From Tritonibacter scottomollicae (lineage in GTDB: Bacteria > Pseudomonadota > Alphaproteobacteria > Rhodobacterales > Rhodobacteraceae), in NCBI RefSeq assembly GCF_003003215.1, contig NZ_PVUF01000013.1:1-64000 (forward strand): a stretch of DNA of 64,000 nt, given 5' to 3'. Position numbers and translations under genes: made by a program. The notes beneath the pieces were generated by a model. That model had not been told where the DNA came from and made no database searches. It worked only from the letters and a program-made list of their open reading frames with translations. Positions within the stretch are counted from its first letter, which is position 1. Each line of letters begins with the position of its first letter. Below are positions 1 through 64,000 of this stretch, one piece after another.

Positions 1-254
1 GTGCCGTGGGCGCGAAGACCGCATTCATTGCCCCGGGATCACCTTGGGAGAACGGCTACTGCGAGAGCTTCAACGCCCGCTTCCGGGATGAGTTACTAAA
101 CGGCGAGGTCTTCACCACGCTGCGTGAAGCACAGATCCTCATCGAACGCTGGCGTCGCCACTACAACACGGTTAGGCCCCACAGCGCCTTAGGATACCGG
201 CCCCCAGCGCCCAAAAGCATCGTCCTGATAGACCAAAGGCCGACGATGCATTAA
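1..254 (+). pseudogene. IS3-family transposase (OrfB), 3' part, cut by window start
   Basis: The frame is open from the window edge and gives the last ~84 residues of an IS3-type DDE transposase. The segment [20 protein letters not shown] is the usual context of the catalytic glutamate, and it is followed by the [13 protein letters not shown] signature of the integrase-core C-terminus. The upstream half lies outside the window, so I cannot tell whether the element is intact. The 3' end is followed closely by a plausible terminal repeat and then by fragments of other IS3 elements. Confidence 0.85.
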
Positions 255-260
255 CATTCA

Positions 261-288
261 AATTGGACCACTCGATGGGGGCACATCA
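261..288. repeat. Probable right terminal inverted repeat of the IS3-type element
   Basis: Directly after the transposase stop lies a stretch that reads, on the minus strand, TGATGTGCCCCCATCGAG and onward. IS3 elements usually begin TG and end CA, and this block starts TGA when read inward. The partner repeat is outside the window, so the boundary at about 288 is an estimate. Confidence 0.45.
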
Positions 289-834
289 TTTCCGCATCGT
301 CTGTCTCCTCGTTTGGAGAACAGGCTAACTTCAAAACGCGGACATTTCAGGGGAGCACTTCATTGAGCAAGGGCATGAGCATGGACCACAAGAAGCTCTA
401 CCGGATCTACCACGAGGAAGGGCTGTCCGTGAAAAGGCGAGGCGCTCGCAAGTGAGCACGTCGCACAAAGACCCCGATGGCCAACCAGACATTGCAGCAA
501 GCGCGCCGGATGCTTGAGGAACTTGAGGGCGTCGCGCCCGGCCCGCTTGCGCCGGACGAGAACCCGAATTCCCAAACCCAACCTGCAGACCTTCGTTATG
601 ACTGACTGAGCGGCAGGAGGTAGGTCACTGCAAGACATGCCTCCGCAAGATCGTCCCTTTGGGCGCAAGCAGATCATCCCGAAGAAACCAGAAACGGTCC
701 AACGGAAGACCATAGAAAGCCAGAGCTTGCTTCACCGAAAAACCGCCGCATAATCACACCAACCAGATGAGCCAGATCCGCTCTTAGCTCAGGCTGCCAT
801 CTGTCACATAATTCCCTAAGATGGGCAGTGTCGA
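289..834. other. Intergenic stretch with IS remnants
   Basis: No intact gene is seen in these ~545 bases. Around 331-355 there is a GCGGACATTTCAGGGG-type block that resembles the end of a second IS3 element. It is followed by a transposase fragment at 381-455. A 42-codon reading frame at 477-605 (starting MANQTLQQARRMLEELEG) matches nothing I recognise. The last ~230 bases before the Crp/Fnr gene show no clear gene; its promoter should lie there. Confidence 0.5.
381..455 (+). pseudogene. IS3-family transposase fragment (HTH_21 region)
   Basis: The 24-codon frame MDHKKLYRIYHEEGLSVKRR ending in GARK and a stop matches the conserved segment of IS3 OrfB just after its N-terminal helix-turn-helix region, where intact proteins read like NHKRLYRLYREEGLSVRKR. 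Nothing of the integrase core follows, so this is a broken remnant. It differs from the upstream element and shows repeated IS insertion or decay at this spot. Confidence 0.6.
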
Positions 835-1500
835 ATGACAGATTTTGATTGGACAGAACGCTTCGAGGGGACGGCCGCTCTACCTGTTGATGTGCGAAGG
901 CGATTGAATGCAACAGCACGCATTCTCAAGTTCTCACGCGGCGATCAAGTCTTTGGGCCCATGAGCGTGCCCGACGGTTTGTTCTTTCTGTACGAAGGTC
1001 GTATCCGCGTATCACAGAGTTCGGAGAACGGGCGGGAGATCGTATTGTACCGTGTGGATGCAGGCGAGAGCTGCGTTCTGACGACCGCCTGTATGCTGGC
1101 TGAAGAGGCGTATAATGCCGAAGGCGTTGCTGAAACTGATGTAACCGCCATCCTGTTGCCCAAGACTGCCTTTGATCGCCTTGCGGCGGAAGAAGACGCG
1201 TTTCGCAACTTTGTGTTCGCGGCCTATTCGCGCCGTTTGATCGACCTGTTGCGCGTGGTGGATGACGTGGCCTTTGGCCGGATCGACGTGCGTCTGGCAG
1301 AGCGGCTTTTGACACTTGGCCAGGGCCGGAAAGAGGTTCGTGCGACTCATCAGGATTTGGCGAGCGAGCTTGGAACCGCGCGTGAAGTGATTTCACGCGT
1401 GTTGAATGATTTTCAAAAACGTGACCTGATCGCGCAATCGCGCGGCGTGATAAGCTTATCAGATAAGATGGGTCTCGCCACGATCGCGCAAAGTGCATGA
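835..1500 (+). CDS. Crp/Fnr-family transcriptional regulator
   Basis: This 221-residue protein has an N-terminal cyclic-nucleotide-binding-type beta-barrel (about 20-120), a dimerisation helix and a C-terminal Crp-type winged helix (about 140-210, with THQDLASELGTAREVISRVL as the recognition region). It has no Fnr-type N-terminal cysteine cluster. Its only cysteines are C80 and C86, both in the sensor domain. It lies just upstream of a sulfide/persulfide gene set on the same strand and is its likely regulator, a role filled by BigR or SqrR in other alphaproteobacteria. No clear ribosome-binding site precedes the ATG, so the start is less certain than the rest. Confidence 0.85.
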   Translation: MTDFDWTERFEGTAALPVDVRRRLNATARILKFSRGDQVFGPMSVPDGLFFLYEGRIRVSQSSENGREIVLYRVDAGESCVLTTACMLAEEAYNAEGVAETDVTAILLPKTAFDRLAAEEDAFRNFVFAAYSRRLIDLLRVVDDVAFGRIDVRLAERLLTLGQGRKEVRATHQDLASELGTAREVISRVLNDFQKRDLIAQSRGVISLSDKMGLATIAQSA

Positions 1501-1525
1501 TGCGGTTTCGGGGCCGTCGACTTGC

Positions 1526-1538
1526 GTGACAATGTCAC
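1526..1538. promoter_or_regulatory. Perfect palindrome GTGACAATGTCAC, candidate operator
   Basis: This 13-bp perfect palindrome lies 59 bases upstream of the start of the small membrane protein gene and 26 bases after the regulator stop. The half-site TGAC is close to that of Crp/Fnr proteins, so it is a natural target for the adjacent regulator. A second, weaker inverted repeat (TGATAAA at 1550-1556, TTTATCA at 1567-1573) follows. Confidence 0.4.
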
Positions 1539-1596
1539 TGAAGGGGCGCTGATAAAGTCATATGTGTTTATCAGTTTTTCACCTGAGGAGACGATC

Positions 1597-1812
1597 ATGT
1601 CCACCAACGTCGGCACCTTTGACCGCATTCTACGCGCCATACTTGGCGTCGCGCTCCTATATCTCGCCTTCTTTAGCGGTTTGCCCGCCTTCGACGCTGG
1701 CCTGTCGAAAATAGCGACCGCCGGTGTTGGCGGTGTCATGCTGATTGTCGCAGCGCTACGCATGTGTCCGCTTTATAGCATCTTCGGTCTTAGAACCTGC
1801 CGGGTGTGCTAA
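1597..1812 (+). CDS. Small inner-membrane protein, DUF2892/YgaP-like
   Basis: The 71-residue protein begins MSTNVGTFDRILRAILGVAL, the typical start of DUF2892 proteins, which share a two-helix membrane domain with the C-terminus of the rhodanese YgaP. Two hydrophobic helices are visible (about 13-30 and 37-58). I chose the ATG at 1597 because GAGGAG stands 6 bases upstream; a frame extension to 1522 has no such support. The stop overlaps the next start by one base (TAATG), pointing to translational coupling with the YeeE/YedE genes. Its exact function is unknown. Confidence 0.8.
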   Translation: MSTNVGTFDRILRAILGVALLYLAFFSGLPAFDAGLSKIATAGVGGVMLIVAALRMCPLYSIFGLRTCRVC

Positions 1813-2243
1813 TGGAGACGGCATTCACACCTTTCACTTCATTTGGCGGTGGCCTCGTGATTGGTCTTGGCGCGGTACTCCTGATGCTTGGGTTGGGGCG
1901 GATCCTTGGGGCAACCGGGATCATGTCCGGTCTGGTTCTACCGCAAAACCGCAGCGAGGCTGCGTGGCGGGGCGCTCTGGTCGTCGGCATGATCGCGGCT
2001 CCCGGAGTGATCTTCCTTGTGAGCGGCAGCATGCCTCAGGTCAATGTGCCCGTCAGCCCGGCCATGATCGCCATCGGCGGCGTCATTGTCGGACTTGGGG
2101 CAAGTCTCGGGTCGGGATGTACGTCTGGCCATGGCGTCTGTGGGCTTTCGCGGCTGTCCATTAGGTCGCTTGTTGCGGTCCCGACCTTTATGGCTACGGC
2201 GGCCATCACCGTTTTCATCATTCGCCACGTGTTTGGAGGTTGA
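1812..2243 (+). CDS. YeeE/YedE-family sulfur transport protein, N-terminal-half type
   Basis: This 143-residue membrane protein has about four hydrophobic segments and the YeeE/YedE signature GSGCTSGHGVCGLSR near residues 100-115. Larger relatives such as TsuA carry conserved cysteines that pass thiosulfate through the membrane. Here the family fold is split over two genes, with the partner starting 4 bases downstream. The start is the ATG overlapping the upstream stop rather than a GTG six bases earlier. The likely role is uptake or export of a reduced sulfur compound feeding the persulfide dioxygenase encoded downstream. Confidence 0.85.
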   Translation: METAFTPFTSFGGGLVIGLGAVLLMLGLGRILGATGIMSGLVLPQNRSEAAWRGALVVGMIAAPGVIFLVSGSMPQVNVPVSPAMIAIGGVIVGLGASLGSGCTSGHGVCGLSRLSIRSLVAVPTFMATAAITVFIIRHVFGG

Positions 2244-2246
2244 CCC

Positions 2247-2678
2247 GTGAAAGTGATATTTGCTGGCCTGACGGGCCTTGTCTTCGGCATCGGAATCGCA
2301 CTTTCGGGCATGATGAATCCGGCCAAAGTTCTGAATTTCTTTGATGTCGCCGGGCAATGGGACGCAAGTCTTGCCTTCGTGATGGGGGGCGCTTTGATTG
2401 TGACCGCATTGGGCTATCGTCTGGTTTGGCGGCGCTCAAAGCCAGTGTTCGACGACCAATTTCAGATACCGGGCAGTACTCGGATTGATCGTAAGCTTCT
2501 CGGCGGTTCTGCTTTGTTCGGCATCGGATGGGGGATCGCTGGCTTTTGTCCGGGTGCGGCGCTGCCTGCACTGGGAACGGGGCGTTGGGAAGTGGTGTTG
2601 TTTGTCGTTGCAGTGATCGTGGGGCTTGTCCTCAGGCGTGTTTTGGACAACCTGTGGCCTGCTCGTGTCCCGCAATGA
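2247..2678 (+). CDS. YeeE/YedE-family (DUF6691-type) membrane protein, C-terminal-half type
   Basis: This is a 143-residue protein with GTG start (GTG AAA GTG ATA), three base pairs after the previous stop. The motif GIAGFCPGAALPAL near residues 95-110 carries the second conserved cysteine of split YeeE/YedE pairs, and MMNPAKVLNFFD near residue 22 is also typical. It probably associates with the preceding protein to make one transporter. The pair corresponds to the PmpA/PmpB genes that accompany the bigR-blh operon in other proteobacteria. Confidence 0.85.
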   Translation: MKVIFAGLTGLVFGIGIALSGMMNPAKVLNFFDVAGQWDASLAFVMGGALIVTALGYRLVWRRSKPVFDDQFQIPGSTRIDRKLLGGSALFGIGWGIAGFCPGAALPALGTGRWEVVLFVVAVIVGLVLRRVLDNLWPARVPQ

Positions 2679-2767
2679 GATGTCGTATCTATATCCGAGC
2701 GGTCGACAGTGCGATGATGCACTTAGGGCGCAATCAATGACCGCGTTTGCAAGCAAGGAGACCCAAT

Positions 2768-3649
2768 ATGACCTATCCTGTGAACATGGAAGTCAAACCT
2801 GACGTTCAGGCCTTCTTCGATGCAGCAACAAATACAATCAGCTATATCGTCAAAGATCCGGCATCCAATTCCTGCGCGATTGTCGATAGTGTCATGGATA
2901 TCGATTATGCTGCGGGCCGGATCACCTTTGATCACGCGGATGAATTGATCCGTCAAATTGAAGCCCGAGGCCTCAAGCTCGAATGGATTATCGAGACGCA
3001 TGTACACGCAGACCATTTGAGCGCGGCGCCCTACATCCAGGACAAACTGGGAGGGAAGATCGGAGTTGGCGAAAAAATTACTGTCGTGCAGGATGTGTTT
3101 GGAAAAGTGTTCAATGAAGACACTGCATTCCAGCGTGATGGTAGCCAATTTGATGCCCTGTTTAAGGATGGCGACACCTACATGATCGGCCACATGCAGG
3201 CCTTCGCCATGTACACGCCGGGTCACACACCCGCCTGTATGGTGCATGTCATGGGCAACGCCACATTCGTGGGAGATACTTTGTTCATGCCCGACGGAGG
3301 CTCGGCCCGTTGTGATTTCCCCGGCGGTTCCGCTGAAGAACTCTATGAGAGCATTATGAAAGTGCTTGCTCTGCCGGATGATATGCGCCTGTTCATGTGC
3401 CATGACTACGGTCCCAACGGACGCGATATTCAGTGGGAAACCACGGTGGCCGAAGAAAAGGCTCACAATATCCATGTCGGCGGCGACAAGACGAAGGACG
3501 ACTTCGTGAAGTTCCGCACCGAACGTGACGCGCAGCTGGCGATGCCCAAACTGATCATTCCGTCCCTGCAGGTGAACATGCGCGCGGGGGAGGTGCCGAC
3601 GGACAAGGACGGGAACCCGATGCTCAAAGTGCCGGTGAATGGTCTGTAA
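2768..3649 (+). CDS. blh: Persulfide dioxygenase-like MBL-fold hydrolase (Blh/ETHE1 type)
   Basis: The 293-residue protein has the metallo-beta-lactamase metal motif THVHADHLS (H78, H80, D82, H83), then PGHTPACM with H153, FVGDTLFMPDGGSARCDFPG with D170, and the C-terminal HDYGPNGR with H212. This set is characteristic of ETHE1/Blh persulfide dioxygenases, which oxidise glutathione persulfide to sulfite with a mononuclear iron. The start is the ATG preceded by AAGGAGA; an upstream in-frame TTG at 2747 has no comparable site. The neighbouring YeeE/YedE pair and SulP permease fit sulfide detoxification. No rhodanese domain is fused to it. Confidence 0.87.
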   Translation: MTYPVNMEVKPDVQAFFDAATNTISYIVKDPASNSCAIVDSVMDIDYAAGRITFDHADELIRQIEARGLKLEWIIETHVHADHLSAAPYIQDKLGGKIGVGEKITVVQDVFGKVFNEDTAFQRDGSQFDALFKDGDTYMIGHMQAFAMYTPGHTPACMVHVMGNATFVGDTLFMPDGGSARCDFPGGSAEELYESIMKVLALPDDMRLFMCHDYGPNGRDIQWETTVAEEKAHNIHVGGDKTKDDFVKFRTERDAQLAMPKLIIPSLQVNMRAGEVPTDKDGNPMLKVPVNGL

Positions 3650-3959
3650 GTGCAAGACAGGTCATGGACGTCAGCACTGCCTCAGCAGGAAGGACCGCCA
3701 GTGCGCCTTTCAGGCGCGCAGGCATGAACGCTATCAGCGCGGTTGGCGATGACGTGCCGGATGCCGCCCGACGTATTCCGACTGATAACAAGACACTCAC
3801 CGACAGAACTGTTCCCAGTTTCCCTTGGAAAATCTGATGGGCGATGCGGCTGGCATCTGGGTCGCGGCGGTTTCGTCTCAGCCTTTTACCGCAAGAATGG
3901 ATGGATCGGCAAACTGCGCATTTGGTGTAGGTTATGCCCCTTATTGAATTGACTCTCTG
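3650..3959. other. Intergenic stretch before the SulP gene
   Basis: A 57-codon frame runs from 3664 to 3837, but its sequence is low-complexity and resembles no family I know. No hairpin with a T-run was found. The region may be the decayed end of a gene, and it should hold the promoter of the SulP permease gene. Confidence 0.4.
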
Positions 3960-5687
3960 ATGATCTCCTTTTCACACTATCTGCCGATCCTCTCCTGGGG
4001 GCGGCACTATGACCGCAGTGCGTTGTCCAACGACATGGTCGCCGCAGTGATCGTCACGATCATGCTGATCCCACAATCTTTGGCCTATGCGCTGCTGGCT
4101 GGCCTCCCGCCCGAGGCAGGGATCTACGCATCAATTGCGCCGATCATGCTCTATGCCATCTTTGGGACCTCACGCGCATTGGCCGTGGGGCCCGTCGCGG
4201 TGGTGTCCTTGCTGACGGCGTCTGCAATTGGGCAAGTGGCAGAGGCAGGGACAGCGGGCTACGCCATTGCGGCGCTTACACTCGCGGGGGTGTCGGGGGT
4301 GTTTCTTTTACTCTTGGGTGTCTTCCGCTTGGGGTTTCTGGCAAATTTTCTGAGCCATCCGGTGATCGCGGGCTTTATCACCGCCTCGGGTATCCTGATC
4401 GCGACCAGCCAGCTGAAACACATCCTTGGTGTCAGCGCCCATGGGCATACATTGCCGGAAATGCTTGGATCACTCTTGGCTCATCTCGATCAAATCAACT
4501 GGATCACAGTCGTTATCGGGACAAGCGCGACGGGGTTCTTGTTCTGGGTCCGGGGCAATTTGAAACCTTTGCTGAAAGGGCTGGGGGCCGGACCGTTGCT
4601 GACGGACCTCGTGGCCAAGTCGGGCCCGGTTGCAGCAGTGGTGGCGACAACTCTTGCGGTCTGGGCATTCGGGCTGGATCAGGCAGGGGTGAGCGTTGTG
4701 GGTAGCGTGCCGCAAAGCCTGCCTCCCCTGACGTTGCCCGGCCTGTCCCCGGATCTGATAAGCGCGCTATTGGTGCCTGCAATCCTGATTTCTGTAATCG
4801 GTTTCGTCGAGAGTATTTCCGTTGCACAAACACTGGCCGCCAAGAAGCGTCAGCGGGTCGATCCGGATCAGGAGCTGATCGGGCTGGGCGCGGCTAATCT
4901 GGGTGCGGCCTTCACGGGGGGCTTTCCGGTCACGGGAGGTTTTTCACGTTCCATCGTGAATTTTGATGCAGGGGCCGAGACCCCAGCCGCGGGTATCTAC
5001 ACCGCCATCGGTCTTGCAATCGCATCCTTCGCGTTGACACCGTTGGTCTTCTATCTGCCGCAAGCGACCCTTGCGGCGACAATCATCGTCGCGGTGCTGT
5101 CGCTCGTGGACTTTTCGATCCTGAAAAAGACATGGGGCTATGCGCGGGCTGACTTCACGGCCGTTGTCTCCACCATTTTGCTGACTCTTGGCATGGGTGT
5201 GGAAGTGGGCGTCGCCAGCGGCGTGGCGATTTCGATCCTGCTGCATCTCTACAAGACGTCACGACCTCATGTGGCCGAGGTCGGGCTTGTCCCCGGCACC
5301 CAACATTTCCGCAACGTGAAACGGCATGCCGTTGAAACCAGCCCCCATGTATTGAGCTTGCGGGTGGATGAAAGCCTCTACTTCGTGAACGCGCGCTTTT
5401 TGGAAACACTCGTGCAGTCTCGCGTCACAACCGGATGCGACATTAGGGATGTTGTCCTGATGTTTTCCGCAGTCAATGAAGTGGACTTTTCCGCGCTGGA
5501 GAGCCTCGAAGCCATCAACTTGCGGCTGATCGACATGGGGGTCGGTCTACACTTGTCAGAGGTTAAGGGGCCGGTGATGGACCGCCTGCAAAGAACCCAT
5601 TTTATTGATGAGTTGAACGGTGACGTGTTTCTCTCACAATTTGATGCATGGACTCATTTGATGAGCGCGAAACCTACCGCAAGGTAG
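3960..5687 (+). CDS. SulP/SLC26-family anion permease with STAS domain
   Basis: This 575-residue protein has the SulP fold: roughly 10-12 membrane segments between residues 20 and 420, with the family signature around IPQSLAYALLAGLPPEAGIY (about 38-57), then a cytoplasmic STAS domain at about 440-555. SulP proteins move sulfate, bicarbonate or other anions. The persulfide oxidation genes upstream make sulfate or sulfite the most likely substrate, but SulP substrates cannot be read from sequence. No good ribosome-binding site precedes the ATG. The gene is convergent with the LysR gene downstream. Confidence 0.88.
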   Translation: MISFSHYLPILSWGRHYDRSALSNDMVAAVIVTIMLIPQSLAYALLAGLPPEAGIYASIAPIMLYAIFGTSRALAVGPVAVVSLLTASAIGQVAEAGTAGYAIAALTLAGVSGVFLLLLGVFRLGFLANFLSHPVIAGFITASGILIATSQLKHILGVSAHGHTLPEMLGSLLAHLDQINWITVVIGTSATGFLFWVRGNLKPLLKGLGAGPLLTDLVAKSGPVAAVVATTLAVWAFGLDQAGVSVVGSVPQSLPPLTLPGLSPDLISALLVPAILISVIGFVESISVAQTLAAKKRQRVDPDQELIGLGAANLGAAFTGGFPVTGGFSRSIVNFDAGAETPAAGIYTAIGLAIASFALTPLVFYLPQATLAATIIVAVLSLVDFSILKKTWGYARADFTAVVSTILLTLGMGVEVGVASGVAISILLHLYKTSRPHVAEVGLVPGTQHFRNVKRHAVETSPHVLSLRVDESLYFVNARFLETLVQSRVTTGCDIRDVVLMFSAVNEVDFSALESLEAINLRLIDMGVGLHLSEVKGPVMDRLQRTHFIDELNGDVFLSQFDAWTHLMSAKPTAR

Positions 5688-5766
5688 CTGGTTCTTGAGT
5701 CGCCTGACTTCTGGTTCTGACCGAAGCGACGAATTGCAGACCTGCTGAGCATTGGCCCAGCGAAAG

Positions 5767-6678
5767 TCAGACCACCAGCCCTTGGCGCTTGAGGTTTTCA
5801 AGTTCCTCGGAAATCGCGTGGGCGAAGGCTTCACCGACCGCACTTAGGGGGCGGTCGCGCGGTACGAATTGCGCAATGTCCCAAGTGATTTCGGGAATGA
5901 GCCGATGGGCAGTAACCTTGTCGGGATCAATCAACCTTATGGCGACAGGATCGACAATGGCGACTCCGACGCCACGCTCAACGAGCCGCACGACGCCGTG
6001 CAGTGTGCGCAGTTCGGCAGCAATCGTGCGGCGGACGTCGATGGTGTCCATCATGTTGTCTACGCGTTGCCGCAACGGGCTGTCGGGGGAAAGATCGATA
6101 AACCATTCCTTGCGCAGGCGCGGCAGGGGAATTTCGTCTTCCTGTCCCAAAGGGTGGCCCTTCGGCATGATGCAGCGCGCGGTGCACCGGCCCAGCGGTC
6201 TTGCGTCGCCGCCAAAGGCGTCGGCATTCAGGGTGATGCCAAAGGCAAGATCACAGCGCTGTTCAGAGATCATCCGCAACAGTTCCGCCATGCCGACATC
6301 AACGATCTGCACTGTTGCATGTGGATGCGTTGCACGGAATCTCCGCAACGCATCAAGCAGGAATGTATCGCAGAAGACCGGTTGAGCGGCGATCACCAGG
6401 TGACCAACTTGTCCGTTGGCGATGGCAACCGCTTCTTGTTCCAGGTCGCGCAATCCCGCCAGATGGCGCATCACGGATTGGTGGAAACGGAACGCCTCCG
6501 GAGTAGGGGTCAACCGGTTCCGTTTACGCAAGAAAAGCGCAAAACCCGTTTTGTCTTCAAGGCCTGAAAGCAGCCGGCTGATCATCGGCTGGCTTGTGTC
6601 CATATGCTCAGCCGCAAGCTTCACGCCGCCAAGGCGCATATAGGCGTCGAAGGCCTCCAACTCGCGTGTCTTGTACAT
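5767..6678 (-). CDS. LysR-family transcriptional regulator
   Basis: This 303-residue protein has an N-terminal LysR winged helix (about 1-60; TRELEAFDAYMRLGGVKLAA, with the recognition helix near SQPMISRLLSGLE) and a periplasmic-binding-like effector domain (about 90-300). It is divergent from the tctCBA-deacylase operon across 120 bases that hold an 8-bp inverted repeat, the classic layout of a LysR activator and its target. The effector is probably the compound carried by that transporter, or a metabolite of it. Confidence 0.9.
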   Translation of the reverse strand: MYKTRELEAFDAYMRLGGVKLAAEHMDTSQPMISRLLSGLEDKTGFALFLRKRNRLTPTPEAFRFHQSVMRHLAGLRDLEQEAVAIANGQVGHLVIAAQPVFCDTFLLDALRRFRATHPHATVQIVDVGMAELLRMISEQRCDLAFGITLNADAFGGDARPLGRCTARCIMPKGHPLGQEDEIPLPRLRKEWFIDLSPDSPLRQRVDNMMDTIDVRRTIAAELRTLHGVVRLVERGVGVAIVDPVAIRLIDPDKVTAHRLIPEITWDIAQFVPRDRPLSAVGEAFAHAISEELENLKRQGLVV

Positions 6679-6688
6679 GGCAACTCCT

Positions 6689-6741
6689 CAGTATGCATTT
6701 TGTGCAATTTATGACTGCCCATTGTCAATACACGCATACTG
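6689..6741. promoter_or_regulatory. Inverted repeat CAGTATGC ... GCATACTG, candidate LysR binding region
   Basis: CAGTATGC at 6689-6696 and its exact inverse GCATACTG at 6734-6741 lie in the 120-base gap between the divergent lysR and tctC genes. Their centres are 45 bases apart. Paired arms of this kind suit a LysR tetramer touching a recall site and an activation site. Confidence 0.45.
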
Positions 6742-6798
6742 TGGATGGTGCCGATGATCCAACAGTTCCGGGCTTCCCGGACCAGACGTGAGGTTACA

Positions 6799-7770
6799 AT
6801 GAAGAAACTAATCGGTTCGATCGCCCTAGCCGTGATCGCAGCAACTGGCCCCGCAGCGGCCCAGACCTACCCCGAACAGGCCGTGACGCTGGTGGTGCCT
6901 TACGGTCCCGGTGGTGCCTCAGACCTCGCCGGTCGCGCATTGGCAGAGACGGCACCGTCCGCGCTCGGTCAACCCGTGACAGTTATGAACCGGCCCGGCG
7001 CAGGCGGCATGAATGGCGCGCGGTCTGTCGCACAGGCCGATGCAGATGGCTACACGCTGTTGCTGGCGCGTGTCGGCATGGCGCTCTCGCCTGCTGTGAC
7101 ACCGCAGTCTGCCGTGGCTTGGGACGCCTACACGTTCCTCGGCATGCTGGAAGCAACACCCATGATCCTCGCCGTGCGTGCGGATGCTCCCTACGAGGAT
7201 GTTGAGGGGCTGGTCGCAGCAATCAAGGAAAGCCAGGGCGGCATGACCTATGCGGCGTCGGGCGCAACAGCGATCGATGGCTTTACCACGCAGGCGCTGC
7301 TGGCCGACAATGATCTCGACCCGCTGACGGCGGCGACACTGGTGCCCTACAAAGGGGGCGGCGCACTGGCGACGGCACTGCTGGGCGGTCACGTTGATTT
7401 CGTCGCGATGGCGGCGGGTTCACTGATGCCGCATATCGAAAGCGGCGACCTGAAGGCGCTTATGGTTTTTGCGCCCAAGCGCATGGACAAGCTGCCCGAC
7501 GTCGCAACCGCACAGGAGCTGGGCTACGAGAAGGCGGGCCAGATCACGGGCTGGAGCGCGCTTTATGGTCCCAAGGATCTGCCGGAAGACGTCATTGCAA
7601 AATGGGACGCGGTTCTCGGTGATGTGGCCACGAACGAACAATGGCTCGAGCTGGCCAAACGTCGTGGCTCCATCTCGACAGTCGGTGATGTCGACATGAC
7701 CGATTATGCCAAGACGCAATACGAGCTGTTCAACGGGCTCGCGCAGGATTTCGGCTACCTGCCGAACTAA
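6799..7770 (+). CDS. tctC: Tripartite tricarboxylate transporter binding protein (TctC family)
   Basis: This 323-residue protein begins with a Sec signal peptide (MKKLIGSIALAVIAATGPAAAQ, cleavage near residue 22). The TctC/Bug core follows: VTLVVPYGPGGASDLAGRAL and later RPGAGGMNGA, which form the carboxylate-binding loops of this family. I chose the ATG at 6799 because it places the signal peptide at the N-terminus; an upstream in-frame GTG at 6745 would add 18 non-secretory residues. It delivers a carboxylated solute to the TctAB permease encoded next. Confidence 0.9.
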   Translation: MKKLIGSIALAVIAATGPAAAQTYPEQAVTLVVPYGPGGASDLAGRALAETAPSALGQPVTVMNRPGAGGMNGARSVAQADADGYTLLLARVGMALSPAVTPQSAVAWDAYTFLGMLEATPMILAVRADAPYEDVEGLVAAIKESQGGMTYAASGATAIDGFTTQALLADNDLDPLTAATLVPYKGGGALATALLGGHVDFVAMAAGSLMPHIESGDLKALMVFAPKRMDKLPDVATAQELGYEKAGQITGWSALYGPKDLPEDVIAKWDAVLGDVATNEQWLELAKRRGSISTVGDVDMTDYAKTQYELFNGLAQDFGYLPN

Positions 7771-7868
7771 GGGCACGCCCTCTGGGCCGCTCGACGACAC
7801 GCAGGCGCGGTCCCGATGGGGTCGCGCCGCTTTCCTCGCAAGAGGACTTCTTCTCCAGGAGCATCGCT

Positions 7869-8363
7869 ATGACTAAGCCCGTTCTGCGGGGGCTGATAAT
7901 TGCAGCTTTCTTCGCGCTTACCGCCTTCGTTCTGGTTCCCGTATTCGTCCCCCGTCCCGCGTTCATTCCGGGCTTTGCGCCACCGCCGGACATGTGGCCG
8001 CGTACCGTATCAACGATCGGAATCGGACTTGGCCTGCTGGCGCTGTTCCTTGCCTTCACTCGGCCAACCACAGCCGAGGAGCGGATCGAGACCGATGGCA
8101 GCAGTCAATTGCAGATGGTCCTTCGGTTTCTCGAGCTGGTCGTGGTCTTCGGTCTCTTTCTGGGGCTGCTTCCGCACCTCGGCTTTCTCCTCGCAACCAT
8201 GCTGTTGACCCTGACCGTGGTTCTGCTGACGGGGGAGCGACAACATCGGTTGTGGATCGTGCTGCTGTCCTTTGTTGCACCGGTCCTGCTGCTTCTGTTC
8301 TTCAACTATTCGCTCGGCACGCAGTTCCCCAAGGGCGTACTGACGAAGCCCTTCGGCTTCTGA
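7869..8363 (+). CDS. tctB: Tripartite tricarboxylate transporter small membrane subunit (TctB)
   Basis: This 164-residue protein has four predicted membrane helices (about 7-27, 44-62, 88-108 and 125-155), the length and topology of TctB. It lies between the binding-protein gene and the tctA-type gene. TctB proteins are poorly conserved, so the call rests on topology and position. GGAG stands 6 bases before the ATG (CAGGAGCATCGCT). Confidence 0.85.
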   Translation: MTKPVLRGLIIAAFFALTAFVLVPVFVPRPAFIPGFAPPPDMWPRTVSTIGIGLGLLALFLAFTRPTTAEERIETDGSSQLQMVLRFLELVVVFGLFLGLLPHLGFLLATMLLTLTVVLLTGERQHRLWIVLLSFVAPVLLLLFFNYSLGTQFPKGVLTKPFGF

Positions 8364-8375
8364 TCGGAGATCCTC

Positions 8376-9866
8376 ATGCTCAACGATATCCTCTTGGCGC
8401 TCTATGCGGTCGCCACCGTCCAGAACCTTCTGATCATGATTGCCGGCATCTGGGGCGGCGTGATTGTCGGCGCGATCCCCGGCATGACCGGCACCATGGC
8501 GGTGACATTGGCGTTGCCCTTCACCTTCTACATGGATCCGGTGCCCTCGATCCTGCTGCTCGTCGCTCTCTACAAGGGCTCGACCTATGGCGGCTCGGTC
8601 TCCGCGATCCTGATCAAGACACCGGGCACGGCCTCTGCCGCCTGTACCGCGCTGGACGGGTATCCGCTGGCACAACAGGGCAAGGCAGGCAAAGCGCTGA
8701 ATATGGCGCTTTATTCCTCGGTGACAGGCGATTTCATTTCGAACCTATCATTGATCTTCTTTGCGGCACCGCTGGCGGTCCTCGCCCTGCGCATCGGCCC
8801 GCCTGAGTTCTTCATGCTGATGCTGTTTGCCCTGACAACGGTTGCGGGCGTTTCCGGCAATTCACTTCTGCTCGGGCTGGTTTCGGCGGCGCTGGGCCTG
8901 TTGTTGGCGACGGTCGGAGAGGACATGTACGGGTCGTTCCGTTTTGCCTTCACTCCGGACATGCAGGCAGGCCTGTCGATCGCGCCGGTTCTGATCGGTC
9001 TCTTTGCGCTGCCGGAGCTGATAAAGCTCGTCGTGATGCGGGCGGCCAAAAAAGAGGAGGCGGCAACACTGGGTGCGCAGCATGTGACGCGCGAAGAATT
9101 CATGGGCTCGTTGCGCAGTATCCTCAAGGGGTCGGTGATCGGCTCATTCCTGGGCGCTATTCCCGGCATCGGCCCGTCGTCTGCGGCATTCTTTTCCTAC
9201 GGCGAGGCGCAGCGCAGTTCAAAGAATGGCGCCAACTTCGGCAAAGGAGAGCTTGAGGGGATCGCGGCGTCGGAATCTGCCAATAACGGTGCCTGTGGTG
9301 CCACGATGATCCCGCTGCTGGCGCTTGGTGTTCCGGGCGATGTGATCACCGGGGTCATGCTGGGAGCCTTCATGATCCAGGGCCTGACGCCTGGGCCGCT
9401 GTTGTTCCAGACCAATATCCACGAAGTTTACATGCTGCTGATCGGAATGCTGGTGTCGTCGGTGTTGCTGTTCTTTGCAGGCAAGGCGACCATGCGCATG
9501 TTCGCCAAGGTCTCGTATATCCCGCAGACGCTGCTGACACCGCTGGTGCTGCTGCTGTGTATCTTCGGCATCTACTCGATCGCGTCGAGTACCTTCGATG
9601 TGGCTGTGCTGCTGGTCATGGGGCTGGTTGGATTTGGAATGTTCCTGTTGAACATTCCGGCCGCGCCCTTCCTGATCGCCTTCATTCTCGGCCCGATGCT
9701 GGAAGAGAACCTGCGCCGCGCATTGGCAATCTCACGCGGGGACCCGGCGGTGCTGCTGTCCTCCCCCATCACCTGGATCTTTGCCGTGCTGATCGTGTTC
9801 GCACTCAGCTTCACGCTGCGCCGTGAGATCCGGAAATCAAAGACAGAAAGACAAGTTCCACAATGA
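8376..9866 (+). CDS. tctA: Tripartite tricarboxylate transporter large permease subunit (TctA)
   Basis: This 496-residue, highly hydrophobic protein has the TctA hallmarks: GGVIVGAIPGMTGTMAVTLALP near residue 27, YKGSTYGGSVSAILIKTPGT near 67, and the second repeat GAIPGIGPSSAAFFSYGEAQ near 260. It forms the ion-coupled channel of the transporter with TctB. Its stop overlaps the next start by 4 bases (ATGA), tying the permease to the deacylase encoded downstream. Confidence 0.93.
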   Translation: MLNDILLALYAVATVQNLLIMIAGIWGGVIVGAIPGMTGTMAVTLALPFTFYMDPVPSILLLVALYKGSTYGGSVSAILIKTPGTASAACTALDGYPLAQQGKAGKALNMALYSSVTGDFISNLSLIFFAAPLAVLALRIGPPEFFMLMLFALTTVAGVSGNSLLLGLVSAALGLLLATVGEDMYGSFRFAFTPDMQAGLSIAPVLIGLFALPELIKLVVMRAAKKEEAATLGAQHVTREEFMGSLRSILKGSVIGSFLGAIPGIGPSSAAFFSYGEAQRSSKNGANFGKGELEGIAASESANNGACGATMIPLLALGVPGDVITGVMLGAFMIQGLTPGPLLFQTNIHEVYMLLIGMLVSSVLLFFAGKATMRMFAKVSYIPQTLLTPLVLLLCIFGIYSIASSTFDVAVLLVMGLVGFGMFLLNIPAAPFLIAFILGPMLEENLRRALAISRGDPAVLLSSPITWIFAVLIVFALSFTLRREIRKSKTERQVPQ

Positions 9867-11074
9867 CACACCAGAGCGAGCGCACCTTCGCCGAGGGCCT
9901 GAAGGACCGCGCGGCCCAACATCTCTCCGACCTGATCGCCTTTGACACGGTATCCCGCAACGGCAACCGGCCCTTGATTGATCATATGGCCGCGTATCTC
10001 GGTGAGCTGGGTGCCCGCATCACCATTCTTCCAGATGAGACCGGCGCCAAGGCGAACCTCATTGCGGCCTTCGGGCCCGAGGCTGTTGCAGGTGTTGTGT
10101 GGTCTGGCCACACGGATGTGGTGCCCGCGGATGAGCCAGAGTGGATCAGCAACCCCTTCGTGGCCGAAGTGCGTGACGGCAAGCTTTATGGCCGTGGGGC
10201 CTGCGACATGAAGGGCTTTGCCGCCTGTGCGATGGCGGTTGCGCCCGATCTGGCGGCGGCAAAACTGAGCCGCCCCGTCTACTTGTGTTTTTCCTACGAT
10301 GAGGAAGTGGGCTGCCTCGGTGCGCCTGCGATCGCACAGCATCTGGCGGCGCTGCCAGTGCCACCGGAGTTCGCCATTATCGGCGAACCCTCAATGATGA
10401 AGCTGGTGACGGGGCAGAAGGGCAAGATCGCCATGCGGGCGCAGGTGACGGGCACCTCGGGGCATTCGTCCTTTGCGCCAGAGCATGTGAACGCCATCGA
10501 ATACGCCGCGCAGGCGATTGCAAAGATTTCGGAGCGGGGGCAGCGCTACGAGGTCGAGGGGCCGTTTGACGCAGATTTCACAGTGCCGCATGCGACGATG
10601 CTGGCGACCATGATCAAAGGCGGCGTGGCGACAAATGTCACCCCTGAGAGCTGCGGTTTCACCTTCGAGCTTCGGTCGATTTCCGAGATGGATCCTGACG
10701 CGGATATGGCCGAGCTGCTGGCGGAGATCGAGGCCGACGTCAGCGCTCCGATGGCCGAGAAAGTTGCAGGCACCGGCATCACCTTCGAACGGATCTTCGC
10801 CTATCCCGCGATGGGGGAGGCCCGAAACACGGCCGGCTTCACCCGCTACGCGCATCTGCTGCCAGAGTGGGGCGGCAAGGTTTCCTACGGGTCCGAAGGC
10901 GGTGTGTTTGAGCAGATTGGGGGTATTCCGTCAGTGATCGTCGGGCCGGGATCCATTGCACAGGCACATAGGCCCAATGAGTATGTCGAGCTGGATCAGC
11001 TGGGCCTATGTGTCGATTTTCTGCGGGACATCATCGGATATCTGGCAGAGCAGCCCGCTGCAGCCAGCGCCTGA
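9863..11074 (+). CDS. argE: M20-family deacylase, acetylornithine deacetylase (ArgE)-like
   Basis: This 403-residue protein has M20 metallopeptidase motifs: WSGHTDVVPAD (metal His and Asp, about 75-85), GRGACDMKG (about 110-119), SYDEEVGCLGA with the catalytic and metal glutamates (about 148), and IGEPS near 173. The alphaproteobacterial ArgE subgroup fits best, yet the gene is translationally coupled to a TctCBA transporter rather than to arginine genes. It may therefore release amino acids from an imported N-acyl amino acid. The specific substrate is inference. Confidence 0.82.
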   Translation: MTHQSERTFAEGLKDRAAQHLSDLIAFDTVSRNGNRPLIDHMAAYLGELGARITILPDETGAKANLIAAFGPEAVAGVVWSGHTDVVPADEPEWISNPFVAEVRDGKLYGRGACDMKGFAACAMAVAPDLAAAKLSRPVYLCFSYDEEVGCLGAPAIAQHLAALPVPPEFAIIGEPSMMKLVTGQKGKIAMRAQVTGTSGHSSFAPEHVNAIEYAAQAIAKISERGQRYEVEGPFDADFTVPHATMLATMIKGGVATNVTPESCGFTFELRSISEMDPDADMAELLAEIEADVSAPMAEKVAGTGITFERIFAYPAMGEARNTAGFTRYAHLLPEWGGKVSYGSEGGVFEQIGGIPSVIVGPGSIAQAHRPNEYVELDQLGLCVDFLRDIIGYLAEQPAAASA

Positions 11075-11083
11075 TCACTAAAG

Positions 11084-11111
11084 CCGGAACCGCTCCAAGG
11101 GGCGGTTCCGG
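11084..11111 (+). terminator. Hairpin after the tct-deacylase operon
   Basis: CCGGAACCGC at 11084-11093 pairs perfectly with GCGGTTCCGG at 11102-11111 around an 8-base loop, 9 bases after the deacylase stop. No T-run follows directly, so it may act as a 3' stabiliser or a weak terminator for the convergent transcripts here. Confidence 0.55.
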
Positions 11112-11192
11112 GTCAATGTTTTGGCCGTGCTGGATCAGTTTGGCTTACCTGTCGCATGGGCGCGCCCGCACCCTGCGACAGGTCAGCGTCGT

Positions 11193-12743
11193 TTAGAAAA
11201 TGGCCGACGGCAGCCAGGTGGCGAGACCGGGCAGCATCCAGACCAAGATGACCCCCACCGCCTGCAAGAAGATGAACGGTATGACACCCTGATAAATGTG
11301 CCGCGTGGTGACCTCTGCCGGAGCGGCACCGCGCAGATAGAACAGCGAGAAGCCGAATGGCGGCGTCAGAAAGCTGGTCTGCAGGTTGATCGCAATCAAT
11401 ATCCCGAGCCAGATCGGATCATGGCCCATGACGATAAGCGAGGGCGTGACCAGCGGCAGGACGATCACCGAGATTTCGACAAAGTCCAGGAAGAACCCCA
11501 GCACAAAGATGAACAGCATGCTGAAGATCAGTGCGCCAGTTGGTCCGCCAGGCATGTTCTCCAGAATATGTGCCACGCGTTCCTCGCCCCCCAGCCCGAT
11601 GAACACCAGCGAGAACACGCCCGCTGCAAGCATCGTGGCAAAGATCATCGCGGTCATCGTCGTGGTCGAGGTGACGGCCTCGTGCAGGATGCGTTTGCGC
11701 AGGCCGCTGCGCAGGGCAAAAAGTACCGCCGCGGCCCCGCCTACGGTGAGGAGCGCATAGAACGCGCCAGCGGCAAGATCGAAGCCATCCAGGTCATTGC
11801 GTTGCAAACGGACGGGGTGCAGACCTGACAGAATGCCGAGCAGGATCAGTGCGAAGGCGCCGATGGCAATGACGCGAGCAGGGGCTCCGGCCCGCAGTCC
11901 CGCCATAAGAAGCGCACCGATTGCCCCCACAGACGCAGCCTCTGTCGGGGTTGCGATGCCGCCGAGAATGGCACCCAGCACAGCGACGATCAGCAGCACC
12001 GGCGGCACAACTGCGCCGATCACTTCCTGGCGAGTCGGGCGTGTCATGCCGGACAGCGCGGCGGGCATGTCCTGCGGTCGCAGCAGGCCGCGTACCACGA
12101 TATACACGAGATACAGAACCACCAGAACAAGCCCTGGCACCAGTGCGGCAGCAAAGAACTGGCCGACGGACAACGCCTCGACCGAGAACTTGCCCTGTTC
12201 GTATTGGGCTTGCTGGTAGGCGTTTGACATCACGTCCGCCAGAATGATCAGAAGCGTCGATGGCGGAATGATCTGCCCCAAGGTGCCCGCCGTACAGACG
12301 ATACCGGCCGCAACACGTGGATCATACCCCGAGCGCAACATGGTCGGCAGGGCGATCATGCCCATCGCCACCACAGTTGCTCCGACGATCCCGGTCGAGG
12401 CTGCCAGCAGCGCGCCGACCAGAACCACCGAGATCCCCAGACCTCCGTTCAGTCGGCCAAAGAGACGCCCCATAGTGTCGAGGAGTTCCTCGGCGATGCG
12501 GCTTTTTTCAAGTATGGCGCCCATCAGGACGAACAGTGGAATGGCAATCAGGACTTCGTTGCTGAGAACCCCAAAGGCGCGTTGACTGAGCGCGCCCATC
12601 AGGGAGATGTCCATCACGTCCAGCATCCAGCCCAGATAGGCAAAGAGCACCGCCACCCCTGCGATGGAGAAGGCGACCGGGAAACCCAGCAGGATTGTCG
12701 CCATCAAGGCGGCGAACATGATCAGGTCGAGATAGGCGGTCAT
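11193..12743 (-). CDS. dctM: TRAP transporter large permease subunit (DctM)
   Basis: This 516-residue protein has about 14 hydrophobic segments and the DctM signatures, including the N-terminal LLGFPVAFSIAGVAVLFAYLG and the GGIATPTEAASVGAIGALL block mid-protein. It is longer than the ~430-residue standard because of an extra segment after about residue 270, as in TRAP systems for 2-oxo acids. Its start overlaps the DctQ stop by 4 bases. It imports an organic acid with sodium when loaded by the DctP protein encoded upstream in the operon. Confidence 0.92.
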   Translation of the reverse strand: MTAYLDLIMFAALMATILLGFPVAFSIAGVAVLFAYLGWMLDVMDISLMGALSQRAFGVLSNEVLIAIPLFVLMGAILEKSRIAEELLDTMGRLFGRLNGGLGISVVLVGALLAASTGIVGATVVAMGMIALPTMLRSGYDPRVAAGIVCTAGTLGQIIPPSTLLIILADVMSNAYQQAQYEQGKFSVEALSVGQFFAAALVPGLVLVVLYLVYIVVRGLLRPQDMPAALSGMTRPTRQEVIGAVVPPVLLIVAVLGAILGGIATPTEAASVGAIGALLMAGLRAGAPARVIAIGAFALILLGILSGLHPVRLQRNDLDGFDLAAGAFYALLTVGGAAAVLFALRSGLRKRILHEAVTSTTTMTAMIFATMLAAGVFSLVFIGLGGEERVAHILENMPGGPTGALIFSMLFIFVLGFFLDFVEISVIVLPLVTPSLIVMGHDPIWLGILIAINLQTSFLTPPFGFSLFYLRGAAPAEVTTRHIYQGVIPFIFLQAVGVILVWMLPGLATWLPSAIF

Positions 12744-13237
12744 TGGGGCTGTTCCTCGGCAAACAGGCGGATCAAAAGGGCGATGGATTGCAGCATCACA
12801 AGGATGCAGAACGCCGGGATCAGGGATTTCAGAAGGAACACGGCCTCAATTCCGCCGACCGCGATCGGGCCTTCGAGAATGGCCCAGGAATTCCGAACAG
12901 ACGGCCAGGACCAGAAAAGCAGCGCCGCCATTGACGGCAGCAGCAGGAAGAGATGACCGAAGATGTCGATCCGCCTTTTGACGCGTTCGGTGGCGGCGGC
13001 GTAGAACACATCGACGCGGACGTGTTTGTCCACCAGAAGCGTGTAGCCAGCTGCAAGCATGAACAGGGTTGCGTGCATATAGAGCACGCTTTCCTGCGCG
13101 GCGATGGAGTTTACGCCAAAAACATACCGCCCGACGACGATGCCAAACTGGACAAGCACCATCACCAACGCCAACCACCGTATCACCGCCGCTATCGCGC
13201 GGTTGATACCGTCCAGCGTATCCGCAATCCCTAGCAT
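12740..13237 (-). CDS. dctQ: TRAP transporter small permease subunit (DctQ)
   Basis: This 165-residue protein has four membrane helices typical of DctQ and lies between the binding-protein and large-permease genes. A GGGGAGAGGCAGG tract precedes the ATG. The ATGA overlap with dctM couples their translation, as expected for subunits of one complex. Small subunits are little conserved, so the call leans on topology and context. Confidence 0.88.
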   Translation of the reverse strand: MLGIADTLDGINRAIAAVIRWLALVMVLVQFGIVVGRYVFGVNSIAAQESVLYMHATLFMLAAGYTLLVDKHVRVDVFYAAATERVKRRIDIFGHLFLLLPSMAALLFWSWPSVRNSWAILEGPIAVGGIEAVFLLKSLIPAFCILVMLQSIALLIRLFAEEQPQ

Positions 13238-13260
13238 CCTGCCTCTCCCCCAATAGAATA

Positions 13261-13286
13261 CCGGCGCCCGTATCTCAGGGCGCCGG
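13261..13286 (-). terminator. Hairpin between dctP and dctQ (attenuator-like)
   Basis: CCGGCGCCC (13261-13269) pairs exactly with GGGCGCCGG (13278-13286), loop 8 bases, 17 bases after the dctP stop in the direction of transcription. No T-run follows. Hairpins here commonly stabilise the binding-protein message and lower expression of the permease genes downstream. Confidence 0.55.
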
Positions 13287-13302
13287 CTGTCATTTCAAAC
13301 GA

Positions 13303-14388
13303 TCAATAGCCCATCACGGCGGCGCGTGCGTTCATCTGACCGTTGTCTGCATAGCTCATGTAGCCGCCCACGAGATCGCGATAGGAGACAAAGCTCTCGG
13401 TGATCCGGCGCACCAGCTCGTCGTCGTCTTCGCGCAGCTCGGTGATGACCTCGGCGGCGGCGGTGCCCATGGCTGTGATCACGTCCTCGGGGAACATTTT
13501 TACCTGCACGCCTTCTTCATCCACCATCTTCTTCAGCGCCATGGCGTGTTTGGTGGTGTATTCGGTCCAGACCGGATTGTAGAGGCTCTCGCACGCCAGC
13601 GCGACCACCTGCTGCAGATCTTCGGGCAGGGCGGCATATGCGTCGGCGTTGACGCCGCATTCCTCGGCAGAGGACGGCTCGCCCACGCCGGGCCAGTAGT
13701 AGTTCTTGGCCACCTGGTAGTATCCCAGCGCGCTATCGGTCCAAGGACCAATGAATTCGCCCGCGTCCAGAGCACCCGTCTGCAGCCCCTGAAACATCGC
13801 CGGGCCACTGGTGGCTTCGGCGGCCATGCCCAGTTTGGAGGCCACTTCGGAGGCAAGACCGGTGGTGCGGAACTTGAGACCCTTCAGGTCTTCGGCAGAG
13901 TTGATCTCGTTCTTGAACCAGCCGCCCCACTGCGGACCGGAGTTGCCACACAGGAAGGGTTTGATCCCGAAACGACCATACATCTCATCGTACAGGGCCT
14001 GACCGCCGCCATGATAGAGCCAGCCGAATTGCTCGTCTGCACGCAGGCCGAAGGGCTGCGAGCCAAACAGCAGGATGCCCTTGGATTTGGATCCCCAATA
14101 GGCCGGTACCGCATGATACAGCTCGGCGGTGCCTTCGGAGACGGCATCAAACACACCGCGACCTGGGACCAGTTCACCTGCGGCGAACAGCTTCACCTCA
14201 AGGCGGCCACCGGAGAGAGTTGTGATCCGGTCTGCCAGCATCTGCGCGGCAACACCGGGGCCGGGCAGGTTCTTCGGCCAGGCGGTGACCAATTTCCATT
14301 GCATCTTGCCCTGTGCGAGTGCCGGGCTTGCCAGCGCCGTAGCCGCGGTGCCGAGGGCACCCGCTTTCAGAAACTTACGTCGTTGCAT
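13303..14388 (-). CDS. TRAP transporter substrate-binding protein, Tat-exported (TakP-like DctP)
   Basis: This 361-residue protein begins with a twin-arginine signal (MQRRKFLKAGALGTAATALA, cleavage after ALAQ) and not the usual Sec signal. The mature part is of the DctP7/TakP type, known for 2-oxo acids: WKLVTAWPKNLPGPG near the start, then GGWFKNEINSAEDLKGLKFR and TTGLASEV, with an arginine in the usual carboxylate-binding strand. I chose the start at 14388, where GGAGG lies 9 bases upstream; the ATG at 14397 would abut it. Transport of pyruvate, a 2-oxo acid or a similar acid is inference. Confidence 0.85.
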   Translation of the reverse strand: MQRRKFLKAGALGTAATALASPALAQGKMQWKLVTAWPKNLPGPGVAAQMLADRITTLSGGRLEVKLFAAGELVPGRGVFDAVSEGTAELYHAVPAYWGSKSKGILLFGSQPFGLRADEQFGWLYHGGGQALYDEMYGRFGIKPFLCGNSGPQWGGWFKNEINSAEDLKGLKFRTTGLASEVASKLGMAAEATSGPAMFQGLQTGALDAGEFIGPWTDSALGYYQVAKNYYWPGVGEPSSAEECGVNADAYAALPEDLQQVVALACESLYNPVWTEYTTKHAMALKKMVDEEGVQVKMFPEDVITAMGTAAAEVITELREDDDELVRRITESFVSYRDLVGGYMSYADNGQMNARAAVMGY

Positions 14389-14755
14389 GTCGTTCATCCT
14401 CCGTCTGTCGGTGCAGTTGTGTCGGCCATGACCTCGATGGCGTGGCCTCAATTATGTTTTGTAGGCGCTTTACATTAATATGTGTGTACATATGCATGTC
14501 AATCACGGTTTGTGCGGATCTGGCCAGACGGGACCTGCATGACCAAACATTCATCGTTGATTGCGACCAGCGCGGCGCGCGCTTGGATCTGTTGCAAAGG
14601 TTTTGAAGCAGACTTGGAGAGCTGTAGCGAGGGTCGAGCACGCGCATTCGCATGGGCTGTCGCGCACCATTGGTCAGGAGTGCGCCATAGCGACTGCACG
14701 CGGCGCGCGCCATGAAACCGACTGTCAATACGGTGTCCGCATCAACATTTCTGCC
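14389..14755. other. Intergenic stretch between the TRAP operon and the betI-like gene
   Basis: The left third holds the TRAP promoter described separately. The rest (about 14510-14755) contains only short overlapping frames with no recognisable product, and no RNA gene or terminator that I can support. Confidence 0.5.
14474..14502 (-). promoter_or_regulatory. Predicted promoter of the TRAP operon with an internal operator
   Basis: On the minus strand TTGACA (14497-14502) and ATTAAT (14474-14479) are separated by 17 bases, a good housekeeping-sigma match. Between them lies the inverted repeat ATATGT-GTGT-ACATAT (14478-14493), placed where a repressor would block polymerase. The start codon is about 85 bases downstream. 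Confidence 0.5.
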
Positions 14756-15337
14756 TCAGCGGGTATTGCTCTGCTTCAAGAACGTATCGAGAGCGGTTGA
14801 TACCTGCAGGTGGGCGGCATCGCTGCGCGCGCCTTCGCGCAGGGCCGCCCGCAGATAAACGCCGTCGATCAGGGCGGCGAGAGTATCGGCGATGTCGTCT
14901 GCTTGTGGACTCAGTTTGCGCAGGTCGAACAACAAGTTGCTGCGCAACCGGCGCTGGTAGACCTGCATCAGGTGCGCGGCGTCAGGCTTTGATTGCGCCA
15001 GCGCATAAAAGCTCAGCCAGGCAGAGGTTTTGCGGGGATCAAAGACATGCGGGGCAAAATTGGCACGAATGACCCCCTCAAGCCGGTCGCGCGGCGTGCT
15101 GGCGTCGCGCAGTTCGGCCCGGACCTTGGTCGAGAATTCGGACAGGATGTGACGCATAGCGGCAATAAGCATCTGCTCCTTGCTGCCAAAATAGTGATGC
15201 GCGAGTCCGCTGCTCATGCCTGCCCGGCGCGCGATCTGCGCCACGGTCACGTCAAGAGATCTTGTTTCGCCGATCTCGTCGATCACGGCAGACACCAGCG
15301 CGGCGCGGCGCTTGGGCTCCATCCCCACTTTGGGCAT
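14756..15337 (-). CDS. betI: TetR-family regulator, BetI-like
   Basis: This 193-residue protein has an N-terminal TetR helix-turn-helix (about 8-58) with the BetI wording: MPKVGMEPKRRAAL at the start and TVAQIARRAGMSSGLAHHYF in the HTH. BetI represses choline-to-glycine-betaine genes. No betA, betB or betC gene is beside it; its neighbours are a TRAP operon downstream and a sugar ABC operon upstream, both on the same strand. It may act on genes elsewhere, or on a neighbouring transporter with a changed effector. The family call is firm, the betI role less so. Confidence 0.75.
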   Translation of the reverse strand: MPKVGMEPKRRAALVSAVIDEIGETRSLDVTVAQIARRAGMSSGLAHHYFGSKEQMLIAAMRHILSEFSTKVRAELRDASTPRDRLEGVIRANFAPHVFDPRKTSAWLSFYALAQSKPDAAHLMQVYQRRLRSNLLFDLRKLSPQADDIADTLAALIDGVYLRAALREGARSDAAHLQVSTALDTFLKQSNTR

Positions 15338-15441
15338 AGCACTCTCCTGTCATGCGTTGTGCAGGCAATGGCAAGCGGAGGGGCAGAGGTCAATATGTTT
15401 CGGGTGCCTCGCCTTGCGCACTGGGGCGATCAGGAGGGGCT

Positions 15442-15467
15442 GCCCCGCGCGGCTGGAGGCGCGGGGC
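15442..15467 (-). terminator. Hairpin at the end of the murQ/ABC operon
   Basis: GCCCCGCGC (15442-15450) pairs exactly with GCGCGGGGC (15459-15467) around an 8-base loop, just past the ATPase gene stop. There is no T-run on the minus strand, so termination may need Rho or the hairpin may only protect the 3' end. Confidence 0.5.
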
Positions 15468-15474
15468 GCTGAAC

Positions 15475-16470
15475 TCAGGACAGGCGGTTGCCCTGTGCGT
15501 CGAAGAAGTAGGATTTCCCGTCGGCGATCCCAAGACGCAGGTGCTGTCCTGCATTGATGGCATGCTGGCCGAACAGGCGCACGGTGATCTGGTGGCCGTG
15601 GCAATCCGCGATCACATTGGTATCACCCCCAAGCTGCTCGACATGTTTGGTCGTGACCTCCAGCGGGCCGGCGTCGTCCAGAGCCAGATCTTCGGGACGC
15701 ACACCAAGCGTGTTGGGGCTGCCATCCTCCAGCAGGTTCGCGGGCAGGAAGTTCATTGCCGGAGAGCCGAGAAACCCTGCGACGAACTGGTTTGTCGGGT
15801 TATTGTAAAGCTCCATCGGTGAACCGATCTGCTCAACCCGCCCGTCGCGCAGCACCACGATCTTGTCAGCCAGGGTCATCGCTTCGGTCTGGTCGTGGGT
15901 CACATAGACCATGGTGGCACCAAGCTGGTCGTGCAGGTTGGCGATCTCCAGACGCGTGTTCATGCGCAGGGCGGCGTCAAGGTTGGAAAGAGGTTCGTCA
16001 AACAGGAACAGTTTCGGGTGACGAACAATGGCGCGACCGATGGCCACCCGCTGGCGCTGACCGCCGGAGAGTTCGGAGGGGAAACGGTTAAGGTAATCCC
16101 CGAGGCTCAGCATGCGGCTGGCCTCTGCGACGCGCTCTTCGATGGTTTCCTTGCTTTCCTTGGCCTGTTTTAGGGCCAACGCCATGTTGTTGCGCACATT
16201 GAGATGCGGATAGAGGGCGTAGGACTGGAACACCATCGCGATGCCGCGTTTCGACGGTGGCGTCTGGTTGACCACATCGCCCGCGATGCAGACCTCGCCG
16301 GAGGTGACGTCCTCCAGCCCGGCGATGGTGCGCAGGAGCGTGGACTTGCCACAGCCTGAGGGTCCGACAAAAACGACGAATTCGCCTTCTTCGACTTCGA
16401 TATTGATGTCCTTGAGGACATGCACGTTGCCAAAGGATTTGTTTACATTGGTCAGGGTCAGCGCGGTCAT
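15475..16470 (-). CDS. Sugar ABC transporter ATP-binding protein (UgpC/MalK family)
   Basis: This 331-residue ATPase has Walker A GPSGCGKST (about 37-45), the signature LSGGQRQRVAIGRAI (about 134-148), Walker B LFLFDEPLSNLDA, and the switch histidine in VTHDQTEAM. The C-terminal ~90 residues form the MalK-type regulatory (TOBE) domain, with GVRPEDL near 250. Its start overlaps the oxidoreductase stop by 4 bases. It energises the permease pair encoded in the same operon; with murQ at the operon head, an amino sugar is the likely cargo. Confidence 0.92.
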   Translation of the reverse strand: MTALTLTNVNKSFGNVHVLKDINIEVEEGEFVVFVGPSGCGKSTLLRTIAGLEDVTSGEVCIAGDVVNQTPPSKRGIAMVFQSYALYPHLNVRNNMALALKQAKESKETIEERVAEASRMLSLGDYLNRFPSELSGGQRQRVAIGRAIVRHPKLFLFDEPLSNLDAALRMNTRLEIANLHDQLGATMVYVTHDQTEAMTLADKIVVLRDGRVEQIGSPMELYNNPTNQFVAGFLGSPAMNFLPANLLEDGSPNTLGVRPEDLALDDAGPLEVTTKHVEQLGGDTNVIADCHGHQITVRLFGQHAINAGQHLRLGIADGKSYFFDAQGNRLS

Positions 16471-17501
16471 GGCGTTACCTCTTTCAGTTTGACAGGGGTC
16501 CCACTGCGGACGCTTTCATCAGCCGCGAGGCAGATCGCCAACGACTGAACGGCGTCCCGCGCATGGCGGGAAAGGTCTAGGTCTTCACGGATGGCGCGCA
16601 GGATATGGGCCTGTTCTGCGTCACAGAGCTCCTGATGGCCCGGTTCATCCGGCAGATCGATCAGTTGGTCGCCCTCGGGTCGGTGAACCAATAGGCCACC
16701 AACCTTGGTGTGGCCGTCCACATCGGCGGATTTGGATTTGTCTGCACCCGTGATGGAGACTGAGCCCTTGGGGGAAATCACGTCTTTGACGAAGAAAGCG
16801 GTTTCCGACATCATCGGGCCCCAGCCTGCCTCGTACCAGCCGACAGAGCCGTCGTCGAAGGTGACCTGAAACTGGCCGTAGTTATACATGTCCGGGGCGA
16901 TTTCCTCCGACAGGCGCAGGCCCATGGCGTTCACCTGAACGGGCTTGGCATCAGTGATCTGGCACCAGACATCCACGTAGTGCACGCCGCAATCCACGAT
17001 GGGTGATGTGGTCTGCATCAGCGCTTTGTGGGTTTCCCACTCCGCGCCGCTGCTTTGCTGGTTGAGGTTCATGCGGAACACGTATGGGCCACCAAGCGCG
17101 CGGGCCTCCTGGATCAGGCGCACCCAGGAGGGGTGGTGGCGCAGGATATAGCCCACGACCAGTTTGCGCCCCGTCGTCTCGGCGGTGGTGACCACACGGC
17201 GGGCGTCCTCCACCGTCGTGGCGAGAGGTTTTTCGACAAACACATGCGCGCCTGCCTCCATCGCGGCCACGGCATAGTCGGCGTGGCTGTCGGAGTAGGT
17301 GGCGACGACCACGAGATCCGGCTTGGTTTCCTCAAGTGCCACGTGGAAGTCGGTGAAGACCGGGTAACCTTGAAGGTCGGGGTGATCCACCTGACCTGAG
17401 CGATTGACAAGGCCGACAATCTCGGCGCCGTCCTGCTTGTGATGGGCGAGGGCATGGGAGAGCCCCATGTTGCCAAGGCCAGCGATTAGAACGCGGGTCA
17501 T
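16467..17501 (-). CDS. Gfo/Idh/MocA-family oxidoreductase
   Basis: This 344-residue protein starts with a Rossmann nucleotide-binding motif (VLIAGLGNMGLSHALAHHK; G8, G10) and has the family lysine in HVFVEKPLATTVEDA (about 88-103), the conserved EKP of Gfo/Idh/MocA dehydrogenases. These enzymes oxidise or reduce sugars, inositols or derivatives with NAD(P). It is inserted between the permease and ATPase genes of a sugar ABC operon, so it probably acts on the imported sugar or a variant of it. The exact substrate cannot be read. Confidence 0.85.
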   Translation of the reverse strand: MTRVLIAGLGNMGLSHALAHHKQDGAEIVGLVNRSGQVDHPDLQGYPVFTDFHVALEETKPDLVVVATYSDSHADYAVAAMEAGAHVFVEKPLATTVEDARRVVTTAETTGRKLVVGYILRHHPSWVRLIQEARALGGPYVFRMNLNQQSSGAEWETHKALMQTTSPIVDCGVHYVDVWCQITDAKPVQVNAMGLRLSEEIAPDMYNYGQFQVTFDDGSVGWYEAGWGPMMSETAFFVKDVISPKGSVSITGADKSKSADVDGHTKVGGLLVHRPEGDQLIDLPDEPGHQELCDAEQAHILRAIREDLDLSRHARDAVQSLAICLAADESVRSGTPVKLKEVTP

Positions 17502-17554
17502 GATACGGCTCCCGAGCTATGTAGAAGAACCGCCAGGTCCGCTTGCGGATCGGG

Positions 17555-17586
17555 TAGCCCCCGATCGCCCCCTTGGGCGGGGGCTA
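17555..17586 (-). terminator. Hairpin between permease and oxidoreductase genes
   Basis: TAGCCCCC (17555-17562) pairs with GGGGGCTA (17579-17586), and an inner GCCC/GGGC pair continues the stem. It fills the one large gap (136 bases) inside this operon and may reduce expression of the oxidoreductase and ATPase genes relative to the genes before them. Confidence 0.5.
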
Positions 17587-17637
17587 TGCCCCCACCTAAG
17601 GCCGGAGATTGCCCTGTGTTTTTGTGAACAAATCCAA

Positions 17638-18477
17638 TCATTTCACTGCCCCCGACGTGATGCCGCGAATGAGCTGGCGCGAGAAGATCACATAGAGCAC
17701 CAGCACCGGCAGGATTGCCATCGACAGCGCCGACAGAACCGCGTTCCAGTCAGTCACGAACTGGCCGATGAAGACCTGGCTGCCCAGAGTCAGGGTCTTG
17801 GTTTCCTCAGCGGGCGCGAGGATCAGGGGGAACCAGAGATCGTTCCAGATCGGGATCATGTTGAACACCGCCACGGTGGCCATCGCAGGGCGCACCAGCG
17901 GCAGCACCAGCTTGAAGAAGATCGTGTATTCGCTGAGCCCGTCGATGCGACCGGCGCTCTTCAGGTCATCGCTGACCTGCCGCATGAACTCCGACAGAAT
18001 GAAGACCGCCAGCGGGAGACCTTGCGCAGTATAAACAAGGATCAGCGCCCAGAGCGTGTTCACAAGGCCGGTGGACACCATCATGTCCAGGATAGCCACG
18101 GTGCCGATGCGGATCGGGATCATGATCCCGAGCGCCAGATAGAGCCCCATGATCATATTGCCACGAAAGCGATACTCACTGAGCGCGAAGGCCGCCATTG
18201 CGCCAAACAGCAGGATCAGCGTCAGCGAGCCGACGGTGACGATGAAGGAGTTCTGAAAGTAGAGGAAAAAATCCCCCTGCTTCAGCACCGTCTGATAGCC
18301 CACCAGCGAGAAGCTTTCCGCATCCGGCAGCGCCAGTGGCTCGCGAAAGATCTTTTTGCGGGTTTTGAAGCTGTTGATCAGGATTACGAAGACCGGAAAC
18401 AACGCAATCAGCGTATAGAGGATCAGCACGCCATGCATGGCCACTGTGCTGATCGGGTTGGAACGTGCAGAGTTCAT
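17638..18477 (-). CDS. Sugar ABC transporter permease (MalG type)
   Basis: This 279-residue protein has six membrane segments and the cytoplasmic EAA-type loop (SAGRIDGLSEYTIFFKLVLP, about 180-200) that docks to the ATPase. It is the second of a permease pair and follows the MalF-type gene by 12 bases. A carbohydrate transporter is clear from family and partner genes. Confidence 0.9.
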   Translation of the reverse strand: MNSARSNPISTVAMHGVLILYTLIALFPVFVILINSFKTRKKIFREPLALPDAESFSLVGYQTVLKQGDFFLYFQNSFIVTVGSLTLILLFGAMAAFALSEYRFRGNMIMGLYLALGIMIPIRIGTVAILDMMVSTGLVNTLWALILVYTAQGLPLAVFILSEFMRQVSDDLKSAGRIDGLSEYTIFFKLVLPLVRPAMATVAVFNMIPIWNDLWFPLILAPAEETKTLTLGSQVFIGQFVTDWNAVLSALSMAILPVLVLYVIFSRQLIRGITSGAVK

Positions 18478-18489
18478 CGTCGTCTCCCG

Positions 18490-19404
18490 TTAGAGCTGGT
18501 AGCGGCGCATCCGGCTCTGGATGCCGAAAAGATACAGACAGACGCCCACGAGGATGATCGCGAACATGGCGCCGGCGATGGCGGACCCCATATGCGGGTC
18601 GCCCAATTGCAGCTGGAAACCAAAGAACGTCCGATACATGAAGGTGCCGAGGATATCGGTTGAGAAATCCGGCCCAGCCAGCGCACCTTGCGCGGCGTAG
18701 ATCAGGTCGAAGGCGTTGAAGTTGGCTACAAAAGTCAGGATCGAGATGATCCCGATCGAGGGCAGGATCAGCGGCAGTTTGATCTTCCAGAAGGCAGCGA
18801 TGCCGGTGACGCCGTCAATCTCGCCAGCCTCCAGCATTTCCTCCGGGATCGACAGAAGCGCGGCGTAGATCAGCATCATCGGGATGCCGACGAACTGCCA
18901 GACGGAGACCATTGCCAATGTTGTCAGCGCATATTCTTCCTTGCCCAGCCACGGCGCAAACAGCGACTTCAGCCCCACTGCATCCATCATCGACGGCGCG
19001 ATGCCCCAGATCGGCGACAGGATCAGTTTCCAGGCAAAGCCCACGATCACAAAGCTGAGGATCGTCGGAATGAAGATCGCCGAGCGGTAGAGCGCGGCAA
19101 AGCGTAGGCGCGGGTGGCTCAGCAGGGCAGCGAGCGCGATCCCGATCGGATTCTGTACCAGCATGTGGATCAGGAAGAACCAGAAGTTGTTCGCCAATGC
19201 GTTCCAGAATTGCTCTGACCAGGTCGGATCAAAGAACAGGGTGCGGAAATTCTCCAGCCCGACATACACGCGCTCCTGATCGACCTTTTGGAACAGGGCG
19301 AGGCGCAGCGTATTGAACAGGGGGAAGATCATTACCGAGGTGTAGATCAGCACGGCAGGGGCCAGAAAGACGGCGATATGCCAGCGGATGCGGGGCTTTT
19401 GCAT
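18490..19404 (-). CDS. Sugar ABC transporter permease (MalF type)
   Basis: This 304-residue protein has six predicted membrane helices and an EAA loop (EAGEIDGVTGIAAFWKIKLP, about 200-220). I chose the ATG at 19404 (MQKPRIRWH), with GGAG upstream; an in-frame start at 19473 would add 23 polar, arginine-rich residues. It forms the membrane channel with the MalG-type protein encoded next. Confidence 0.9.
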   Translation of the reverse strand: MQKPRIRWHIAVFLAPAVLIYTSVMIFPLFNTLRLALFQKVDQERVYVGLENFRTLFFDPTWSEQFWNALANNFWFFLIHMLVQNPIGIALAALLSHPRLRFAALYRSAIFIPTILSFVIVGFAWKLILSPIWGIAPSMMDAVGLKSLFAPWLGKEEYALTTLAMVSVWQFVGIPMMLIYAALLSIPEEMLEAGEIDGVTGIAAFWKIKLPLILPSIGIISILTFVANFNAFDLIYAAQGALAGPDFSTDILGTFMYRTFFGFQLQLGDPHMGSAIAGAMFAIILVGVCLYLFGIQSRMRRYQL

Positions 19405-19488
19405 GGGAAACTCCGGTCCAGTTCCCGGACGCGCGGGACGGCGCGTCCGGGGGTGTTGCAACAGCGGTTTCACTGTTGTTTCTAAGGC

Positions 19489-20742
19489 TTACTGTTGCGG
19501 TGCGTACCAGCTCTCGAGACCGGACTGCAGCTCTTCGCCCAGTGCTTCAGGCGTCTTGGTGCCTTTGATCGCGGCCGCAGATGCGCCCCAAGTCTCGTTT
19601 TCGAGGTTCGGGGTGCCGCGCGACAGGATCTGGTAGGTCGAGCGAATGGTGCTGTCGCAGTCATCGCGCCAGCTGACGAATTCCTTGGCCAGCGGATCTT
19701 CCAGATCGACTGGTGCGTTCGAAAGCGGGAAGAAGCCGGGCAGAGCGTTGCCGAAGATATCGGCAAATTCCGGTGACGCGACCCATGTCAGGAAGGTTTT
19801 GGCGGCTTCGGGGTGCTCGGTGGAGGCGTTCATGCCGATGCCGATGTCGGTGTGATCCGAGATGTAGCAGCTGTCGCCAGCGGCTTTGACCGGAGCCTTG
19901 AAGGCGCCCATTTCGAAATCAGCCTGCGCGTTGAAGCCCGAGATTTCCCAGCTGCCTGCCGGATAGATCGCGGCGCGACCGAGGGTGAACAGGTTCTGGC
20001 TGTCGGGGTAGGTCTGTGCCTCGAACCCGTCGCCCAGGTAATCCGCCCATTTGGCCAGCGTTTCGAAGGGGGCAACCCACTGCTCGTCGGTCAGTTTCTG
20101 CTCGCCCTCGATCAGCGCCTTGCGGCCTTCTTCACCGTTCCAGTAGTTCGGGCCGATGTTGTTGTAGCCCATGGTGGCGGCTTCCCACTGGTCGTTGGTG
20201 CCCATCGCCATCGGAATATAGGTCCCGTCTTCTTTGATCGTCTCAAGAGCGGCAAAGAATTCTTCCTCGGTGGTCGGAACCTCAAGACCAAGCTCTTCAA
20301 AGGCTTCTTTGTTGTAGATGAAGCCGTGGATCACGGAGGCCATCGGCACGCAGAAGCTCGCGGAGCCATCGTCGGTCTGCCATGCGGATTTCGCCACGTC
20401 GGAGAAGTTGTCCATGGCGTCCATGTCATCCAGCGCTGCGAGATGGTCGGCCTCATAGAGCGCCAGCGAGGCATCAAACGGGCGGCAGGTGATCAGATCG
20501 CCAGCGGAGCCTGCATCCAGTTTGGAGTTCAGAACGGCGTTGTACTCTGTCGGCGCGCTGGGCGTGAAGTTGATCTTGATGCCCGGGTGTGCGGCCTCAA
20601 ACGCGGGGATGATCTTGTCCTGCCACAGGGTCAGGTCATCATTCCGCCAGCTCTCGACGGTCAGAGTGACGTCTTCGGCCAGTGCGGATGTGGCGACGAG
20701 GGCGGTGCCCGCCAATGCGGCCAACATAAACTTACTTTTCAT
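19489..20742 (-). CDS. Sugar ABC transporter substrate-binding protein (family 1)
   Basis: This 417-residue protein starts with a Sec signal (MKSKFMLAALAGTALVATSALA) and has the family-1 extracellular binding-protein fold (VTLTVESWRNDDLTLWQDKI at the mature N-terminus). GGAGGAAGACTC stands before the chosen ATG. The gene is second in the operon after murQ, 37 bases downstream of it. The binding protein would capture an amino sugar such as GlcNAc, MurNAc or a muropeptide fragment; this is inference from context. Confidence 0.88.
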   Translation of the reverse strand: MKSKFMLAALAGTALVATSALAEDVTLTVESWRNDDLTLWQDKIIPAFEAAHPGIKINFTPSAPTEYNAVLNSKLDAGSAGDLITCRPFDASLALYEADHLAALDDMDAMDNFSDVAKSAWQTDDGSASFCVPMASVIHGFIYNKEAFEELGLEVPTTEEEFFAALETIKEDGTYIPMAMGTNDQWEAATMGYNNIGPNYWNGEEGRKALIEGEQKLTDEQWVAPFETLAKWADYLGDGFEAQTYPDSQNLFTLGRAAIYPAGSWEISGFNAQADFEMGAFKAPVKAAGDSCYISDHTDIGIGMNASTEHPEAAKTFLTWVASPEFADIFGNALPGFFPLSNAPVDLEDPLAKEFVSWRDDCDSTIRSTYQILSRGTPNLENETWGASAAAIKGTKTPEALGEELQSGLESWYAPQQ

Positions 20743-20779
20743 GAGTCTTCCTCCTATTGGAATGATTTTATTGTTTTTC

Positions 20780-21670
20780 TTATGTGTTGAGCGACAGCAG
20801 CGCGGGGCGCAGCTTGCCACTTGTGGTCTCCAGACGCGCAGTGGCGTCCGCGAGGTCAGTTGCGCCCGCCGCGATCAGGATGGCGCATTTGACGTTGCCT
20901 CCGGCGGCCTCAATGGCGGCGGTGGCGATATCTTCGGTAACATCTGAGATCTGCATGACGATCTGTCGGGCACGGGCCCGCAGTTTGATGTTGTCGGCCC
21001 GCAGGTTGACCATCATGCCATCGTGAACATGACCCAGTTCAATGGCCATCAGCGTCGAGAGCGTGTTGAGCGCGATCTTCTGTGCGGTCCCGGCCCCCAT
21101 TCGGGTCGATCCGGACACCACTTCAGCAGGGGTCGGCAAAAGCACAGCGTGATCCGCGAGTTTCAGCAGGTCTGTATCGGGGTTGTTCGCGATCCCGATC
21201 ACCGTTGCGCCGCAACGTCTGGCCAGTTTCGCTCCTGCAACCGTGTAAGGCGTGGTGCCGCTTGCCGAGACTCCGATGTAGACATCGTTTGAGCTAAGCC
21301 CATCCAGGGCGCGCTCCAGCTCGGCTGTTTCATCCTCGGTGCCGCCAGGCATCTCCACTCCGGTCGGCATGCCGCCGGCCATGTGAATGCGCAGCTGTGA
21401 TGCGGGGATCGAGAAGGTTCCGCCCAGTTCGAGTGCGTCTGCAGCAGCCATAAGGCCGGAAGAGCCTGCAGCAGCATAATGCAAGGTACCGCCGGTTCGG
21501 ATGGTCTCGGCCATGGCAAGGGCGCCGCCGCAGAGCGCAGCCGTCGCGTGGCGCGGAGGGCGCGCGGCGTCGTGCTGAGTTTGCGCCAATATTTCGGCGA
21601 CCTCGCTCAGTGGGCGAGCGTCCAGCCCCCCGGCTTTGTCGTGCAGTTGTTCCGTGGCAGCGGTCGACAC
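20780..21670 (-). CDS. murQ: N-acetylmuramic acid 6-phosphate etherase (MurQ)
   Basis: This 296-residue SIS-domain protein carries the MurQ/GCKR signature (EVVSGSTRMGAGTAQKIALN, about 177-196), and LHYAAAGSSGLMAAADALEL aligns with the catalytic-glutamate region of MurQ. MurQ removes lactate from MurNAc-6-phosphate to give GlcNAc-6-phosphate, the substrate of NagA encoded in the divergent operon. It is the first gene of the ABC transporter operon. Some signature positions differ from enterobacterial MurQ (for example SGST where GPE or AGSS is common), so kinetics or substrate might differ. Confidence 0.87.
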   Translation of the reverse strand: MSTAATEQLHDKAGGLDARPLSEVAEILAQTQHDAARPPRHATAALCGGALAMAETIRTGGTLHYAAAGSSGLMAAADALELGGTFSIPASQLRIHMAGGMPTGVEMPGGTEDETAELERALDGLSSNDVYIGVSASGTTPYTVAGAKLARRCGATVIGIANNPDTDLLKLADHAVLLPTPAEVVSGSTRMGAGTAQKIALNTLSTLMAIELGHVHDGMMVNLRADNIKLRARARQIVMQISDVTEDIATAAIEAAGGNVKCAILIAAGATDLADATARLETTSGKLRPALLSLNT

Positions 21671-21694
21671 GTGATTCCCTCCAAGTTTGAATCA

Positions 21695-21724
21695 ACAATA
21701 CCCATTTGATACCTTTTGTCTACC
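21695..21724 (-). promoter_or_regulatory. Predicted murQ promoter overlaid by three GGTA repeats
   Basis: On the minus strand TAGACA (21717-21722) and TATTGT (21695-21700) lie 16 bases apart. GGTA occurs three times at exact 11-bp steps (plus-strand TACC at 21699, 21710 and 21721), covering -35, spacer and -10. One step is about one helix turn, so all repeats face one side of the DNA. The GntR protein encoded nearby is the obvious ligand. Confidence 0.5.
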
Positions 21725-21809
21725 ATTGTGTGATGTGGCTGGCGTTTCCTCGGCGAAATTACCGATTTTGCCGATATTTGCGGAATTTCTCACGGGGTTG
21801 GTCCTGTTT

Positions 21810-21845
21810 TTGTCTTTCAAAATCCCGGTTGGTATCGTAATGGTA
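21810..21845 (+). promoter_or_regulatory. Predicted kinase-operon promoter with two GGTA repeats
   Basis: TTGTCT (21810-21815) and TATCGT (21833-21838) are separated by 17 bases. GGTATC occurs at 21831 and again at 21842, the same 11-bp step as on the murQ side and mirrored in orientation. The repeats cover the -10 and the first transcribed bases, a position expected for repression. Confidence 0.5.
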
Positions 21846-21850
21846 TCTTC

Positions 21851-22738
21851 ATGACGGATGCATTGAAAACCTCTGTATTGGCTCTGGATGGCGGCGGCAC
21901 GCGATGTCGTTTGGCGCTTTCCGGTGTTGCGGGCGTGACCGCTGTTGAGACCGGGTCGGCGAATATCTCGACCGACTTGGATGGGGCGGTGCAGCAAGTG
22001 ACTGATGGTCTGGCGCGGCTCTCTGAGGTGACCGGCCATGCTGTTGAGGGGTTGGTGACCTGCCCAATTTACATCGGGATTGCGGGGGTTACCGGGCCGG
22101 TGATCGCAGATCGGTTCGCGGCGGCTTTGCCGTTTCATCGCGCACGGGTGACGGATGACCGCCCCACTGCCCTCAATGGGGCGCTGGGCGGTAGCGACGG
22201 CCTGATCGCGCATTGTGGCACCGGGTCGTTTTTTGCGGCGCAGCTTGAGGGACAAAGCCGATTCGCAGGAGGTTGGGGGGCGATCCTCGGAGATCCGGCG
22301 TCGGCCCAATGGGTCGGTCGGCGCGCGCTGTCCTGTACGTTGGAAGAAGTTGATCTGCTGCGCGAGGCCTCCGGTCTTGGGGCGCATTTGCTGAACCGCT
22401 TCGGGGGCTCGGCTGAAATCGTGGCCTTTGCGGCCTCTGCGACACCCGCTGACTTTGGCCGGGTCGCGCCGGATGTGACCGAATTCGCCGCCACGGGGGA
22501 TCCGCTTGCGGTGGACATCCTGAATGCAGCGGGCCGTGAGCTTTCCAGTACGCTGCACAAGATGGGCTGGGTCGCCGGGCTTCCGCTTTGTCTGACAGGC
22601 GGGATTGCACCGCAGTTCCTGCCCTATCTGCCCCCGGCCATGCAGGAGGCCTGCATCAGCCCGAAGGGCACGCCACTCGATGGGGCGATCATTCTGGCGC
22701 ATGAGTTCGCACAGGAGGTGCGGGATGACGATCACTGA
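21851..22738 (+). CDS. Amino-sugar kinase, BadF/BadG/NagK-like
   Basis: This 295-residue protein is an ASKHA-fold kinase: LALDGGGTRCRLAL (phosphate 1 loop, about 10-23), HCGTGSFFAA (about 118), GGWGAILGDPASAQWVGRRA (about 137-156) and LTGGIAPQFL near the C-terminus. This type phosphorylates GlcNAc or both GlcNAc and MurNAc (MurK of clostridia). ABC import does not phosphorylate, so a kinase is needed to make GlcNAc-6-P and MurNAc-6-P for NagA and MurQ. It overlaps the GntR gene by 14 bases. Confidence 0.85.
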   Translation: MTDALKTSVLALDGGGTRCRLALSGVAGVTAVETGSANISTDLDGAVQQVTDGLARLSEVTGHAVEGLVTCPIYIGIAGVTGPVIADRFAAALPFHRARVTDDRPTALNGALGGSDGLIAHCGTGSFFAAQLEGQSRFAGGWGAILGDPASAQWVGRRALSCTLEEVDLLREASGLGAHLLNRFGGSAEIVAFAASATPADFGRVAPDVTEFAATGDPLAVDILNAAGRELSSTLHKMGWVAGLPLCLTGGIAPQFLPYLPPAMQEACISPKGTPLDGAIILAHEFAQEVRDDDH

Positions 22739-23480
22739 ATTTCTGAAGCCGGATAGCTGGTTCGATCAGGGGGCTGGTCCGCGCTATGTGCAGTTGCGCC
22801 GCCGTCTTGAGGAAGCCATCCATTCTGGCGTGTTGCCGCCCAACAGCTCGCTGCCGCCAGAGCGTGAGATTGCCGACATCACAGATCTGTCTCGGGTCAC
22901 TGTGCGAAAGGCGATGCACGAATTGGTGCAGCAAGGCGCGATCGAGCAGCGACAGGGCTCCGGTTCTTTCGTGCGGGAAAGCACGGCGCGCGTTGAGCAA
23001 TCGCTTTCGCATTTGACCTCCTTTACCGAGGACATGCAGCAGCGCGGGCTTGAGACCACGTCTAAATGGCTGGAGCGCGGAGTGTTCTTGCCGACCGAGG
23101 AGGAGATCTCGGTGTTGAGCCTCGGCGATGATGAATCCGTGGCGCGCATCTATCGTCTGCGCGAGGCCGGCGGTCAGCCGATGGCGTTGGAGCGTGCGGC
23201 ACTGCCCCTCAGTATTCTGCCGAACCCGCTGGAGGTCACGACCTCGCTCTATGCGACGTTGGATCAGATCGGGCATCGTCCGGTGCGCGCGATCCAGAAG
23301 ATCTCTGCCATCAACCTCGAATCAACCGAGGCGGAGTTGCTCAATGTTGCCGAAGGCACTGCGGGGCTGCGCATCCAGCGTCTGTCGTTTCTCGAAGACG
23401 GGCGTGTCGCGGAATTGACCCGATCCCTCTACCGTGGCGACGCCTACGACTTCGTTGCGGAACTGCAGCTTTCCGGCTGA
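22725..23480 (+). CDS. GntR-family regulator (HutC/NagR type, UTRA domain)
   Basis: This 251-residue protein has an N-terminal GntR winged helix (about 15-80; LPPEREIADITDLSRVTVRK) and a UTRA effector domain (about 95-245). This subfamily includes NagR/NagQ, which sense GlcN-6-P or GlcNAc-6-P. AGGAGG precedes the ATG inside the kinase gene. It should control both the kinase operon and the divergent murQ operon through the GGTA repeats in the gap. Confidence 0.88.
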   Translation: MTITEFLKPDSWFDQGAGPRYVQLRRRLEEAIHSGVLPPNSSLPPEREIADITDLSRVTVRKAMHELVQQGAIEQRQGSGSFVRESTARVEQSLSHLTSFTEDMQQRGLETTSKWLERGVFLPTEEEISVLSLGDDESVARIYRLREAGGQPMALERAALPLSILPNPLEVTTSLYATLDQIGHRPVRAIQKISAINLESTEAELLNVAEGTAGLRIQRLSFLEDGRVAELTRSLYRGDAYDFVAELQLSG

Positions 23481-23544
23481 GCTGAGTGCCAAATGGACCA
23501 GCTGCCCCTTCTAAATGATCTGCCCAAGTGAAAGGTTTTATACC

Positions 23545-24573
23545 ATGAACGCTCCTCAAACGCAGATGCGACGCGAAATCAATGAAATTCCCGATGCTGT
23601 CGAGCGGCTGCTGACCGACGGCGCCCAGGCGGTCACCGCCGCGGCTGCCGAAGTGCGAGATTTGGCACCAAGCTACCTGCTGTCAGTGGCCCGCGGCTCC
23701 TCTGACCACGCCAGCACCTATCTGAAATACGCCAGTGAGTTGCTGCTGGGCTTGCCAATGGCCTCGGTCGGGCCGTCGGTGAAGTCGATTTACGGCGTGG
23801 ACCTCAACTGCAAGGGCGCGCTTAGCATCTCTGTGTCGCAGTCGGGGAAAAGCCCGGACATCGTGCAGCTGACCTCGGCGTTCCGCGACAAGGGCGCCTA
23901 TACGGTGGCAATTACCAATGACGGTGCCTCCCCTCTGGCGAAAGCCTCTGCCGCTGTGTTGCCGATCCACGCGGGCCCGGAGCTGAGCGTCGCGGCGACC
24001 AAGACATTTGTGACCTCGCTGGTCGCCGGTCTTTGGTTGCTGGCAGAGGTCAAGCAGGACGCGGCGTTGCTCGATGCGATCCGCAAGCTGCCGGGGCATC
24101 TGGCGAAGGCAAAGGATTGCGACTGGAGTGCCGCGGTCGAGGCCATTGATGGCCAGTCGCTGTATACACTGGGGCGCGGGCCCAGCTGGGCGGTTTCGAA
24201 CGAGGCGGCGCTGAAGTTCAAGGAAACCTGTCAGATCCATGCCGAGAGCTATTCAGCGGCTGAGGTACTGCATGGGCCAGTGTCGATCGTGGGCGAGAAT
24301 TTCCCGGTGATTGCCTTTGCCGCAGCAGACGCAGCCGAGGACAGTGTTGGCGACATGGTGCAGGCCCTGGTTGAAAAGGGCGCGCGGGTTTTTGCGACCA
24401 CCGATAAGGCGAAGGGGGCCGAAGTGCTGCCGCATGTGCGGACGGACCACTGGATCACCGATCCGATCTCCTCCATCGTATCGTTCTATGGAATGGTGGA
24501 AACCGTGGCCACGCGCCGGGGTGTGAACCCAGATGCGCCGCGCCACCTGAACAAGGTCACGGAAACCGTATGA
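23545..24573 (+). CDS. Glucosamine-6-phosphate deaminase, NagB-II (SIS) type
   Basis: This 342-residue protein has two SIS domains (about 25-165 and 185-330) and lacks the glutamine amidotransferase domain of GlmS. It reads VARGSSDHASTYLKYASELL near 48 and ends with HLNKVTETV, as GlmS-like deaminases do. In several proteobacteria this type replaces the unrelated NagB, turning GlcN-6-P into fructose-6-P and ammonia. The ATG at 23545 (MNAPQTQMRREI) is preferred over one at 23515. Its stop overlaps nagA by 4 bases. Confidence 0.88.
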   Translation: MNAPQTQMRREINEIPDAVERLLTDGAQAVTAAAAEVRDLAPSYLLSVARGSSDHASTYLKYASELLLGLPMASVGPSVKSIYGVDLNCKGALSISVSQSGKSPDIVQLTSAFRDKGAYTVAITNDGASPLAKASAAVLPIHAGPELSVAATKTFVTSLVAGLWLLAEVKQDAALLDAIRKLPGHLAKAKDCDWSAAVEAIDGQSLYTLGRGPSWAVSNEAALKFKETCQIHAESYSAAEVLHGPVSIVGENFPVIAFAAADAAEDSVGDMVQALVEKGARVFATTDKAKGAEVLPHVRTDHWITDPISSIVSFYGMVETVATRRGVNPDAPRHLNKVTETV

Positions 24574-25721
24574 TGCAGCCGCTGATCACCTTTCTGGGCG
24601 GACCCATTTTCGACGGCGAAGCTCTTCGAGACGGGTATGCTGCCCAGTTTCGCGACGGCCATCTGTCCGCTCTGGTTCCGGTTGCGGAATTGACTGAGCG
24701 GGGCGAGGAGGTTGCCCTCGGCGGGGATATCTTGTCGCCGGGATACGTCGATTTGCAGGTGAATGGTGGCGGTGGCGTGATGTTGAACGATGCGCCCAGC
24801 GTGGACACGATCAACCGGATCTGCGCTGCACATCGCAGCCTCGGAGCCACCACGATTCTGCCCACGTTGATCACGGATTCGGCTGAGAAAACGCGCAAGA
24901 CCCTGCAGGCGGGTATCGCCGCGCATGACGCTGGCATACGTGGGTTTGGTGGCCTGCATCTGGAGGGGCCGCATCTTTCCGTTGCCCGAAAGGGCGCTCA
25001 TGATCCGGGGTTCATCCGGCCCATGGAGGACGCGGATCTTGCCGTGATCTGCGAAGCTGCGGAGCAATTGCCAAAGCTGAAGGTCACGATCGCTGCTGAG
25101 AATGTAAAACCGGAGCAGGTCGAGCGTATGGTAGGGGCTGGCGTGCTGGTCTCGCTCGGTCATACAGACGCGGCGTTCGAGACCTGTGTGCGGTATGTGC
25201 ATGCGGGCGCGCGGTGTGCCACGCATCTGTTCAACGCCATGAGTCAGCTCGGCAATCGCGCGCCGGGGCTCGTGGGCGCCGTGCTCGATACCGCTGAGCT
25301 GTCAGCGGGCGTGATTGCGGATGGCATACATGTCCATCCCGCCAGCCTGCGTGCTGCCTGGATCGCCAAGCGCCGCGGATCGGGGCGCATTTTTCTGGTG
25401 TCTGATGCAATGGCGGTTGCGGGAACCGACGCGACAGAGTTCCACTTGGAAGGGCGCAGGATTACCCGCCGCGATGGGCGGTTGTGTCTCCCGGACGGCA
25501 CGCTTGCGGGTGCGGACCTTGATCTGACGACCGCGTTGCGCATCCTGACAACGCAATGTGATGTCCCGCTTGCGGAGGCGCTTGCCGCCGCGACGACCAT
25601 CCCGGCGGCGTTGATCGGGCAAGGTGTGGGCACCTCCGCCGAATCTGCGCCCGCGTATTTTCTGAAGGACATGATCCGGATCACCTCAGATCTCGGCTCG
25701 GCTTCCCCTGTCCTGGCGTAG
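24570..25721 (+). CDS. nagA: N-acetylglucosamine-6-phosphate deacetylase (NagA)
   Basis: This 383-residue amidohydrolase has the NagA pattern: GYVDLQVNGGGGVMLND (about 51-67), HLEGPHLSVARKGAHDP with the metal glutamate (about 130-146), SLGHTDA, HLFNAMSQ, and LVSDAMAVAGTD with the catalytic aspartate near 275. It removes acetate from GlcNAc-6-P, using product from both the kinase and MurQ and supplying the deaminase encoded just upstream. Two adjacent ATG codons could start it. Confidence 0.95.
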   Translation: MMQPLITFLGGPIFDGEALRDGYAAQFRDGHLSALVPVAELTERGEEVALGGDILSPGYVDLQVNGGGGVMLNDAPSVDTINRICAAHRSLGATTILPTLITDSAEKTRKTLQAGIAAHDAGIRGFGGLHLEGPHLSVARKGAHDPGFIRPMEDADLAVICEAAEQLPKLKVTIAAENVKPEQVERMVGAGVLVSLGHTDAAFETCVRYVHAGARCATHLFNAMSQLGNRAPGLVGAVLDTAELSAGVIADGIHVHPASLRAAWIAKRRGSGRIFLVSDAMAVAGTDATEFHLEGRRITRRDGRLCLPDGTLAGADLDLTTALRILTTQCDVPLAEALAAATTIPAALIGQGVGTSAESAPAYFLKDMIRITSDLGSASPVLA

Positions 25722-25916
25722 CTGCTGAGCACGGCAGACTGTCTGACGCAGTGGAGCAATGCGGTGTCTAGGCACAAGGTTAAGGCATGCGTTTTGCTCG
25801 TGCCCTGATCTTGATCGGCGGCGTACGGTTTTGACTAAGATCTTGAAGAAAATATGGAATTGGAAGTCTTCGGCGCCGGGGTGGGTGTCACTCATGGCGC
25901 CATATGCGTCATAGGC

Positions 25917-25929
25917 TGACCTAAGGTCA
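25917..25929. promoter_or_regulatory. Perfect palindrome TGACCTAAGGTCA, candidate operator
   Basis: A 13-bp perfect palindrome stands 81 bases upstream of the molybdenum hydroxylase operon in an otherwise empty 289-base gap after nagA. No regulator gene adjoins this operon, so the binding protein is unknown. Confidence 0.35.
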
Positions 25930-26010
25930 TGGTATCTGTCGCCTGTCGGGCGTGTTTCTGCGTCGCGTTTGCGCTAATGTAGAGGCGAACGGCTGCCACG
26001 GAGATCCATC

Positions 26011-26469
26011 ATGAAGCTGACCGTGAACGGGACCGAACATGAGGTCGATGTCGAACCCGAGATGCCCCTGTTGTGGGTACTGCGGGATGAGTTGAACATC
26101 AAAGGTCCAAAATATGGCTGCGGCATCGCTCAATGCGGGGCCTGCACGGTGCATGTGGACGGGATGGCGGTGCGCTCCTGTCAATTGCCGGTTGGCGATC
26201 TTGAGGGCGGCGTCACGACCATTGAAGGGCTGGGCACGCCCGAGAGGCTGCATGCGGTACAGGCCGCATGGGTGGCGCATCAGGTGGCGCAGTGCGGTTA
26301 CTGCCAATCGGGCCAGATCATGCAGGCGGCAGCTTTGCTCGATCTGAACCCGGAACCCTCCGATGCAGAGATTGATGCGGTGATGTCGGGGAACCTCTGC
26401 CGCTGTGGCACCTATCCCCGTATCCGGGCCGCGATCCATGACGCTGCGCAGAAATTGAGCGAGGCCTGA
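26011..26469 (+). CDS. Molybdenum hydroxylase [2Fe-2S] subunit (IorA/NicA-like)
   Basis: This 152-residue protein has a plant-type ferredoxin cluster site (C37, C42, C45, C57) and the second, helical [2Fe-2S] site (C95, C98, C130, C132; QCGYCQSGQ and [10 protein letters not shown]). This is the small subunit of the isoquinoline 1-oxidoreductase/nicotinate hydroxylase group. It passes electrons from the Mo cofactor subunit encoded 3 bases downstream. It has no signal peptide and would be exported bound to the Tat-bearing large subunit. Confidence 0.92.
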
Positions 26470-26472
26470 GCC

Positions 26473-28725
26473 ATGAGCCGTGCTGGAAAAATTGCCCGCC
26501 GTACATTCCTGATTGGGTCCGCTGCGATTGCCGGGGGCGTGGCCTTTGGCGTTTATATGGCAAAAAAGCCGATCCCCAATCCACTGCTTGATGATCTGAA
26601 GGACGGTGAGGCGGCGATCACGCCCTTTGTGAAGATCGACGCAGAAGGCATCACCCTGATCACGCCGCGCGCGGACAAAGGGCAGGGGGCCTATTCCATC
26701 CAAGCCTATCTGATCGCCGAGGAGCTGGACATCGACCCGGCCACCGCGATGATTACGCCGGGGATGCCGGGGCAGGCCTATTACAACGCCTCTGTACTGA
26801 GCGAGGGCGTGCCGTTTCCAGCCTATCAGGATGGGTTTGTGGCCGAGACCCTGCGCGATTTCATGTCGGTCCCGGCCAAGCTGTTCTCCATCCAGATGAC
26901 CGGCGGGTCGTCCACTGTGCCGGATGGGTTTGACCGGATGCGCCTAGCGGGGGCGACGGCCCGCGAAACCCTGAAAGAGGCGGCGGCCCGTCGGGTTGGC
27001 GTGGCGCGTGGGGATCTGCGGACCGAGAATGGCGCGGTGATCCTGCCGGATGGCACTTCCATCGCCTATACGGATTTGGCGGCAGAGGCGGCAGAGATTG
27101 ACCCGGTCACGGATGTGACCCTGCGCCCTGCCTCTGCGTGGCGCTATCTGGGCAAGCCCGATCTGCCGCGTCTGGATATGCTGCGCAAATGCACCGGCAC
27201 TGAGGTCTACGGCATCGACATGGAATTTCAGGACATGTTGCATGCCACCGTGCGTGCCAACCCTGCCGTTGGCACCGCGGGCGCGCGTGTCGATGCCTCG
27301 GCGGCAGAGGGGATGCGCGGGGTGGAGAAGATCCTGCCGGTCAGCAACGGTGTCGGTGTGATTGCCAACAACACCTGGCGTGCGTTTCAGGCGGCAGAGG
27401 CGCTAGAGATCGAGTGGAGCGCGCCGGACTATCCCGGCACCTCGGAGGGGATATTTGCCACGCTTGAACAGGCGCTGGGCGATCCCGACAGCTATGACCA
27501 CCGCCAGCGCAATGAGGGCGATGTGGACGCCGCACTGGAGGCGGGCGAAGTCATCGAGGCGCGCTATCGCATTCCCTATCTCGCCCATGCGCCGATGGAG
27601 CCGATGAACGCGGTGGTTCGGGTGCTGGACGCGCAGGTGGAAATCTGGACCGGAACCCAGATCCCGCTGTTCATCCGCGACCGCGCCGCCACCATTGCGG
27701 GCGTCGAGCCTGAGGCCGTGAAAGTCTATGTGCTGCCCATGGGGGGCAGCTTTGGTCATCGGCTGGAGATGACCCATGTGGAGCAGGCGGTGGAACTGGC
27801 ACTGGCGGTGCCGGGGCGGCATCTGAAACTCACATGGAGCCGCGAAGAGGATATGAGCCACGACTACCCGCGCCCGGCCTCGGTTGCCGCAGGGCGCGGT
27901 AAGGTCGCAGATGGCAAGGTGATGGCCTTTGATCTTTCGGTCAGCCAATCGGCCATGGCCCCGGAGTGGTTTGGCCGCCTGAGCGGGATGAGCTTGCCGG
28001 GCCCCGATGCGACCATCACCACCGGGTCGTGGGATCAGCCGTTTGATATTCCCGACTACCGGGTCACCGGCTATCGCGCGCCGAGCATGGTGCCGGTGTC
28101 GTCCTGGCGTTCGGTCGGGGCGTCGGGCAACGGGTTTTACCACGATAGCTTCCTTGATGAGTTGATCCATGCCGCCGGGGCTGATCCGCTGGCTGAGCGC
28201 ATCCGCCTGTGTCTGCATGAGCCTGCGCGCAAGGTGCTGGAGGCCGTGGGCGAGATGTCGGGCTGGGATGGTCCCTCAATCGCTGAGGGGCGCGGACGTG
28301 GCGTTGGATTCTGCATGTCCTTTGGGGTGCCCTGCGCACAAGTCATCGAGGTCACGCAGACGGATGAGGGCATTCGCATCGATCAGGTCTATGTGGCGGT
28401 GGATGTGGGCGAGGTGCTTGATCCCACGAACCTAGAGGCGCAGGTCTTTGGCGGGGTGATCTTTGGGCTGGGACACGCGATGAACTGCGCGCTGACCTAT
28501 GAGAATCACGCCCCGCTTGAGACCAACTATCACGCCTATGAGGGGATGCGGCTCTATCAGGCCCCTCAAATCGAGGTGCGCGCGCTGAGCAACGGCAGCC
28601 GCATCCGGGGTGTGGGCGAGCCGGGTGTGCCGCCTGCGGCCCCGGCGCTGGCCAATGCGATCTTTGCCGCCACCGGGCAACGCATCCGCGAATTGCCGCT
28701 GAACAAACATATCGATTTCGTCTGA
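26473..28725 (+). CDS. Molybdopterin-binding hydroxylase large subunit, Tat-exported (IorB-like)
   Basis: This 750-residue protein begins with a twin-arginine signal ([18 protein letters not shown]) and has the xanthine-dehydrogenase-family Mo domains, with [10 protein letters not shown] mid-protein and [15 protein letters not shown] holding the catalytic glutamate near the C-terminus. The FAD subunit of classical xanthine dehydrogenase is absent, as in IorAB and NicAB, which use a cytochrome. The substrate could be an N-heterocycle or an aldehyde and cannot be chosen from sequence. Confidence 0.88.
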
Positions 28726-28738
28726 GGAGGGCCGAGAC

Positions 28739-29353
28739 ATGCAAAAGAGCGTTGTCATCCTTGCCGCGGTTTCTATCGCGGGCGCAGCCCTTGCCGAAGG
28801 TGCGCTGACCCTGCCGGAAGAGGGCAGCATCAGTCGCGCAGACGGGCAGGCGGCGTTTGAACGCATCTATGAGGTGGTGACCCATCCCAGATGCGCCAAT
28901 TGCCACGTGGGCGAGGACAATATCCCGATGTGGTCTGGGCCAAGCTACGGTGAGGCGCGCCCGCATGGGATGCATATCAACGCCGGTGAAAGCCGTATCG
29001 GGGCGGAGTTCCTGCCCTGTCAAACCTGCCATGTGACCTCGGATGATTTCGACACCGCGCCGCACGCCGCGCCGCGCTTTGGTATTGCGTGGCAGCTGGC
29101 ACCGGTGGAGTTCGAGTGGTTCGGCAAGTCGCGCGCCGAGATCTGTGCGCAGCTCAAGGACCCTGAGCGCAACGGCGGACGTGACTGGCGCGGGTTGGTG
29201 GAGCATCTGGAACATGACGCTAGTTTGAATGGGCCCGTGGCTTGGGGCTGGTCGCCCGGTGGAGACCGGGACCCCGCGCCCCGCACGCTGGAAGAACATG
29301 TCGAGGATATGGCGCTTTGGGGCGCTGCGGGTCAGCCCTGCCCAACAGACTGA
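28739..29353 (+). CDS. Periplasmic two-haem cytochrome c, partner of the Mo hydroxylase
   Basis: This 204-residue protein has a Sec signal ([19 protein letters not shown]) and two haem c sites, CANCH (52-56) and CQTCH (94-98). It follows the Mo subunit by 13 bases with GGAGGG before the ATG. Its arrangement suggests that it takes electrons from the hydroxylase, standing in for the missing flavin subunit, and passes them to the respiratory chain. Apart from the haem sites I recognise no named family. Confidence 0.82.
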
Positions 29354-29753
29354 CGCCACCTGCACCCAGTAGATATCTCTGAAATCTCTGACGCGAATCT
29401 CTCCCGGCGGCGCTGCGACAGCGAGCGCTTTCTCCGATCTGCCAAGTCATTTCTGCCTCAGGTGCCACTCAGTGGCGCGCGAATTGCGGGGCATGGGCTG
29501 CGCGGCTTTCGCTTGTCAAACTTGCCCTGTCGGTCCGGGATATCGCGGGCGCGGATGACCCGACGACAGGGCGAAGCCGTGCCTTTCCGCCTTGACGGCG
29601 CCCAGATCGGCATTGAGAGAATATATTTTATCCAATCCGCCTGCACAGGCTTGTCAAAGCTCAGGTGTTCGCCAAAACTGCGCCGCATGGGTCTGACGGT
29701 TTGCGAGCTGTTCAGATCGAAAAGCAAATGAAAAAAAGACTAGGGGAGGTCTT
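29354..29753. other. Intergenic stretch before the tandem binding-protein genes
   Basis: About 400 bases with no supportable gene. A frame at 29462-29731 is unlike any protein I know and overlaps an equally long antisense frame, so I discount both. The promoter of the ABC operon should lie near the right end, which is AT-rich around 29620 and has GGGGAGG before the start at 29754. Confidence 0.5.
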
Positions 29754-31334
29754 ATGAAGACCACAACAGTACTGACACTCACATCGCTTCTCTTGGCGAC
29801 GGCAGCGCCGCTGAGCGCCGAAACCCTGCGCTGGGCGCGCTCCGGCGATGCGCTGACGCTTGACCCGCACGCCCAGAACGAAGGCCCGACGCACACCATC
29901 CGCCACCAGATGTACGAACCGCTGATCATCCGCGACGTGACCGGCGCGTTTGAGCCGGCGCTGGCGACCGAATGGGCGCCCAAGGAAGGCGATCCGAACG
30001 TCTGGGTGTTCAAGCTGCGTGAAGGCGTCACCTTCCATGACGGCGCTGATTTTACCGCCGAGGATGTGGTGTTCTCCTTCAATCGCGCCAAGCAGGAAAA
30101 CTCCGATATGAAGGAGCTGATCGGCTCCATCACCGAAGTGCGTGCAGTCGATGATTTGACCGTCGAGATCGTCACCGATGGTCCGAACCCGATCCTGCCG
30201 TCCAACCTCACCAACCTGTTCATCATGGACAAGGGCTGGACCGAGGCCAACAACACCGTGAACGTGCAGGACTTTGAGGGCGGCGAGATCACCTATGCCA
30301 CCACCAACGCCAACGGCACCGGCCCCTATGTGCTGGAAAGCCGCGAGCCGGACGTCAAAACGGTGATGACGCTGAACGAAGACTACTGGGGCATTGGCCA
30401 GTTCCCGCTGGAAGTGACCGAGATCGTCTATACCCCGATTCAGAACGCCGCGACCCGCGTTGCCGCAATGCTGTCCGGCGAAGTTGATTTCCTGCAGGAC
30501 ATGCCGGTTCAGGATCTGGACCGCGTCAGCAACGCCGATGGCCTGATGGTGCGTCAAGCGCCGCAGAACCGGGTGATCTTCTTCGGTCTCAACATGGGCG
30601 CCGATGACATCGAGGCCGACAATATCGACGGTAAGAACCCGCTGGCGGACGTGCGCGTGCGCAAGGCGATGTCGATGGCGATCAACCGCGATGCGATCCA
30701 GAAGGTCGTGATGCGGGGCCAGTCCCAGCCTGCCGGCATGATCGCACCGCCGTTCGTGAACGGTTGGACCGAAGAGATGGACGCGGAATCCACCACCGAC
30801 ATCGAAGGCGCCAAGGCGCTGATGGAAGAGGCCGGTTACGCCGACGGGTTCTCGATCCGTCTGGACTGCCCCAATGATCGCTATGTCAACGACGAGCCGA
30901 TCTGTCAGGCCGCCGTGGGCATGCTGGGTCAGATTGGCATCACGGTGAACCTCGATGCCAAGCCCAAGGCGCAGCACTTCCCGCTGATCACCGACGGCAA
31001 GACCGACTTCTATATGCTCGGTTGGGGTGTGCCGACCTATGACTCCGAGTATGTCTTCAACTTCCTCGTGCATGGTCGTGAAGGCGACATCGGCACCTGG
31101 AATGGCACCGGCTACGACAATGACGAGCTGGACGCGAAGATCAAATCTCTGGCTTCCAACACCGATCTGGACGCGCGCAACCAGGACATCGCCGATATCT
31201 GGCGGGTGGTTCAGGATGAGCAGCTCTACATCCCGATCCACCACCAGGTGTTGAACTGGGGCATGTCCGAGAAGGTCGATATCGCGGTCGATCCCGAAGA
31301 TCAGCCGAAGGTCAAATACTTCAAGATGAACTGA
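29754..31334 (+). CDS. ABC transporter substrate-binding protein, family 5 (first of tandem pair)
   Basis: This 526-residue protein has a Sec signal (MKTTTVLTLTSLLLATAAPLSA) and the family-5 (DppA/OppA-like) fold: LRWARSGDALTLDPHAQNEG at the mature start, then LREGVTFHDGADFTAEDVVF near 87. The next gene encodes a clear paralogue of the same length, for example sharing TPIQN and the ALLSG/AMLSG-type segment. Both would feed the single permease pair downstream. Cargo could be a peptide, an opine or a betaine-like compound. Confidence 0.92.
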   Translation: MKTTTVLTLTSLLLATAAPLSAETLRWARSGDALTLDPHAQNEGPTHTIRHQMYEPLIIRDVTGAFEPALATEWAPKEGDPNVWVFKLREGVTFHDGADFTAEDVVFSFNRAKQENSDMKELIGSITEVRAVDDLTVEIVTDGPNPILPSNLTNLFIMDKGWTEANNTVNVQDFEGGEITYATTNANGTGPYVLESREPDVKTVMTLNEDYWGIGQFPLEVTEIVYTPIQNAATRVAAMLSGEVDFLQDMPVQDLDRVSNADGLMVRQAPQNRVIFFGLNMGADDIEADNIDGKNPLADVRVRKAMSMAINRDAIQKVVMRGQSQPAGMIAPPFVNGWTEEMDAESTTDIEGAKALMEEAGYADGFSIRLDCPNDRYVNDEPICQAAVGMLGQIGITVNLDAKPKAQHFPLITDGKTDFYMLGWGVPTYDSEYVFNFLVHGREGDIGTWNGTGYDNDELDAKIKSLASNTDLDARNQDIADIWRVVQDEQLYIPIHHQVLNWGMSEKVDIAVDPEDQPKVKYFKMN

Positions 31335-31342
31335 TCTTCATC

Positions 31343-31369
31343 GCAGCGCGCCGGAATGTGGCGCGCTGC
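31343..31369 (+). terminator. Strong hairpin between the two binding-protein genes
   Basis: GCAGCGCGCC (31343-31352) pairs perfectly with GGCGCGCTGC (31360-31369) around a 7-base loop, 8 bases after the stop of the first binding-protein gene. No T-run follows. It may set the expression ratio between this gene and the rest of the operon. Confidence 0.6.
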
Positions 31370-31439
31370 TGACTTGCCAGGGTCGCCGGGGCGCAGCACG
31401 CACTCCGGCGACACGCGCATTGACGGGAAAGGATCCACG

Positions 31440-33017
31440 ATGTTCCGCTTTTTCACCGCGGCTGCCTGTGCGGCGGCTCTTGTTCCTGCCGCCCTCGTGC
31501 CCGCCGCTCAGGCCGAGGAATTCTCTTGGGCGGTGACCACCGACCCACAGACAATGGACCCGCATGCGGTCAATTCCACGCCAGTTCTGGGCTTTCTAAA
31601 CAATGTCTACGAAGGCCTCGTGCGGCGCGGCAAGGATATGAGTATCGAACCTGCGCTGGCCACCAGCTGGGAGCCGATCGGCGCGGGCGAAGGCTGGCGG
31701 TTTCACCTGCGCGAAGGTGTGACATTCCAGGATGGCAGCGCCTTCACTGCTGAGGATGTGATCTTCTCCTATCAGCGCGCATCAAGCCCCGAGGCGGATA
31801 CCGCCAGTTGGTTCGCGCCTGTTTCGGAAATGTTGCAGGTGGACGACTACACCGTTGATGTCCTGACGCATTCTCCCAACCCGATCTTTCCCGACAGTAT
31901 CGCCAACTGGATGATCATGGACAGCGGCTGGGCCGAGACCAATGCCGCCGCCCGCCCCGACAAGGAGAGCGGCAACCACGCCACGCTTCACACCAATGGC
32001 ACCGGAGCGTTTCGCATGACCACGCGTGAACCCGGCCTGCGCACGGTGCTGGAACCGTTCGAGGGCTGGTGGGGCGAGGCAGAGCATAACATTACCCGCG
32101 CCGAGATGACGCCGATCCAGAACCCGGCCACCGCGCTGGCGGCGCTGTTGTCCGGCGATGTGGATATGATCAACCCGGTGCCCATTCAGGACGTTCAGCG
32201 CCTGCAGGGCAACCCGGATGTGAAGGTGGTGCAGGGCATCGAGGCGCGGGTGATCATGCTGGGGTTCCCGCATGAGGCTGACGCGCTGAAGTTCTCGGCC
32301 GAGACCGAAGGCAACCCTTTCGCAGATGTCCGCGTGCGCAAGGCCGTGGCCCATGCCATCAACGTGCCGGCAATCCTGCGCACCATCATGCGTGGCAATG
32401 CCGAACCGGTGAACCAACTGGTGAGTGGCGCCATGCGGGGCTATTCCGACGCACTGGAGGATGCGCCCGCATATGATCCTGAGGCCGCCAAGGCTCTGCT
32501 GTCCGAGGCAGGATACCCCGATGGCTTTTCTTTCGGTTTCAAATGCCCCAACAACCGTTACCTCAATGACGAGGCCGTCTGTCAGGCCGTTACCGCAATG
32601 CTGGCGCAGGTGGGGCTGACCGCGACGCTGGATGCGATGCCGGTGCAGAACTACTGGCCGGAGCTGCGGGCCGATAATTACGACATGTATCTTCTTGGCT
32701 GGTCGCCGGGCACCTTTGATGCGGAACATCCGATCCGCTTCCTCGGCGCCACTCCGAATGAGGAAAAGAAGCTGGGGTCGTGGAATTTCGGTGGCTATTC
32801 CAATGCGCGCGTCGATGAGCTGCTCCCGCAGATCCAGTCCGAAATTGACGAGCCGACCCGTCAGGGCATGCTCGATGAGGTCGCACAGACCTTGCAGGAC
32901 GAGGCCGCTTATGTGCCGCTCTATGTGCAACCGCTGGTCTGGGGCACCGGCAGCAACGTCACCCTGACCCAAAGGCCGGATAACTTCTTTATCCTGCGCT
33001 GGGTCTCCGTTAACTAA
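31440..33017 (+). CDS. ABC transporter substrate-binding protein, family 5 (second of tandem pair)
   Basis: This 525-residue protein has a Sec signal ending VPAAQA and the same family-5 layout as its upstream neighbour (LREGVTFQDGSAFTAEDVIF near 90). I chose the ATG at 31440 because it exposes the signal peptide and follows GAAAGGATCC; an earlier in-frame start adds 28 unlikely residues. Tandem paralogues sharing one permease usually widen the range of captured solutes. Confidence 0.92.
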   Translation: MFRFFTAAACAAALVPAALVPAAQAEEFSWAVTTDPQTMDPHAVNSTPVLGFLNNVYEGLVRRGKDMSIEPALATSWEPIGAGEGWRFHLREGVTFQDGSAFTAEDVIFSYQRASSPEADTASWFAPVSEMLQVDDYTVDVLTHSPNPIFPDSIANWMIMDSGWAETNAAARPDKESGNHATLHTNGTGAFRMTTREPGLRTVLEPFEGWWGEAEHNITRAEMTPIQNPATALAALLSGDVDMINPVPIQDVQRLQGNPDVKVVQGIEARVIMLGFPHEADALKFSAETEGNPFADVRVRKAVAHAINVPAILRTIMRGNAEPVNQLVSGAMRGYSDALEDAPAYDPEAAKALLSEAGYPDGFSFGFKCPNNRYLNDEAVCQAVTAMLAQVGLTATLDAMPVQNYWPELRADNYDMYLLGWSPGTFDAEHPIRFLGATPNEEKKLGSWNFGGYSNARVDELLPQIQSEIDEPTRQGMLDEVAQTLQDEAAYVPLYVQPLVWGTGSNVTLTQRPDNFFILRWVSVN

Positions 33018-33037
33018 CGCCGCTCAATCAGGCAGAC

Positions 33038-33053
33038 GGGGGCCGCGGCCCCC
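33038..33053 (+). terminator. Hairpin between binding-protein and permease genes
   Basis: The block GGGGGCCGCGGCCCCC is a perfect 16-base palindrome that can fold as a 6-bp stem with a CGCG loop. It lies 20 bases after the second binding-protein stop and 28 before the permease start, where a partial block would keep permease expression below that of the binding proteins. Confidence 0.55.
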
Positions 33054-33080
33054 ATCATCCACCCACAGGAGAGCACAGAT

Positions 33081-34061
33081 ATGCTCGCTTACATCATCCG
33101 GCGCGTGGCCCAATCCGCGCTGGTCCTTCTTATCGTCGGGCTTGTGGCCTTTGCGATGTTCCGCTTTGTCGGGGATCCGATCGACAACATGCTGGGGCAG
33201 GAGCGCACAGCAGATGATATCGAACGGCTGCGCGAGCAGCTGGGCCTCGATCAGCCTTTCGTGGTGCAATACTACCGCTTCCTAGAGAACGCAGTTCAGG
33301 GCAATTTTGGCGTCAGCTACCGTCAAGGTCGCCCGGTGATCGACATCCTGATGGAACGCGCGCCAGCAACACTGGAACTGGCGGCGGTCTCAGGCATTCT
33401 CGCGGTATTGTTCGGCATCGCGTTGGGGGTCTTCACCGCGATCCGACGAAAGGGCATTGCGGCAAATATCATCATGTCGGTCTCGCTGATCGGGGTCTCG
33501 CTGCCGACCTTCCTGATCGGCATCCTGCTGATCTACCTGTTCTCGGTCGAGTTGGGCTGGCTGCCCAGTTTTGGACGCGGCGAAGTGGTGGATCTCGGCG
33601 CATGGACCACCGGCTTTCTGACCGCAAGCGGGCTCAAGGCGCTGATCCTGCCGTCGATCACGCTGGGGCTCTATCAGATGACGCTGATCATGCGGCTGGT
33701 GCGCTCCGAGATGCTGGAGGTGCTGCGACAGGATTACATCCGCTTTGCCCGCGCGCGCGGCCTGCGCAACCGGGCGGTCCATTTTCGTCACGCACTGAAG
33801 AATACCATGGTGCCGGTGATCACCGTGATCGGCCTGCAGGTCGGCGCGATCATCGCATTCGCCATCATCACCGAGACGGTGTTCCAGTGGCCCGGTGTCG
33901 GCCTGCTGTTCATCAACGCGATCCAGTTCGTCGATATCCCTGTCATGGCGGCCTATCTGATGCTGATCTCCGTCATGTTCGTGGGCATCAACCTGATCGT
34001 CGATATCCTCTATTTCTTCATCGATCCGCGACTGCGCGTTGATCGCAAGGGAGGCCACTAA
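33081..34061 (+). CDS. Oligopeptide-type ABC permease (DppB)
   Basis: This 326-residue protein opens MLAYIIRRVAQSALVLLIVG, the DppB pattern, has six membrane helices, and an EAA loop near FARARGLRNRAVHFRHALKN (about 215-235). Its stop and the next start overlap by one base, as do the following gene junctions, marking a tightly coupled four-gene transporter set. Confidence 0.93.
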   Translation: MLAYIIRRVAQSALVLLIVGLVAFAMFRFVGDPIDNMLGQERTADDIERLREQLGLDQPFVVQYYRFLENAVQGNFGVSYRQGRPVIDILMERAPATLELAAVSGILAVLFGIALGVFTAIRRKGIAANIIMSVSLIGVSLPTFLIGILLIYLFSVELGWLPSFGRGEVVDLGAWTTGFLTASGLKALILPSITLGLYQMTLIMRLVRSEMLEVLRQDYIRFARARGLRNRAVHFRHALKNTMVPVITVIGLQVGAIIAFAIITETVFQWPGVGLLFINAIQFVDIPVMAAYLMLISVMFVGINLIVDILYFFIDPRLRVDRKGGH

Positions 34062-35002
34062 TGTCCGAGACATCCATCCCGCCGCAAAAGTCGCGTCTAC
34101 GCACCGCGCTCGACAGCGACCTGTTCTATACCTTCACCCATTCTCCCGTGGCGGTGGTCTCCACGGTTGTGGTGCTGGTCATGGTGCTGGCATCGCTTTT
34201 CGCGCCGCTGATCGCGCCGACCAACCCGTTTGATCCGGCCTCCCTGAACCTGATGAACGGGTTCACGCCGCCGCTGGCCCCCAATGACTTCACCGGCGAG
34301 ACCTTCTTGCTGGGCACCGATGATCAGGGCCGTGATGTGTTCTCCACCATCCTCTACGGCATGCGGATCTCGCTGTTCGTGGGCGTGGCGGCTGTCCTGT
34401 TCGCCATGGTGCTTGGCATCACGCTGGGCCTGCTGTCCGGCTACCTTGGGGGCTGGGTCGAAACCATCATCATGCGCGTCGCGGACGTGCAGCTGACCTT
34501 TCCGTCGATCCTGGTGGCAATGCTGATCTTTGGCGTCGCCAAAGGCATCACCCCGGTAGAGTACCGCGATCAGATGGCAATCTGGGTGCTGATCCTTGCG
34601 ATCGGCCTGTCGGACTGGGTGCAGTTTGCCCGCGTGGTACGCGGCGCGACCCTTGTCGAGAAGAACAAGGAATACGTCGAGGCCGCACGCCTGATCGGAC
34701 GACGCTCGGGCGCGATCATGCTGCGGCATATCCTGCCCAATGTGCTGTCGCCTGTCTTGGTCATCGCGACGATCTCGCTGGCGCTGGCGATCATTGCCGA
34801 GGCGACGCTGTCGTTCCTCGGGGTGGGCGCACCACCGACTCAGCCGTCTCTTGGTACGCTCATTCGCATCGGGCAGGGCTTCCTGTTCTCTGGCGAGTGG
34901 TGGATCCTTCTTTTCCCTGCGATCACGCTTCTGGCGCTGGCGCTCAGCGTCAACCTGCTGGGCGACTGGCTGCGTGACGCCCTGAATCCGAGGCTTCGCT
35001 AA
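34061..35002 (+). CDS. Oligopeptide-type ABC permease (DppC)
   Basis: This 313-residue protein has the DppC layout: a cytoplasmic N-terminus, an FAPLIAPTNPFDP segment after the first helix, LLGTDDQGRDVFSTILYGMR near 80-100, and the EAA loop VEAARLIGRRSGAIMLRHIL near 207-226. It pairs with the DppB-type protein encoded just upstream. Confidence 0.93.
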   Translation: MSETSIPPQKSRLRTALDSDLFYTFTHSPVAVVSTVVVLVMVLASLFAPLIAPTNPFDPASLNLMNGFTPPLAPNDFTGETFLLGTDDQGRDVFSTILYGMRISLFVGVAAVLFAMVLGITLGLLSGYLGGWVETIIMRVADVQLTFPSILVAMLIFGVAKGITPVEYRDQMAIWVLILAIGLSDWVQFARVVRGATLVEKNKEYVEAARLIGRRSGAIMLRHILPNVLSPVLVIATISLALAIIAEATLSFLGVGAPPTQPSLGTLIRIGQGFLFSGEWWILLFPAITLLALALSVNLLGDWLRDALNPRLR

Positions 35003-35976
35003 TGGCCGAACCAGTTCTGTCCATCCGCAACCTGTCTGTGGAAATCCCAACCCGCCACGGCATCCTGAAACCGGTCGATGGGGTCACCTATGACATCGCC
35101 GCAGGCGAGATCCTCGGCATCGTCGGCGAAAGTGGTGCCGGCAAGTCGATGGCGGGCAATGCCGTCATCGGCCTGCTCAGCCCGCCGGCGCATGTGTCGG
35201 CCGGTGAAATCTGGCTCAACGGCGAACGCATCGACAACCTGAAGGGCGACGCCATGCGGCGTCTGCGCGGCAAGGAAATCGGCATGGTCTTTCAGGACCC
35301 GCTGACCTCGCTCAATCCGCTTTTGCGGATTGGCGACCAGCTGGTGGAGACCATGCTGACCCACCTGCCGATCAGCAAGTCCGAGGCCGAGAAGCGCGCC
35401 GTGGCCGCCCTCGAAGAAGTCGGCATTCCCGGCGCCGCCAAACGTGTGAACAGCTACCCGCATGAGTTCTCGGGCGGTATGCGTCAACGGGTTGTCATCG
35501 CGCTGGCGCTCTGTGCAGAGCCGTCGCTGGTGATCGCCGATGAGCCGACAACCGCGCTTGATGTGTCCGTACAGGCGCAAATCATCGCGCTGCTGAAACG
35601 GCTCTGCCGCGAGCGTGGCACGGCGGTGATGCTGATTACTCATGATATGGGCGTGATTGCCGAGGCCGCCGACCGTGTGGCGGTGATGTATGCCGGGCGG
35701 CTGGCCGAGCTTGGCCCGGTGCGCGATGTGATCACCGCGCCGGAGCACCCCTATACGCACGGGTTGATGGCCTCGACGCCGCTGGCGTCGCGCGGGAAGT
35801 CTCGCCTGCACCAGATCCCCGGCGCCATGCCGCGTCTCGATGCGGTGCCCGATGGCTGTGCTTTCAATCCGCGCTGCCCGCGCGTGGCCGACAGATGCCG
35901 CCAGGCCCCCGCCCCCACGGTGGACGGCAATGCCGCCGCCTGCTGGTTCCCGCTCCAACATGAGGAGGCCTCCTGA
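35002..35976 (+). CDS. Oligopeptide-type ABC ATPase (DppD)
   Basis: This 324-residue ATPase has Walker A GESGAGKSMAGN (about 38-49), signature FSGGMRQRVVIALAL and Walker B LVIADEPTTALDV. Its C-terminal tail carries the oligopeptide-transporter cysteine motif (GCAFNPRCPRVADRC, about 289-303). It drives the permease pair encoded immediately upstream. Confidence 0.93.
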   Translation: MAEPVLSIRNLSVEIPTRHGILKPVDGVTYDIAAGEILGIVGESGAGKSMAGNAVIGLLSPPAHVSAGEIWLNGERIDNLKGDAMRRLRGKEIGMVFQDPLTSLNPLLRIGDQLVETMLTHLPISKSEAEKRAVAALEEVGIPGAAKRVNSYPHEFSGGMRQRVVIALALCAEPSLVIADEPTTALDVSVQAQIIALLKRLCRERGTAVMLITHDMGVIAEAADRVAVMYAGRLAELGPVRDVITAPEHPYTHGLMASTPLASRGKSRLHQIPGAMPRLDAVPDGCAFNPRCPRVADRCRQAPAPTVDGNAAACWFPLQHEEAS

Positions 35977-36941
35977 TGGCGCTTGTCTCCGTCAAGAACC
36001 TGAGCCGTGTTTTCGACGTCTCCAAACCCTGGCTGAATCGGGTAATCGAACGCGAACCCAAGGCCTTTCTGACCGCTGTGTCAGAGGTGGATTTCGAGGT
36101 CGAGCCGCAAACCACCTATGCGCTCGTTGGCGAATCCGGGTCTGGCAAATCCACCATTGGCCGGATGCTGGTCGGGTTGCTCAACCCTTCTGAGGGCAAT
36201 GTGGAGATCGAAGGCGTTGATTTGGCGAACGAGAAAGACGCCGCCAAGGTCGATGCGATCCGCTCTGACATCCAGATGATCTTTCAGGACCCCTATGCCT
36301 CGCTCAACCCGCGCTGGCGGGTGCGTGACATCATCGTCGAACCCGTGGCGGCGCGTGGTGGCAAGACCGACGGGCTGGCCGAACGCCTGCTGGAACAGGT
36401 GGGTCTGTCGGTGAAGGACGCGGGCAAGTTCCCGCATGAGTTCTCCGGCGGGCAGCGGCAGCGGATCTGTATTGCCCGCGCGCTGGCCTCCGAGCCGCGG
36501 CTGATCGTCTGTGACGAGCCCACCTCGGCGCTGGATGTGTCGGTGCAGTCGCAGGTTCTGAACTTGATGAGCGACCTCAAGGACAACTTTGGCCTGACCT
36601 ATGTGCTGATCACCCACGATCTGACGGTGGTGCAGCATATGGCGGACCGAATCGGGGTGCTCTACCTCGGGCGTCTGGTTGAGGAGGGCGCACCGGACGA
36701 GCTGTTTGAGCGCCCGAAACACCCCTATACGCAGATGCTGCTGGAGGCCGCCCCGCGTATGGATGGGTTTGGCCGCGAGGTGGCCCCGCCCGAAGGTGAA
36801 ATCCCCGACCCGATCAACCCACCGCCCGGCTGCGCCTTTCACCCGCGCTGCCCGCTGGCGGGTGACATCTGTCGACAAGAACGCCCCGAGATGCGCAGGA
36901 TCGGCACAACCCGGGTCGCCTGTCACATGGCGGAGGGCTGA
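35976..36941 (+). CDS. Oligopeptide-type ABC ATPase (DppF)
   Basis: This 321-residue ATPase has Walker A GESGSGKSTIG, signature FSGGQRQRICIARALA, Walker B LIVCDEPTSALDV, and the C-terminal cysteine motif GCAFHPRCPLAGDIC. It is the second ATPase of the heterodimeric motor and the last transporter gene, 24 bases before the ProC-like gene. Confidence 0.93.
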   Translation: MALVSVKNLSRVFDVSKPWLNRVIEREPKAFLTAVSEVDFEVEPQTTYALVGESGSGKSTIGRMLVGLLNPSEGNVEIEGVDLANEKDAAKVDAIRSDIQMIFQDPYASLNPRWRVRDIIVEPVAARGGKTDGLAERLLEQVGLSVKDAGKFPHEFSGGQRQRICIARALASEPRLIVCDEPTSALDVSVQSQVLNLMSDLKDNFGLTYVLITHDLTVVQHMADRIGVLYLGRLVEEGAPDELFERPKHPYTQMLLEAAPRMDGFGREVAPPEGEIPDPINPPPGCAFHPRCPLAGDICRQERPEMRRIGTTRVACHMAEG

Positions 36942-36965
36942 CACAGACAACAGGAGCGCAGTGCC

Positions 36966-37757
36966 ATGGCAGACCAGACATTCGGTATCATCGGAGGGAC
37001 GGGCATGCTGGGCAGTGCGATCCTGCGTGCGGCTGTGCAGGCGCAGGTGGTCGTTGGGGATCGAATTTGGGTGGCGTCGCGGTCCGGGCAGCTTGACGGC
37101 TTCTCCGATCATCCGGGGCTGACCATCACCACGGATACGGCAGTCCTGATTGCGGCCTCGGACGTGGTGCTGTTGTGTGTGCCGCCTGCGGCGATGGGCA
37201 CGCTGTCGCTGGACCTCAGAGACAAACTGGTGATCTCCGTCATGGCGGGGATCACGATCAACCGGATTTCCGAATTGACCGGGGCGACGCGGGTCATTCG
37301 CGCCATGAGCAGCCCGGCGGCGGCGGAGCAGCTTGCCTATTCGCCTTGGGTTGCGACAGAGGCCACGTCGGATGCGGATCGCGCCTTTGCCACGGCACTG
37401 TTTGAGGCCTGCGGCAGCACGGACCGGATCACGCAGGAGGCGCATCTGGACGTCTTTACCGCGATGACCGGGCCGGTGCCGGGTTTTGTCGCCTATTTTG
37501 CCGAAGTGATGGCGGATTATGCCGAGGCCAAGGGCCTGCCGCCCGAGGTCGCCGATAAGGCGGTACGGCAGTTGTTCCTCGGTTCCGGGCAGATGATGGC
37601 GACAGGCGATGCCCGCCCCACCGATCATGTGCAGGAGATGATCGACTACGCAGGCACTACTGCTGCGGGGCTGGAGGTGCTGCGTGGATCAGGCATTGGC
37701 GCAGAGCTAGAAAAAGGGCTGGACGCCGCCGTCGCCCGCTGCCGCACCATTGGCTAG
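36966..37757 (+). CDS. Pyrroline-5-carboxylate reductase-family protein (ProC-like)
   Basis: This 263-residue protein starts with a Rossmann motif (FGIIGGTGMLGSAIL) and has the ProC sequence order, including LVISVMAGITINRI near 90 and MTGPVPGFVAYFAEVMADYA near 165, the latter replacing the usual GSGPAY segment of ProC. It may reduce an imine other than P5C. It follows the transporter ATPase in the same operon. Its stop shares the CTAG tetramer with the stop of the convergent TetR gene. Confidence 0.75.
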   Translation: MADQTFGIIGGTGMLGSAILRAAVQAQVVVGDRIWVASRSGQLDGFSDHPGLTITTDTAVLIAASDVVLLCVPPAAMGTLSLDLRDKLVISVMAGITINRISELTGATRVIRAMSSPAAAEQLAYSPWVATEATSDADRAFATALFEACGSTDRITQEAHLDVFTAMTGPVPGFVAYFAEVMADYAEAKGLPPEVADKAVRQLFLGSGQMMATGDARPTDHVQEMIDYAGTTAAGLEVLRGSGIGAELEKGLDAAVARCRTIG

Positions 37758-38374
37758 CCCGACGTATGGCGCGCCATGAACTCAGCGATTTCCGCCTGTG
37801 TCGGGGGCTGGCCTGAAAACATCTCCACGTAATGCGGTACGCGGTTCAGGCGCGCGACAGGGTCCTCTTCGACCTCCATCGAGAGATAGCCCACCTGCGT
37901 GTAGATGACCGTAAGGCTTCTGACATCGGCCTGTTCCCTGCTGTAGCCAAAGCGCAGGAACATGTCGTGCACGGCGGCGATGCGGGCATTATCCGCCGCA
38001 TCAAGCCGCCCCGCCAGTGTGGCGTCGTTGCGCGCCCAGTTGCGGATCGCCAGATCGAGGCGGGCATCAAACAGGGTCGGGTCCAGCCAGCAATCCATCA
38101 GGTTGAACAGGGCTGTGTTGACGGTCTGCGCCGGGGCCTCGCAGCGGGCCTGTATCTGGCCGGTATTGCGGGCCTCCCATGTCTCAACCATGGCGTCATG
38201 CAGTGCGCCGAGATCCTTGAAATACCAGTAAAACCCCGTGCGCGTTTGATCCACGGCGCGGGCCAGCGGCATGATTTTCACTGCGTCGATCCCACTAGAG
38301 ACCAAGAGATCAAGCGCGGCATCGAGCCAGAGGTCGCGCGAGCCACGCGGGCGAGGGGAGGTGGGTTTGGACAT
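37754..38374 (-). CDS. TetR-family transcriptional regulator
   Basis: This 206-residue protein has an N-terminal TetR helix-turn-helix (about 13-58; SSGIDAVKIMPLARAVDQTRTGFYWYFKDL) and a variable helical ligand domain. It is divergent from the flavin oxidoreductase gene across 93 bases that hold two copies of a palindrome, one over its own predicted promoter. It is therefore expected to repress itself and the oxidoreductase gene. Confidence 0.88.
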   Translation of the reverse strand: MSKPTSPRPRGSRDLWLDAALDLLVSSGIDAVKIMPLARAVDQTRTGFYWYFKDLGALHDAMVETWEARNTGQIQARCEAPAQTVNTALFNLMDCWLDPTLFDARLDLAIRNWARNDATLAGRLDAADNARIAAVHDMFLRFGYSREQADVRSLTVIYTQVGYLSMEVEEDPVARLNRVPHYVEMFSGQPPTQAEIAEFMARHTSG

Positions 38375-38380
38375 GAGCGC

Positions 38381-38409
38381 ACTCTAAAACAATTGACACA
38401 TGTGTCAAT
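38381..38409 (-). promoter_or_regulatory. Predicted tetR promoter and first palindromic operator
   Basis: On the minus strand TTGACA (38403-38408) and TAGAGT (38381-38386) lie 16 bases apart. The perfect 18-bp palindrome ATTGACACATGTGTCAAT (38392-38409) covers the -35 element. A related palindrome lies 33 bases to the right. Confidence 0.6.
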
Positions 38410-38425
38410 CTGGATGCAGGCTGTC

Positions 38426-38441
38426 TTTACACCTGTGTCAA
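38426..38441. promoter_or_regulatory. Second TetR operator copy, TTTACACCTGTGTCAA
   Basis: This 16-base block matches 14 of 16 bases of the core of the first palindrome (TTGACACATGTGTCAA). It lies 27-42 bases before the flavin oxidoreductase start, where bound repressor would block its transcription. Two similar palindromes in one gap strongly suggest a shared regulator. Confidence 0.6.
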
Positions 38442-38467
38442 GTCACCTGAGTCCACGAGGCAGCGCC

Positions 38468-40513
38468 ATGTCACACGATCCGCTTTTGCAGCCCTTTCAG
38501 CTGAAGCATCTGACCCTTCGCAACCGTATCATGACCACCAGTCATGAACCGGCCTACCCGGAGGATGGCATGCCCAAGGCACGCTACCGCGCCTATCATG
38601 CGGAGCGCGCAAAGGCCGGAGTAGCACTGGCGATGACGGCGGGCTCTGCAGCGGTTTCCAAGGACAGCCCGCCGGTGTTCAACAACATCCTCGCCTACAA
38701 GGACGAGGTGGTGCCGTGGATCACCGACCTGACCGAAGGCTGCCATGAACATGGCTGCGCAGTGATGATCCAGCTGACCCATCTGGGCCGACGCACGGGG
38801 TGGAACAAAGGGGATTGGCTGCCGTCGGTGTCCTCGTCACGGCACCGCGAACCGGCGCACCGGGCTTTTCCCAAGCTTGTCGAGGACTGGGACATCGAGC
38901 GCATCATCACGGATTTCGCCGATGCCGCCGAACGTATGAAAGCCGGGGGTATGGATGGGATCGAGTTGCAGGCCTATGGCCATCTGATCGACCAGTTCTG
39001 GTCACCGCTGACCAATGATCTGAGCGGCCCCTATGGGGCGGATACCTTGGAGAACCGTCTGCGGTTTCCGATGGATGTGCTCTCGGCCATTCGCAAGCGG
39101 GTGGGGGACGAGTTCATTGTTGGTATGCGGTTCACAGCGGATGAGGTGCAAAAAGGCGGCATTACCGCAGAGGAGGGGCTGGACATCACCCGTATCCTGA
39201 GCGCGACGGGGCAGGTGGATTTCCTCAATGTGATCCGGGGGCGCATCCATACCGATCCGGCGATGACCGATGTGATCCCGGTGCAGGGGATGAAATCCGC
39301 GCCGCATCTGGATTTTGCCGGCCGCGTCAAACAGGAAACCGACCTGCCGGTGTTTCACGCCGCGCGCATCCCGGATGTCGCCACCGCGCGCCATGCGGTG
39401 CAGGCGGGGCTGTTGGATATGGTGGGGATGACGCGGGCACATATGGCCGACCCGCATGTGGTGAAAAAAATCCGCGAGGGGCGCGAGGACGACATCCGCC
39501 CTTGTGTGGGGGCCACCTATTGTCTGGACCGGATCTATCAGGCGGGCGATGCGCTGTGCATTCACAACGCCGCAACCGGACGCGAGCTGACGATGCCGCA
39601 CGAGATCACACCTGCCGAGACATCAAAGAAAGTGGTGATCGTGGGTGCAGGCCCCGCGGGGTTGGAGGCCGCGCGCGTGGCCTCCGAGCGCGGTCATAAG
39701 GTCGTGGTCTTTGAGGCGCAGCCTGACCCCGGTGGTCAAATTCGCCTGACCGCGCAATCTCCGCGCCGCCGCGAGATGATCTCCATCATCGACTGGCGCA
39801 TGGCGCAATGTGCGGCGCGGGACGTCCAATTCCACTTTAATACCTGGGCTGAGGAAGAGGATGTGCTGGCGGAAAAACCGGATGTGATTATCATCGCCAC
39901 CGGAGGCCTGCCCAATCTGGAACTGTTTGAGACAGGACAGGAGGCCGCGCATGTGGTCAGCGCTTGGGATCTGATCGCGGGGGACGTGAAACCGGCGGGC
40001 CGCGTGCTGATCTACGACGAAAGCGGCGACCACCCCGGATTGCAGGCCGCAGAAGTGGCGGCTGCGGCGGGGGCTCAGGTTGAGGTCATGACCCCTGATC
40101 GGACCTTTGCGCCTGACATCATGGCGATGAATTTGGTGCCTTACATGCGTGCGCTGCAGGACAAGGATGTGACGTTCACTGTCACCCGCCGCCTGCTGGA
40201 TGTGCAGCGTCAGGGCAATGAGTTGCGGGCCACCATCGGCACGGACTACAGCGATCACAGCACGGAGCAGAGCTACGATCAGGTGGTGGTGAACTACGGC
40301 ACATTGCCCAATGACGATCTGTATCACGCGTTGCGCCCCCACAGCCGCAATGGCGGCGCGGTGGACCACGACGCGCTGATCGCCGGGGGGCCACAGCAGC
40401 TGGAGCGTCACCCGGATGGCAGCTTCCAGCTGTTCCGCATCGGCGACGCAGTTTCTGCCCGCAACACACATGCCGCGATCTATGACGCCCTCCGTTTGGT
40501 GAAAGACCTCTGA
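38468..40513 (+). CDS. Old-yellow-enzyme/trimethylamine-dehydrogenase-type flavin oxidoreductase
   Basis: This 681-residue protein has an N-terminal FMN barrel (about 8-345; QAYGHLIDQFWSPLTN near 168-183) and a C-terminal NAD/FAD-type domain starting at VVIVGAGPAGLEAARVA (about 389). Members include dienoyl-CoA reductase, trimethylamine dehydrogenase and N-methylproline demethylase. The iron-sulfur site between the halves shows C346, C352 and C364, but the fourth position is A349. The ATG at 38468 begins MSHDPLLQPFQLKHL; the longer open frame crosses the tetR gene and is not real. With a ProC-like gene nearby, N-methylproline demethylation is a reasonable guess. Confidence 0.82.
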   Translation: MSHDPLLQPFQLKHLTLRNRIMTTSHEPAYPEDGMPKARYRAYHAERAKAGVALAMTAGSAAVSKDSPPVFNNILAYKDEVVPWITDLTEGCHEHGCAVMIQLTHLGRRTGWNKGDWLPSVSSSRHREPAHRAFPKLVEDWDIERIITDFADAAERMKAGGMDGIELQAYGHLIDQFWSPLTNDLSGPYGADTLENRLRFPMDVLSAIRKRVGDEFIVGMRFTADEVQKGGITAEEGLDITRILSATGQVDFLNVIRGRIHTDPAMTDVIPVQGMKSAPHLDFAGRVKQETDLPVFHAARIPDVATARHAVQAGLLDMVGMTRAHMADPHVVKKIREGREDDIRPCVGATYCLDRIYQAGDALCIHNAATGRELTMPHEITPAETSKKVVIVGAGPAGLEAARVASERGHKVVVFEAQPDPGGQIRLTAQSPRRREMISIIDWRMAQCAARDVQFHFNTWAEEEDVLAEKPDVIIIATGGLPNLELFETGQEAAHVVSAWDLIAGDVKPAGRVLIYDESGDHPGLQAAEVAAAAGAQVEVMTPDRTFAPDIMAMNLVPYMRALQDKDVTFTVTRRLLDVQRQGNELRATIGTDYSDHSTEQSYDQVVVNYGTLPNDDLYHALRPHSRNGGAVDHDALIAGGPQQLERHPDGSFQLFRIGDAVSARNTHAAIYDALRLVKDL

Positions 40514-41216
40514 CGGACGCACGAAGGTTGGGTTCCACACATCTGACAGATATGTCGTGAACGCTTTTTAGGCTGCCGTTTCGCCCGCGCGGAGATTTCG
40601 CGCGCGGTGTGCGTCGGGGAACCGGAACTCCCAAAGGTCTCGGTCTGACGATTCTATTTGCGCGGATGAAACGGGAAAACCCCTGCGTCAGTATCGTGTC
40701 GCCGCTTCATAAAGATGTGTCGGTCAACCAATTGATGTGCCTATTTCTCTGAAAACTAGGCGAAACATTTGCGCCAATTTGTGCCGAATGACTTCGCGAT
40801 CAGAAGGGCAAGCCGCATCAGAGCTGTCGGCAGCCTGCATCCAGCGGGGCGCTCTGTGAACTCAATGCCGAAGGCGCTCAACAGCCGCGAGGCGATTCTG
40901 GTAATTCGAAGAGTGCTTTGTCAGTTTTAATCAACTTGAGGGGGCATGGCCCCGGCCGTGGAAGGCGTCACGGCGAACACGGAAACCCGACGATTTGCGG
41001 CTGCGAATATCTCAATTTGACTCGCATTTTATAAATATACACGGACATTTTAGCTCTTCATTAGCATCCTCACGGCAAAAGTTGGCTTGCATCTTATTGA
41101 GTTGGTTGTGGTGGCCGAAGCGCCCCGCACGTTCAGAAAGACGAGAGAGAAACCCCATAACGGGGCAAGGGAATATATCGGGGCCAAAGTGCTCCTTGCT
41201 CAAAGGAACTCATGCT
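40514..41216. other. Long intergenic region upstream of flagellin
   Basis: About 700 bases without a recognisable gene. A GC-rich hairpin is possible near 40590-40612 (CCGCGCG with CGCGCGG). The right part (about 41000-41200) is AT-rich and probably carries the flagellin promoter and a long leader, but I cannot fix a sigma-28 or CtrA site. No RNA gene was recognised. Confidence 0.45.
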
Positions 41217-42062
41217 ATGTCCAGCATTTTGACAAACAATGGTGCTATGGTCGCCCTGCAGACGCTGCAGTCTGTGAACATGAACCTCACCGAAACTCAG
41301 AACGGAATTTCCACCGGTAAGGAAATCGGTACCGCAAAAGATAACGCTGCGGTTTGGGCGATTTCCAAGACCATGGAATCGGATATCGCCAGCTTCGAAG
41401 CGATCGAGGAAGGTCTGGCGATGGGTGATGCGACGGTTGCCGTTGCCTCTGCCGGTGCGGAACAGATCGTTGAGAAGCTGGTCGAGATCAAAGAGCTGAT
41501 CGTGTCGGCTCAGGCGGAAAACGTCAGCCACGACAAGATCCAGACAGACATTGACTCCAAAGTTGACCAGATCGAGTCGATTATTTCAGCAGCTCAGTTC
41601 AACGGTGCAAACCTGCTGGCTGACACCATTGACGGCACCGCAACCGAAATGGGTATTCTGGCATCGCTAGACCGTGTGGGTGCTGGCGGGACCGTGACAT
41701 CCGTGGATATCACGATTGCTGCGCAAGGCTTTGAGGCCAGCTTGAACCTCGGCACAAGCCTGACAACCATCACCGATACCGCCACTGCGGCGTCCGCGCT
41801 GACCGAAATCGAAGACTACCTGCAAACCGCAATTTCCGGTGCGGCTGAACTGGGTGCGGCATCCGCACGAATCGCCGATCAGCAGCTTTTCGTAACTGAC
41901 CTGGTGGATTCGATGACGCTTGGTGTTTCCACGATGACGGACACCAACATGGAAGAAGCCTCGGCCAGACTTTCGGCGCTACAGACCCAGCAGGAACTGG
42001 CGGTTCAGTCGCTTGGCATCGCCAACCAGGCGCCGCAGGCCCTGTTGCAGCTGTTCCAGTAA
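41217..42062 (+). CDS. fliC: Flagellin
   Basis: This 281-residue protein has the conserved flagellin N-terminal helix region (SSILTNNGAMVALQTLQSVN and onward, about 2-130) and the C-terminal region (about 200-281; LGVSTMTDTNMEEASARLSA and the ending PQALLQLFQ). The variable middle is very short, as in many alphaproteobacterial flagellins. AAAGGAACT precedes the ATG at 41217; an in-frame extension to 40995 lacks flagellin character. No other flagellar gene (flaF, flbT, hook or motor) is in the window, and a strong terminator follows, so this is a monocistronic stand-alone copy. Confidence 0.92.
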   Translation: MSSILTNNGAMVALQTLQSVNMNLTETQNGISTGKEIGTAKDNAAVWAISKTMESDIASFEAIEEGLAMGDATVAVASAGAEQIVEKLVEIKELIVSAQAENVSHDKIQTDIDSKVDQIESIISAAQFNGANLLADTIDGTATEMGILASLDRVGAGGTVTSVDITIAAQGFEASLNLGTSLTTITDTATAASALTEIEDYLQTAISGAAELGAASARIADQQLFVTDLVDSMTLGVSTMTDTNMEEASARLSALQTQQELAVQSLGIANQAPQALLQLFQ

Positions 42063-42090
42063 CAGCCCGAACCCTACTGAATATCGCAAG

Positions 42091-42119
42091 ACAGGGGCGC
42101 AATTTGCGCCCCTGTTTTT
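42091..42119 (+). terminator. Rho-independent terminator of the flagellin gene
   Basis: ACAGGGGCGCAA and TTGCGCCCCTGT form a perfect 12-bp stem (42091-42102 and 42104-42115) with one unpaired base at the apex, so in practice a shorter stem with a small loop. A run of five T follows (42115-42119). It lies 29 bases after the flagellin stop. Confidence 0.88.
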
Positions 42120-42174
42120 CGTTTTGACCGTCGCACTCGAGATCGTGTTCCGATCACCTCTGCCATCGGTCAGA

Positions 42175-42564
42175 TCAGCCCAGTGGTTTGTAGGCTGTGA
42201 CGTCGATTTCGATCTTCGCATCGACCATCAGTTGCGAACGGACAGTCGAGCGAGACGGGGCGCCATTCGGAAAATAGCTCGCATAGACGCGGTTGAACGT
42301 CCAGAAATCGCGCGGATCATCCAGCCAGACGTTGACCTTGGCCACGTCGTCCAAGGTGCAACCTGCTTTGGCCAATACCGCGATTACATTTTCCATGGTG
42401 CGTTTGGTCTGTGCCTCGATGCCGCCGGGTTCGATTTCGCCGCTTTCTTTCATGGCAACCTGGCCGGAAATGAACACGAAATCACCTGCGCGGGTTGCGG
42501 GGGAAAACGGCAGGTTCTGTCCGCCTGCGCCGGTGCGCTCTGCGCCGATACGTTCGATGGTCAT
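42175..42564 (-). CDS. RidA-family imine/enamine deaminase
   Basis: This 129-residue protein has the RidA fold and the conserved arginine in GAPSRSTVRSQL near residue 103. RidA proteins hydrolyse reactive enamines and imines released by PLP-dependent dehydratases. It is the last gene of the TRAP operon, which also encodes such a PLP enzyme, so the pairing makes biochemical sense. The ATG at 42564 (MTIERIGAERT) has AGGAG upstream; a start at 42603 does not. Confidence 0.9.
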   Translation of the reverse strand: MTIERIGAERTGAGGQNLPFSPATRAGDFVFISGQVAMKESGEIEPGGIEAQTKRTMENVIAVLAKAGCTLDDVAKVNVWLDDPRDFWTFNRVYASYFPNGAPSRSTVRSQLMVDAKIEIDVTAYKPLG

Positions 42565-42590
42565 GGGATATCTCCTGATAGTTGGAAAGG

Positions 42591-43517
42591 TTAGCTTTGC
42601 CACGCAGCGTTCAGCGCGCTGCGTGTGTGGGAAAGGGTTGGAATGGGAGCTACTGCGCCGTAACCAGTTGTCGAAATCGCCGCCGCCATATTCGCGTGTT
42701 CTGCGGCTGCAAACGGGTCTTGCGTGTCCAGCAGGCTTGCCAAGAATGCGCCGTTGAAACAGTCGCCGGCTCCGGTGGCGTCCTTGGCGTCGACGCGATG
42801 CCCCGGAAGGGTACGCATGTCGCCGTCGACAGAGATCAGCACCCCGTCTGCGCCCAGTGTCAGCGCCACGATGCGGGGGCCGAGGTCGTGATAAAACCTG
42901 ACAATCTCCTCCGGAGGCTGCAGCCCGGTCAGTTGTCGCGCATCATCCAAACCGGGCAGCGCGATGTCACAGGCGACCATCACGCTGTGGGTCACCTCCC
43001 GTGCAACCTCAAGCGGCCAGAGCGCAACGCGCAGGTTGGGGTCAAAGGCGAACACGCCACCTGCAGTCCGGGTGGCCTCTGCGGCTGCAACGACCGCAGC
43101 CCGCATGCTGTCAGAGACTGCGAGACTGATACCGGAGGCGTAAAACATCGGGCAGGACTGCAAGGCATCCAGAGGCAACTCATCAGGTGCAAGGCGGCTC
43201 GCGGCTGAACCTTTGCGGCGGTAGGTGAAATGGTGGCCATCCGTGTCATGGGTCACAAAATAGACGCCGGTTTCCTCGCCTTGCGCCTCGGTAACATTGG
43301 CGGTTGAGACGCCTTCATCGGTCCAGAGGCCGCATAGTGCCGCGCCGAAGGGATCAATGCCGACACGTGTGATCAGCCCTGCATTGACCCCGTGTCGCGA
43401 CGCAGAGATCGCCACGTTGGACACATCGCCGCCAAACCCCATGGCGAACTGACCCTCGGGTGTTTGATTGAACTCGACCAGCGGTTCGCCGAGGCAGAGG
43501 ATCTGCGCCGCGCTCAC
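42591..43517 (-). CDS. kdgK: PfkB-family sugar kinase, 2-keto-3-deoxygluconate kinase type
   Basis: This 308-residue ribokinase-fold protein shows KDG-kinase wording: CLGEPLVEFNQ at the start, FGGDVSNVAI near 29, FTYRRKGSAASRLAP near 97-111, FDPNLRVALWP near 157, and the catalytic DATGAGDCFNGAFL near 246-259. Such enzymes phosphorylate 2-keto-3-deoxygluconate to KDPG for the Entner-Doudoroff aldolase. Its start overlaps the PLP enzyme stop by 4 bases. The substrate call is a family inference; other PfkB sugars remain possible. Confidence 0.8.
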   Translation of the reverse strand: MSAAQILCLGEPLVEFNQTPEGQFAMGFGGDVSNVAISASRHGVNAGLITRVGIDPFGAALCGLWTDEGVSTANVTEAQGEETGVYFVTHDTDGHHFTYRRKGSAASRLAPDELPLDALQSCPMFYASGISLAVSDSMRAAVVAAAEATRTAGGVFAFDPNLRVALWPLEVAREVTHSVMVACDIALPGLDDARQLTGLQPPEEIVRFYHDLGPRIVALTLGADGVLISVDGDMRTLPGHRVDAKDATGAGDCFNGAFLASLLDTQDPFAAAEHANMAAAISTTGYGAVAPIPTLSHTRSALNAAWQS

Positions 43518-44569
43518 CAGACCTGCCCTCTTGCAGCAACGGGTTCTGGACCCAAGATCTTGTCTCCGCGCAGCAACGTGACATGCTCGAGCATGTTGGC
43601 GACGACGCAGGCATGGTTTGGCACGATCCGCAGCTGGTCGCCGACAGAAAGCCCGGTGGGGGCATCGCTGACGATGCGGCCATGCTCCTCGCTCAGCTGG
43701 TCGATTGTCAGATCTGGGTGCCCAAGCACATGACCAAAACCGTCCAACCCGAGGAGGTCCGAGGTCAGAACCTTTGACCCCGCGTCGATCACTGCGCGGG
43801 TTTCAGTCGGCGTCGACACCACCGTGGCCAGCACCGTCAGCGCACAATCGGACCATTGGCATGTGCCACGTGTCACCAAGGAGCGGTCGTTATAGATATA
43901 GGTTCCGATCCGGTATTCAGTTGCCATCGGCATTTCATGCGCGCGCCACATGTCGGGGGAGCCGCCAGAGGAAATCACATCCACGGTCAGGTCCGTGGTC
44001 TCGATCAGGTCCTTGGCTTCCGCGAGCCATGTTGTCACGGCAGTTGCGGCGCCCGCAGGCGGGTAGGTCATCAGCCCGGCAAACTGCAGGCCTGGCAAAT
44101 CCTCGATCGCTTGCGCCAATGCCGCCGCCGCCGCCGGGGTGGCCACACCACACCGATCCGCGCCGGTATTGCATTCCACCAACACTGGCAGGGGCGTTGC
44201 CGCATCGGCAAAACCGTCACTCAGTCCCTGCGCCACGGTTATGTTGTCCGCGACGACCGACAGACGGACGCGATCTGACAGGGCGCGCAGTCGCGCGACT
44301 TTTTCACGACCAAGGATGTTGTACGTCAGCAGGACATCGTGAATATCGCCATTTGCAACCATGGCTTCTGCTTCGGTGATTTTCTGGCAGGTGATGCCGA
44401 TCGCACCTTGCTGCACCTGAAACTTTGCCAGACGCGGCAGTTTGTGCGTTTTGATATGGGGGCGAAGTTGCAGTCCGTGGCTGTCGCAATAGCTCTGGAA
44501 AGCGCGGACATTGGCCTCGGCAATATCCAGATCGACCAGAACGGCGGGGGTGTCCAGGGGCAGGTTCAT
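43514..44569 (-). CDS. PLP enzyme, D-threonine aldolase/D-serine dehydratase-like (fold type III)
   Basis: This 351-residue protein has the alanine-racemase-like N-terminal barrel with the PLP lysine in LRPHIKTHK (K40) and a C-terminal metal site with His and Cys in NHACVVANM (about 330). The family includes D-threonine aldolase, eukaryotic-type D-serine dehydratase and, as far as I recall, D-glucosaminate dehydratase. The ATG at 44569 shares one base with the upstream stop (TGATG) and has GAGGAG 8 bases away; a GTG at 44578 would be too close to it. Next to a KDG-type kinase, a dehydratase making 2-keto-3-deoxy acids is attractive. Confidence 0.8.
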   Translation of the reverse strand: MNLPLDTPAVLVDLDIAEANVRAFQSYCDSHGLQLRPHIKTHKLPRLAKFQVQQGAIGITCQKITEAEAMVANGDIHDVLLTYNILGREKVARLRALSDRVRLSVVADNITVAQGLSDGFADAATPLPVLVECNTGADRCGVATPAAAAALAQAIEDLPGLQFAGLMTYPPAGAATAVTTWLAEAKDLIETTDLTVDVISSGGSPDMWRAHEMPMATEYRIGTYIYNDRSLVTRGTCQWSDCALTVLATVVSTPTETRAVIDAGSKVLTSDLLGLDGFGHVLGHPDLTIDQLSEEHGRIVSDAPTGLSVGDQLRIVPNHACVVANMLEHVTLLRGDKILGPEPVAARGQVW

Positions 44570-46035
44570 CAGGCGCACTCCTCTGCATGTGGCGCATCGA
44601 CACGCGGCCAGAGCGCACGGGTCAGGTGCGTGTAGTCCGTATGGATCGGATTGTTTGGATAAGGGCCATCAACGGCAGCGTAGAGGATCTCTCCGGCGAC
44701 CGGCGCAAAGGCCCCGTGAAAGTGGTTGGTGGATTTCACGATCACGATGCGCTTATTCGCAATGTCGATGCCGAGATTGGTGAAGAGATCCGGCGAAAAC
44801 GTCTGGCTGCGATTGGTGTTCAGCACGATGTCCAGATCCCCGATACGGATCACCGCGCAGTCACCGAGGGGAACCACCGAGGTGCCGAAGCTTTGTACCG
44901 CGTCGCGTTGCAGCCGCGTGACGGTGACCTTGGCATCAATCGGCGCGCCCGCGTGGGCGGAGGTCTTGCCGCCAAACCGCAAGTCCAATTCAGCGCCTTC
45001 ACCAGCGGCAAAACACAGGCGCACCGCCATCGGATCCCAGATGGTCCCCAACGCCACACCGCCAAGGTTCTGGTTCAGGGCTTCCTGCAGCAGGATCGTG
45101 GAGTCGCCAGCGACCCCGCCGCCGGGATTGTCCCAGACATCCGCCACCACCACGGGCGTCCTGTCACTCGCATCCGCACGCCGAAGCGCCTCGGCGGGGG
45201 GCAGAAAGTCCGGTTTGGTGCGCCCACGAAAGCCAAAAAGCTCCATCCCCAGAACACGTGCAAGCTGATCGCCGCGTGCTGCGTCATTATCAGTAATGAC
45301 AACAACTTTTGCGCCCAGGTCAGGACTGTCGCCGGCCATGAAGCCATGGATGACAGAGCCCGACAGGATGTCGCCCTGCTCTTCCAAGCTCATGATCTTG
45401 TCCACAAAACCGCGCATCGGCTGAATGCTGGTGGGCAGAACATCCATCATGCGCACGTCGAAAACAGAGATCCGCGGCGCGATCTCACCCCGTGCAGCGC
45501 GCAGGGTCAGGTCGACGCAGGCCTCGCCCGCCTCGACAAAATCGGTGTGGGGGAATTCTTTGAATACGGTAATAATATCGGCGTTCTCGACGCGTTTGGC
45601 GCTCAGGTGGCTGTGCGGATCAAAGCTCACGCCGATCTTGGCACCCGGTCCCGTCAATGCGCGGGCGGACGCGATCAGTTCGCCTTCGCAATCGACGCAG
45701 CCGTCCGCGATCATCGCGCCATGCAGGCCCAATACCACCGCATCGACGGGCAGGGCGGCCTTCAACTGGCTCAGGACCTCATCGCGAAGATGCTCCCAGG
45801 TTGCCGCGCTCACCAGCCCGCCGGGTTCCGCCCATGTGGCGGTGCCCTCGATCAGGGTGAAACCTTCGTCCTTCGCCCGCCGCCGCAAGGCCGGAAATAC
45901 CGCCGAACATAGTGTTGGGGTGTCCGGGTGTTCTCCCGGCGGCGCGTAAAAGCTCTGCGCAAAATCAGAGAAATCGGTGCGCAGCGGCGAGAAGGTGTTG
46001 GTTTCGGTGGCAAGAGAAGCGCAGAAAACGCGCAT
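44569..46035 (-). CDS. M81/MlrC-family metallohydrolase
   Basis: This 488-residue protein has the MlrC N-terminal domain (ETNTFSPLRTDFSDF at the start, GLHGAMIADGCVDCEGELI near 103-121, DPHSHLSAK near 137) and the C-terminal MlrC domain (VVADVWDNPGGGVAGDSTIL near 285-304, VVIVKSTNHFHGAFAP-type segment near 450). MlrC was first seen as a peptidase in microcystin breakdown; most members are of unknown function and sit in catabolic operons beside transporters. Here it may open an amide of the imported compound. That is inference. Confidence 0.82.
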   Translation of the reverse strand: MRVFCASLATETNTFSPLRTDFSDFAQSFYAPPGEHPDTPTLCSAVFPALRRRAKDEGFTLIEGTATWAEPGGLVSAATWEHLRDEVLSQLKAALPVDAVVLGLHGAMIADGCVDCEGELIASARALTGPGAKIGVSFDPHSHLSAKRVENADIITVFKEFPHTDFVEAGEACVDLTLRAARGEIAPRISVFDVRMMDVLPTSIQPMRGFVDKIMSLEEQGDILSGSVIHGFMAGDSPDLGAKVVVITDNDAARGDQLARVLGMELFGFRGRTKPDFLPPAEALRRADASDRTPVVVADVWDNPGGGVAGDSTILLQEALNQNLGGVALGTIWDPMAVRLCFAAGEGAELDLRFGGKTSAHAGAPIDAKVTVTRLQRDAVQSFGTSVVPLGDCAVIRIGDLDIVLNTNRSQTFSPDLFTNLGIDIANKRIVIVKSTNHFHGAFAPVAGEILYAAVDGPYPNNPIHTDYTHLTRALWPRVDAPHAEECA

Positions 46036-46102
46036 GGGGCATATCCTTGAAATTTGGGTTCCGGGGCGCGCGCGTCAAAACCCGCGCCCCGGACGGGGAC
46101 CG

Positions 46103-47146
46103 TTAGTCGAGGTAAGAGGCGTCGTTGGCCTTCCCGACTTCGGATTTGAAGAGCGTCAGCAACTCGCCCGCCTTGGCGTCGAGGTTCTCCGCCACATGGG
46201 CCTCAAACGCGGGCTGAGTGGCACCGGCCATCGCGGCGCGTTGCTCGGCGGACAGGGCGGTCACTTCGATCTTGTCCATCAGACCTGCCAGACCGCGATC
46301 AGAGGCCTCGATGATGCGCGACAGACCGCGGCTGGCGGTGACGCAGCTTTCGGCGGCGGTGTGCAGGGTGTTCTGCTCCGCTTCGGTCAGACCCTCGTAG
46401 AAGGCCTTGTTGACCATGAAGGTGTAGGGCGAGAACAGGTGATTGGTCAGCGTCATGTGCTTTTGCACCTCGGCGAAATTCGCAAAGGAGATGATCGGCA
46501 CCGGGTTCATCTGACCGTCGATCACGCCGGTCTGCAGACCGGAATACACCTCACCCCAGCTGAGCGGATAGGCCTCGGCCCCCAGCGCCTGCACGATTTT
46601 CTGATGGCTCGGCAAGGTCATGGTGCGGATGCGGATGCCGTCGAAATCCTCAAGGTTTGCGATCTGGCGCTGAGAGTTGGTGACGGCAAAGAAGCCGCCG
46701 GTGTCGGGAAAGCCCAGCACCACAACGTCACCCAGCGCATCTTCGATGTCGGCCGCCAATGTTTCGCCGAACTCGCCGTCAAAGACGGAATAGGTGGAGG
46801 CGTTGTTGGCGAAGGCAAACGGCAGGTTCAGCACGTCGATGCGCGGGTAATAGCTGGCCAGCGCGCCGGTGGAGGTCAGCGTCGCCTGGATCACGCCATC
46901 GCGCACCTGCTGCACATGTTCGGCAGCGGTGCCAAGCTGGTTGGAGCCGAAAACCTCGACCGTGACGCTGCCATTGGTGTCGGCGGTCACGATGTTTTGG
47001 AACACGGCCGTGCAGGCATGGGCCGGGTTTTCAAACGGATCGGTCTTGTTGTCATGTCCAAAGCGGATGGTGCCACCGGCCATCGCGGAGCTTGCGGTCA
47101 GGGCGGCCAACGCGCCGACGGCAGCCGTTTTCAATGCTGTGTTCAT
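46103..47146 (-). CDS. TRAP transporter substrate-binding protein (DctP)
   Basis: This 347-residue protein has a Sec signal (MNTALKTAAVGALAALTASSAMA) and the DctP core, with the carboxylate-binding arginine in the GIRIRTMTLPSHQKIVQALG segment (about 174-193) and LQTGVIDGQMNP near 209. GAGGAAAA precedes the ATG. Its gene follows the permease genes in this operon, the reverse of the other TRAP operon in this window. The bound solute is an organic acid; a sugar acid or amino-sugar acid is suggested by the enzymes encoded downstream. Confidence 0.9.
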   Translation of the reverse strand: MNTALKTAAVGALAALTASSAMAGGTIRFGHDNKTDPFENPAHACTAVFQNIVTADTNGSVTVEVFGSNQLGTAAEHVQQVRDGVIQATLTSTGALASYYPRIDVLNLPFAFANNASTYSVFDGEFGETLAADIEDALGDVVVLGFPDTGGFFAVTNSQRQIANLEDFDGIRIRTMTLPSHQKIVQALGAEAYPLSWGEVYSGLQTGVIDGQMNPVPIISFANFAEVQKHMTLTNHLFSPYTFMVNKAFYEGLTEAEQNTLHTAAESCVTASRGLSRIIEASDRGLAGLMDKIEVTALSAEQRAAMAGATQPAFEAHVAENLDAKAGELLTLFKSEVGKANDASYLD

Positions 47147-47192
47147 TTGATTTTCCTCACTGTTGGGTTGGTTTTTTTTGGTGGTTGGTTGG

Positions 47193-47209
47193 GCCCCCGA
47201 TCAGGGGGC
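47193..47209 (-). terminator. Hairpin at the dctM stop
   Basis: GCCCCC (47193-47198) pairs with GGGGGC (47204-47209) around a 5-base loop that contains part of the dctM stop codon. It separates the permease genes from dctP and could protect or attenuate the message. Confidence 0.4.
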
Positions 47210-48487
47210 AAATCCGAGCGCACGCGGCAGCAACAGGGCCGCGTTCTCCCAGAATGCGAATAGGAAAAGGATGATCACTTCGGCGATCAGGAAGGGGGCG
47301 AGCTTCACTGAAATGCGCTCCAGCTTCTCGCCGGTCACCGAGGACAGAACGAAGAGGCAGGCCCCTACGGGGGGCGTCATCAATGAGATGTTGAGGGCCA
47401 GTACAAAGATGATGCCCGCGTGGATGGGCTCCAGTCCGATTTGTTCGGTGAGCGGCACGAGGACCGGCCCGAGGATGATCAGGATCGCGGTGATATCCAT
47501 CACCATGCCGACCACCAACAGAATGCAAATGATGATGGCGATGATGGCATAGGGGTTGTCCGACAGCCCCAGCACGGTGCTGGCGATGGCCTGCGGAATA
47601 CGCTCAAAGCTCATCCACCAGCCGAGGATGCCGGCAAAGGCGATGATGACGAAGATCACGCCGGTGATCCGCGCAGTGCGCACCAGCATCGCATAGAGTT
47701 CGCGGAAGGTCAGTGTGCGGTAGACGAAGAAGCCGATGAACAGCGCATAGGCCACAGCGATGGAGGCCGCTTCGGTCGGGGTGACGATGCCGCCAAGGAT
47801 GCCGCCTAGGATGATGATTGGCATCAAAAGCGCGGTGATCGACGAGAGGAAGGTCTGCCAGATTTCGCCCAATGTGGCGCCGCGTTCGGCTTTGGGCAGG
47901 TTCTCGCGTTTGCCGCCGATGGCGATTACGCTCATGCAGACGGCGCAAATCACCAGGCCGGGCAGCAGCCCTGCCGCGAACAATCCGCCGATCGAGACCC
48001 CCATCAGCGAGCCGTAGACCACCATCAGCCCCGAAGGAGGAATGGTCGGCCCGATGATCGACCCGGCCGCGGTGACCGCGCAGGCGTAGTCGCGTTTGTA
48101 GCCCTGCTTCACCATTGCGGGCACCAGCGTGCGGCCAAAGGCGGCGGCATCGGCGGTGGCAGATCCGGTGAGCCCGGCAAAGAACACCGAGGCCAGCATG
48201 TTTGTGTGCGCCAGCCCGCCCCGGAAGCGGCCCACCAGTACCTCTGCCAGTTTCACCAACCGTCCGGTGATGCCGGTGCTGTTCATGATCTCACCCGCCA
48301 GAATGAAGAACGGCATGGCGAGGAAGGGAAAAATATTGAGCCCGTTGAAGATCTTGCTGGGGCCAATGGCGAGAAACGTGGTGCCGCCGCCCATGGTGAA
48401 GATACCGATGACGCCCGCCAGGCCAATGGCAAAGCCGATCGGCATGCCAACGGCGAGGAGCAGGACAAAACAGAGGCCGACGATCAT
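47201..48487 (-). CDS. TRAP transporter large permease subunit (DctM)
   Basis: This 428-residue protein has the standard DctM length and sequence: LLLAVGMPIGFAIGLAGVIG at the start, TSSA-like GLTGSATADAAAFGRTLVPA near 110, and GGIVTPTEAASIAVAYALFI near 240. Start and DctQ stop overlap by 4 bases. It is the ion-coupled channel for the solute brought by the DctP encoded downstream. Confidence 0.94.
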   Translation of the reverse strand: MIVGLCFVLLLAVGMPIGFAIGLAGVIGIFTMGGGTTFLAIGPSKIFNGLNIFPFLAMPFFILAGEIMNSTGITGRLVKLAEVLVGRFRGGLAHTNMLASVFFAGLTGSATADAAAFGRTLVPAMVKQGYKRDYACAVTAAGSIIGPTIPPSGLMVVYGSLMGVSIGGLFAAGLLPGLVICAVCMSVIAIGGKRENLPKAERGATLGEIWQTFLSSITALLMPIIILGGILGGIVTPTEAASIAVAYALFIGFFVYRTLTFRELYAMLVRTARITGVIFVIIAFAGILGWWMSFERIPQAIASTVLGLSDNPYAIIAIIICILLVVGMVMDITAILIILGPVLVPLTEQIGLEPIHAGIIFVLALNISLMTPPVGACLFVLSSVTGEKLERISVKLAPFLIAEVIILFLFAFWENAALLLPRALGFAP

Positions 48488-49005
48488 GCGCCCGCTCCTT
48501 CTTCAGAGGGGGTGTCGGGCAGGTCGAGCTGACGGCCCATATCGCGGATCATCACCAGCACCACTTGCACGCAGGCCAAAGCTGCGGCGGTCGGGATCGC
48601 CGCGTAGAAAGGTTGCAGCGTCGCGCCGAGGATCATCGCCTGACGTTTGGCGCCGCTTTCGGCGAAGCCGATGCCGAACCAGAGTACGTAGAAGAACAGC
48701 GCAAATGTCATCAGGTCGATTCCGATCAGCATGGCACGGCGCAGGGGGGCAGGCAGGTTCAAGAGCACCGCCGTCAGGCCGATGTGTTCGCGCCGTGCGA
48801 TGCCCGAGGACACCGCCAGCATCGCGGCCCAGATCATCAGGTAACGGGCCAGCACCTCGGGCCAGGGCAGTTGCCAGTGAAAGAAGTAGCGATCCACGAC
48901 GCCGATCCAGACGTCGAGCACCAGCGCCACCATCAGCGCCGCAAGGATGACTTCGGTTCCCCGATTGAGCTGTCGGCTGATCCGATCTGCGATATCCCCA
49001 AGCAT
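48484..49005 (-). CDS. TRAP transporter small permease subunit (DctQ)
   Basis: This 173-residue protein has four membrane helices and the usual DctQ charge pattern. It is the first gene of a seven-gene operon (DctQ, DctM, DctP, M81 hydrolase, PLP enzyme, kinase, RidA). GGGGAGG precedes the ATG. Its promoter is flanked by two of the three repeated operators in the gap to rpiR. Confidence 0.88.
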   Translation of the reverse strand: MLGDIADRISRQLNRGTEVILAALMVALVLDVWIGVVDRYFFHWQLPWPEVLARYLMIWAAMLAVSSGIARREHIGLTAVLLNLPAPLRRAMLIGIDLMTFALFFYVLWFGIGFAESGAKRQAMILGATLQPFYAAIPTAAALACVQVVLVMIRDMGRQLDLPDTPSEEGAGA

Positions 49006-49023
49006 GAGCGCCTCCCCGCATTT

Positions 49024-49038
49024 TGTAATTAAGGTACA
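49024..49038. promoter_or_regulatory. Operator 1 for RpiR-type regulator, TGTA-N7-TACA
   Basis: TGTAATTAAGGTACA lies in the untranslated leader of dctQ, touching the predicted -10 element on its downstream side. It is one of three related 15-mers in this gap, with centres 52 and then 62 bases apart, close to whole helix turns. Confidence 0.6.
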
Positions 49039-49067
49039 TATTCACGGTTGCATCGTCGCTCGGTCAA
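49038..49067 (-). promoter_or_regulatory. Predicted promoter of the dctQMP-enzyme operon
   Basis: On the minus strand TTGACC (49062-49067) and GAATAT (49038-49043) are separated by 18 bases. The -10 match is only moderate. Operator 1 lies just downstream and operator 2 just upstream, an arrangement that would allow looping or blocking by a tetrameric regulator. Confidence 0.4.
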
Positions 49068-49075
49068 GTTATTTT

Positions 49076-49090
49076 TGTTACCAAAGTACA
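49076..49090. promoter_or_regulatory. Operator 2 for RpiR-type regulator (TGTT-N7-TACA variant)
   Basis: TGTTACCAAAGTACA differs from the other two copies by one base in the left arm. It lies upstream of the predicted -35 of the TRAP operon and between the two divergent promoters. Confidence 0.5.
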
Positions 49091-49125
49091 AATATCGAAG
49101 ATTTCAGGAAAAAACCGGCGTATGT

Positions 49126-49154
49126 TTGACGTCAAAATGTATCTTAGGTACAGA
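49126..49154 (+). promoter_or_regulatory. Predicted rpiR promoter
   Basis: TTGACG (49126-49131) and TACAGA (49149-49154) are separated by exactly 17 bases. Operator 3 occupies the spacer and the first bases of the -10, which predicts autorepression. The start codon is 29 bases after the -10. Confidence 0.55.
49138..49152. promoter_or_regulatory. Operator 3 for RpiR-type regulator, TGTA-N7-TACA
   Basis: TGTATCTTAGGTACA overlaps the predicted rpiR -10 element. The three copies share the form TGT(A/T)-N7-TACA, with AAGG, AAAG or TAGG just before the right arm. Confidence 0.6.
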
Positions 49155-49182
49155 ATCAAGGAGAGGTCTTCAGGAGTTACAG

Positions 49183-50088
49183 ATGCCGACAGTCGAATCC
49201 AGCCCGGCGCAGGGCGCTGTGGACCTGATCTCCAACCTGCGACAATTGCACGGTCAATTTGCAGCCAGGGAGCAGAAGGTCGCGGATTTTGTCGCGGCGC
49301 ATCTTGAGGATATATCGAGTATGACCATCGCGGAGCTGGCGGGGGCCTGCGGTGTCAGCACCCCAACCGTTGTGCGGTTTTGCCGAACGATGGGCTGTGA
49401 CGGGTTCCGCGACTTCAAATTGCGCTTGGCGCAGAACTTAGCGGTCAGCCTGCAATATCTCGCGCCCAGCCAGAGGGACGCGCAGGAGGGGAGCGTCAAC
49501 GCCGTCGATCAGGTACTGGGCGCTCTCTATGCGACCGTGAATGTCATGCGCCAACAGCTCGACCCAGAGCGCCTCGACGCGGCGGTGCAGGCCGTGGCGA
49601 CCGCCGGGCAGATCGTTGTGGCTGGCGTGGGTGGCGGCTCCACAATGGTGGCGCAGGAAGCGGCCAGCCGTCTGTTTCGGTTGGGTATCCCGGCTGTCGC
49701 GGTGTCCGATAGCTATCTGTTGCAGATGCGTGCGGCAACGTTGGGCAAGGGCGATGTGTTGCTGCTTGTGTCCACCAGTGGCGAGGCCGGCGAGATCGTC
49801 AGTGCGGCTGGTGTCGCGGGCGGCTATGGCGCCACTGTCATCGCGATTACCCGCCCCGACAGCCGTCTGGCGCAGGAGGCTACGATCGTGATCGAAGCCG
49901 ACCTGCCCGAGGATCCGGACATCCTGAAACCGACCGCCTCGCGTTATGCGCATTTGGTTATTGTCGATGCGCTGGCGATGTCGGTGGCGCAGCTCAGAAG
50001 CGAGGCCACGACGGAAAACCTGCGCCGCATCCGCGCCTCGCTCACCGCGTATCACGGGCGTACCGGACCACAGCCGCTGGGCGACTAA
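49183..50088 (+). CDS. RpiR/MurR-family transcriptional regulator
   Basis: This 301-residue protein has an N-terminal RpiR helix-turn-helix (about 15-90; MTIAELAGACGVSTPTVVRF) and a C-terminal SIS domain (about 130-270) that senses a phosphosugar. It is divergent from the TRAP-enzyme operon, and three operator-like repeats lie between. KDPG or a related sugar phosphate would be a fitting effector if the kinase call is right. The ATG at 49183 has CAGGAG upstream; an in-frame start at 49048 would run through the operators. Confidence 0.9.
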   Translation: MPTVESSPAQGAVDLISNLRQLHGQFAAREQKVADFVAAHLEDISSMTIAELAGACGVSTPTVVRFCRTMGCDGFRDFKLRLAQNLAVSLQYLAPSQRDAQEGSVNAVDQVLGALYATVNVMRQQLDPERLDAAVQAVATAGQIVVAGVGGGSTMVAQEAASRLFRLGIPAVAVSDSYLLQMRAATLGKGDVLLLVSTSGEAGEIVSAAGVAGGYGATVIAITRPDSRLAQEATIVIEADLPEDPDILKPTASRYAHLVIVDALAMSVAQLRSEATTENLRRIRASLTAYHGRTGPQPLGD

Positions 50089-50090
50089 AG

Positions 50091-50123
50091 GCCCAGCGGG
50101 ATTCTTCGCTCAACCCCGCTGGG
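50091..50123. terminator. Bidirectional hairpin between convergent rpiR and chiS-like genes
   Basis: GCCCAGCGGG (50091-50100) pairs exactly with CCCGCTGGGC (50114-50123). The loop contains the stop codon of the chiS-like gene, and the stem starts 2 bases after the rpiR stop. It can end transcription from both sides, though T-runs are absent. Confidence 0.6.
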
Positions 50124-53100
50124 CAATCAGGGCACGGAACTCATCGAGGCGTGTCTCCAGCTCGGCGAAGCGGGTCGTCAGATCCTCGTCTGCCGTCTCA
50201 CGTGCGTCCAGCGCGAGCACGAAGCTCGCTGTTTTCAACACGTCGCGCCAGCGGGGATTGTCGGGCAGGGTTTCGATCAGCAGATATTTGTCCAGTGTCC
50301 GCGTCTGCAATGAGGTCTTGTCGAGGTTGACGCGCCAGATGCCACTGGTCTCGGCAAAGTCGATCTTGCCCTTGCCGGTTGCCGCACTCCAGATTTCGAG
50401 CGAGTCCGACATCAACTCCACGATCATGTCCCGGTAGGTATCACCGGGTGCAGTGGCGGCATCCGCTTGGGTCTCATTGGAAATCAGGGAGGGCAGCGAT
50501 GTATCGACCACATCCCGCAGCGAATGCACGAATTGCGCTCGGGGACTGTCCGACTGGCTGAACAGGACGGCCCGCCCGCCTCCGGCTTCGGGCAGCATCG
50601 CAAACAGGCTGATCTGATGGGGCTCCCCACGCAGGCTGAGTGTCATATGGATCGGCTCATCCTCCACCTCGGTTTGTTCCAGCGGCGCAAGGATCTCCGG
50701 TGGCAGTACCTCGTGCAGGCGGCTGCGGTTCACAGTCACGCGCCGGTCTAGGACCTGCTGTGCCGCCTCGTTGGCATAGGTCACAACGCCGCGCGCATTG
50801 ATGCACATCAGCCCGTCCTCCAGCGTATCGAGCAGCTGGGTCATACGGCGCTGGGACAGGCGCAGGGCGTCTTCGATCTGGATGCGGCGTTCGATCTCTT
50901 CTTTAAGTTCGCGGTTTTCCACGGCACGGCTGCGCGCGTGGCTTGCCTCTAATAAAGTCCGGATCCGGCTCAGCAGCTCGTCCTTGACGAAAGGCTTCAC
51001 CACATAATCGTTCGCCCCCGCCTCGAACCCGGCCAGCATGTCGCTGGTGCGCCCGCGTGCGGTCAGCAGGATGATCGGCAGTTCGTGCAGCCCATGCCGC
51101 CGCCGCAGGTTGCGCGCCACATCCAGGCCGCTCAACCCTGCCATCATCACATCCAGCACGATGAGGTCAGGGCGGGATTGTGCAACGCTCCGCAGGGCAT
51201 CCGACCCGTTGCTGGCCGTGGTGACGCGATAGCCCTGTGGGTGCAGGACGTTCTGCAAGACCTGCAAATTGATCGGTTCGTCATCCACAGCCAGGATCAC
51301 CGGTGCGCCCTCGTTCGTGACAGGGGCCGCTCTGTCTGGATCGGAGCTGAACTCTAGCGGCGGCGCAATCGCCGTTGGCGCCCAATCCTCGGACAGCGAG
51401 GCAGCGGGTAGATCGGAAATCGGCAGTAATGCCCGAAACACCGCCCCTTCGCCCGGTGTGCTGGCCACCTCGATACTGCCGGACATCAGCGCCGCGAGGT
51501 GGCGGGCGATCGTCAGGCCCAGCCCGGTTCCGGTGGCCTGCCCGGATCCATCCGGGGTGAGCTGTTCGAGCGGGTGAAAGATCCGCTCCATACTGTCGGA
51601 GGCGATGCCGGGGCCGTGATCGCGAATTGCAACGGCGAGCTGACCATCGTTGCGCGGTGTTGCGGTAATCTCGACAGTGCTGCCACCCCCATATTTTACG
51701 GCGTTGGACAACAGGTTGAACAGGATCTGTTCAAATCGCACCGGGTCGGCGGTGACGGCGGGCAGATCTGAGGGCAGATCCAGATGAAACTTTGCAGGGT
51801 CTATCTGAAAGGTGGGTTGCAACAGATGCAGCACATTGCGCAGCGCGTGCGACACGTCCACCGGCTGCATATCAAGCCGCATACGACCCTCGCGGATACG
51901 GTAGATGTCCAACAGATCGTCCACCAGTCGCGACAGCCTGCGCGCGCTGAAGGTGATCAGGCGCAGCTGGCTTGCCTGCGCGGGCAGCATGTCGCCCATG
52001 GCCCCGCCTTCGAGCGTTTCCAGTATGCCGATGATGCCGTTCAGCGGTGTGCGCAGCTCATGCGAGGTATTGGCCAGAAACCGGTCCTTCATCCGGTCGG
52101 CCTCTTCCAGCTTGGCGTTCTTTTCGCCGATCTGACGCAGGTTTTCCTGCAGTTCTGCGTTCTTGTCGCGGATCATGTCCAACTGATCGCGCAGGGCGCG
52201 GCGCATCTGGTTCACGGCACGGGAGAGGCGGGCGTATTCAACCGGGTGATCATATTCCGGCAGCGCTTCGTTCAGGCTGCCGGTGGCCACGGCGCTGGCA
52301 GCTTCGGACATGCGCCGCACGGGCCGGGTCAGGGCGTTGGAAAACAACAGCGACAATATCCCCAGCCCCGTAACGGCCACCGTGCCGATGAGCAGCAGTG
52401 CATTTCGCAGGCGGCTGCTGGTTTCAAACGCCGCATCCTTGTCCGCTTCGGCGATCAACGTCCAGGTCGGAAATGGCGCTTCCAGCACGCGCCAAGCCGA
52501 CAGGGAGGGGGTTCCTGACAGGCCGGCGTCCAGCACCGTGACCCCATCGGCCCCCGTCATCGCCTCGGGCACCACGATCGGCGCGCCCGGCGCCGGGGTG
52601 CCGCTGGAGGCGATGACAGTTCCGCCGGTAGAGATGACTGTCAGCGCGGTTGTGCTCTTGGTCATCAGGCTTTGCAGGCTGTTGGGCGGCATCCGCAGGA
52701 TCATTGCCCCCTTATGGCGACCATGCAGGCGCACAGGAACGGCCAGATAGGCCGAAAGCTCACCGGTCATTCCGTCGCGCGCGTAATCCTGAAACACCGG
52801 GTCAAAACCGGCCTGGCTCACTGCGCGGCTGTAGGCTTGTCCCAGGCCTGCCATCTCCGGATCGAGGATGCGTCCCAGATACCGGTCCTTCTCTACGGAA
52901 TAGACCACCTGGCCATTGCGATCTGCGAGGTAGAGATTGTCGAATTCCGCTTCGTTCAGAAAATCCAGAAACCCTGCATGAAACCGGCGGTGCGTGTTGG
53001 AATATTCCAGCGCCTCGCGCAGCAACCGATCCTCGCTTCCGACGCCAGAGGGCGGCGGGTCGGGGCCATCAATTCCGAATATGTTGCGCAGTTGGCGCCC

Positions 53101-53400
53101 GGCATCCTCCGGCGTGTCTGCAAGCTGTCGCAGCGCATGACTGAAGCCATAGAACTCCCCCACCGAGTAGCGCACGTTGGCCGATTGCGCGAGGTTCTCT
53201 GCCTGCCTGACCGCATATGTCATGTACTGCGTGATCTCGCTTGCCTTGGCGTCGCGTACAAAGGCCACCTTCTGAAACGTCTCGGTGGCGATCGTCTGGT
53301 TCACCAGGCGGTAGAACACCAGCCCGCCAAGCGTCAGCGGCAGGACTGAAGCCAGCAGGAACGTCAACAACAGGCGGGCGCGGATTCCCTGAAGAGGCAC
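50110..53400 (-). CDS. chiS: ChiS-like hybrid sensor kinase with C-terminal ChiS-type DNA-binding region
   Basis: This 1096-residue membrane protein has in order: a helix (about 8-30), a periplasmic sensor (about 35-330), a second helix (about 333-355), HAMP, a coiled coil (about 400-440), HisKA with H447 in NTSHELRTPLNG, HATPase (about 545-660; GTGLGLTIARHL), a receiver with D750 in LIVLDVMM, a PAS-like segment (about 855-950) and a C-terminal block (about 985-1065; SGIWRVNLDKTSLQTRTLDK then LPDNPRWRDVL). In Vibrio ChiS a comparable C-terminus is a noncanonical DNA-binding domain that activates chitin genes. The gene is divergent from a family-5 ABC system and GH20, as in Vibrio. Chitin sensing in this organism is inference. 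Confidence 0.83.
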   Translation of the reverse strand: MPLQGIRARLLLTFLLASVLPLTLGGLVFYRLVNQTIATETFQKVAFVRDAKASEITQYMTYAVRQAENLAQSANVRYSVGEFYGFSHALRQLADTPEDAGRQLRNIFGIDGPDPPPSGVGSEDRLLREALEYSNTHRRFHAGFLDFLNEAEFDNLYLADRNGQVVYSVEKDRYLGRILDPEMAGLGQAYSRAVSQAGFDPVFQDYARDGMTGELSAYLAVPVRLHGRHKGAMILRMPPNSLQSLMTKSTTALTVISTGGTVIASSGTPAPGAPIVVPEAMTGADGVTVLDAGLSGTPSLSAWRVLEAPFPTWTLIAEADKDAAFETSSRLRNALLLIGTVAVTGLGILSLLFSNALTRPVRRMSEAASAVATGSLNEALPEYDHPVEYARLSRAVNQMRRALRDQLDMIRDKNAELQENLRQIGEKNAKLEEADRMKDRFLANTSHELRTPLNGIIGILETLEGGAMGDMLPAQASQLRLITFSARRLSRLVDDLLDIYRIREGRMRLDMQPVDVSHALRNVLHLLQPTFQIDPAKFHLDLPSDLPAVTADPVRFEQILFNLLSNAVKYGGGSTVEITATPRNDGQLAVAIRDHGPGIASDSMERIFHPLEQLTPDGSGQATGTGLGLTIARHLAALMSGSIEVASTPGEGAVFRALLPISDLPAASLSEDWAPTAIAPPLEFSSDPDRAAPVTNEGAPVILAVDDEPINLQVLQNVLHPQGYRVTTASNGSDALRSVAQSRPDLIVLDVMMAGLSGLDVARNLRRRHGLHELPIILLTARGRTSDMLAGFEAGANDYVVKPFVKDELLSRIRTLLEASHARSRAVENRELKEEIERRIQIEDALRLSQRRMTQLLDTLEDGLMCINARGVVTYANEAAQQVLDRRVTVNRSRLHEVLPPEILAPLEQTEVEDEPIHMTLSLRGEPHQISLFAMLPEAGGGRAVLFSQSDSPRAQFVHSLRDVVDTSLPSLISNETQADAATAPGDTYRDMIVELMSDSLEIWSAATGKGKIDFAETSGIWRVNLDKTSLQTRTLDKYLLIETLPDNPRWRDVLKTASFVLALDARETADEDLTTRFAELETRLDEFRALIAQRG

Positions 53401-53480
53401 GATGACTCCGGTTTTTCTGGTTTTGTCTGCGGGCGATCCTGCGATTTGCTTCTGCTCGAAGCAAGGGCACGGAGTGAGTG

Positions 53481-53498
53481 TGGCGCAGAGTGGCGCAG
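53481..53498 (+). repeat. Tandem 10-bp repeat TGGCGCAG in the divergent control region
   Basis: TGGCGCAG occurs at 53481-53488 and 53491-53498, exactly one helix turn apart, with GTG preceding each copy. It lies about 80 bases upstream of the chiS-like start and could be a regulator binding site. Confidence 0.35.
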
Positions 53499-53624
53499 TT
53501 CTTGGTATCCCATAGCATATTGATAGGCATGAACTATTTTAGATTTCGTAGAGGCCGACCGCCCTCTTTTGACGAAATTTCCGATTTTTCGGGTACCATT
53601 GCGACTGCAGCGCGGACTTCATTG

Positions 53625-53636
53625 TGGGACGTCCCA
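53625..53636. promoter_or_regulatory. Perfect palindrome TGGGACGTCCCA, candidate operator
   Basis: A 12-bp perfect palindrome lies about 110 bases upstream of the binding-protein gene, just past the weak promoter-like elements. The binding protein is unknown; the chiS-like product is one candidate. Confidence 0.35.
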
Positions 53637-53746
53637 AGCGCTCGGGAGGAGACTGGGCGCTTTGATGTGTTCCGGTCGCCAGAGGGCGGACGTTGACGGG
53701 ATGACACGAGGCGGGGCAAACCCGCCACCACAGGGAGAAATTGATA

Positions 53747-55402
53747 ATGAAATTTACAGCTACCGCCGGGCTTCTGGCCTCGGTTGCGCTTTGGACAACA
53801 GCCGTTCAGGCGGAAGAAACCGTCGTCAGCGCGCTGCCCGAACAGGTCACCGCCTGGGTGAAGAACTTCAACCCGTTCAACCAGACGACTGCCGCGCCGT
53901 CCGTCATGCATTTCATGTACGAGCCGCTGATCATCTTCAACGCGCTGGATGGCGGCAAGCCGATCTATCGTTTGGCGACCGCATTTGAGTATTCCGATGA
54001 CCTCAGCACGATCACCGTGACCCTGCGCGAAGGCGTGGAATGGTCCGATGGCGAGGCTTTCTCTGCAGATGATGTGGTCAACTCGTTTGAATTGGCGCTG
54101 AACAATGTTGCGCTCGATAGCGTGGGGATGTCGAATATGCTCTCCAGCGTGGAGAAAATCGACGACCAAACCGTGCAGTTCAACCTGTCCACCCCCTCCA
54201 GTCAGGCCATGTATCAGATCGTTCGCGTGCCGATCGTCCCCGAGCATATCTGGAGCGACATCGCGGATCCGGTGACCTTCACCAACCCCGATCCTGTCGG
54301 GTCCGGCCCACTGACTGAAATCCGCCGCTTTACGCCGCAGGAATATATCCAGTGCCGCAACGACAACTACTGGGATGCCGAGAGCCTCAAAGTCGACTGC
54401 ATGCGGTTCCCGCAAATTGCCAACAACGATCAGGCGCTGGCCGCTGCGGCCAATGGCGAGCTGGACTGGATGGGGTCTTTCTTGCCGGATATCGAGAACA
54501 CCTTTGTCGCCAAGGATCCGGAGCATCATAGATACTGGTTGCCCGGTGGCTCTCTGGTGGCCTTCTACATGAACTTCGAAGCCCCTGATGCCGGTGACAG
54601 TGCGGCGTTCAACAACGTCGATTTCCGCCGTGCCGTGTCGATGTCCTTTGATCGCGAGGCCATGGTGGAAATTGCGGGGTACGGCTACCCCACGATCAAC
54701 CAATACCCGTCTGGTCTTGGCCGGGCCTTCCACTCCTGGAACAATCCCGAGGTCGAAGATAAGTTCGGTGGCTTCACCCAATATGACGTTGAAGGCGCGC
54801 GCGCCCTTCTGGCCGAGGCTGGCTTTGAGGACACCGACGGCGATGGGTTCGTCGAAACCCCCGCGGGCGAGCAGATCGACATCGAGGTGATCGTGCCCAA
54901 TGGCTGGACCGACTGGGTCAACAGCAGCCAGATCGCGGTCGAAGGTCTGAATGCGGCAGGGATCAAGGCAAATGTCTCGACACCCGAGTCTGCGATCTGG
55001 ACCGAAAAGCTGATCAAGGGCGACTATGACATGGCGATCAATTCCGTCCGTGTCGGTGCGACGCCGTTCAACCAGTATCTCGACTCCCTGCACGAGATTA
55101 ACCAGGCAAAATCACGCTTCGCGGCCTCGCGCTATTATAACGAGGAGCTGAGCGGTTTGTTGGACGCGTTCACCCAGACCAGCGATACCGAAAAGCAGAT
55201 GGCGATCATGGCGGACGTACAGAAGATCGTCGGTGAAGAGATGCCGCTGGCCTATGTCTTCAACAATCCGCGTTGGTATCAGTACAACACCAAGCGCTTT
55301 ACCGGTTTCTTCAGTGCCGAAAACCCGGTGGCAAACCCGGTGGCCCACAAGACCAACCCGGCCCGACTGATGCACCTGCTGGCGCTGCGTCCGGTGGAAT
55401 AA
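53747..55402 (+). CDS. ABC transporter substrate-binding protein, family 5 (chitin-oligosaccharide-binding candidate)
   Basis: This 551-residue protein has a Sec signal (MKFTATAGLLASVALWTTAVQA) and a family-5 fold: MHFMYEPLIIFNALDGGKPI near 46, LREGVEWSDGEAFSADDVVN near 93, and many exposed aromatic residues. In Vibrio the periplasmic chitin-oligosaccharide-binding protein CBP is also family 5 and lies next to chiS; it both delivers the sugar and holds ChiS inactive. The position, divergent from a ChiS-like gene and upstream of GH20, supports the same role. It differs clearly from the tandem pair at 29754-33017. Confidence 0.82.
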   Translation: MKFTATAGLLASVALWTTAVQAEETVVSALPEQVTAWVKNFNPFNQTTAAPSVMHFMYEPLIIFNALDGGKPIYRLATAFEYSDDLSTITVTLREGVEWSDGEAFSADDVVNSFELALNNVALDSVGMSNMLSSVEKIDDQTVQFNLSTPSSQAMYQIVRVPIVPEHIWSDIADPVTFTNPDPVGSGPLTEIRRFTPQEYIQCRNDNYWDAESLKVDCMRFPQIANNDQALAAAANGELDWMGSFLPDIENTFVAKDPEHHRYWLPGGSLVAFYMNFEAPDAGDSAAFNNVDFRRAVSMSFDREAMVEIAGYGYPTINQYPSGLGRAFHSWNNPEVEDKFGGFTQYDVEGARALLAEAGFEDTDGDGFVETPAGEQIDIEVIVPNGWTDWVNSSQIAVEGLNAAGIKANVSTPESAIWTEKLIKGDYDMAINSVRVGATPFNQYLDSLHEINQAKSRFAASRYYNEELSGLLDAFTQTSDTEKQMAIMADVQKIVGEEMPLAYVFNNPRWYQYNTKRFTGFFSAENPVANPVAHKTNPARLMHLLALRPVE

Positions 55403-55417
55403 TTCCTCCCCAAACTT

Positions 55418-55450
55418 GGGACCGCTCCCCGAGCGGGCGGTCCCCTTTTT
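55418..55450 (+). terminator. Terminator-like hairpin between binding-protein and permease genes
   Basis: GGGACCGC (55418-55425) pairs with GCGGTCCC (55437-55444) and is followed by CTTTTT. It would end most transcripts after the binding protein and allow limited read-through into the permease genes. Confidence 0.7.
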
Positions 55451-55487
55451 GTGCCGATCTCCCCCTTTCGACAGATGGTTTGACCTG

Positions 55488-56465
55488 ATGCGTTTTCTTT
55501 TGAAGCGGCTCGGCTTTTATGCCGTTGCCTTTTTGGTGGCCGCGACCTTCAACTTCATGATCCCCCGGATGCTGCCCGGCAATCCGGCGGACATCATGCT
55601 GGCAAACTCCGGCGGCATGATTGCACCCGAGGCCCGTGAAGCGCTGATGGCCACCTTCGGCTTCATCGACGCGCCGCTTCACGAACAATACATTTCCTAT
55701 CTCGGGTCGATCTTCACCTGGGACTTTGGTCTGTCGATCAAGTTCTATCCGATGCCCGTCACCGACGTGCTGATGCAGGCGCTGCCCTGGACGCTGTTCC
55801 TGACCGGCGCCGCGCTGACGATTTCCTTCTCTGTCGGGACCTTGCTGGGCATTCTGGCGGCTTGGCGGCGTGGGCAGCTCACGGATGCGATCGCCTCACC
55901 CACGGCGCTGGCGCTGCAATCGGTGCCCTCGGTGGTGGTGGCGCTCTGCGGGCTTTACTTCCTGTCGGTCCGCAACCGCGTGTTTCCGACCTCCTATGCG
56001 TTTGACCCCAAACTGGACCCGGCCTTCAGCTGGGAGTTCTTCTCCTCCGTCGCCTATCATGGCTTCCTGCCGGTGGTGACGCTGAGCGTGGTGTTGGTCG
56101 GGGGCTACCTGATCACCATGCGCAACAACATGATCGGCCAGCTGGGCGAAGACTACCTCGCCATGGCCGAAGCCAAGGGGCTGAGCGACGCCCGCGTGCG
56201 CTATGCCTATGCGGCGCGCAACGCGCTGCTGCCCTCGGTCACTGCGCTGGCGCTGAGCTTTGGCGCGCTGTTCGGCGGTTCGCTGATCACAGAGGTGGTG
56301 TTCAACTACCCGGGCGTCGGCAACCTCCTGTACCTCGGCATCGTCGGGCGTGATTTCCCGCTGATCCAAGGCCAGCTCCTCATCATGACACTTGCCATGC
56401 TGCTCGCGAACCTCGCGGTGGACCTGGCCTATGTCTTCCTTGATCCCAGACTGAAGAGGGCCTGA
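55488..56465 (+). CDS. Family-5 ABC permease (DppB-like), chitin-oligosaccharide locus
   Basis: This 325-residue protein has six helices, starts MRFLLKRLGFYAVAFLVAAT, and has an EAA loop near MAEAKGLSDARVRYAYAARN (about 225-245). The ATG at 55488 is chosen because the hydrophobic N-terminus starts there; an earlier frame start runs through the terminator hairpin. It overlaps the next gene by one base. Confidence 0.9.
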   Translation: MRFLLKRLGFYAVAFLVAATFNFMIPRMLPGNPADIMLANSGGMIAPEAREALMATFGFIDAPLHEQYISYLGSIFTWDFGLSIKFYPMPVTDVLMQALPWTLFLTGAALTISFSVGTLLGILAAWRRGQLTDAIASPTALALQSVPSVVVALCGLYFLSVRNRVFPTSYAFDPKLDPAFSWEFFSSVAYHGFLPVVTLSVVLVGGYLITMRNNMIGQLGEDYLAMAEAKGLSDARVRYAYAARNALLPSVTALALSFGALFGGSLITEVVFNYPGVGNLLYLGIVGRDFPLIQGQLLIMTLAMLLANLAVDLAYVFLDPRLKRA

Positions 56466-57373
56466 TGCAAGATCTCCTTCGTACCTTTCTGCGCAACCGC
56501 AAGGCGGCCATCGGTCTGACCATTGTGCTGGCTTATGTGCTGATCGCACTGGTTGCCCCGCTGATCGCGCCCTTTGATCCCATCGCTCGCGTCGGGCGGC
56601 CGCATCAGGCGCCCTCGGCGGAGCATTGGTTGGGCACCACCCGCATGGGCCGCGATGTGTTCAGCCAGTTGATCTGGGGCACGCGCACCTCGCTCATGGT
56701 GGGGATTGTCGCTGGACTGATCGTGACTGCCATCGGCACCTTCATCGGTATCACCGCCGCCTACTTCGGTGGTCTTGTGGATGACGTGCTGAACTTCTTC
56801 ACCAATGTGGTGCTGGTGCTGCCGCAATTGCCACTTTTGCTGGTGCTTGCCGCCTTCCTCGGGCAGGTCGGGCCCTGGGCGATTGCACTCATCATCGGCC
56901 TCACCTCCTGGGCTTGGGGCGCACGGGTCACCCGCGCGCAGGCGATGTCGCTGAAGACCCGCGACTTCATCCAGGCCGCTGCAATGATCGGCGAGCCGAC
57001 GTGGCGGATGATCCTGGTTGAGATGCTGCCAAACCTTCTGTCGATCATAGGCTTCAACTTCATCGGCTCTGTCATTTTCACCATCATCACCGAGGCGACG
57101 CTCGAATTCCTCGGCCTTGGCAGCCCCTTGGCACTGTCCTGGGGCACCATGCTCTACAATGCGCAGACCGCTTCGGCGATCATGGTCGGCGCCTGGTGGG
57201 AGGTTCTGGCCCCCTGCGGTGCCATCGTTCTGATTGGCATCGGCCTGTCGCTGATGAACTTCGGCGTGGACGAGATCGCAAACCCGCGCATGCGCACCCT
57301 TGGCAACGTCGCCAAGGCGCTGCGGATCGAAAAGCGCCTGTTGCGCCAGCGGATGCAGGAGGCAAACCAATGA
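56465..57373 (+). CDS. Family-5 ABC permease (DppC-like), chitin-oligosaccharide locus
   Basis: This 302-residue protein has the DppC N-terminal helix (AIGLTIVLAYVLIALVAPLI), WLGTTRMGRDVFSQLIWGTR near 57-76 and the EAA loop FIQAAAMIGEPTWRMILVEM near 175-194. Its stop overlaps the ATPase start by 4 bases. Confidence 0.9.
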   Translation: MQDLLRTFLRNRKAAIGLTIVLAYVLIALVAPLIAPFDPIARVGRPHQAPSAEHWLGTTRMGRDVFSQLIWGTRTSLMVGIVAGLIVTAIGTFIGITAAYFGGLVDDVLNFFTNVVLVLPQLPLLLVLAAFLGQVGPWAIALIIGLTSWAWGARVTRAQAMSLKTRDFIQAAAMIGEPTWRMILVEMLPNLLSIIGFNFIGSVIFTIITEATLEFLGLGSPLALSWGTMLYNAQTASAIMVGAWWEVLAPCGAIVLIGIGLSLMNFGVDEIANPRMRTLGNVAKALRIEKRLLRQRMQEANQ

Positions 57374-58182
57374 GCGATCTGTTGACCGTCGACGGGCTGC
57401 GGGTGGATTACCTGACCGCTGGTGAGCCCTTTACCGCTGTGCGCGATATCTCCTTCGAGATCCGCCAGAACGAAATCCTGGGCCTTGCAGGCGAGTCCGG
57501 CTGCGGCAAAAGCACGGTGGCCTACGCGCTGATGCGCCTGCACAAGCCGCCCGCGCTGGTGCGCAAGGGGCATATCCGGTTCGAGGGGCGCGACGTGCTG
57601 TCCTTTACCGATACGCAGCTGCGGGCCTGGCGTTGGTCAGAAGTTTCCATGGTGTTTCAAAGCGCGATGAATTCCCTAAGCCCGGTTATGACGATCTTCC
57701 GTCAGTTCTATGACATGCTCAGGGCGCACGGGCCGATCACCAAGGCAGATGCGATGGATCGCACCGCTGAAATGCTGGAGATGGTCGGCATCCCCGCCGA
57801 TCGCATGCATGCCCATCCGCATCAGCTCTCTGGCGGGATGCGGCAGCGGGTGGCCTTGGCGCTGGCGCTGACTTTGCAGCCCAAGCTGATCATCATGGAC
57901 GAGCCGACAACGGCGCTCGACGTGGTGGTGCAGCGCGAAATCCTGCAGGAGGTGCTGCGGCTCAAATATAAGCTTGGCTTCTCGGTGCTGTTCATCACCC
58001 ACGACATCGCGCTGATGGCGCAGATCTCCAATCGGATCGGCATCATGCGCGCGGGTGAGATTGTGGAAATCGGAACCGCTGCGCAAATCGTCACGAACCC
58101 CAGTCATGACTATACCCGCAGCCTTTGGGACGCGATGCCGCTCCTCGCAAAGCGCCCGGAAGGAGTCGCCCATGCTGTCTGA
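57370..58182 (+). CDS. Family-5 ABC ATPase (DppD-like), short form
   Basis: This 270-residue ATPase has Walker A GESGCGKSTVA, signature LSGGMRQRVALALAL and Walker B LIIMDEPTTALDV. It ends soon after the H-loop region and lacks the ~50-residue cysteine-bearing C-terminal extension of peptide transporter ATPases. The ATG at 57370 lies in an ATGA overlap; the longer upstream frame reads through dppC. It overlaps the next gene by 11 bases. Confidence 0.9.
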   Translation: MSDLLTVDGLRVDYLTAGEPFTAVRDISFEIRQNEILGLAGESGCGKSTVAYALMRLHKPPALVRKGHIRFEGRDVLSFTDTQLRAWRWSEVSMVFQSAMNSLSPVMTIFRQFYDMLRAHGPITKADAMDRTAEMLEMVGIPADRMHAHPHQLSGGMRQRVALALALTLQPKLIIMDEPTTALDVVVQREILQEVLRLKYKLGFSVLFITHDIALMAQISNRIGIMRAGEIVEIGTAAQIVTNPSHDYTRSLWDAMPLLAKRPEGVAHAV

Positions 58183-59101
58183 TACCCCAATCCTGAGCCT
58201 CGATGCGCTCAGCAAGACCTTCACCCTGCGCCCGGTCTTTGGTCGTGCGACCGAAGTAAAGGCGCTGCGCAATGTCTCGCTTGACCTAATGCCGGGTCGC
58301 GCACTGGCACTGGTGGGGGAAAGCGGGTCGGGCAAGAGCACCGTGGGCCGGACGATCGTGGGTCACCACACACCGACCTCGGGACGTATTCTGTTCGAAG
58401 GACGGGATATCGCGGAGCTGACCGCGCGCGCCGATCAGATGCGCTATCGTCAGGCGGTGCAGATGGTGTTTCAGGACCCGTTCTCGGCGCTTAACCCCGC
58501 GCATACCATTCGCCATCATCTGCTGCGCGCCCTGTCGCTGCATCAGCCCGAAGCTGATCCCGAAACCGCCCTGCGCATGATTCTCGAGGATGTGGAGCTG
58601 GACCCGGTCTCGACGCCGTCGAAGTTCCCGCATGAGCTTTCGGGCGGGCAGCGCCAGCGGGTGAATTTCGCCCGCGCATTGGCGGTCAAGGCACGCCTGA
58701 TCGTGGCGGATGAGCCGACCTCGATGCTGGATGTGTCGATCCGTAAGTCCATCCTTGGGTTGATGCAGCGGCTGAAGGATGATCGCGGGCTTTCGATCCT
58801 CTACATCACGCATGATATCGCCACGGCAGAGTATCTGGCCGAGGACACGGCGGTGATGTTTCGCGGTCAGGTGGTCGAGAAAGGTCCAACCGCGCAGGTC
58901 GTTGGTACGCCCCAGCACGACTATACCAAGCTCCTGCGCGCGGCGGTTCCCGACCCGACACTGCGGCTCACGGGCAGTGATGCGGGATTTGCCTCCTTGG
59001 CACGGCGGGTGCGCGAAGAAAGCGCCCACCCGGTCCGTGCCTTGCGGGAAATCACTCCCGGCCATGTCATAGCAGAACACGCGGAGGCCGCTCATGCCTG
59101 A
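58172..59101 (+). CDS. Family-5 ABC ATPase (DppF-like)
   Basis: This 309-residue ATPase has Walker A GESGSGKSTVG, signature LSGGQRQRVNFARALA and Walker B LIVADEPTSMLDV (methionine where alanine is usual). Its C-terminus has no cysteine, unlike the peptide-type DppF at 35976. AAGGAG precedes the ATG at 58172. It overlaps the GNAT gene by 8 bases. Confidence 0.9.
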   Translation: MLSDTPILSLDALSKTFTLRPVFGRATEVKALRNVSLDLMPGRALALVGESGSGKSTVGRTIVGHHTPTSGRILFEGRDIAELTARADQMRYRQAVQMVFQDPFSALNPAHTIRHHLLRALSLHQPEADPETALRMILEDVELDPVSTPSKFPHELSGGQRQRVNFARALAVKARLIVADEPTSMLDVSIRKSILGLMQRLKDDRGLSILYITHDIATAEYLAEDTAVMFRGQVVEKGPTAQVVGTPQHDYTKLLRAAVPDPTLRLTGSDAGFASLARRVREESAHPVRALREITPGHVIAEHAEAAHA

Positions 59102-59549
59102 TATGCTGGTGCCACTTTATCGGTTGCCCCCTGTCCCAAGCCTGCCCGAAGGCATAGCAATTCGCCCCGCGCTGCCGTTTGAATCGCATATCCTGCTGGA
59201 GTTCGTGGCGCGTCACTTCAGCCCCAAATGGGTGGATGAATGCACGGTCGCATTGGCGGCGCGCCCCGCGCGGGTCTTGATCGCGACCGAAGGCAAACGC
59301 CTCTTGGGTTTTGCCTGCTATGACGTCACCTGCCGCGGTTTCTTTGGCCCCACCGGCGTTGACCCGGAGGCCCGTGGCAAGGGTCTTGGAAAGGCGCTCC
59401 TGCTGGCTGCACTGCACCGCCTTCGTGACGACGGATTTGCCTATGGCATCATTGGTCAGGCCGGGCCGGTCGAGTTTTATCAACAGGTCTGCGGCGCGGT
59501 GGCGATCCCGGCCTCTGATGAGGGCGTCTTTGCGCGCGCCCTTGTCTAA
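59094..59549 (+). CDS. GNAT-family N-acetyltransferase
   Basis: This 151-residue protein is one GNAT domain: acetyl-CoA-binding motif A reads GVDPEARGKGLGKALLLAAL (about 84-103), and GIIGQAGPVEFYQQVCGA follows (about 121-138). CGGAGG precedes the ATG, inside the end of the ATPase gene. It lies between a presumed chitin-oligosaccharide transporter and a hexosaminidase. Re-acetylation of glucosamine units in imported oligomers, as done by GlmA of Clostridium, is a reasonable hypothesis. Confidence 0.82.
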   Translation: MPDMLVPLYRLPPVPSLPEGIAIRPALPFESHILLEFVARHFSPKWVDECTVALAARPARVLIATEGKRLLGFACYDVTCRGFFGPTGVDPEARGKGLGKALLLAALHRLRDDGFAYGIIGQAGPVEFYQQVCGAVAIPASDEGVFARALV

Positions 59550-59586
59550 AATCCTCTGACACATACAACCAACAGGATCATCTCAA

Positions 59587-61470
59587 ATGCATTTCCACCT
59601 CGACAGCCTGTGGCACGCCGAAGAGGGCGCGATGGAGTTCGCGCTGACCAATTGTGGCGACACTCCGGTTGCAAATCCGCGCCTTGTCTACGCCACCCTG
59701 ACGCGCTGCCTGCGCCCCTCGCGCTGCACGGGTGCGCGACTGATACGGCGGCAGGCGAACTTTCACGAGTATGCCTCTGACGCGGGCTTTGTCCTGCAGC
59801 CGGGTGAGACATGGCGGTTCACCGAGTTCAACCTTACCCGCCCGGCGTTGCATTCCAATGAGGGACCAAAATCTGGCGGTGTCCTGCTGGAGGACGGAAC
59901 CCTTGTCCCGGCTTTCGCGGGTGACCTGCAGGCCTCAGCGGCGGTTGCAGATACAAATGCATCACAGAATGCGGCTCTAACTTGTGGAATTCTGCCTAAA
60001 CCTCAACAGGTTTCCATCGCTGAGTGGTGCGCCACGGCGCCCGTGCATCTGGTTCTTCAGTCCGATGATATCGCAGTGATGCAGTCGGTGTCACAGGTGG
60101 CGGAGCTGACCCGGCGCCTGCATCCAATGGCCCCCGTACCGTTCGTGCTGATCGCCAAGGACGACGTCCCGAAGCTGACCGTTGAGCCGGACCAGACGCT
60201 GGGCGAGGACGCCTACCGGATCGCGTGGCAAGACGGAAAAACCACCCTGCATCATGGCGCAGGGCAGGGGCTGTTTTACGGCCTGATTACGCTGGCGCAG
60301 GTGCTGACCAATGCCCATGCGGAGCCTGCGCGTTATGGTGTTCCCCGCAGTGGTAAGATCGAGGATGCCCCCCGCCACGGATGGCGCGGCGCGCATCTGG
60401 ATGTCTCGCGCCAGTTCTACCCGCTCGATCAGGTGCTGCGCTATGTGGACATTCTGGCGTGGCACAAGATGAACCGCTTTCATTGGCATCTGACCGATGA
60501 CGAAGGCTGGCGGCTGGAGATCAAGGCCTATCCGCAGCTCACCGAGACCGCCGCACATACCGGGATGGACCTGCCGGTGCTGCCGCAGCTTGGCCCCGAC
60601 ATGACCGGGCAGGGTGGGTACTACACACAGGACGAGGCGCGACAGGTGGTGAAACATGCCGCCCGCTTCGGCGTCGAGGTCATGCCGGAAATCGATGTGC
60701 CGGGGCACTGCGCCTGTGTGCTGGGGGCCTTGCCGGACCTCGTCGATCAAGAAGAACCCGAGAGCTACTGGTCGGTGCAGGGCTTTGGCAACAACGCGCT
60801 GAACCCGGCCATCGAGGGGTCATATACCTTTGCCGAAACCGTGCTGGCTGAGGTCTGCGAAATCTTCCCGTTTGAGGTCGTGCATGTGGGCGGGGACGAG
60901 GTGGCTGAGGGTGCATGGATGCAATCGCCCAAGGCACAGGCGATGATGCGCGAAACCGGCTTGAAGGACACGCCGGAATTGCAAGCCTATTTCCTGCGGC
61001 ATATCCAGAACTTCCTGATCGGACTTGGGCGCAAGCTCGGCGGTTGGGAAGAGGTCGCCCATGGCGGTGGTCTCGATCCAGAGCACAGTCTGCTGTTTGC
61101 CTGGACCACGATCGAGAAAACCGCTGAGCTGGCGAAAGACGGCTATGACGTGGTCAGCACGCCGGGACAGGCCTATTACCTTGATATGGCGCTGTCGGAT
61201 GCGTGGTATGCGCCGGGGGCCAGCTGGGCCGGTTTCACCCCGCTCGACAAGACCTATGCGTTTGAGGCCGACAATGGGGATGCGGCTCTAAATGGGCGTT
61301 TGAAGGGTGTTCAGGCCTGCGTCTGGAGCGAACATCTGACCACGATGGCGCGCCGCAACCACATGATCTTCCCACGTCTCAGCGCCATTGCCGAGGCCGG
61401 GTGGAGCGCAGCGGAAAACAAGGACTACGACCGGTTTACAGCGCTCGCGGGTCTGATGCCGCGCCTCTGA
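59587..61470 (+). CDS. GH20 beta-N-acetylhexosaminidase, cytoplasmic
   Basis: This 627-residue protein has an N-terminal beta-rich domain (about 1-120), a GH20b-type alpha/beta domain (about 135-255) and the GH20 barrel (about 262-610) with FHWHLTDDEGWRLEI (298-312) and the catalytic pair D437-E438 in HVGGDEV. GH20 enzymes release terminal GlcNAc from chitin oligosaccharides by substrate assistance. There is no signal peptide, so it acts on material imported by the ABC system encoded upstream, like the intracellular enzyme of the Vibrio chitobiose operon. It is the last gene before a terminator. Confidence 0.93.
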   Translation: MHFHLDSLWHAEEGAMEFALTNCGDTPVANPRLVYATLTRCLRPSRCTGARLIRRQANFHEYASDAGFVLQPGETWRFTEFNLTRPALHSNEGPKSGGVLLEDGTLVPAFAGDLQASAAVADTNASQNAALTCGILPKPQQVSIAEWCATAPVHLVLQSDDIAVMQSVSQVAELTRRLHPMAPVPFVLIAKDDVPKLTVEPDQTLGEDAYRIAWQDGKTTLHHGAGQGLFYGLITLAQVLTNAHAEPARYGVPRSGKIEDAPRHGWRGAHLDVSRQFYPLDQVLRYVDILAWHKMNRFHWHLTDDEGWRLEIKAYPQLTETAAHTGMDLPVLPQLGPDMTGQGGYYTQDEARQVVKHAARFGVEVMPEIDVPGHCACVLGALPDLVDQEEPESYWSVQGFGNNALNPAIEGSYTFAETVLAEVCEIFPFEVVHVGGDEVAEGAWMQSPKAQAMMRETGLKDTPELQAYFLRHIQNFLIGLGRKLGGWEEVAHGGGLDPEHSLLFAWTTIEKTAELAKDGYDVVSTPGQAYYLDMALSDAWYAPGASWAGFTPLDKTYAFEADNGDAALNGRLKGVQACVWSEHLTTMARRNHMIFPRLSAIAEAGWSAAENKDYDRFTALAGLMPRL

Positions 61471-61487
61471 GCCACCAAGCGGATCAG

Positions 61488-61517
61488 CGGCCTCGGGGAT
61501 ACTCCGGGGCCGTTTTT
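61488..61517. terminator. Terminator between convergent GH20 and lrp-type genes
   Basis: CGGCC then TCGG (61488-61496) pair with CCGG then GGCCG (61504-61512) with one G-T pair and a 7-base loop, followed by five T (61513-61517). It ends the chitin operon and overlaps the stop of the convergent regulator gene. Confidence 0.8.
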
Positions 61518-61986
61518 ATCCCAGCCTTGGAAAGACCGAGGTGTTCTTGACCGTGCTGTAGACAAAGCTGGTGTCAATCGAGGCAATGCCCCCGATGGGG
61601 TGGATGCGGTTGCGGATGAAATCCTCGTAGGCGTCCAGATCTGCCACCACCACCCGCAGTTGGTAATCCGTGGCCCCTGTCAGGATGTGACACTCCAGCA
61701 CCTCGTCGATCATATGGACGCGGCGCTCAAAATTCTTCACGTCCTCCTCATTGTGGCGTTCCAGCTTGACGCGGACAAACACCGTGATCGGCAGCCCATA
61801 GGCCCGCGCGTCCACATCGGCGCTATACCCCCGGATGACACCGGCGGCCTCAAGGTTCCTGACCCGGCGCAGGCAGGGCGAGGGCGAAAGGCTCACCGCC
61901 TCAGCAAGGTCCTGATTGGTCATCCGACCATTGGCTTGAAGCACGCGGATAATCTGGCGATCTTTTGAGTCCATTTTGCTGTCCAT
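61516..61986 (-). CDS. mdeR: Lrp/AsnC-family regulator, MdeR-like
   Basis: This 156-residue protein has an N-terminal Lrp helix-turn-helix (about 8-60; MTNQDLAEAVSLSPSPCLRR) and a C-terminal RAM effector domain (about 70-150). It is divergent from a methionine gamma-lyase gene followed by an AceE-like gene, the same order as mdeR-mdeA-mdeB in Pseudomonas putida, where MdeR activates the pair. A second ATG four codons in is an equal start candidate; neither has a strong ribosome-binding site. Confidence 0.85.
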   Translation of the reverse strand: MDSKMDSKDRQIIRVLQANGRMTNQDLAEAVSLSPSPCLRRVRNLEAAGVIRGYSADVDARAYGLPITVFVRVKLERHNEEDVKNFERRVHMIDEVLECHILTGATDYQLRVVVADLDAYEDFIRNRIHPIGGIASIDTSFVYSTVKNTSVFPRLG

Positions 61987-62089
61987 TGGCAGAATCTGCT
62001 AACATGATCGGTGATGTTGGTATGTTTTGCAATCTAACGCCTCACGCGGGGGCGCACCATGGCGGACAAATGAGGAAGGAGACCCCCAC

Positions 62090-63292
62090 ATGTCCGACAC
62101 CAAAGGCTTTGCCACCCGCGCCATTCACCACGCGTATGACCCGATGCAAAACGAGGGCGCGCTGACGCCGCCGATGCATCTCACCTCGACCTTCGTGTTT
62201 GAAAACGCTGAAGCCGGGGGCGAGATGTTCGCGGGCGAACGTGAAGGGCATGTCTACAGCCGCATCTCAAACCCAACCTGCGCCCTGCTGGAAAAGCGCA
62301 TCGCAACGCTGGAAGGGGCAGAGGCCGGCCTGGCGCTGGCAAGTGGCATGGGAGCTGTGACGGCGATCCTCTGGACGCTCTTGAGCCCCGGTGACGAGGT
62401 CATCGTCGACAAGACGCTCTATGGCTGCACCTTTGCCTATATGCGCCATGGTCTGTCGAAATGGGGTGTCACCATCACCCATGTGGACATGACCGATGCG
62501 GACGCCCTGCGCGCCGCCGTCAGCGACAAGACCCGCGTGGTCTATTTTGAGACGCCCGCCAACCCCAATATGCGGCTGGTGGACATCAAACAGGCTGCCG
62601 AGATTGCCCATAGCGTCGATGCGCAGGTGGTGGTCGACAACACCTATGCCACGCCTTATCTGACCCGCCCGATCGAGCTGGGTGCGGATCTGGTGCTGCA
62701 TTCGGCGACCAAATACCTCGGCGGGCATGGCGATGTGGTTGCGGGTCTGGTCGCAGGCCGCGCCGAGCAGATCGCCGAAATCCGCCTGGTCGGCATGAAG
62801 GACATGACCGGCGCGGTGATGGCGCCGTTCAACGCGATGCTGGTCATGCGCGGCATGAAAACGCTGGCGCTGCGGATGGACCGTCACTGTGCCTCTGCCC
62901 AAACTGTCGCAGAATGGCTGGAAGCGCAGCCAGGAGTGGCCAAGGTGCATTTCCCCGGTCTCAAGAGCTTTGAGCAGCACGCGATCGCCAAGGATCAGAT
63001 GGCAAAACCGGGTGGCATGATCGCCTTTGAACTTGAGGGTGGCATGGAAGCGGGCATCAGCCTGATGAACCGGCTGGAGATGATCCAGCGCGCGGTGTCG
63101 CTGGGCGATGCAGAGACGCTGATCCAGCATCCGGCCTCGATGACGCACTCCACCTATACGCCCGAAGAACGCGCCGAGCATGGCATCAGCGACGGTTTGG
63201 TACGCTTGTCAGTGGGGCTGGAAGAGGTCGCGGATATCCTCGACGACCTTCATCAGGCGCTGTCGCCCGAGATGCGGCAAGCGGCAGAGTAA
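62090..63292 (+). CDS. mdeA: L-methionine gamma-lyase
   Basis: This 400-residue Cys/Met-metabolism PLP enzyme has the PLP lysine in HSATKYLGGHGD (K208). The active-site cysteine of methionine gamma-lyases is present in LYGCTF (C113); gamma-synthases and cystathionine lyases usually carry another residue there. It splits methionine into 2-oxobutyrate, methanethiol and ammonia. AAGGAGA precedes the chosen ATG; a start at 62027 would add 21 non-conserved residues. Confidence 0.9.
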   Translation: MSDTKGFATRAIHHAYDPMQNEGALTPPMHLTSTFVFENAEAGGEMFAGEREGHVYSRISNPTCALLEKRIATLEGAEAGLALASGMGAVTAILWTLLSPGDEVIVDKTLYGCTFAYMRHGLSKWGVTITHVDMTDADALRAAVSDKTRVVYFETPANPNMRLVDIKQAAEIAHSVDAQVVVDNTYATPYLTRPIELGADLVLHSATKYLGGHGDVVAGLVAGRAEQIAEIRLVGMKDMTGAVMAPFNAMLVMRGMKTLALRMDRHCASAQTVAEWLEAQPGVAKVHFPGLKSFEQHAIAKDQMAKPGGMIAFELEGGMEAGISLMNRLEMIQRAVSLGDAETLIQHPASMTHSTYTPEERAEHGISDGLVRLSVGLEEVADILDDLHQALSPEMRQAAE

Positions 63293-63301
63293 GGGGGCGA
63301 G

Positions 63302-64000
63302 ATGTCCGACCAGATCCAGCACCTGCAAACGGTGGAGCAGCGGCTGTTGTGGCTGTCCCACTGGATGATCCACAACGCCAACCACCTGCGCGCCAAGGAA
63401 GACGGCATCAAGATCGGCGGCCATCAGGCGTCCTCGGCGTCGATGGTGTCGATCATGACCGCGCTCTATTTCTCGGCCCTCAGACCCGAGGACCGGGTGG
63501 CTGTAAAACCGCATGCCTCGCCCATCTTCCACGCCATGCAATACCTGATGGGTCACCAGACCCGCGAGAAGATGGAGAATTTCCGCGGCTTTGGCGGTGT
63601 GCAGAGCTACCCGAGCCGGACCAAGGACATCGACGATGTGGATTTCTCCACCGGCTCTGTAGGCCTTGGCGTGGGGATCACCGCGCTGGCGTCCATGGTG
63701 CAGGATTTTATCACGGCCAAGGACTGGGGGGCGGATGTGCCTCTGGGCCGCATGGTGGCGCTGGTGGGCGATGCCGAGCTGGACGAGGGCAACATCTACG
63801 AGGTGTTGCAGGAGGGTTGGAAGAACGACCTGCGCAACACCTGGTGGATCATCGATTACAACCGTCAGAGCCTTGATGGCATCGTGCGCGAAGGTCTGTT
63901 TGGCCGGGTCGAGAAGATCTTTGAGGCCTTCGGCTGGGATGTGGTGCGCGTCAAATACGGCGCGCTGCAACGGGCCGCATTTGAAGAACCCGGCGGCGCG
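63302..64000 (+). CDS. mdeB: AceE-like 2-oxoacid dehydrogenase E1 (MdeB-like), 5' part
   Basis: The frame is open from ATG at 63302 to the window end (233 codons). It shows the homodimeric pyruvate dehydrogenase E1/transketolase pattern: GGHQASSASMVSIMTALYFS near 39-58, VKPHASPIFHAMQYLMG near 74-90, and the thiamine-diphosphate motif from GDAELDEGN to DYNRQSLDG (about 158-196). Following a methionine lyase gene by 9 bases, it most likely decarboxylates the 2-oxobutyrate produced, as proposed for MdeB. The rest lies beyond the window. Confidence 0.85.
   Translation, partial: MSDQIQHLQTVEQRLLWLSHWMIHNANHLRAKEDGIKIGGHQASSASMVSIMTALYFSALRPEDRVAVKPHASPIFHAMQYLMGHQTREKMENFRGFGGVQSYPSRTKDIDDVDFSTGSVGLGVGITALASMVQDFITAKDWGADVPLGRMVALVGDAELDEGNIYEVLQEGWKNDLRNTWWIIDYNRQSLDGIVREGLFGRVEKIFEAFGWDVVRVKYGALQRAAFEEPGGA

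Follow-up and report, generated by a model that had tools for sequence, protein, structure and literature searches.

What does an operon degrade that joins a TRAP transporter to an M81-family hydrolase, a fold-III PLP enzyme, a PfkB-family kinase and a RidA protein? The operon in question lies in a stretch of 64,000 nt from Tritonibacter scottomollicae (GCF_003003215.1, NZ_PVUF01000013.1, positions 1 to 64,000), which we call the window. We consider it likely that it serves the catabolism of N-acetyl-D-glucosaminate (GlcNAc1A, the terminal chitin unit in its C1-oxidised form), with the M81 protein as N-deacetylase followed by a PLP dehydratase, RidA and a 2-keto-3-deoxygluconate (KDG) kinase, all under a repressor released by KDPG. 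The enzymatic activities, the substrate and the effector are each predictions.

The operon and its surroundings

The original prediction had described seven same-strand genes with tight or overlapping junctions under an RpiR (SIS) regulator. The ORF list of the window does hold seven minus-strand ORFs (42175-49005), and in a profile search all eight proteins, seven from the operon and one from the RpiR gene, pass the gathering score of their main Pfam family (Table 1). The close spacing is borne out for the M81-PLP pair, which relatives retain, but the RidA/kinase overlap is probably an artefact because RidA translation more likely starts at the internal ATG 42564. The HTH_6 and SIS domains of the regulator were found as well, although its gene is divergent and stands beyond the same-strand run; judged, as for RidA, from the ORF letters, it probably starts at the ATG at 49183, the 46th codon of the listed ORF, which leaves a promoter gap of 177 bp. 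An Rfam scan at the gathering threshold and a tRNA scan of the window gave no match.

Table 1. Features of the operon, its promoter region and the adjoining genes (window positions).
Feature	Position	Strand	Evidence
RidA-family enamine/imine deaminase	42175..42603	-	PF01042 (Ribonuc_L-PSP) 97 bits; likely start 42564
PfkB-family kinase, predicted KDG kinase	42591..43517	-	PF00294 166 bits
Fold-III PLP enzyme, predicted D-glucosaminate dehydratase (deaminating)	43514..44578	-	PF14031 (D-ser_dehydrat) + PF01168 (Ala_racemase_N)
M81 (MlrC-like) zinc amidohydrolase, predicted N-acetyl-D-glucosaminate deacetylase	44569..46035	-	PF07364 + PF07171
TRAP solute-binding protein DctP	46103..47146	-	PF03480 226 bits
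TRAP large permease DctM	47201..48487	-	PF06808 385 bits
TRAP small permease DctQ	48484..49005	-	PF04290 79 bits
Predicted operator TGTAATTAAGGTACA	49024..49038		TGTA-N7-TACA
RpiR-family HexR-like regulator	49048..50088	+	PF01418 (HTH_6) 74 bits, PF01380 (SIS) 62 bits; likely start 49183
Predicted operator TGTTACCAAAGTACA, one mismatch	49076..49090		TGTA-N7-TACA
Predicted operator TGTATCTTAGGTACA	49138..49152		TGTA-N7-TACA
Hybrid sensor histidine kinase (dCache-like, HAMP, HisKA, HATPase, receiver)	50110..53400	-	between two operons
Chitooligosaccharide-type binding protein, Opp-type ABC importer	53741..55402	+	556 bits to 1zty
Two permeases + two ATPases of Opp-type importer	55416..59101	+	profile matches
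GNAT acetyltransferase	59094..59549	+	profile match
GH20 beta-N-acetylhexosaminidase	59587..61470	+	346 bits

On the far side of the regulator lie genes of chitin type. The neighbouring binding protein is closest to 1zty, a chitin-oligosaccharide-binding protein, and scores similarly to 8i5j, 6lzu and 5yqw, while the GH20 gene is the only match to that family in the whole genome and has counterparts in the loci of 47 of 90 window-type relatives. The sensor kinase, whose dCache_1 match falls under its cut-off, adjoins the regulator in four other loci too (L001, L002, L003, L005), where the binding-protein gene is likewise a neighbour; neither was seen in the other listed TRAP loci, whose flanks are short. 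Two proteins of the KDPG-aldolase family are encoded in the genome. A search of the genome for LPMO_10 (PF03067) gave 0 matches (the control matched one of 14 known genomes, that of Lactococcus lactis), so the supply of GlcNAc1A would depend on other organisms or on another oxidase.

Predicted functions of the enzymes and the regulator

The label "D-threonine-aldolase-like" that the PLP enzyme had been given is misleading, because its metal motif is H-A-C, the H-x-C form found in dehydratases. In our alignment H-x-C occurs in all 142 window-type rows and H-x-D in all nine canonical D-threonine-aldolase-like rows; some genes are represented more than once in these counts because their loci overlap. 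The solved D-threo-hydroxyaspartate dehydratase 3wqc carries H-x-C (3wqg and 4pb3 are variants altered at the motif Cys and His), as do 3gwq and 3anu. In the tree, which was quickly built with SH-aLRT support only from the 73 of 164 rows left after removal of near-copies, the window enzyme is separate both from the OngC group (see below) and from the canonical D-threonine-aldolase relatives. We predict that it is a metal-dependent dehydratase acting on D-glucosaminate.

The M81 protein matches PF07364 (DUF1485) with 261 bits and PF07171 (MlrC_C) with 179 bits, far above the cut-offs of 22.8 and 27.2, and its zinc ligands E11, D139, H141 and H163 align with E39, D167, H169 and H191 of MlrC. In MlrC the general base is E70, whose place is taken here by Leu42, so that a different general base would be needed; leucine occupies this column in 98 of 100 M81 rows of at least 45% identity. 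Microcystin breakdown was rejected as its function on the absence of Glu70 and on a score of 379 bits against the NCBIfam MlrC model, whose cut-off is 999. The M81 tree was made in the same way from 42 of 138 rows and carries a long-branch warning outside the clade of the window protein. The literature searched, which includes few subscription journals, yielded no description of a sugar-active M81 protein, nor any paper linking M81 with a RidA operon or an amino sugar, or glucosaminate with a TRAP transporter or with both a dehydratase and threonine aldolase. The most likely role of the M81 protein is that of an N-deacetylase in GlcNAc1A catabolism.

For the kinase, the top NCBIfam model is KDG/KDGal kinase (169 bits, under the equivalog cut-off of 400). 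The motifs Y-x-R-x-G-S-A and D-x-N-x-R, which have a role in KDG binding, are present as YRRKGSA and DPNLR, and relatives with 47 and 53% identity adjoin OngB or OngB-like genes in two loci (L160 and L172). The nearest solved chain to DctP is 4p47; the nearest solved relatives were set aside as a basis for naming its ligand.

The regulator scores best against the NCBIfam HexR model (194 bits, cut-off 296). Its divergent promoter contains three TGTA-N7-TACA sites, one with a single mismatch, and across 18 divergent promoters 35 such sites were counted against 2.0 expected, the motif having been read from these same regions. The region preceding the chitin-importer operon (53401-53740) contained none, even with one mismatch tolerated. 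From the family and the sites we infer that KDPG would be the effector.

Conserved partners and exchanged parts

If these genes form one pathway, do they stay together elsewhere? Loci were gathered by two queries, the PLP gene and OngB, with an additional M81-based check (in which L205 and L207 probably duplicate L008 and L010), and neighbours were called from tblastn labels within a 9 kb radius at thresholds that we set ourselves. Of the 90 window-type relatives with enough flank, many of them rhizobial near-copies, 71 have an M81 gene no more than 9 kb from the PLP gene, and in 67 of these 71 the two genes are on the same strand and less than 200 bp apart; the grouping of the genes thus exceeds chance. 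RidA is near the PLP gene in 58/90 and a kinase gene in only 8/90, and in 5/14 of the TRAP loci. M81 is absent nearby in the other 19 of the 90 loci, 12 of which have no scored partner at all, and in a phylum sample window-type PLP genes occur in 32 genomes, 16 of which lack a window-type M81. The presence of M81 follows the importer: 14/14 TRAP loci and 49/50 sugar-ABC loci have it, as opposed to 0/3 amino-acid-ABC loci. A sugar-dehydrogenase-type SDR gene accompanies 49/50 sugar-ABC loci versus 0/14 TRAP loci, as would be expected if the TRAP transporter imports the acid itself.

What, then, of the deacetylase OngB, the D-aminoacylase of the ong pathway for oxidised chitin? No OngB-type D-aminoacylase is encoded in the operon or matched in the genome at E<=1e-120, and OngB was found beside a window-type PLP gene in none of the 90 loci. 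The OngC-type PLP gene is accompanied by OngB in some loci and by M81 in others, although the presence of OngB in 16/16 OngC loci is by construction, since these were fetched with the OngB query. In L191, L219 and L220 a window-type M81 gene and an OngC-type PLP gene are immediate neighbours, and in L208, a window-like TRAP operon (M81 71% and DctM 80% identical), the two are 1.4 kb apart, with RidA and IclR genes between; the genomes of L208 and L219 have no window-type PLP gene. Conversely, L171 has OngB-like and OngC-like genes with an orthologous sugar ABC importer, which shares 55-64% identity with its counterpart in four M81 loci of another lineage (L183, L184, L186, L187). An M81 gene just past the edge of L171 would have undone this swap, but none was found in the next 10 kb, and the best M81 of that genome (31%) is on another contig. 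The swap may concern a sister substrate, because the Ser292/Gln298 pair diagnostic of GlcNAc1A deacetylases is missing from the OngB-like protein encoded in L171. One locus, L192, holds both an OngB-like gene (48%) and M81 (46%). Among relatives M81 seems to take the place of OngB-type genes, but the separation is not strict and is confounded by taxonomy, and most of the loci are rhizobial near-copies.

The proposed route and its relation to known systems

As we envisage it, the TRAP transporter would import GlcNAc1A, and the M81 protein would use a zinc-bound water to strip off the acetyl group, yielding D-glucosaminate. The PLP enzyme, of the D-serine/D-threo-hydroxyaspartate dehydratase type, would then eliminate water, and RidA would accelerate hydrolysis of the resulting enamine/imine to KDG and ammonia. 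The kinase would convert KDG to KDPG, which one of the two aldolase-family proteins could split into pyruvate and glyceraldehyde-3-phosphate. KDPG would also release the HexR-like regulator from the TGTA-N7-TACA sites through which it would repress the divergent promoter.

Could the same chain act on another N-acyl amino-sugar acid, such as N-acetyl-D-galactosaminate, to yield KDGal and KDPGal? GH20 enzymes accept GlcNAc or GalNAc, the best model for the kinase is bifunctional, and the OngB-like enzyme of L171 is without the GlcNAc1A signature; the closeness of the neighbouring importer to chitooligosaccharide-binding proteins and the RccR-like operator sites, which point toward KDPG, make this rather unlikely. 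Use of free D-glucosaminate or another 3-hydroxy-D-amino acid, with M81 performing an unrelated hydrolysis of peptide or lactam type, would suit a family whose member MlrC is a peptidase, as well as the three amino-acid-ABC loci (L004, L019, L122) that have PLP gene, kinase and RidA without M81. Those three have an amino-acid importer, however, while TRAP and sugar-ABC loci retain M81, and M81 occupies the place held by OngB elsewhere, so we judge this reading improbable.

An amino-acid route of the D-threonine-aldolase or 3-hydroxyaspartate (BHAC-like) kind would draw on the nearest solved relatives of the PLP enzyme by whole-length score, the H-x-D aldolases, among them the D-threonine aldolases 4v15 and 7dib together with BhcC-type 6qkb, and on a BhcC model score of 190 bits. 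That score is under the cut-off of 690, the motif is H-x-C, a second homologue, of H-x-D type, is encoded elsewhere in the genome, and such a route would leave the kinase and the chitin context without explanation. We rejected it on the motif and the model cut-offs and regard it as very improbable.

Returning to GlcNAc1A catabolism, we lean toward a broader reading in which M81 includes a clade of carbohydrate-acid N-deacetylases, acting on GlcNAc1A, that replaces OngB. Paired with an independent PLP clade, it would sustain the catabolism of oxidised chitin in roseobacters, rhizobia, one acetic-acid bacterium and some Gammaproteobacteria, where importers of TRAP, sugar-ABC, Opp and GntP type would be interchangeable. 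If true, an orphan branch of a family best known from microcystin breakdown would gain a function, OngD-like RidA proteins would gain a second genetic context, and oxidised-chitin catabolism would reach roseobacters and rhizobia; PMC9537276 reports it, with LPMO, only in Gammaproteobacteria and one betaproteobacterium. The present genome would live on acids freed by others.

Each part has known counterparts. The M81 protein shares family and zinc ligands (Glu, Asp, His, His) with MlrC (7ylq, 3iuu), but lacks its catalytic Glu70 and sits in an amino-sugar context rather than one of microcystin breakdown. Fold III and H-x-C are shared with D-threo-3-hydroxyaspartate/D-serine dehydratases (3wqc, 3anu, 3gwq), from which the predicted sugar-acid substrate sets the PLP enzyme apart. 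The regulator belongs to the RpiR family along with the KDPG-sensing HexR and RccR, although under the HexR cut-off, and its sites match the outer bases of the 15-bp RccR site (PMC5489143).

The closest parallel is the ong pathway for catabolism of C1-oxidised chitin in Pseudoalteromonas prydzensis (Jiang et al., 2022; PMC9537276), in which GlcNAc1A is converted to GlcN1A by OngB (structure, PMC12017989), to KDG and ammonia by OngC and to KDPG by KdgK; the RidA protein OngD is essential with its role left open, and OngR is an RpiR-family repressor. The original prediction, which leads from D-glucosaminate, free or N-acylated, through KDG plus ammonia to KDPG, with RidA at the enamine and an SIS regulator that senses the product, agrees with most of our findings, but the route cannot be called undescribed. 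Both systems comprise a deacylase, a PLP enzyme (H-x-C in the window as in the OngC-type proteins of the ong-type clusters fetched), a kinase, an importer and, nearby, a GH20 gene, and the RidA and RpiR-family partners characteristic of ong were both found in the window. They differ in that the D-aminoacylase OngB is replaced by M81, that the OngC-type proteins belong to another clade and are about 25% identical to the window enzyme (orthology with OngB and OngC was rejected on these grounds), that the inner-membrane importer is SSS rather than TRAP, that the kinase of one ong-type cluster (L155) is 29% identical to ours, and that ong is reported together with an LPMO but no LPMO_10 was matched here. 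The chemistry of the proposed route is thus already published as the ong pathway, and what is new is the M81 protein in the position of the deacetylase, the other PLP clade and import by a TRAP transporter.

Enzymes of the predicted route

Read from sequence, the operon (table) is probably a new variant of the oxidised-chitin pathway for N-acetyl-D-glucosaminate (GlcNAc1A), with a predicted chain in which D-glucosaminate would yield 2-keto-3-deoxygluconate (KDG) and ammonia, and KDG would yield its phosphate, KDPG; that the M81 protein is the GlcNAc1A N-deacetylase is a prediction we hold somewhat less firmly than the chain. All eight ORFs of the original prediction were found in their places, seven on the minus strand and the RpiR gene divergent. 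Every one of the eight proteins scored above the gathering threshold for its main Pfam family. No equivalog-level NCBIfam name was reached by the enzymes scored, namely the kinase (169 bits against KDG/KDGal kinase, cut-off 400), the PLP enzyme (190 against BhcC, cut-off 690) and M81 (379 against MlrC, cut-off 999); the regulator scored 194 bits against HexR (cut-off 296).

Is the PLP enzyme an aldolase or a dehydratase? We read it as a predicted dehydratase because its metal-motif stretch, VPNHACVVAN, carries H-x-C as in the solved D-threo-3-hydroxyaspartate dehydratase 3wqc, whereas the solved aldolases 4v15 and 6qkb have H-x-D. In deposited variants of that dehydratase, Ala takes the place of the Cys in 3wqg and of the His in 4pb3. 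With overlapping loci included, H-x-C was present in all 142 window-type rows and H-x-D in all nine canonical (D-threonine-aldolase-like) rows; OngC-type rows had SHPC (23 of 26) or GHPC (the remaining three). In the PLP tree the 17 OngC-type rows and the seven canonical rows each lay on one side of a branch (support 100 and 97, respectively), and window-type rows clustered with a long-branched relative from locus L114 (support 98). By our own stereochemical reading, D-glucosaminate would be a threo-3-hydroxy-D-amino acid, the substrate type of such dehydratases.

A study of MlrC gives its zinc ligands as E39, D167, H169 and H191, with H196 printed in one passage (PMC9982164). E11, D139, H141 and H163 of the window M81 align with these four; of 100 M81 rows sharing 45% identity or more, 97 keep E11 (the other three have a gap) and all keep the remaining ligands. 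At the position of E70, the general base of MlrC, the window protein has Leu42. A 23-row group of the M81 tree (support 99) held roseobacter, rhizobial, Komagataeibacter and gammaproteobacterial copies together with the OngC-paired copy of L191. The window kinase keeps both Y-x-R-x-G-S-A and D-x-N-x-R, and its relatives adjoin OngB in L160 (47%) and an OngB-like gene in L172 (53%). The kinase in L121 and L198, which are TRAP-M81-PLP loci from a different family, is instead closer to the one in the ong-type cluster L155 (38% identity) than to that of the window (29-30%); the same cluster is served by two kinase types. A kinase gene was nearby in only five of 14 TRAP loci. Elsewhere, the genome carries two genes of the KDPG-aldolase family.

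Coordinates of the operon, its neighbours and related features (L, loci from relatives; G000:C19, a contig of the same genome)
Feature	Location	Observation
RidA, PfkB kinase, PLP enzyme, M81, TRAP genes	42175-49005 (-)	operon
RpiR regulator	49048-50088 (+)	divergent
Hybrid histidine kinase	50110-53400	divergent from chitooligosaccharide-type binding-protein gene
GH20	59587-61470	sole GH20 found in genome
Methionine gamma-lyase	62027-63292	765 bits, cut-off 666
Two Opp-type binding proteins, ProC-like reductase, OYE-family flavoenzyme	29754-40513	another catabolic cluster
Third exact TGTA-N7-TACA	14460	
Second PLP homologue	G000:C19:30271-31353	34%, H-x-D; likelier a D-threonine or hydroxyaspartate aldolase
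Second distant M81	L131:2500-3816; L213:14723-16036; L216:3484-4797; others	about 27-33% to window's; beside GH20 in sugar-ABC clusters
Conserved protein, ~160 aa	L041:7898-8452; L187:2720-3190; L198:7845-8336	near M81 or PLP gene
RpiR/OngB/RidA/SSS unit with adjoining genes	L114:4393-13185	unit adjoins second RidA, H-x-C PLP enzyme, ArgE/DapE-type enzyme (perhaps yet another deacylase for the same kind of route), second SSS

Neighbourhoods in relatives

When named genomes were scanned with the PLP protein as query, 80 loci were kept out of 129; in a sample of 398 Pseudomonadota genomes it was matched at E<=1e-25 in 80. Matches split into window-type (at least 44% identity; 32 genomes of the sample by our own count from the match table) and canonical (at most 39%). 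Surroundings were fetched, neighbours labelled by tblastn, and partners counted wherever a locus spanned 11 kb or more. The 90 window-type loci contained M81 in 71, RpiR in 71, RidA in 58, SDR in 55, GH20 in 47 and OngB in none; the seven canonical loci had no scored partner. The 16 OngC loci lacked M81 and all had OngB, the latter by construction since an OngB query fetched them. M81 lay on the same strand within 200 bp of the PLP gene in 67 of 71 loci, and 12 of the 19 M81-less loci lacked every scored partner. In the 398-genome sample all 16 genomes with window-type M81 (at least 52%) also had the window-type PLP gene, and 16 of the 32 with that PLP gene lacked this M81. Within the window's own family this M81 was present in 18 of 248 genomes, the window's counted; its 17 other regions, all fetched, held window-type PLP (11), OngC-type PLP (three) or neither (three), and these last three genomes had homologues elsewhere (48, 41 with an internal stop, and 50%). 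In genome G361 the pathway is seemingly split between L182 (TRAP, M81, RpiR) and L122 (PLP, kinase and RidA with an amino-acid ABC importer).

Over the same 90 loci, M81 accompanied all 14 TRAP importers (SDR 0, GH20 0), 49 of 50 sugar-type ABC importers (SDR 49, GH20 43), both Opp importers, the one GntP, none of three amino-acid-type ABC importers and five of 20 loci without an importer label. This pattern is as expected if an oxidation step goes with sugar importers and not acid importers; the absence of M81 from the three amino-acid-type loci is as expected if a de-acetylated substrate requires no deacetylase.

Matches to the ~160-aa protein came from 74 of the loci fetched, overlapping ones counted (a few matches weak, 28%); no copy turned up in the window or the rest of its genome. 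Two copies had no Pfam match and three no NCBIfam match; it is possibly an unrecognised pathway component.

Part swaps and chitin-type genes

In L191, L219 and L220 an OngC-type PLP gene is the immediate neighbour of window-type M81 (52-71%, L208 included); in L208, a window-like TRAP operon (DctM 80%, M81 71%), the two are 1.4 kb apart, with RidA and IclR genes between. No window-type PLP gene was found in the genomes of L208 (G399, best match 33%) or L219 (G436); those of L220 (G543) and L191 (G382) have one elsewhere. L171 pairs OngB-like and OngC-like genes with an ABC importer resembling those of M81 loci L183, L184, L186 and L187 (permeases 60-64%, binding protein 55-59%, ATPase 57-60%); no M81 was found in 10 kb to its left, and the best in its genome was 31%, on a different contig. 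Two points urge caution on these swaps. PMC12017989 gives the Ser292/Gln298 pair of PpOngB as a mark of GlcNAc1A deacetylases, and the OngB-like protein of L171 has Thr and Tyr there; L192 has both an OngB-like gene (48%) and M81 (46%). One or two in-frame stop codons interrupt six of the 40 OngB-type matches listed (G098, G252, G328, G199, G258, G284).

The window's GH20 gene ends an operon with a binding protein (556 bits against the chitin-oligosaccharide-binding protein 1zty), two permeases and two ATPases; no LPMO_10 was found in the genome. The hybrid sensor kinase gene lies between the regulator and this importer operon, an arrangement reminiscent of that of ChiS and CBP in Vibrio. In L001, L002, L003 and L005 the genes for the sensor kinase and the binding protein likewise stand next to the regulator; they were not found in the other listed TRAP loci, for which the sequence fetched stops a few kb past the regulator.

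Regulation and the published pathway

The TGTA-N7-TACA pattern occurs twice exactly and once with a mismatch between dctQ and the likely regulator start; the window has three exact sites against 0.09 expected. Allowing one mismatch, 18 divergent regions, the window's included, gave 35 sites against 2.0 from shuffles, the motif being derived from these same regions and two pairs (L008/L205, L010/L207) being probably the same contigs. PMC5489143 gives TGTAGT-N3-ACTACA as the 15-bp site of RccR, a KDPG-binding RpiR regulator, and TTGT-N7-8-ACAA as that of HexR; from this likeness, KDPG is a plausible putative effector.

In Jiang et al. 2022 (PMC9537276), the ong cluster of Pseudoalteromonas prydzensis is described as deacetylating GlcNAc1A by OngB, of the D-aminoacylase family, converting D-glucosaminate to KDG and ammonia by OngC, a fold-III PLP enzyme, and producing KDPG by KdgK, with an essential RidA of unknown role (OngD) and an RpiR-family repressor (OngR). 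The chemistry of the original prediction is therefore sound, but the route is not undescribed, as that chain is already in this source.
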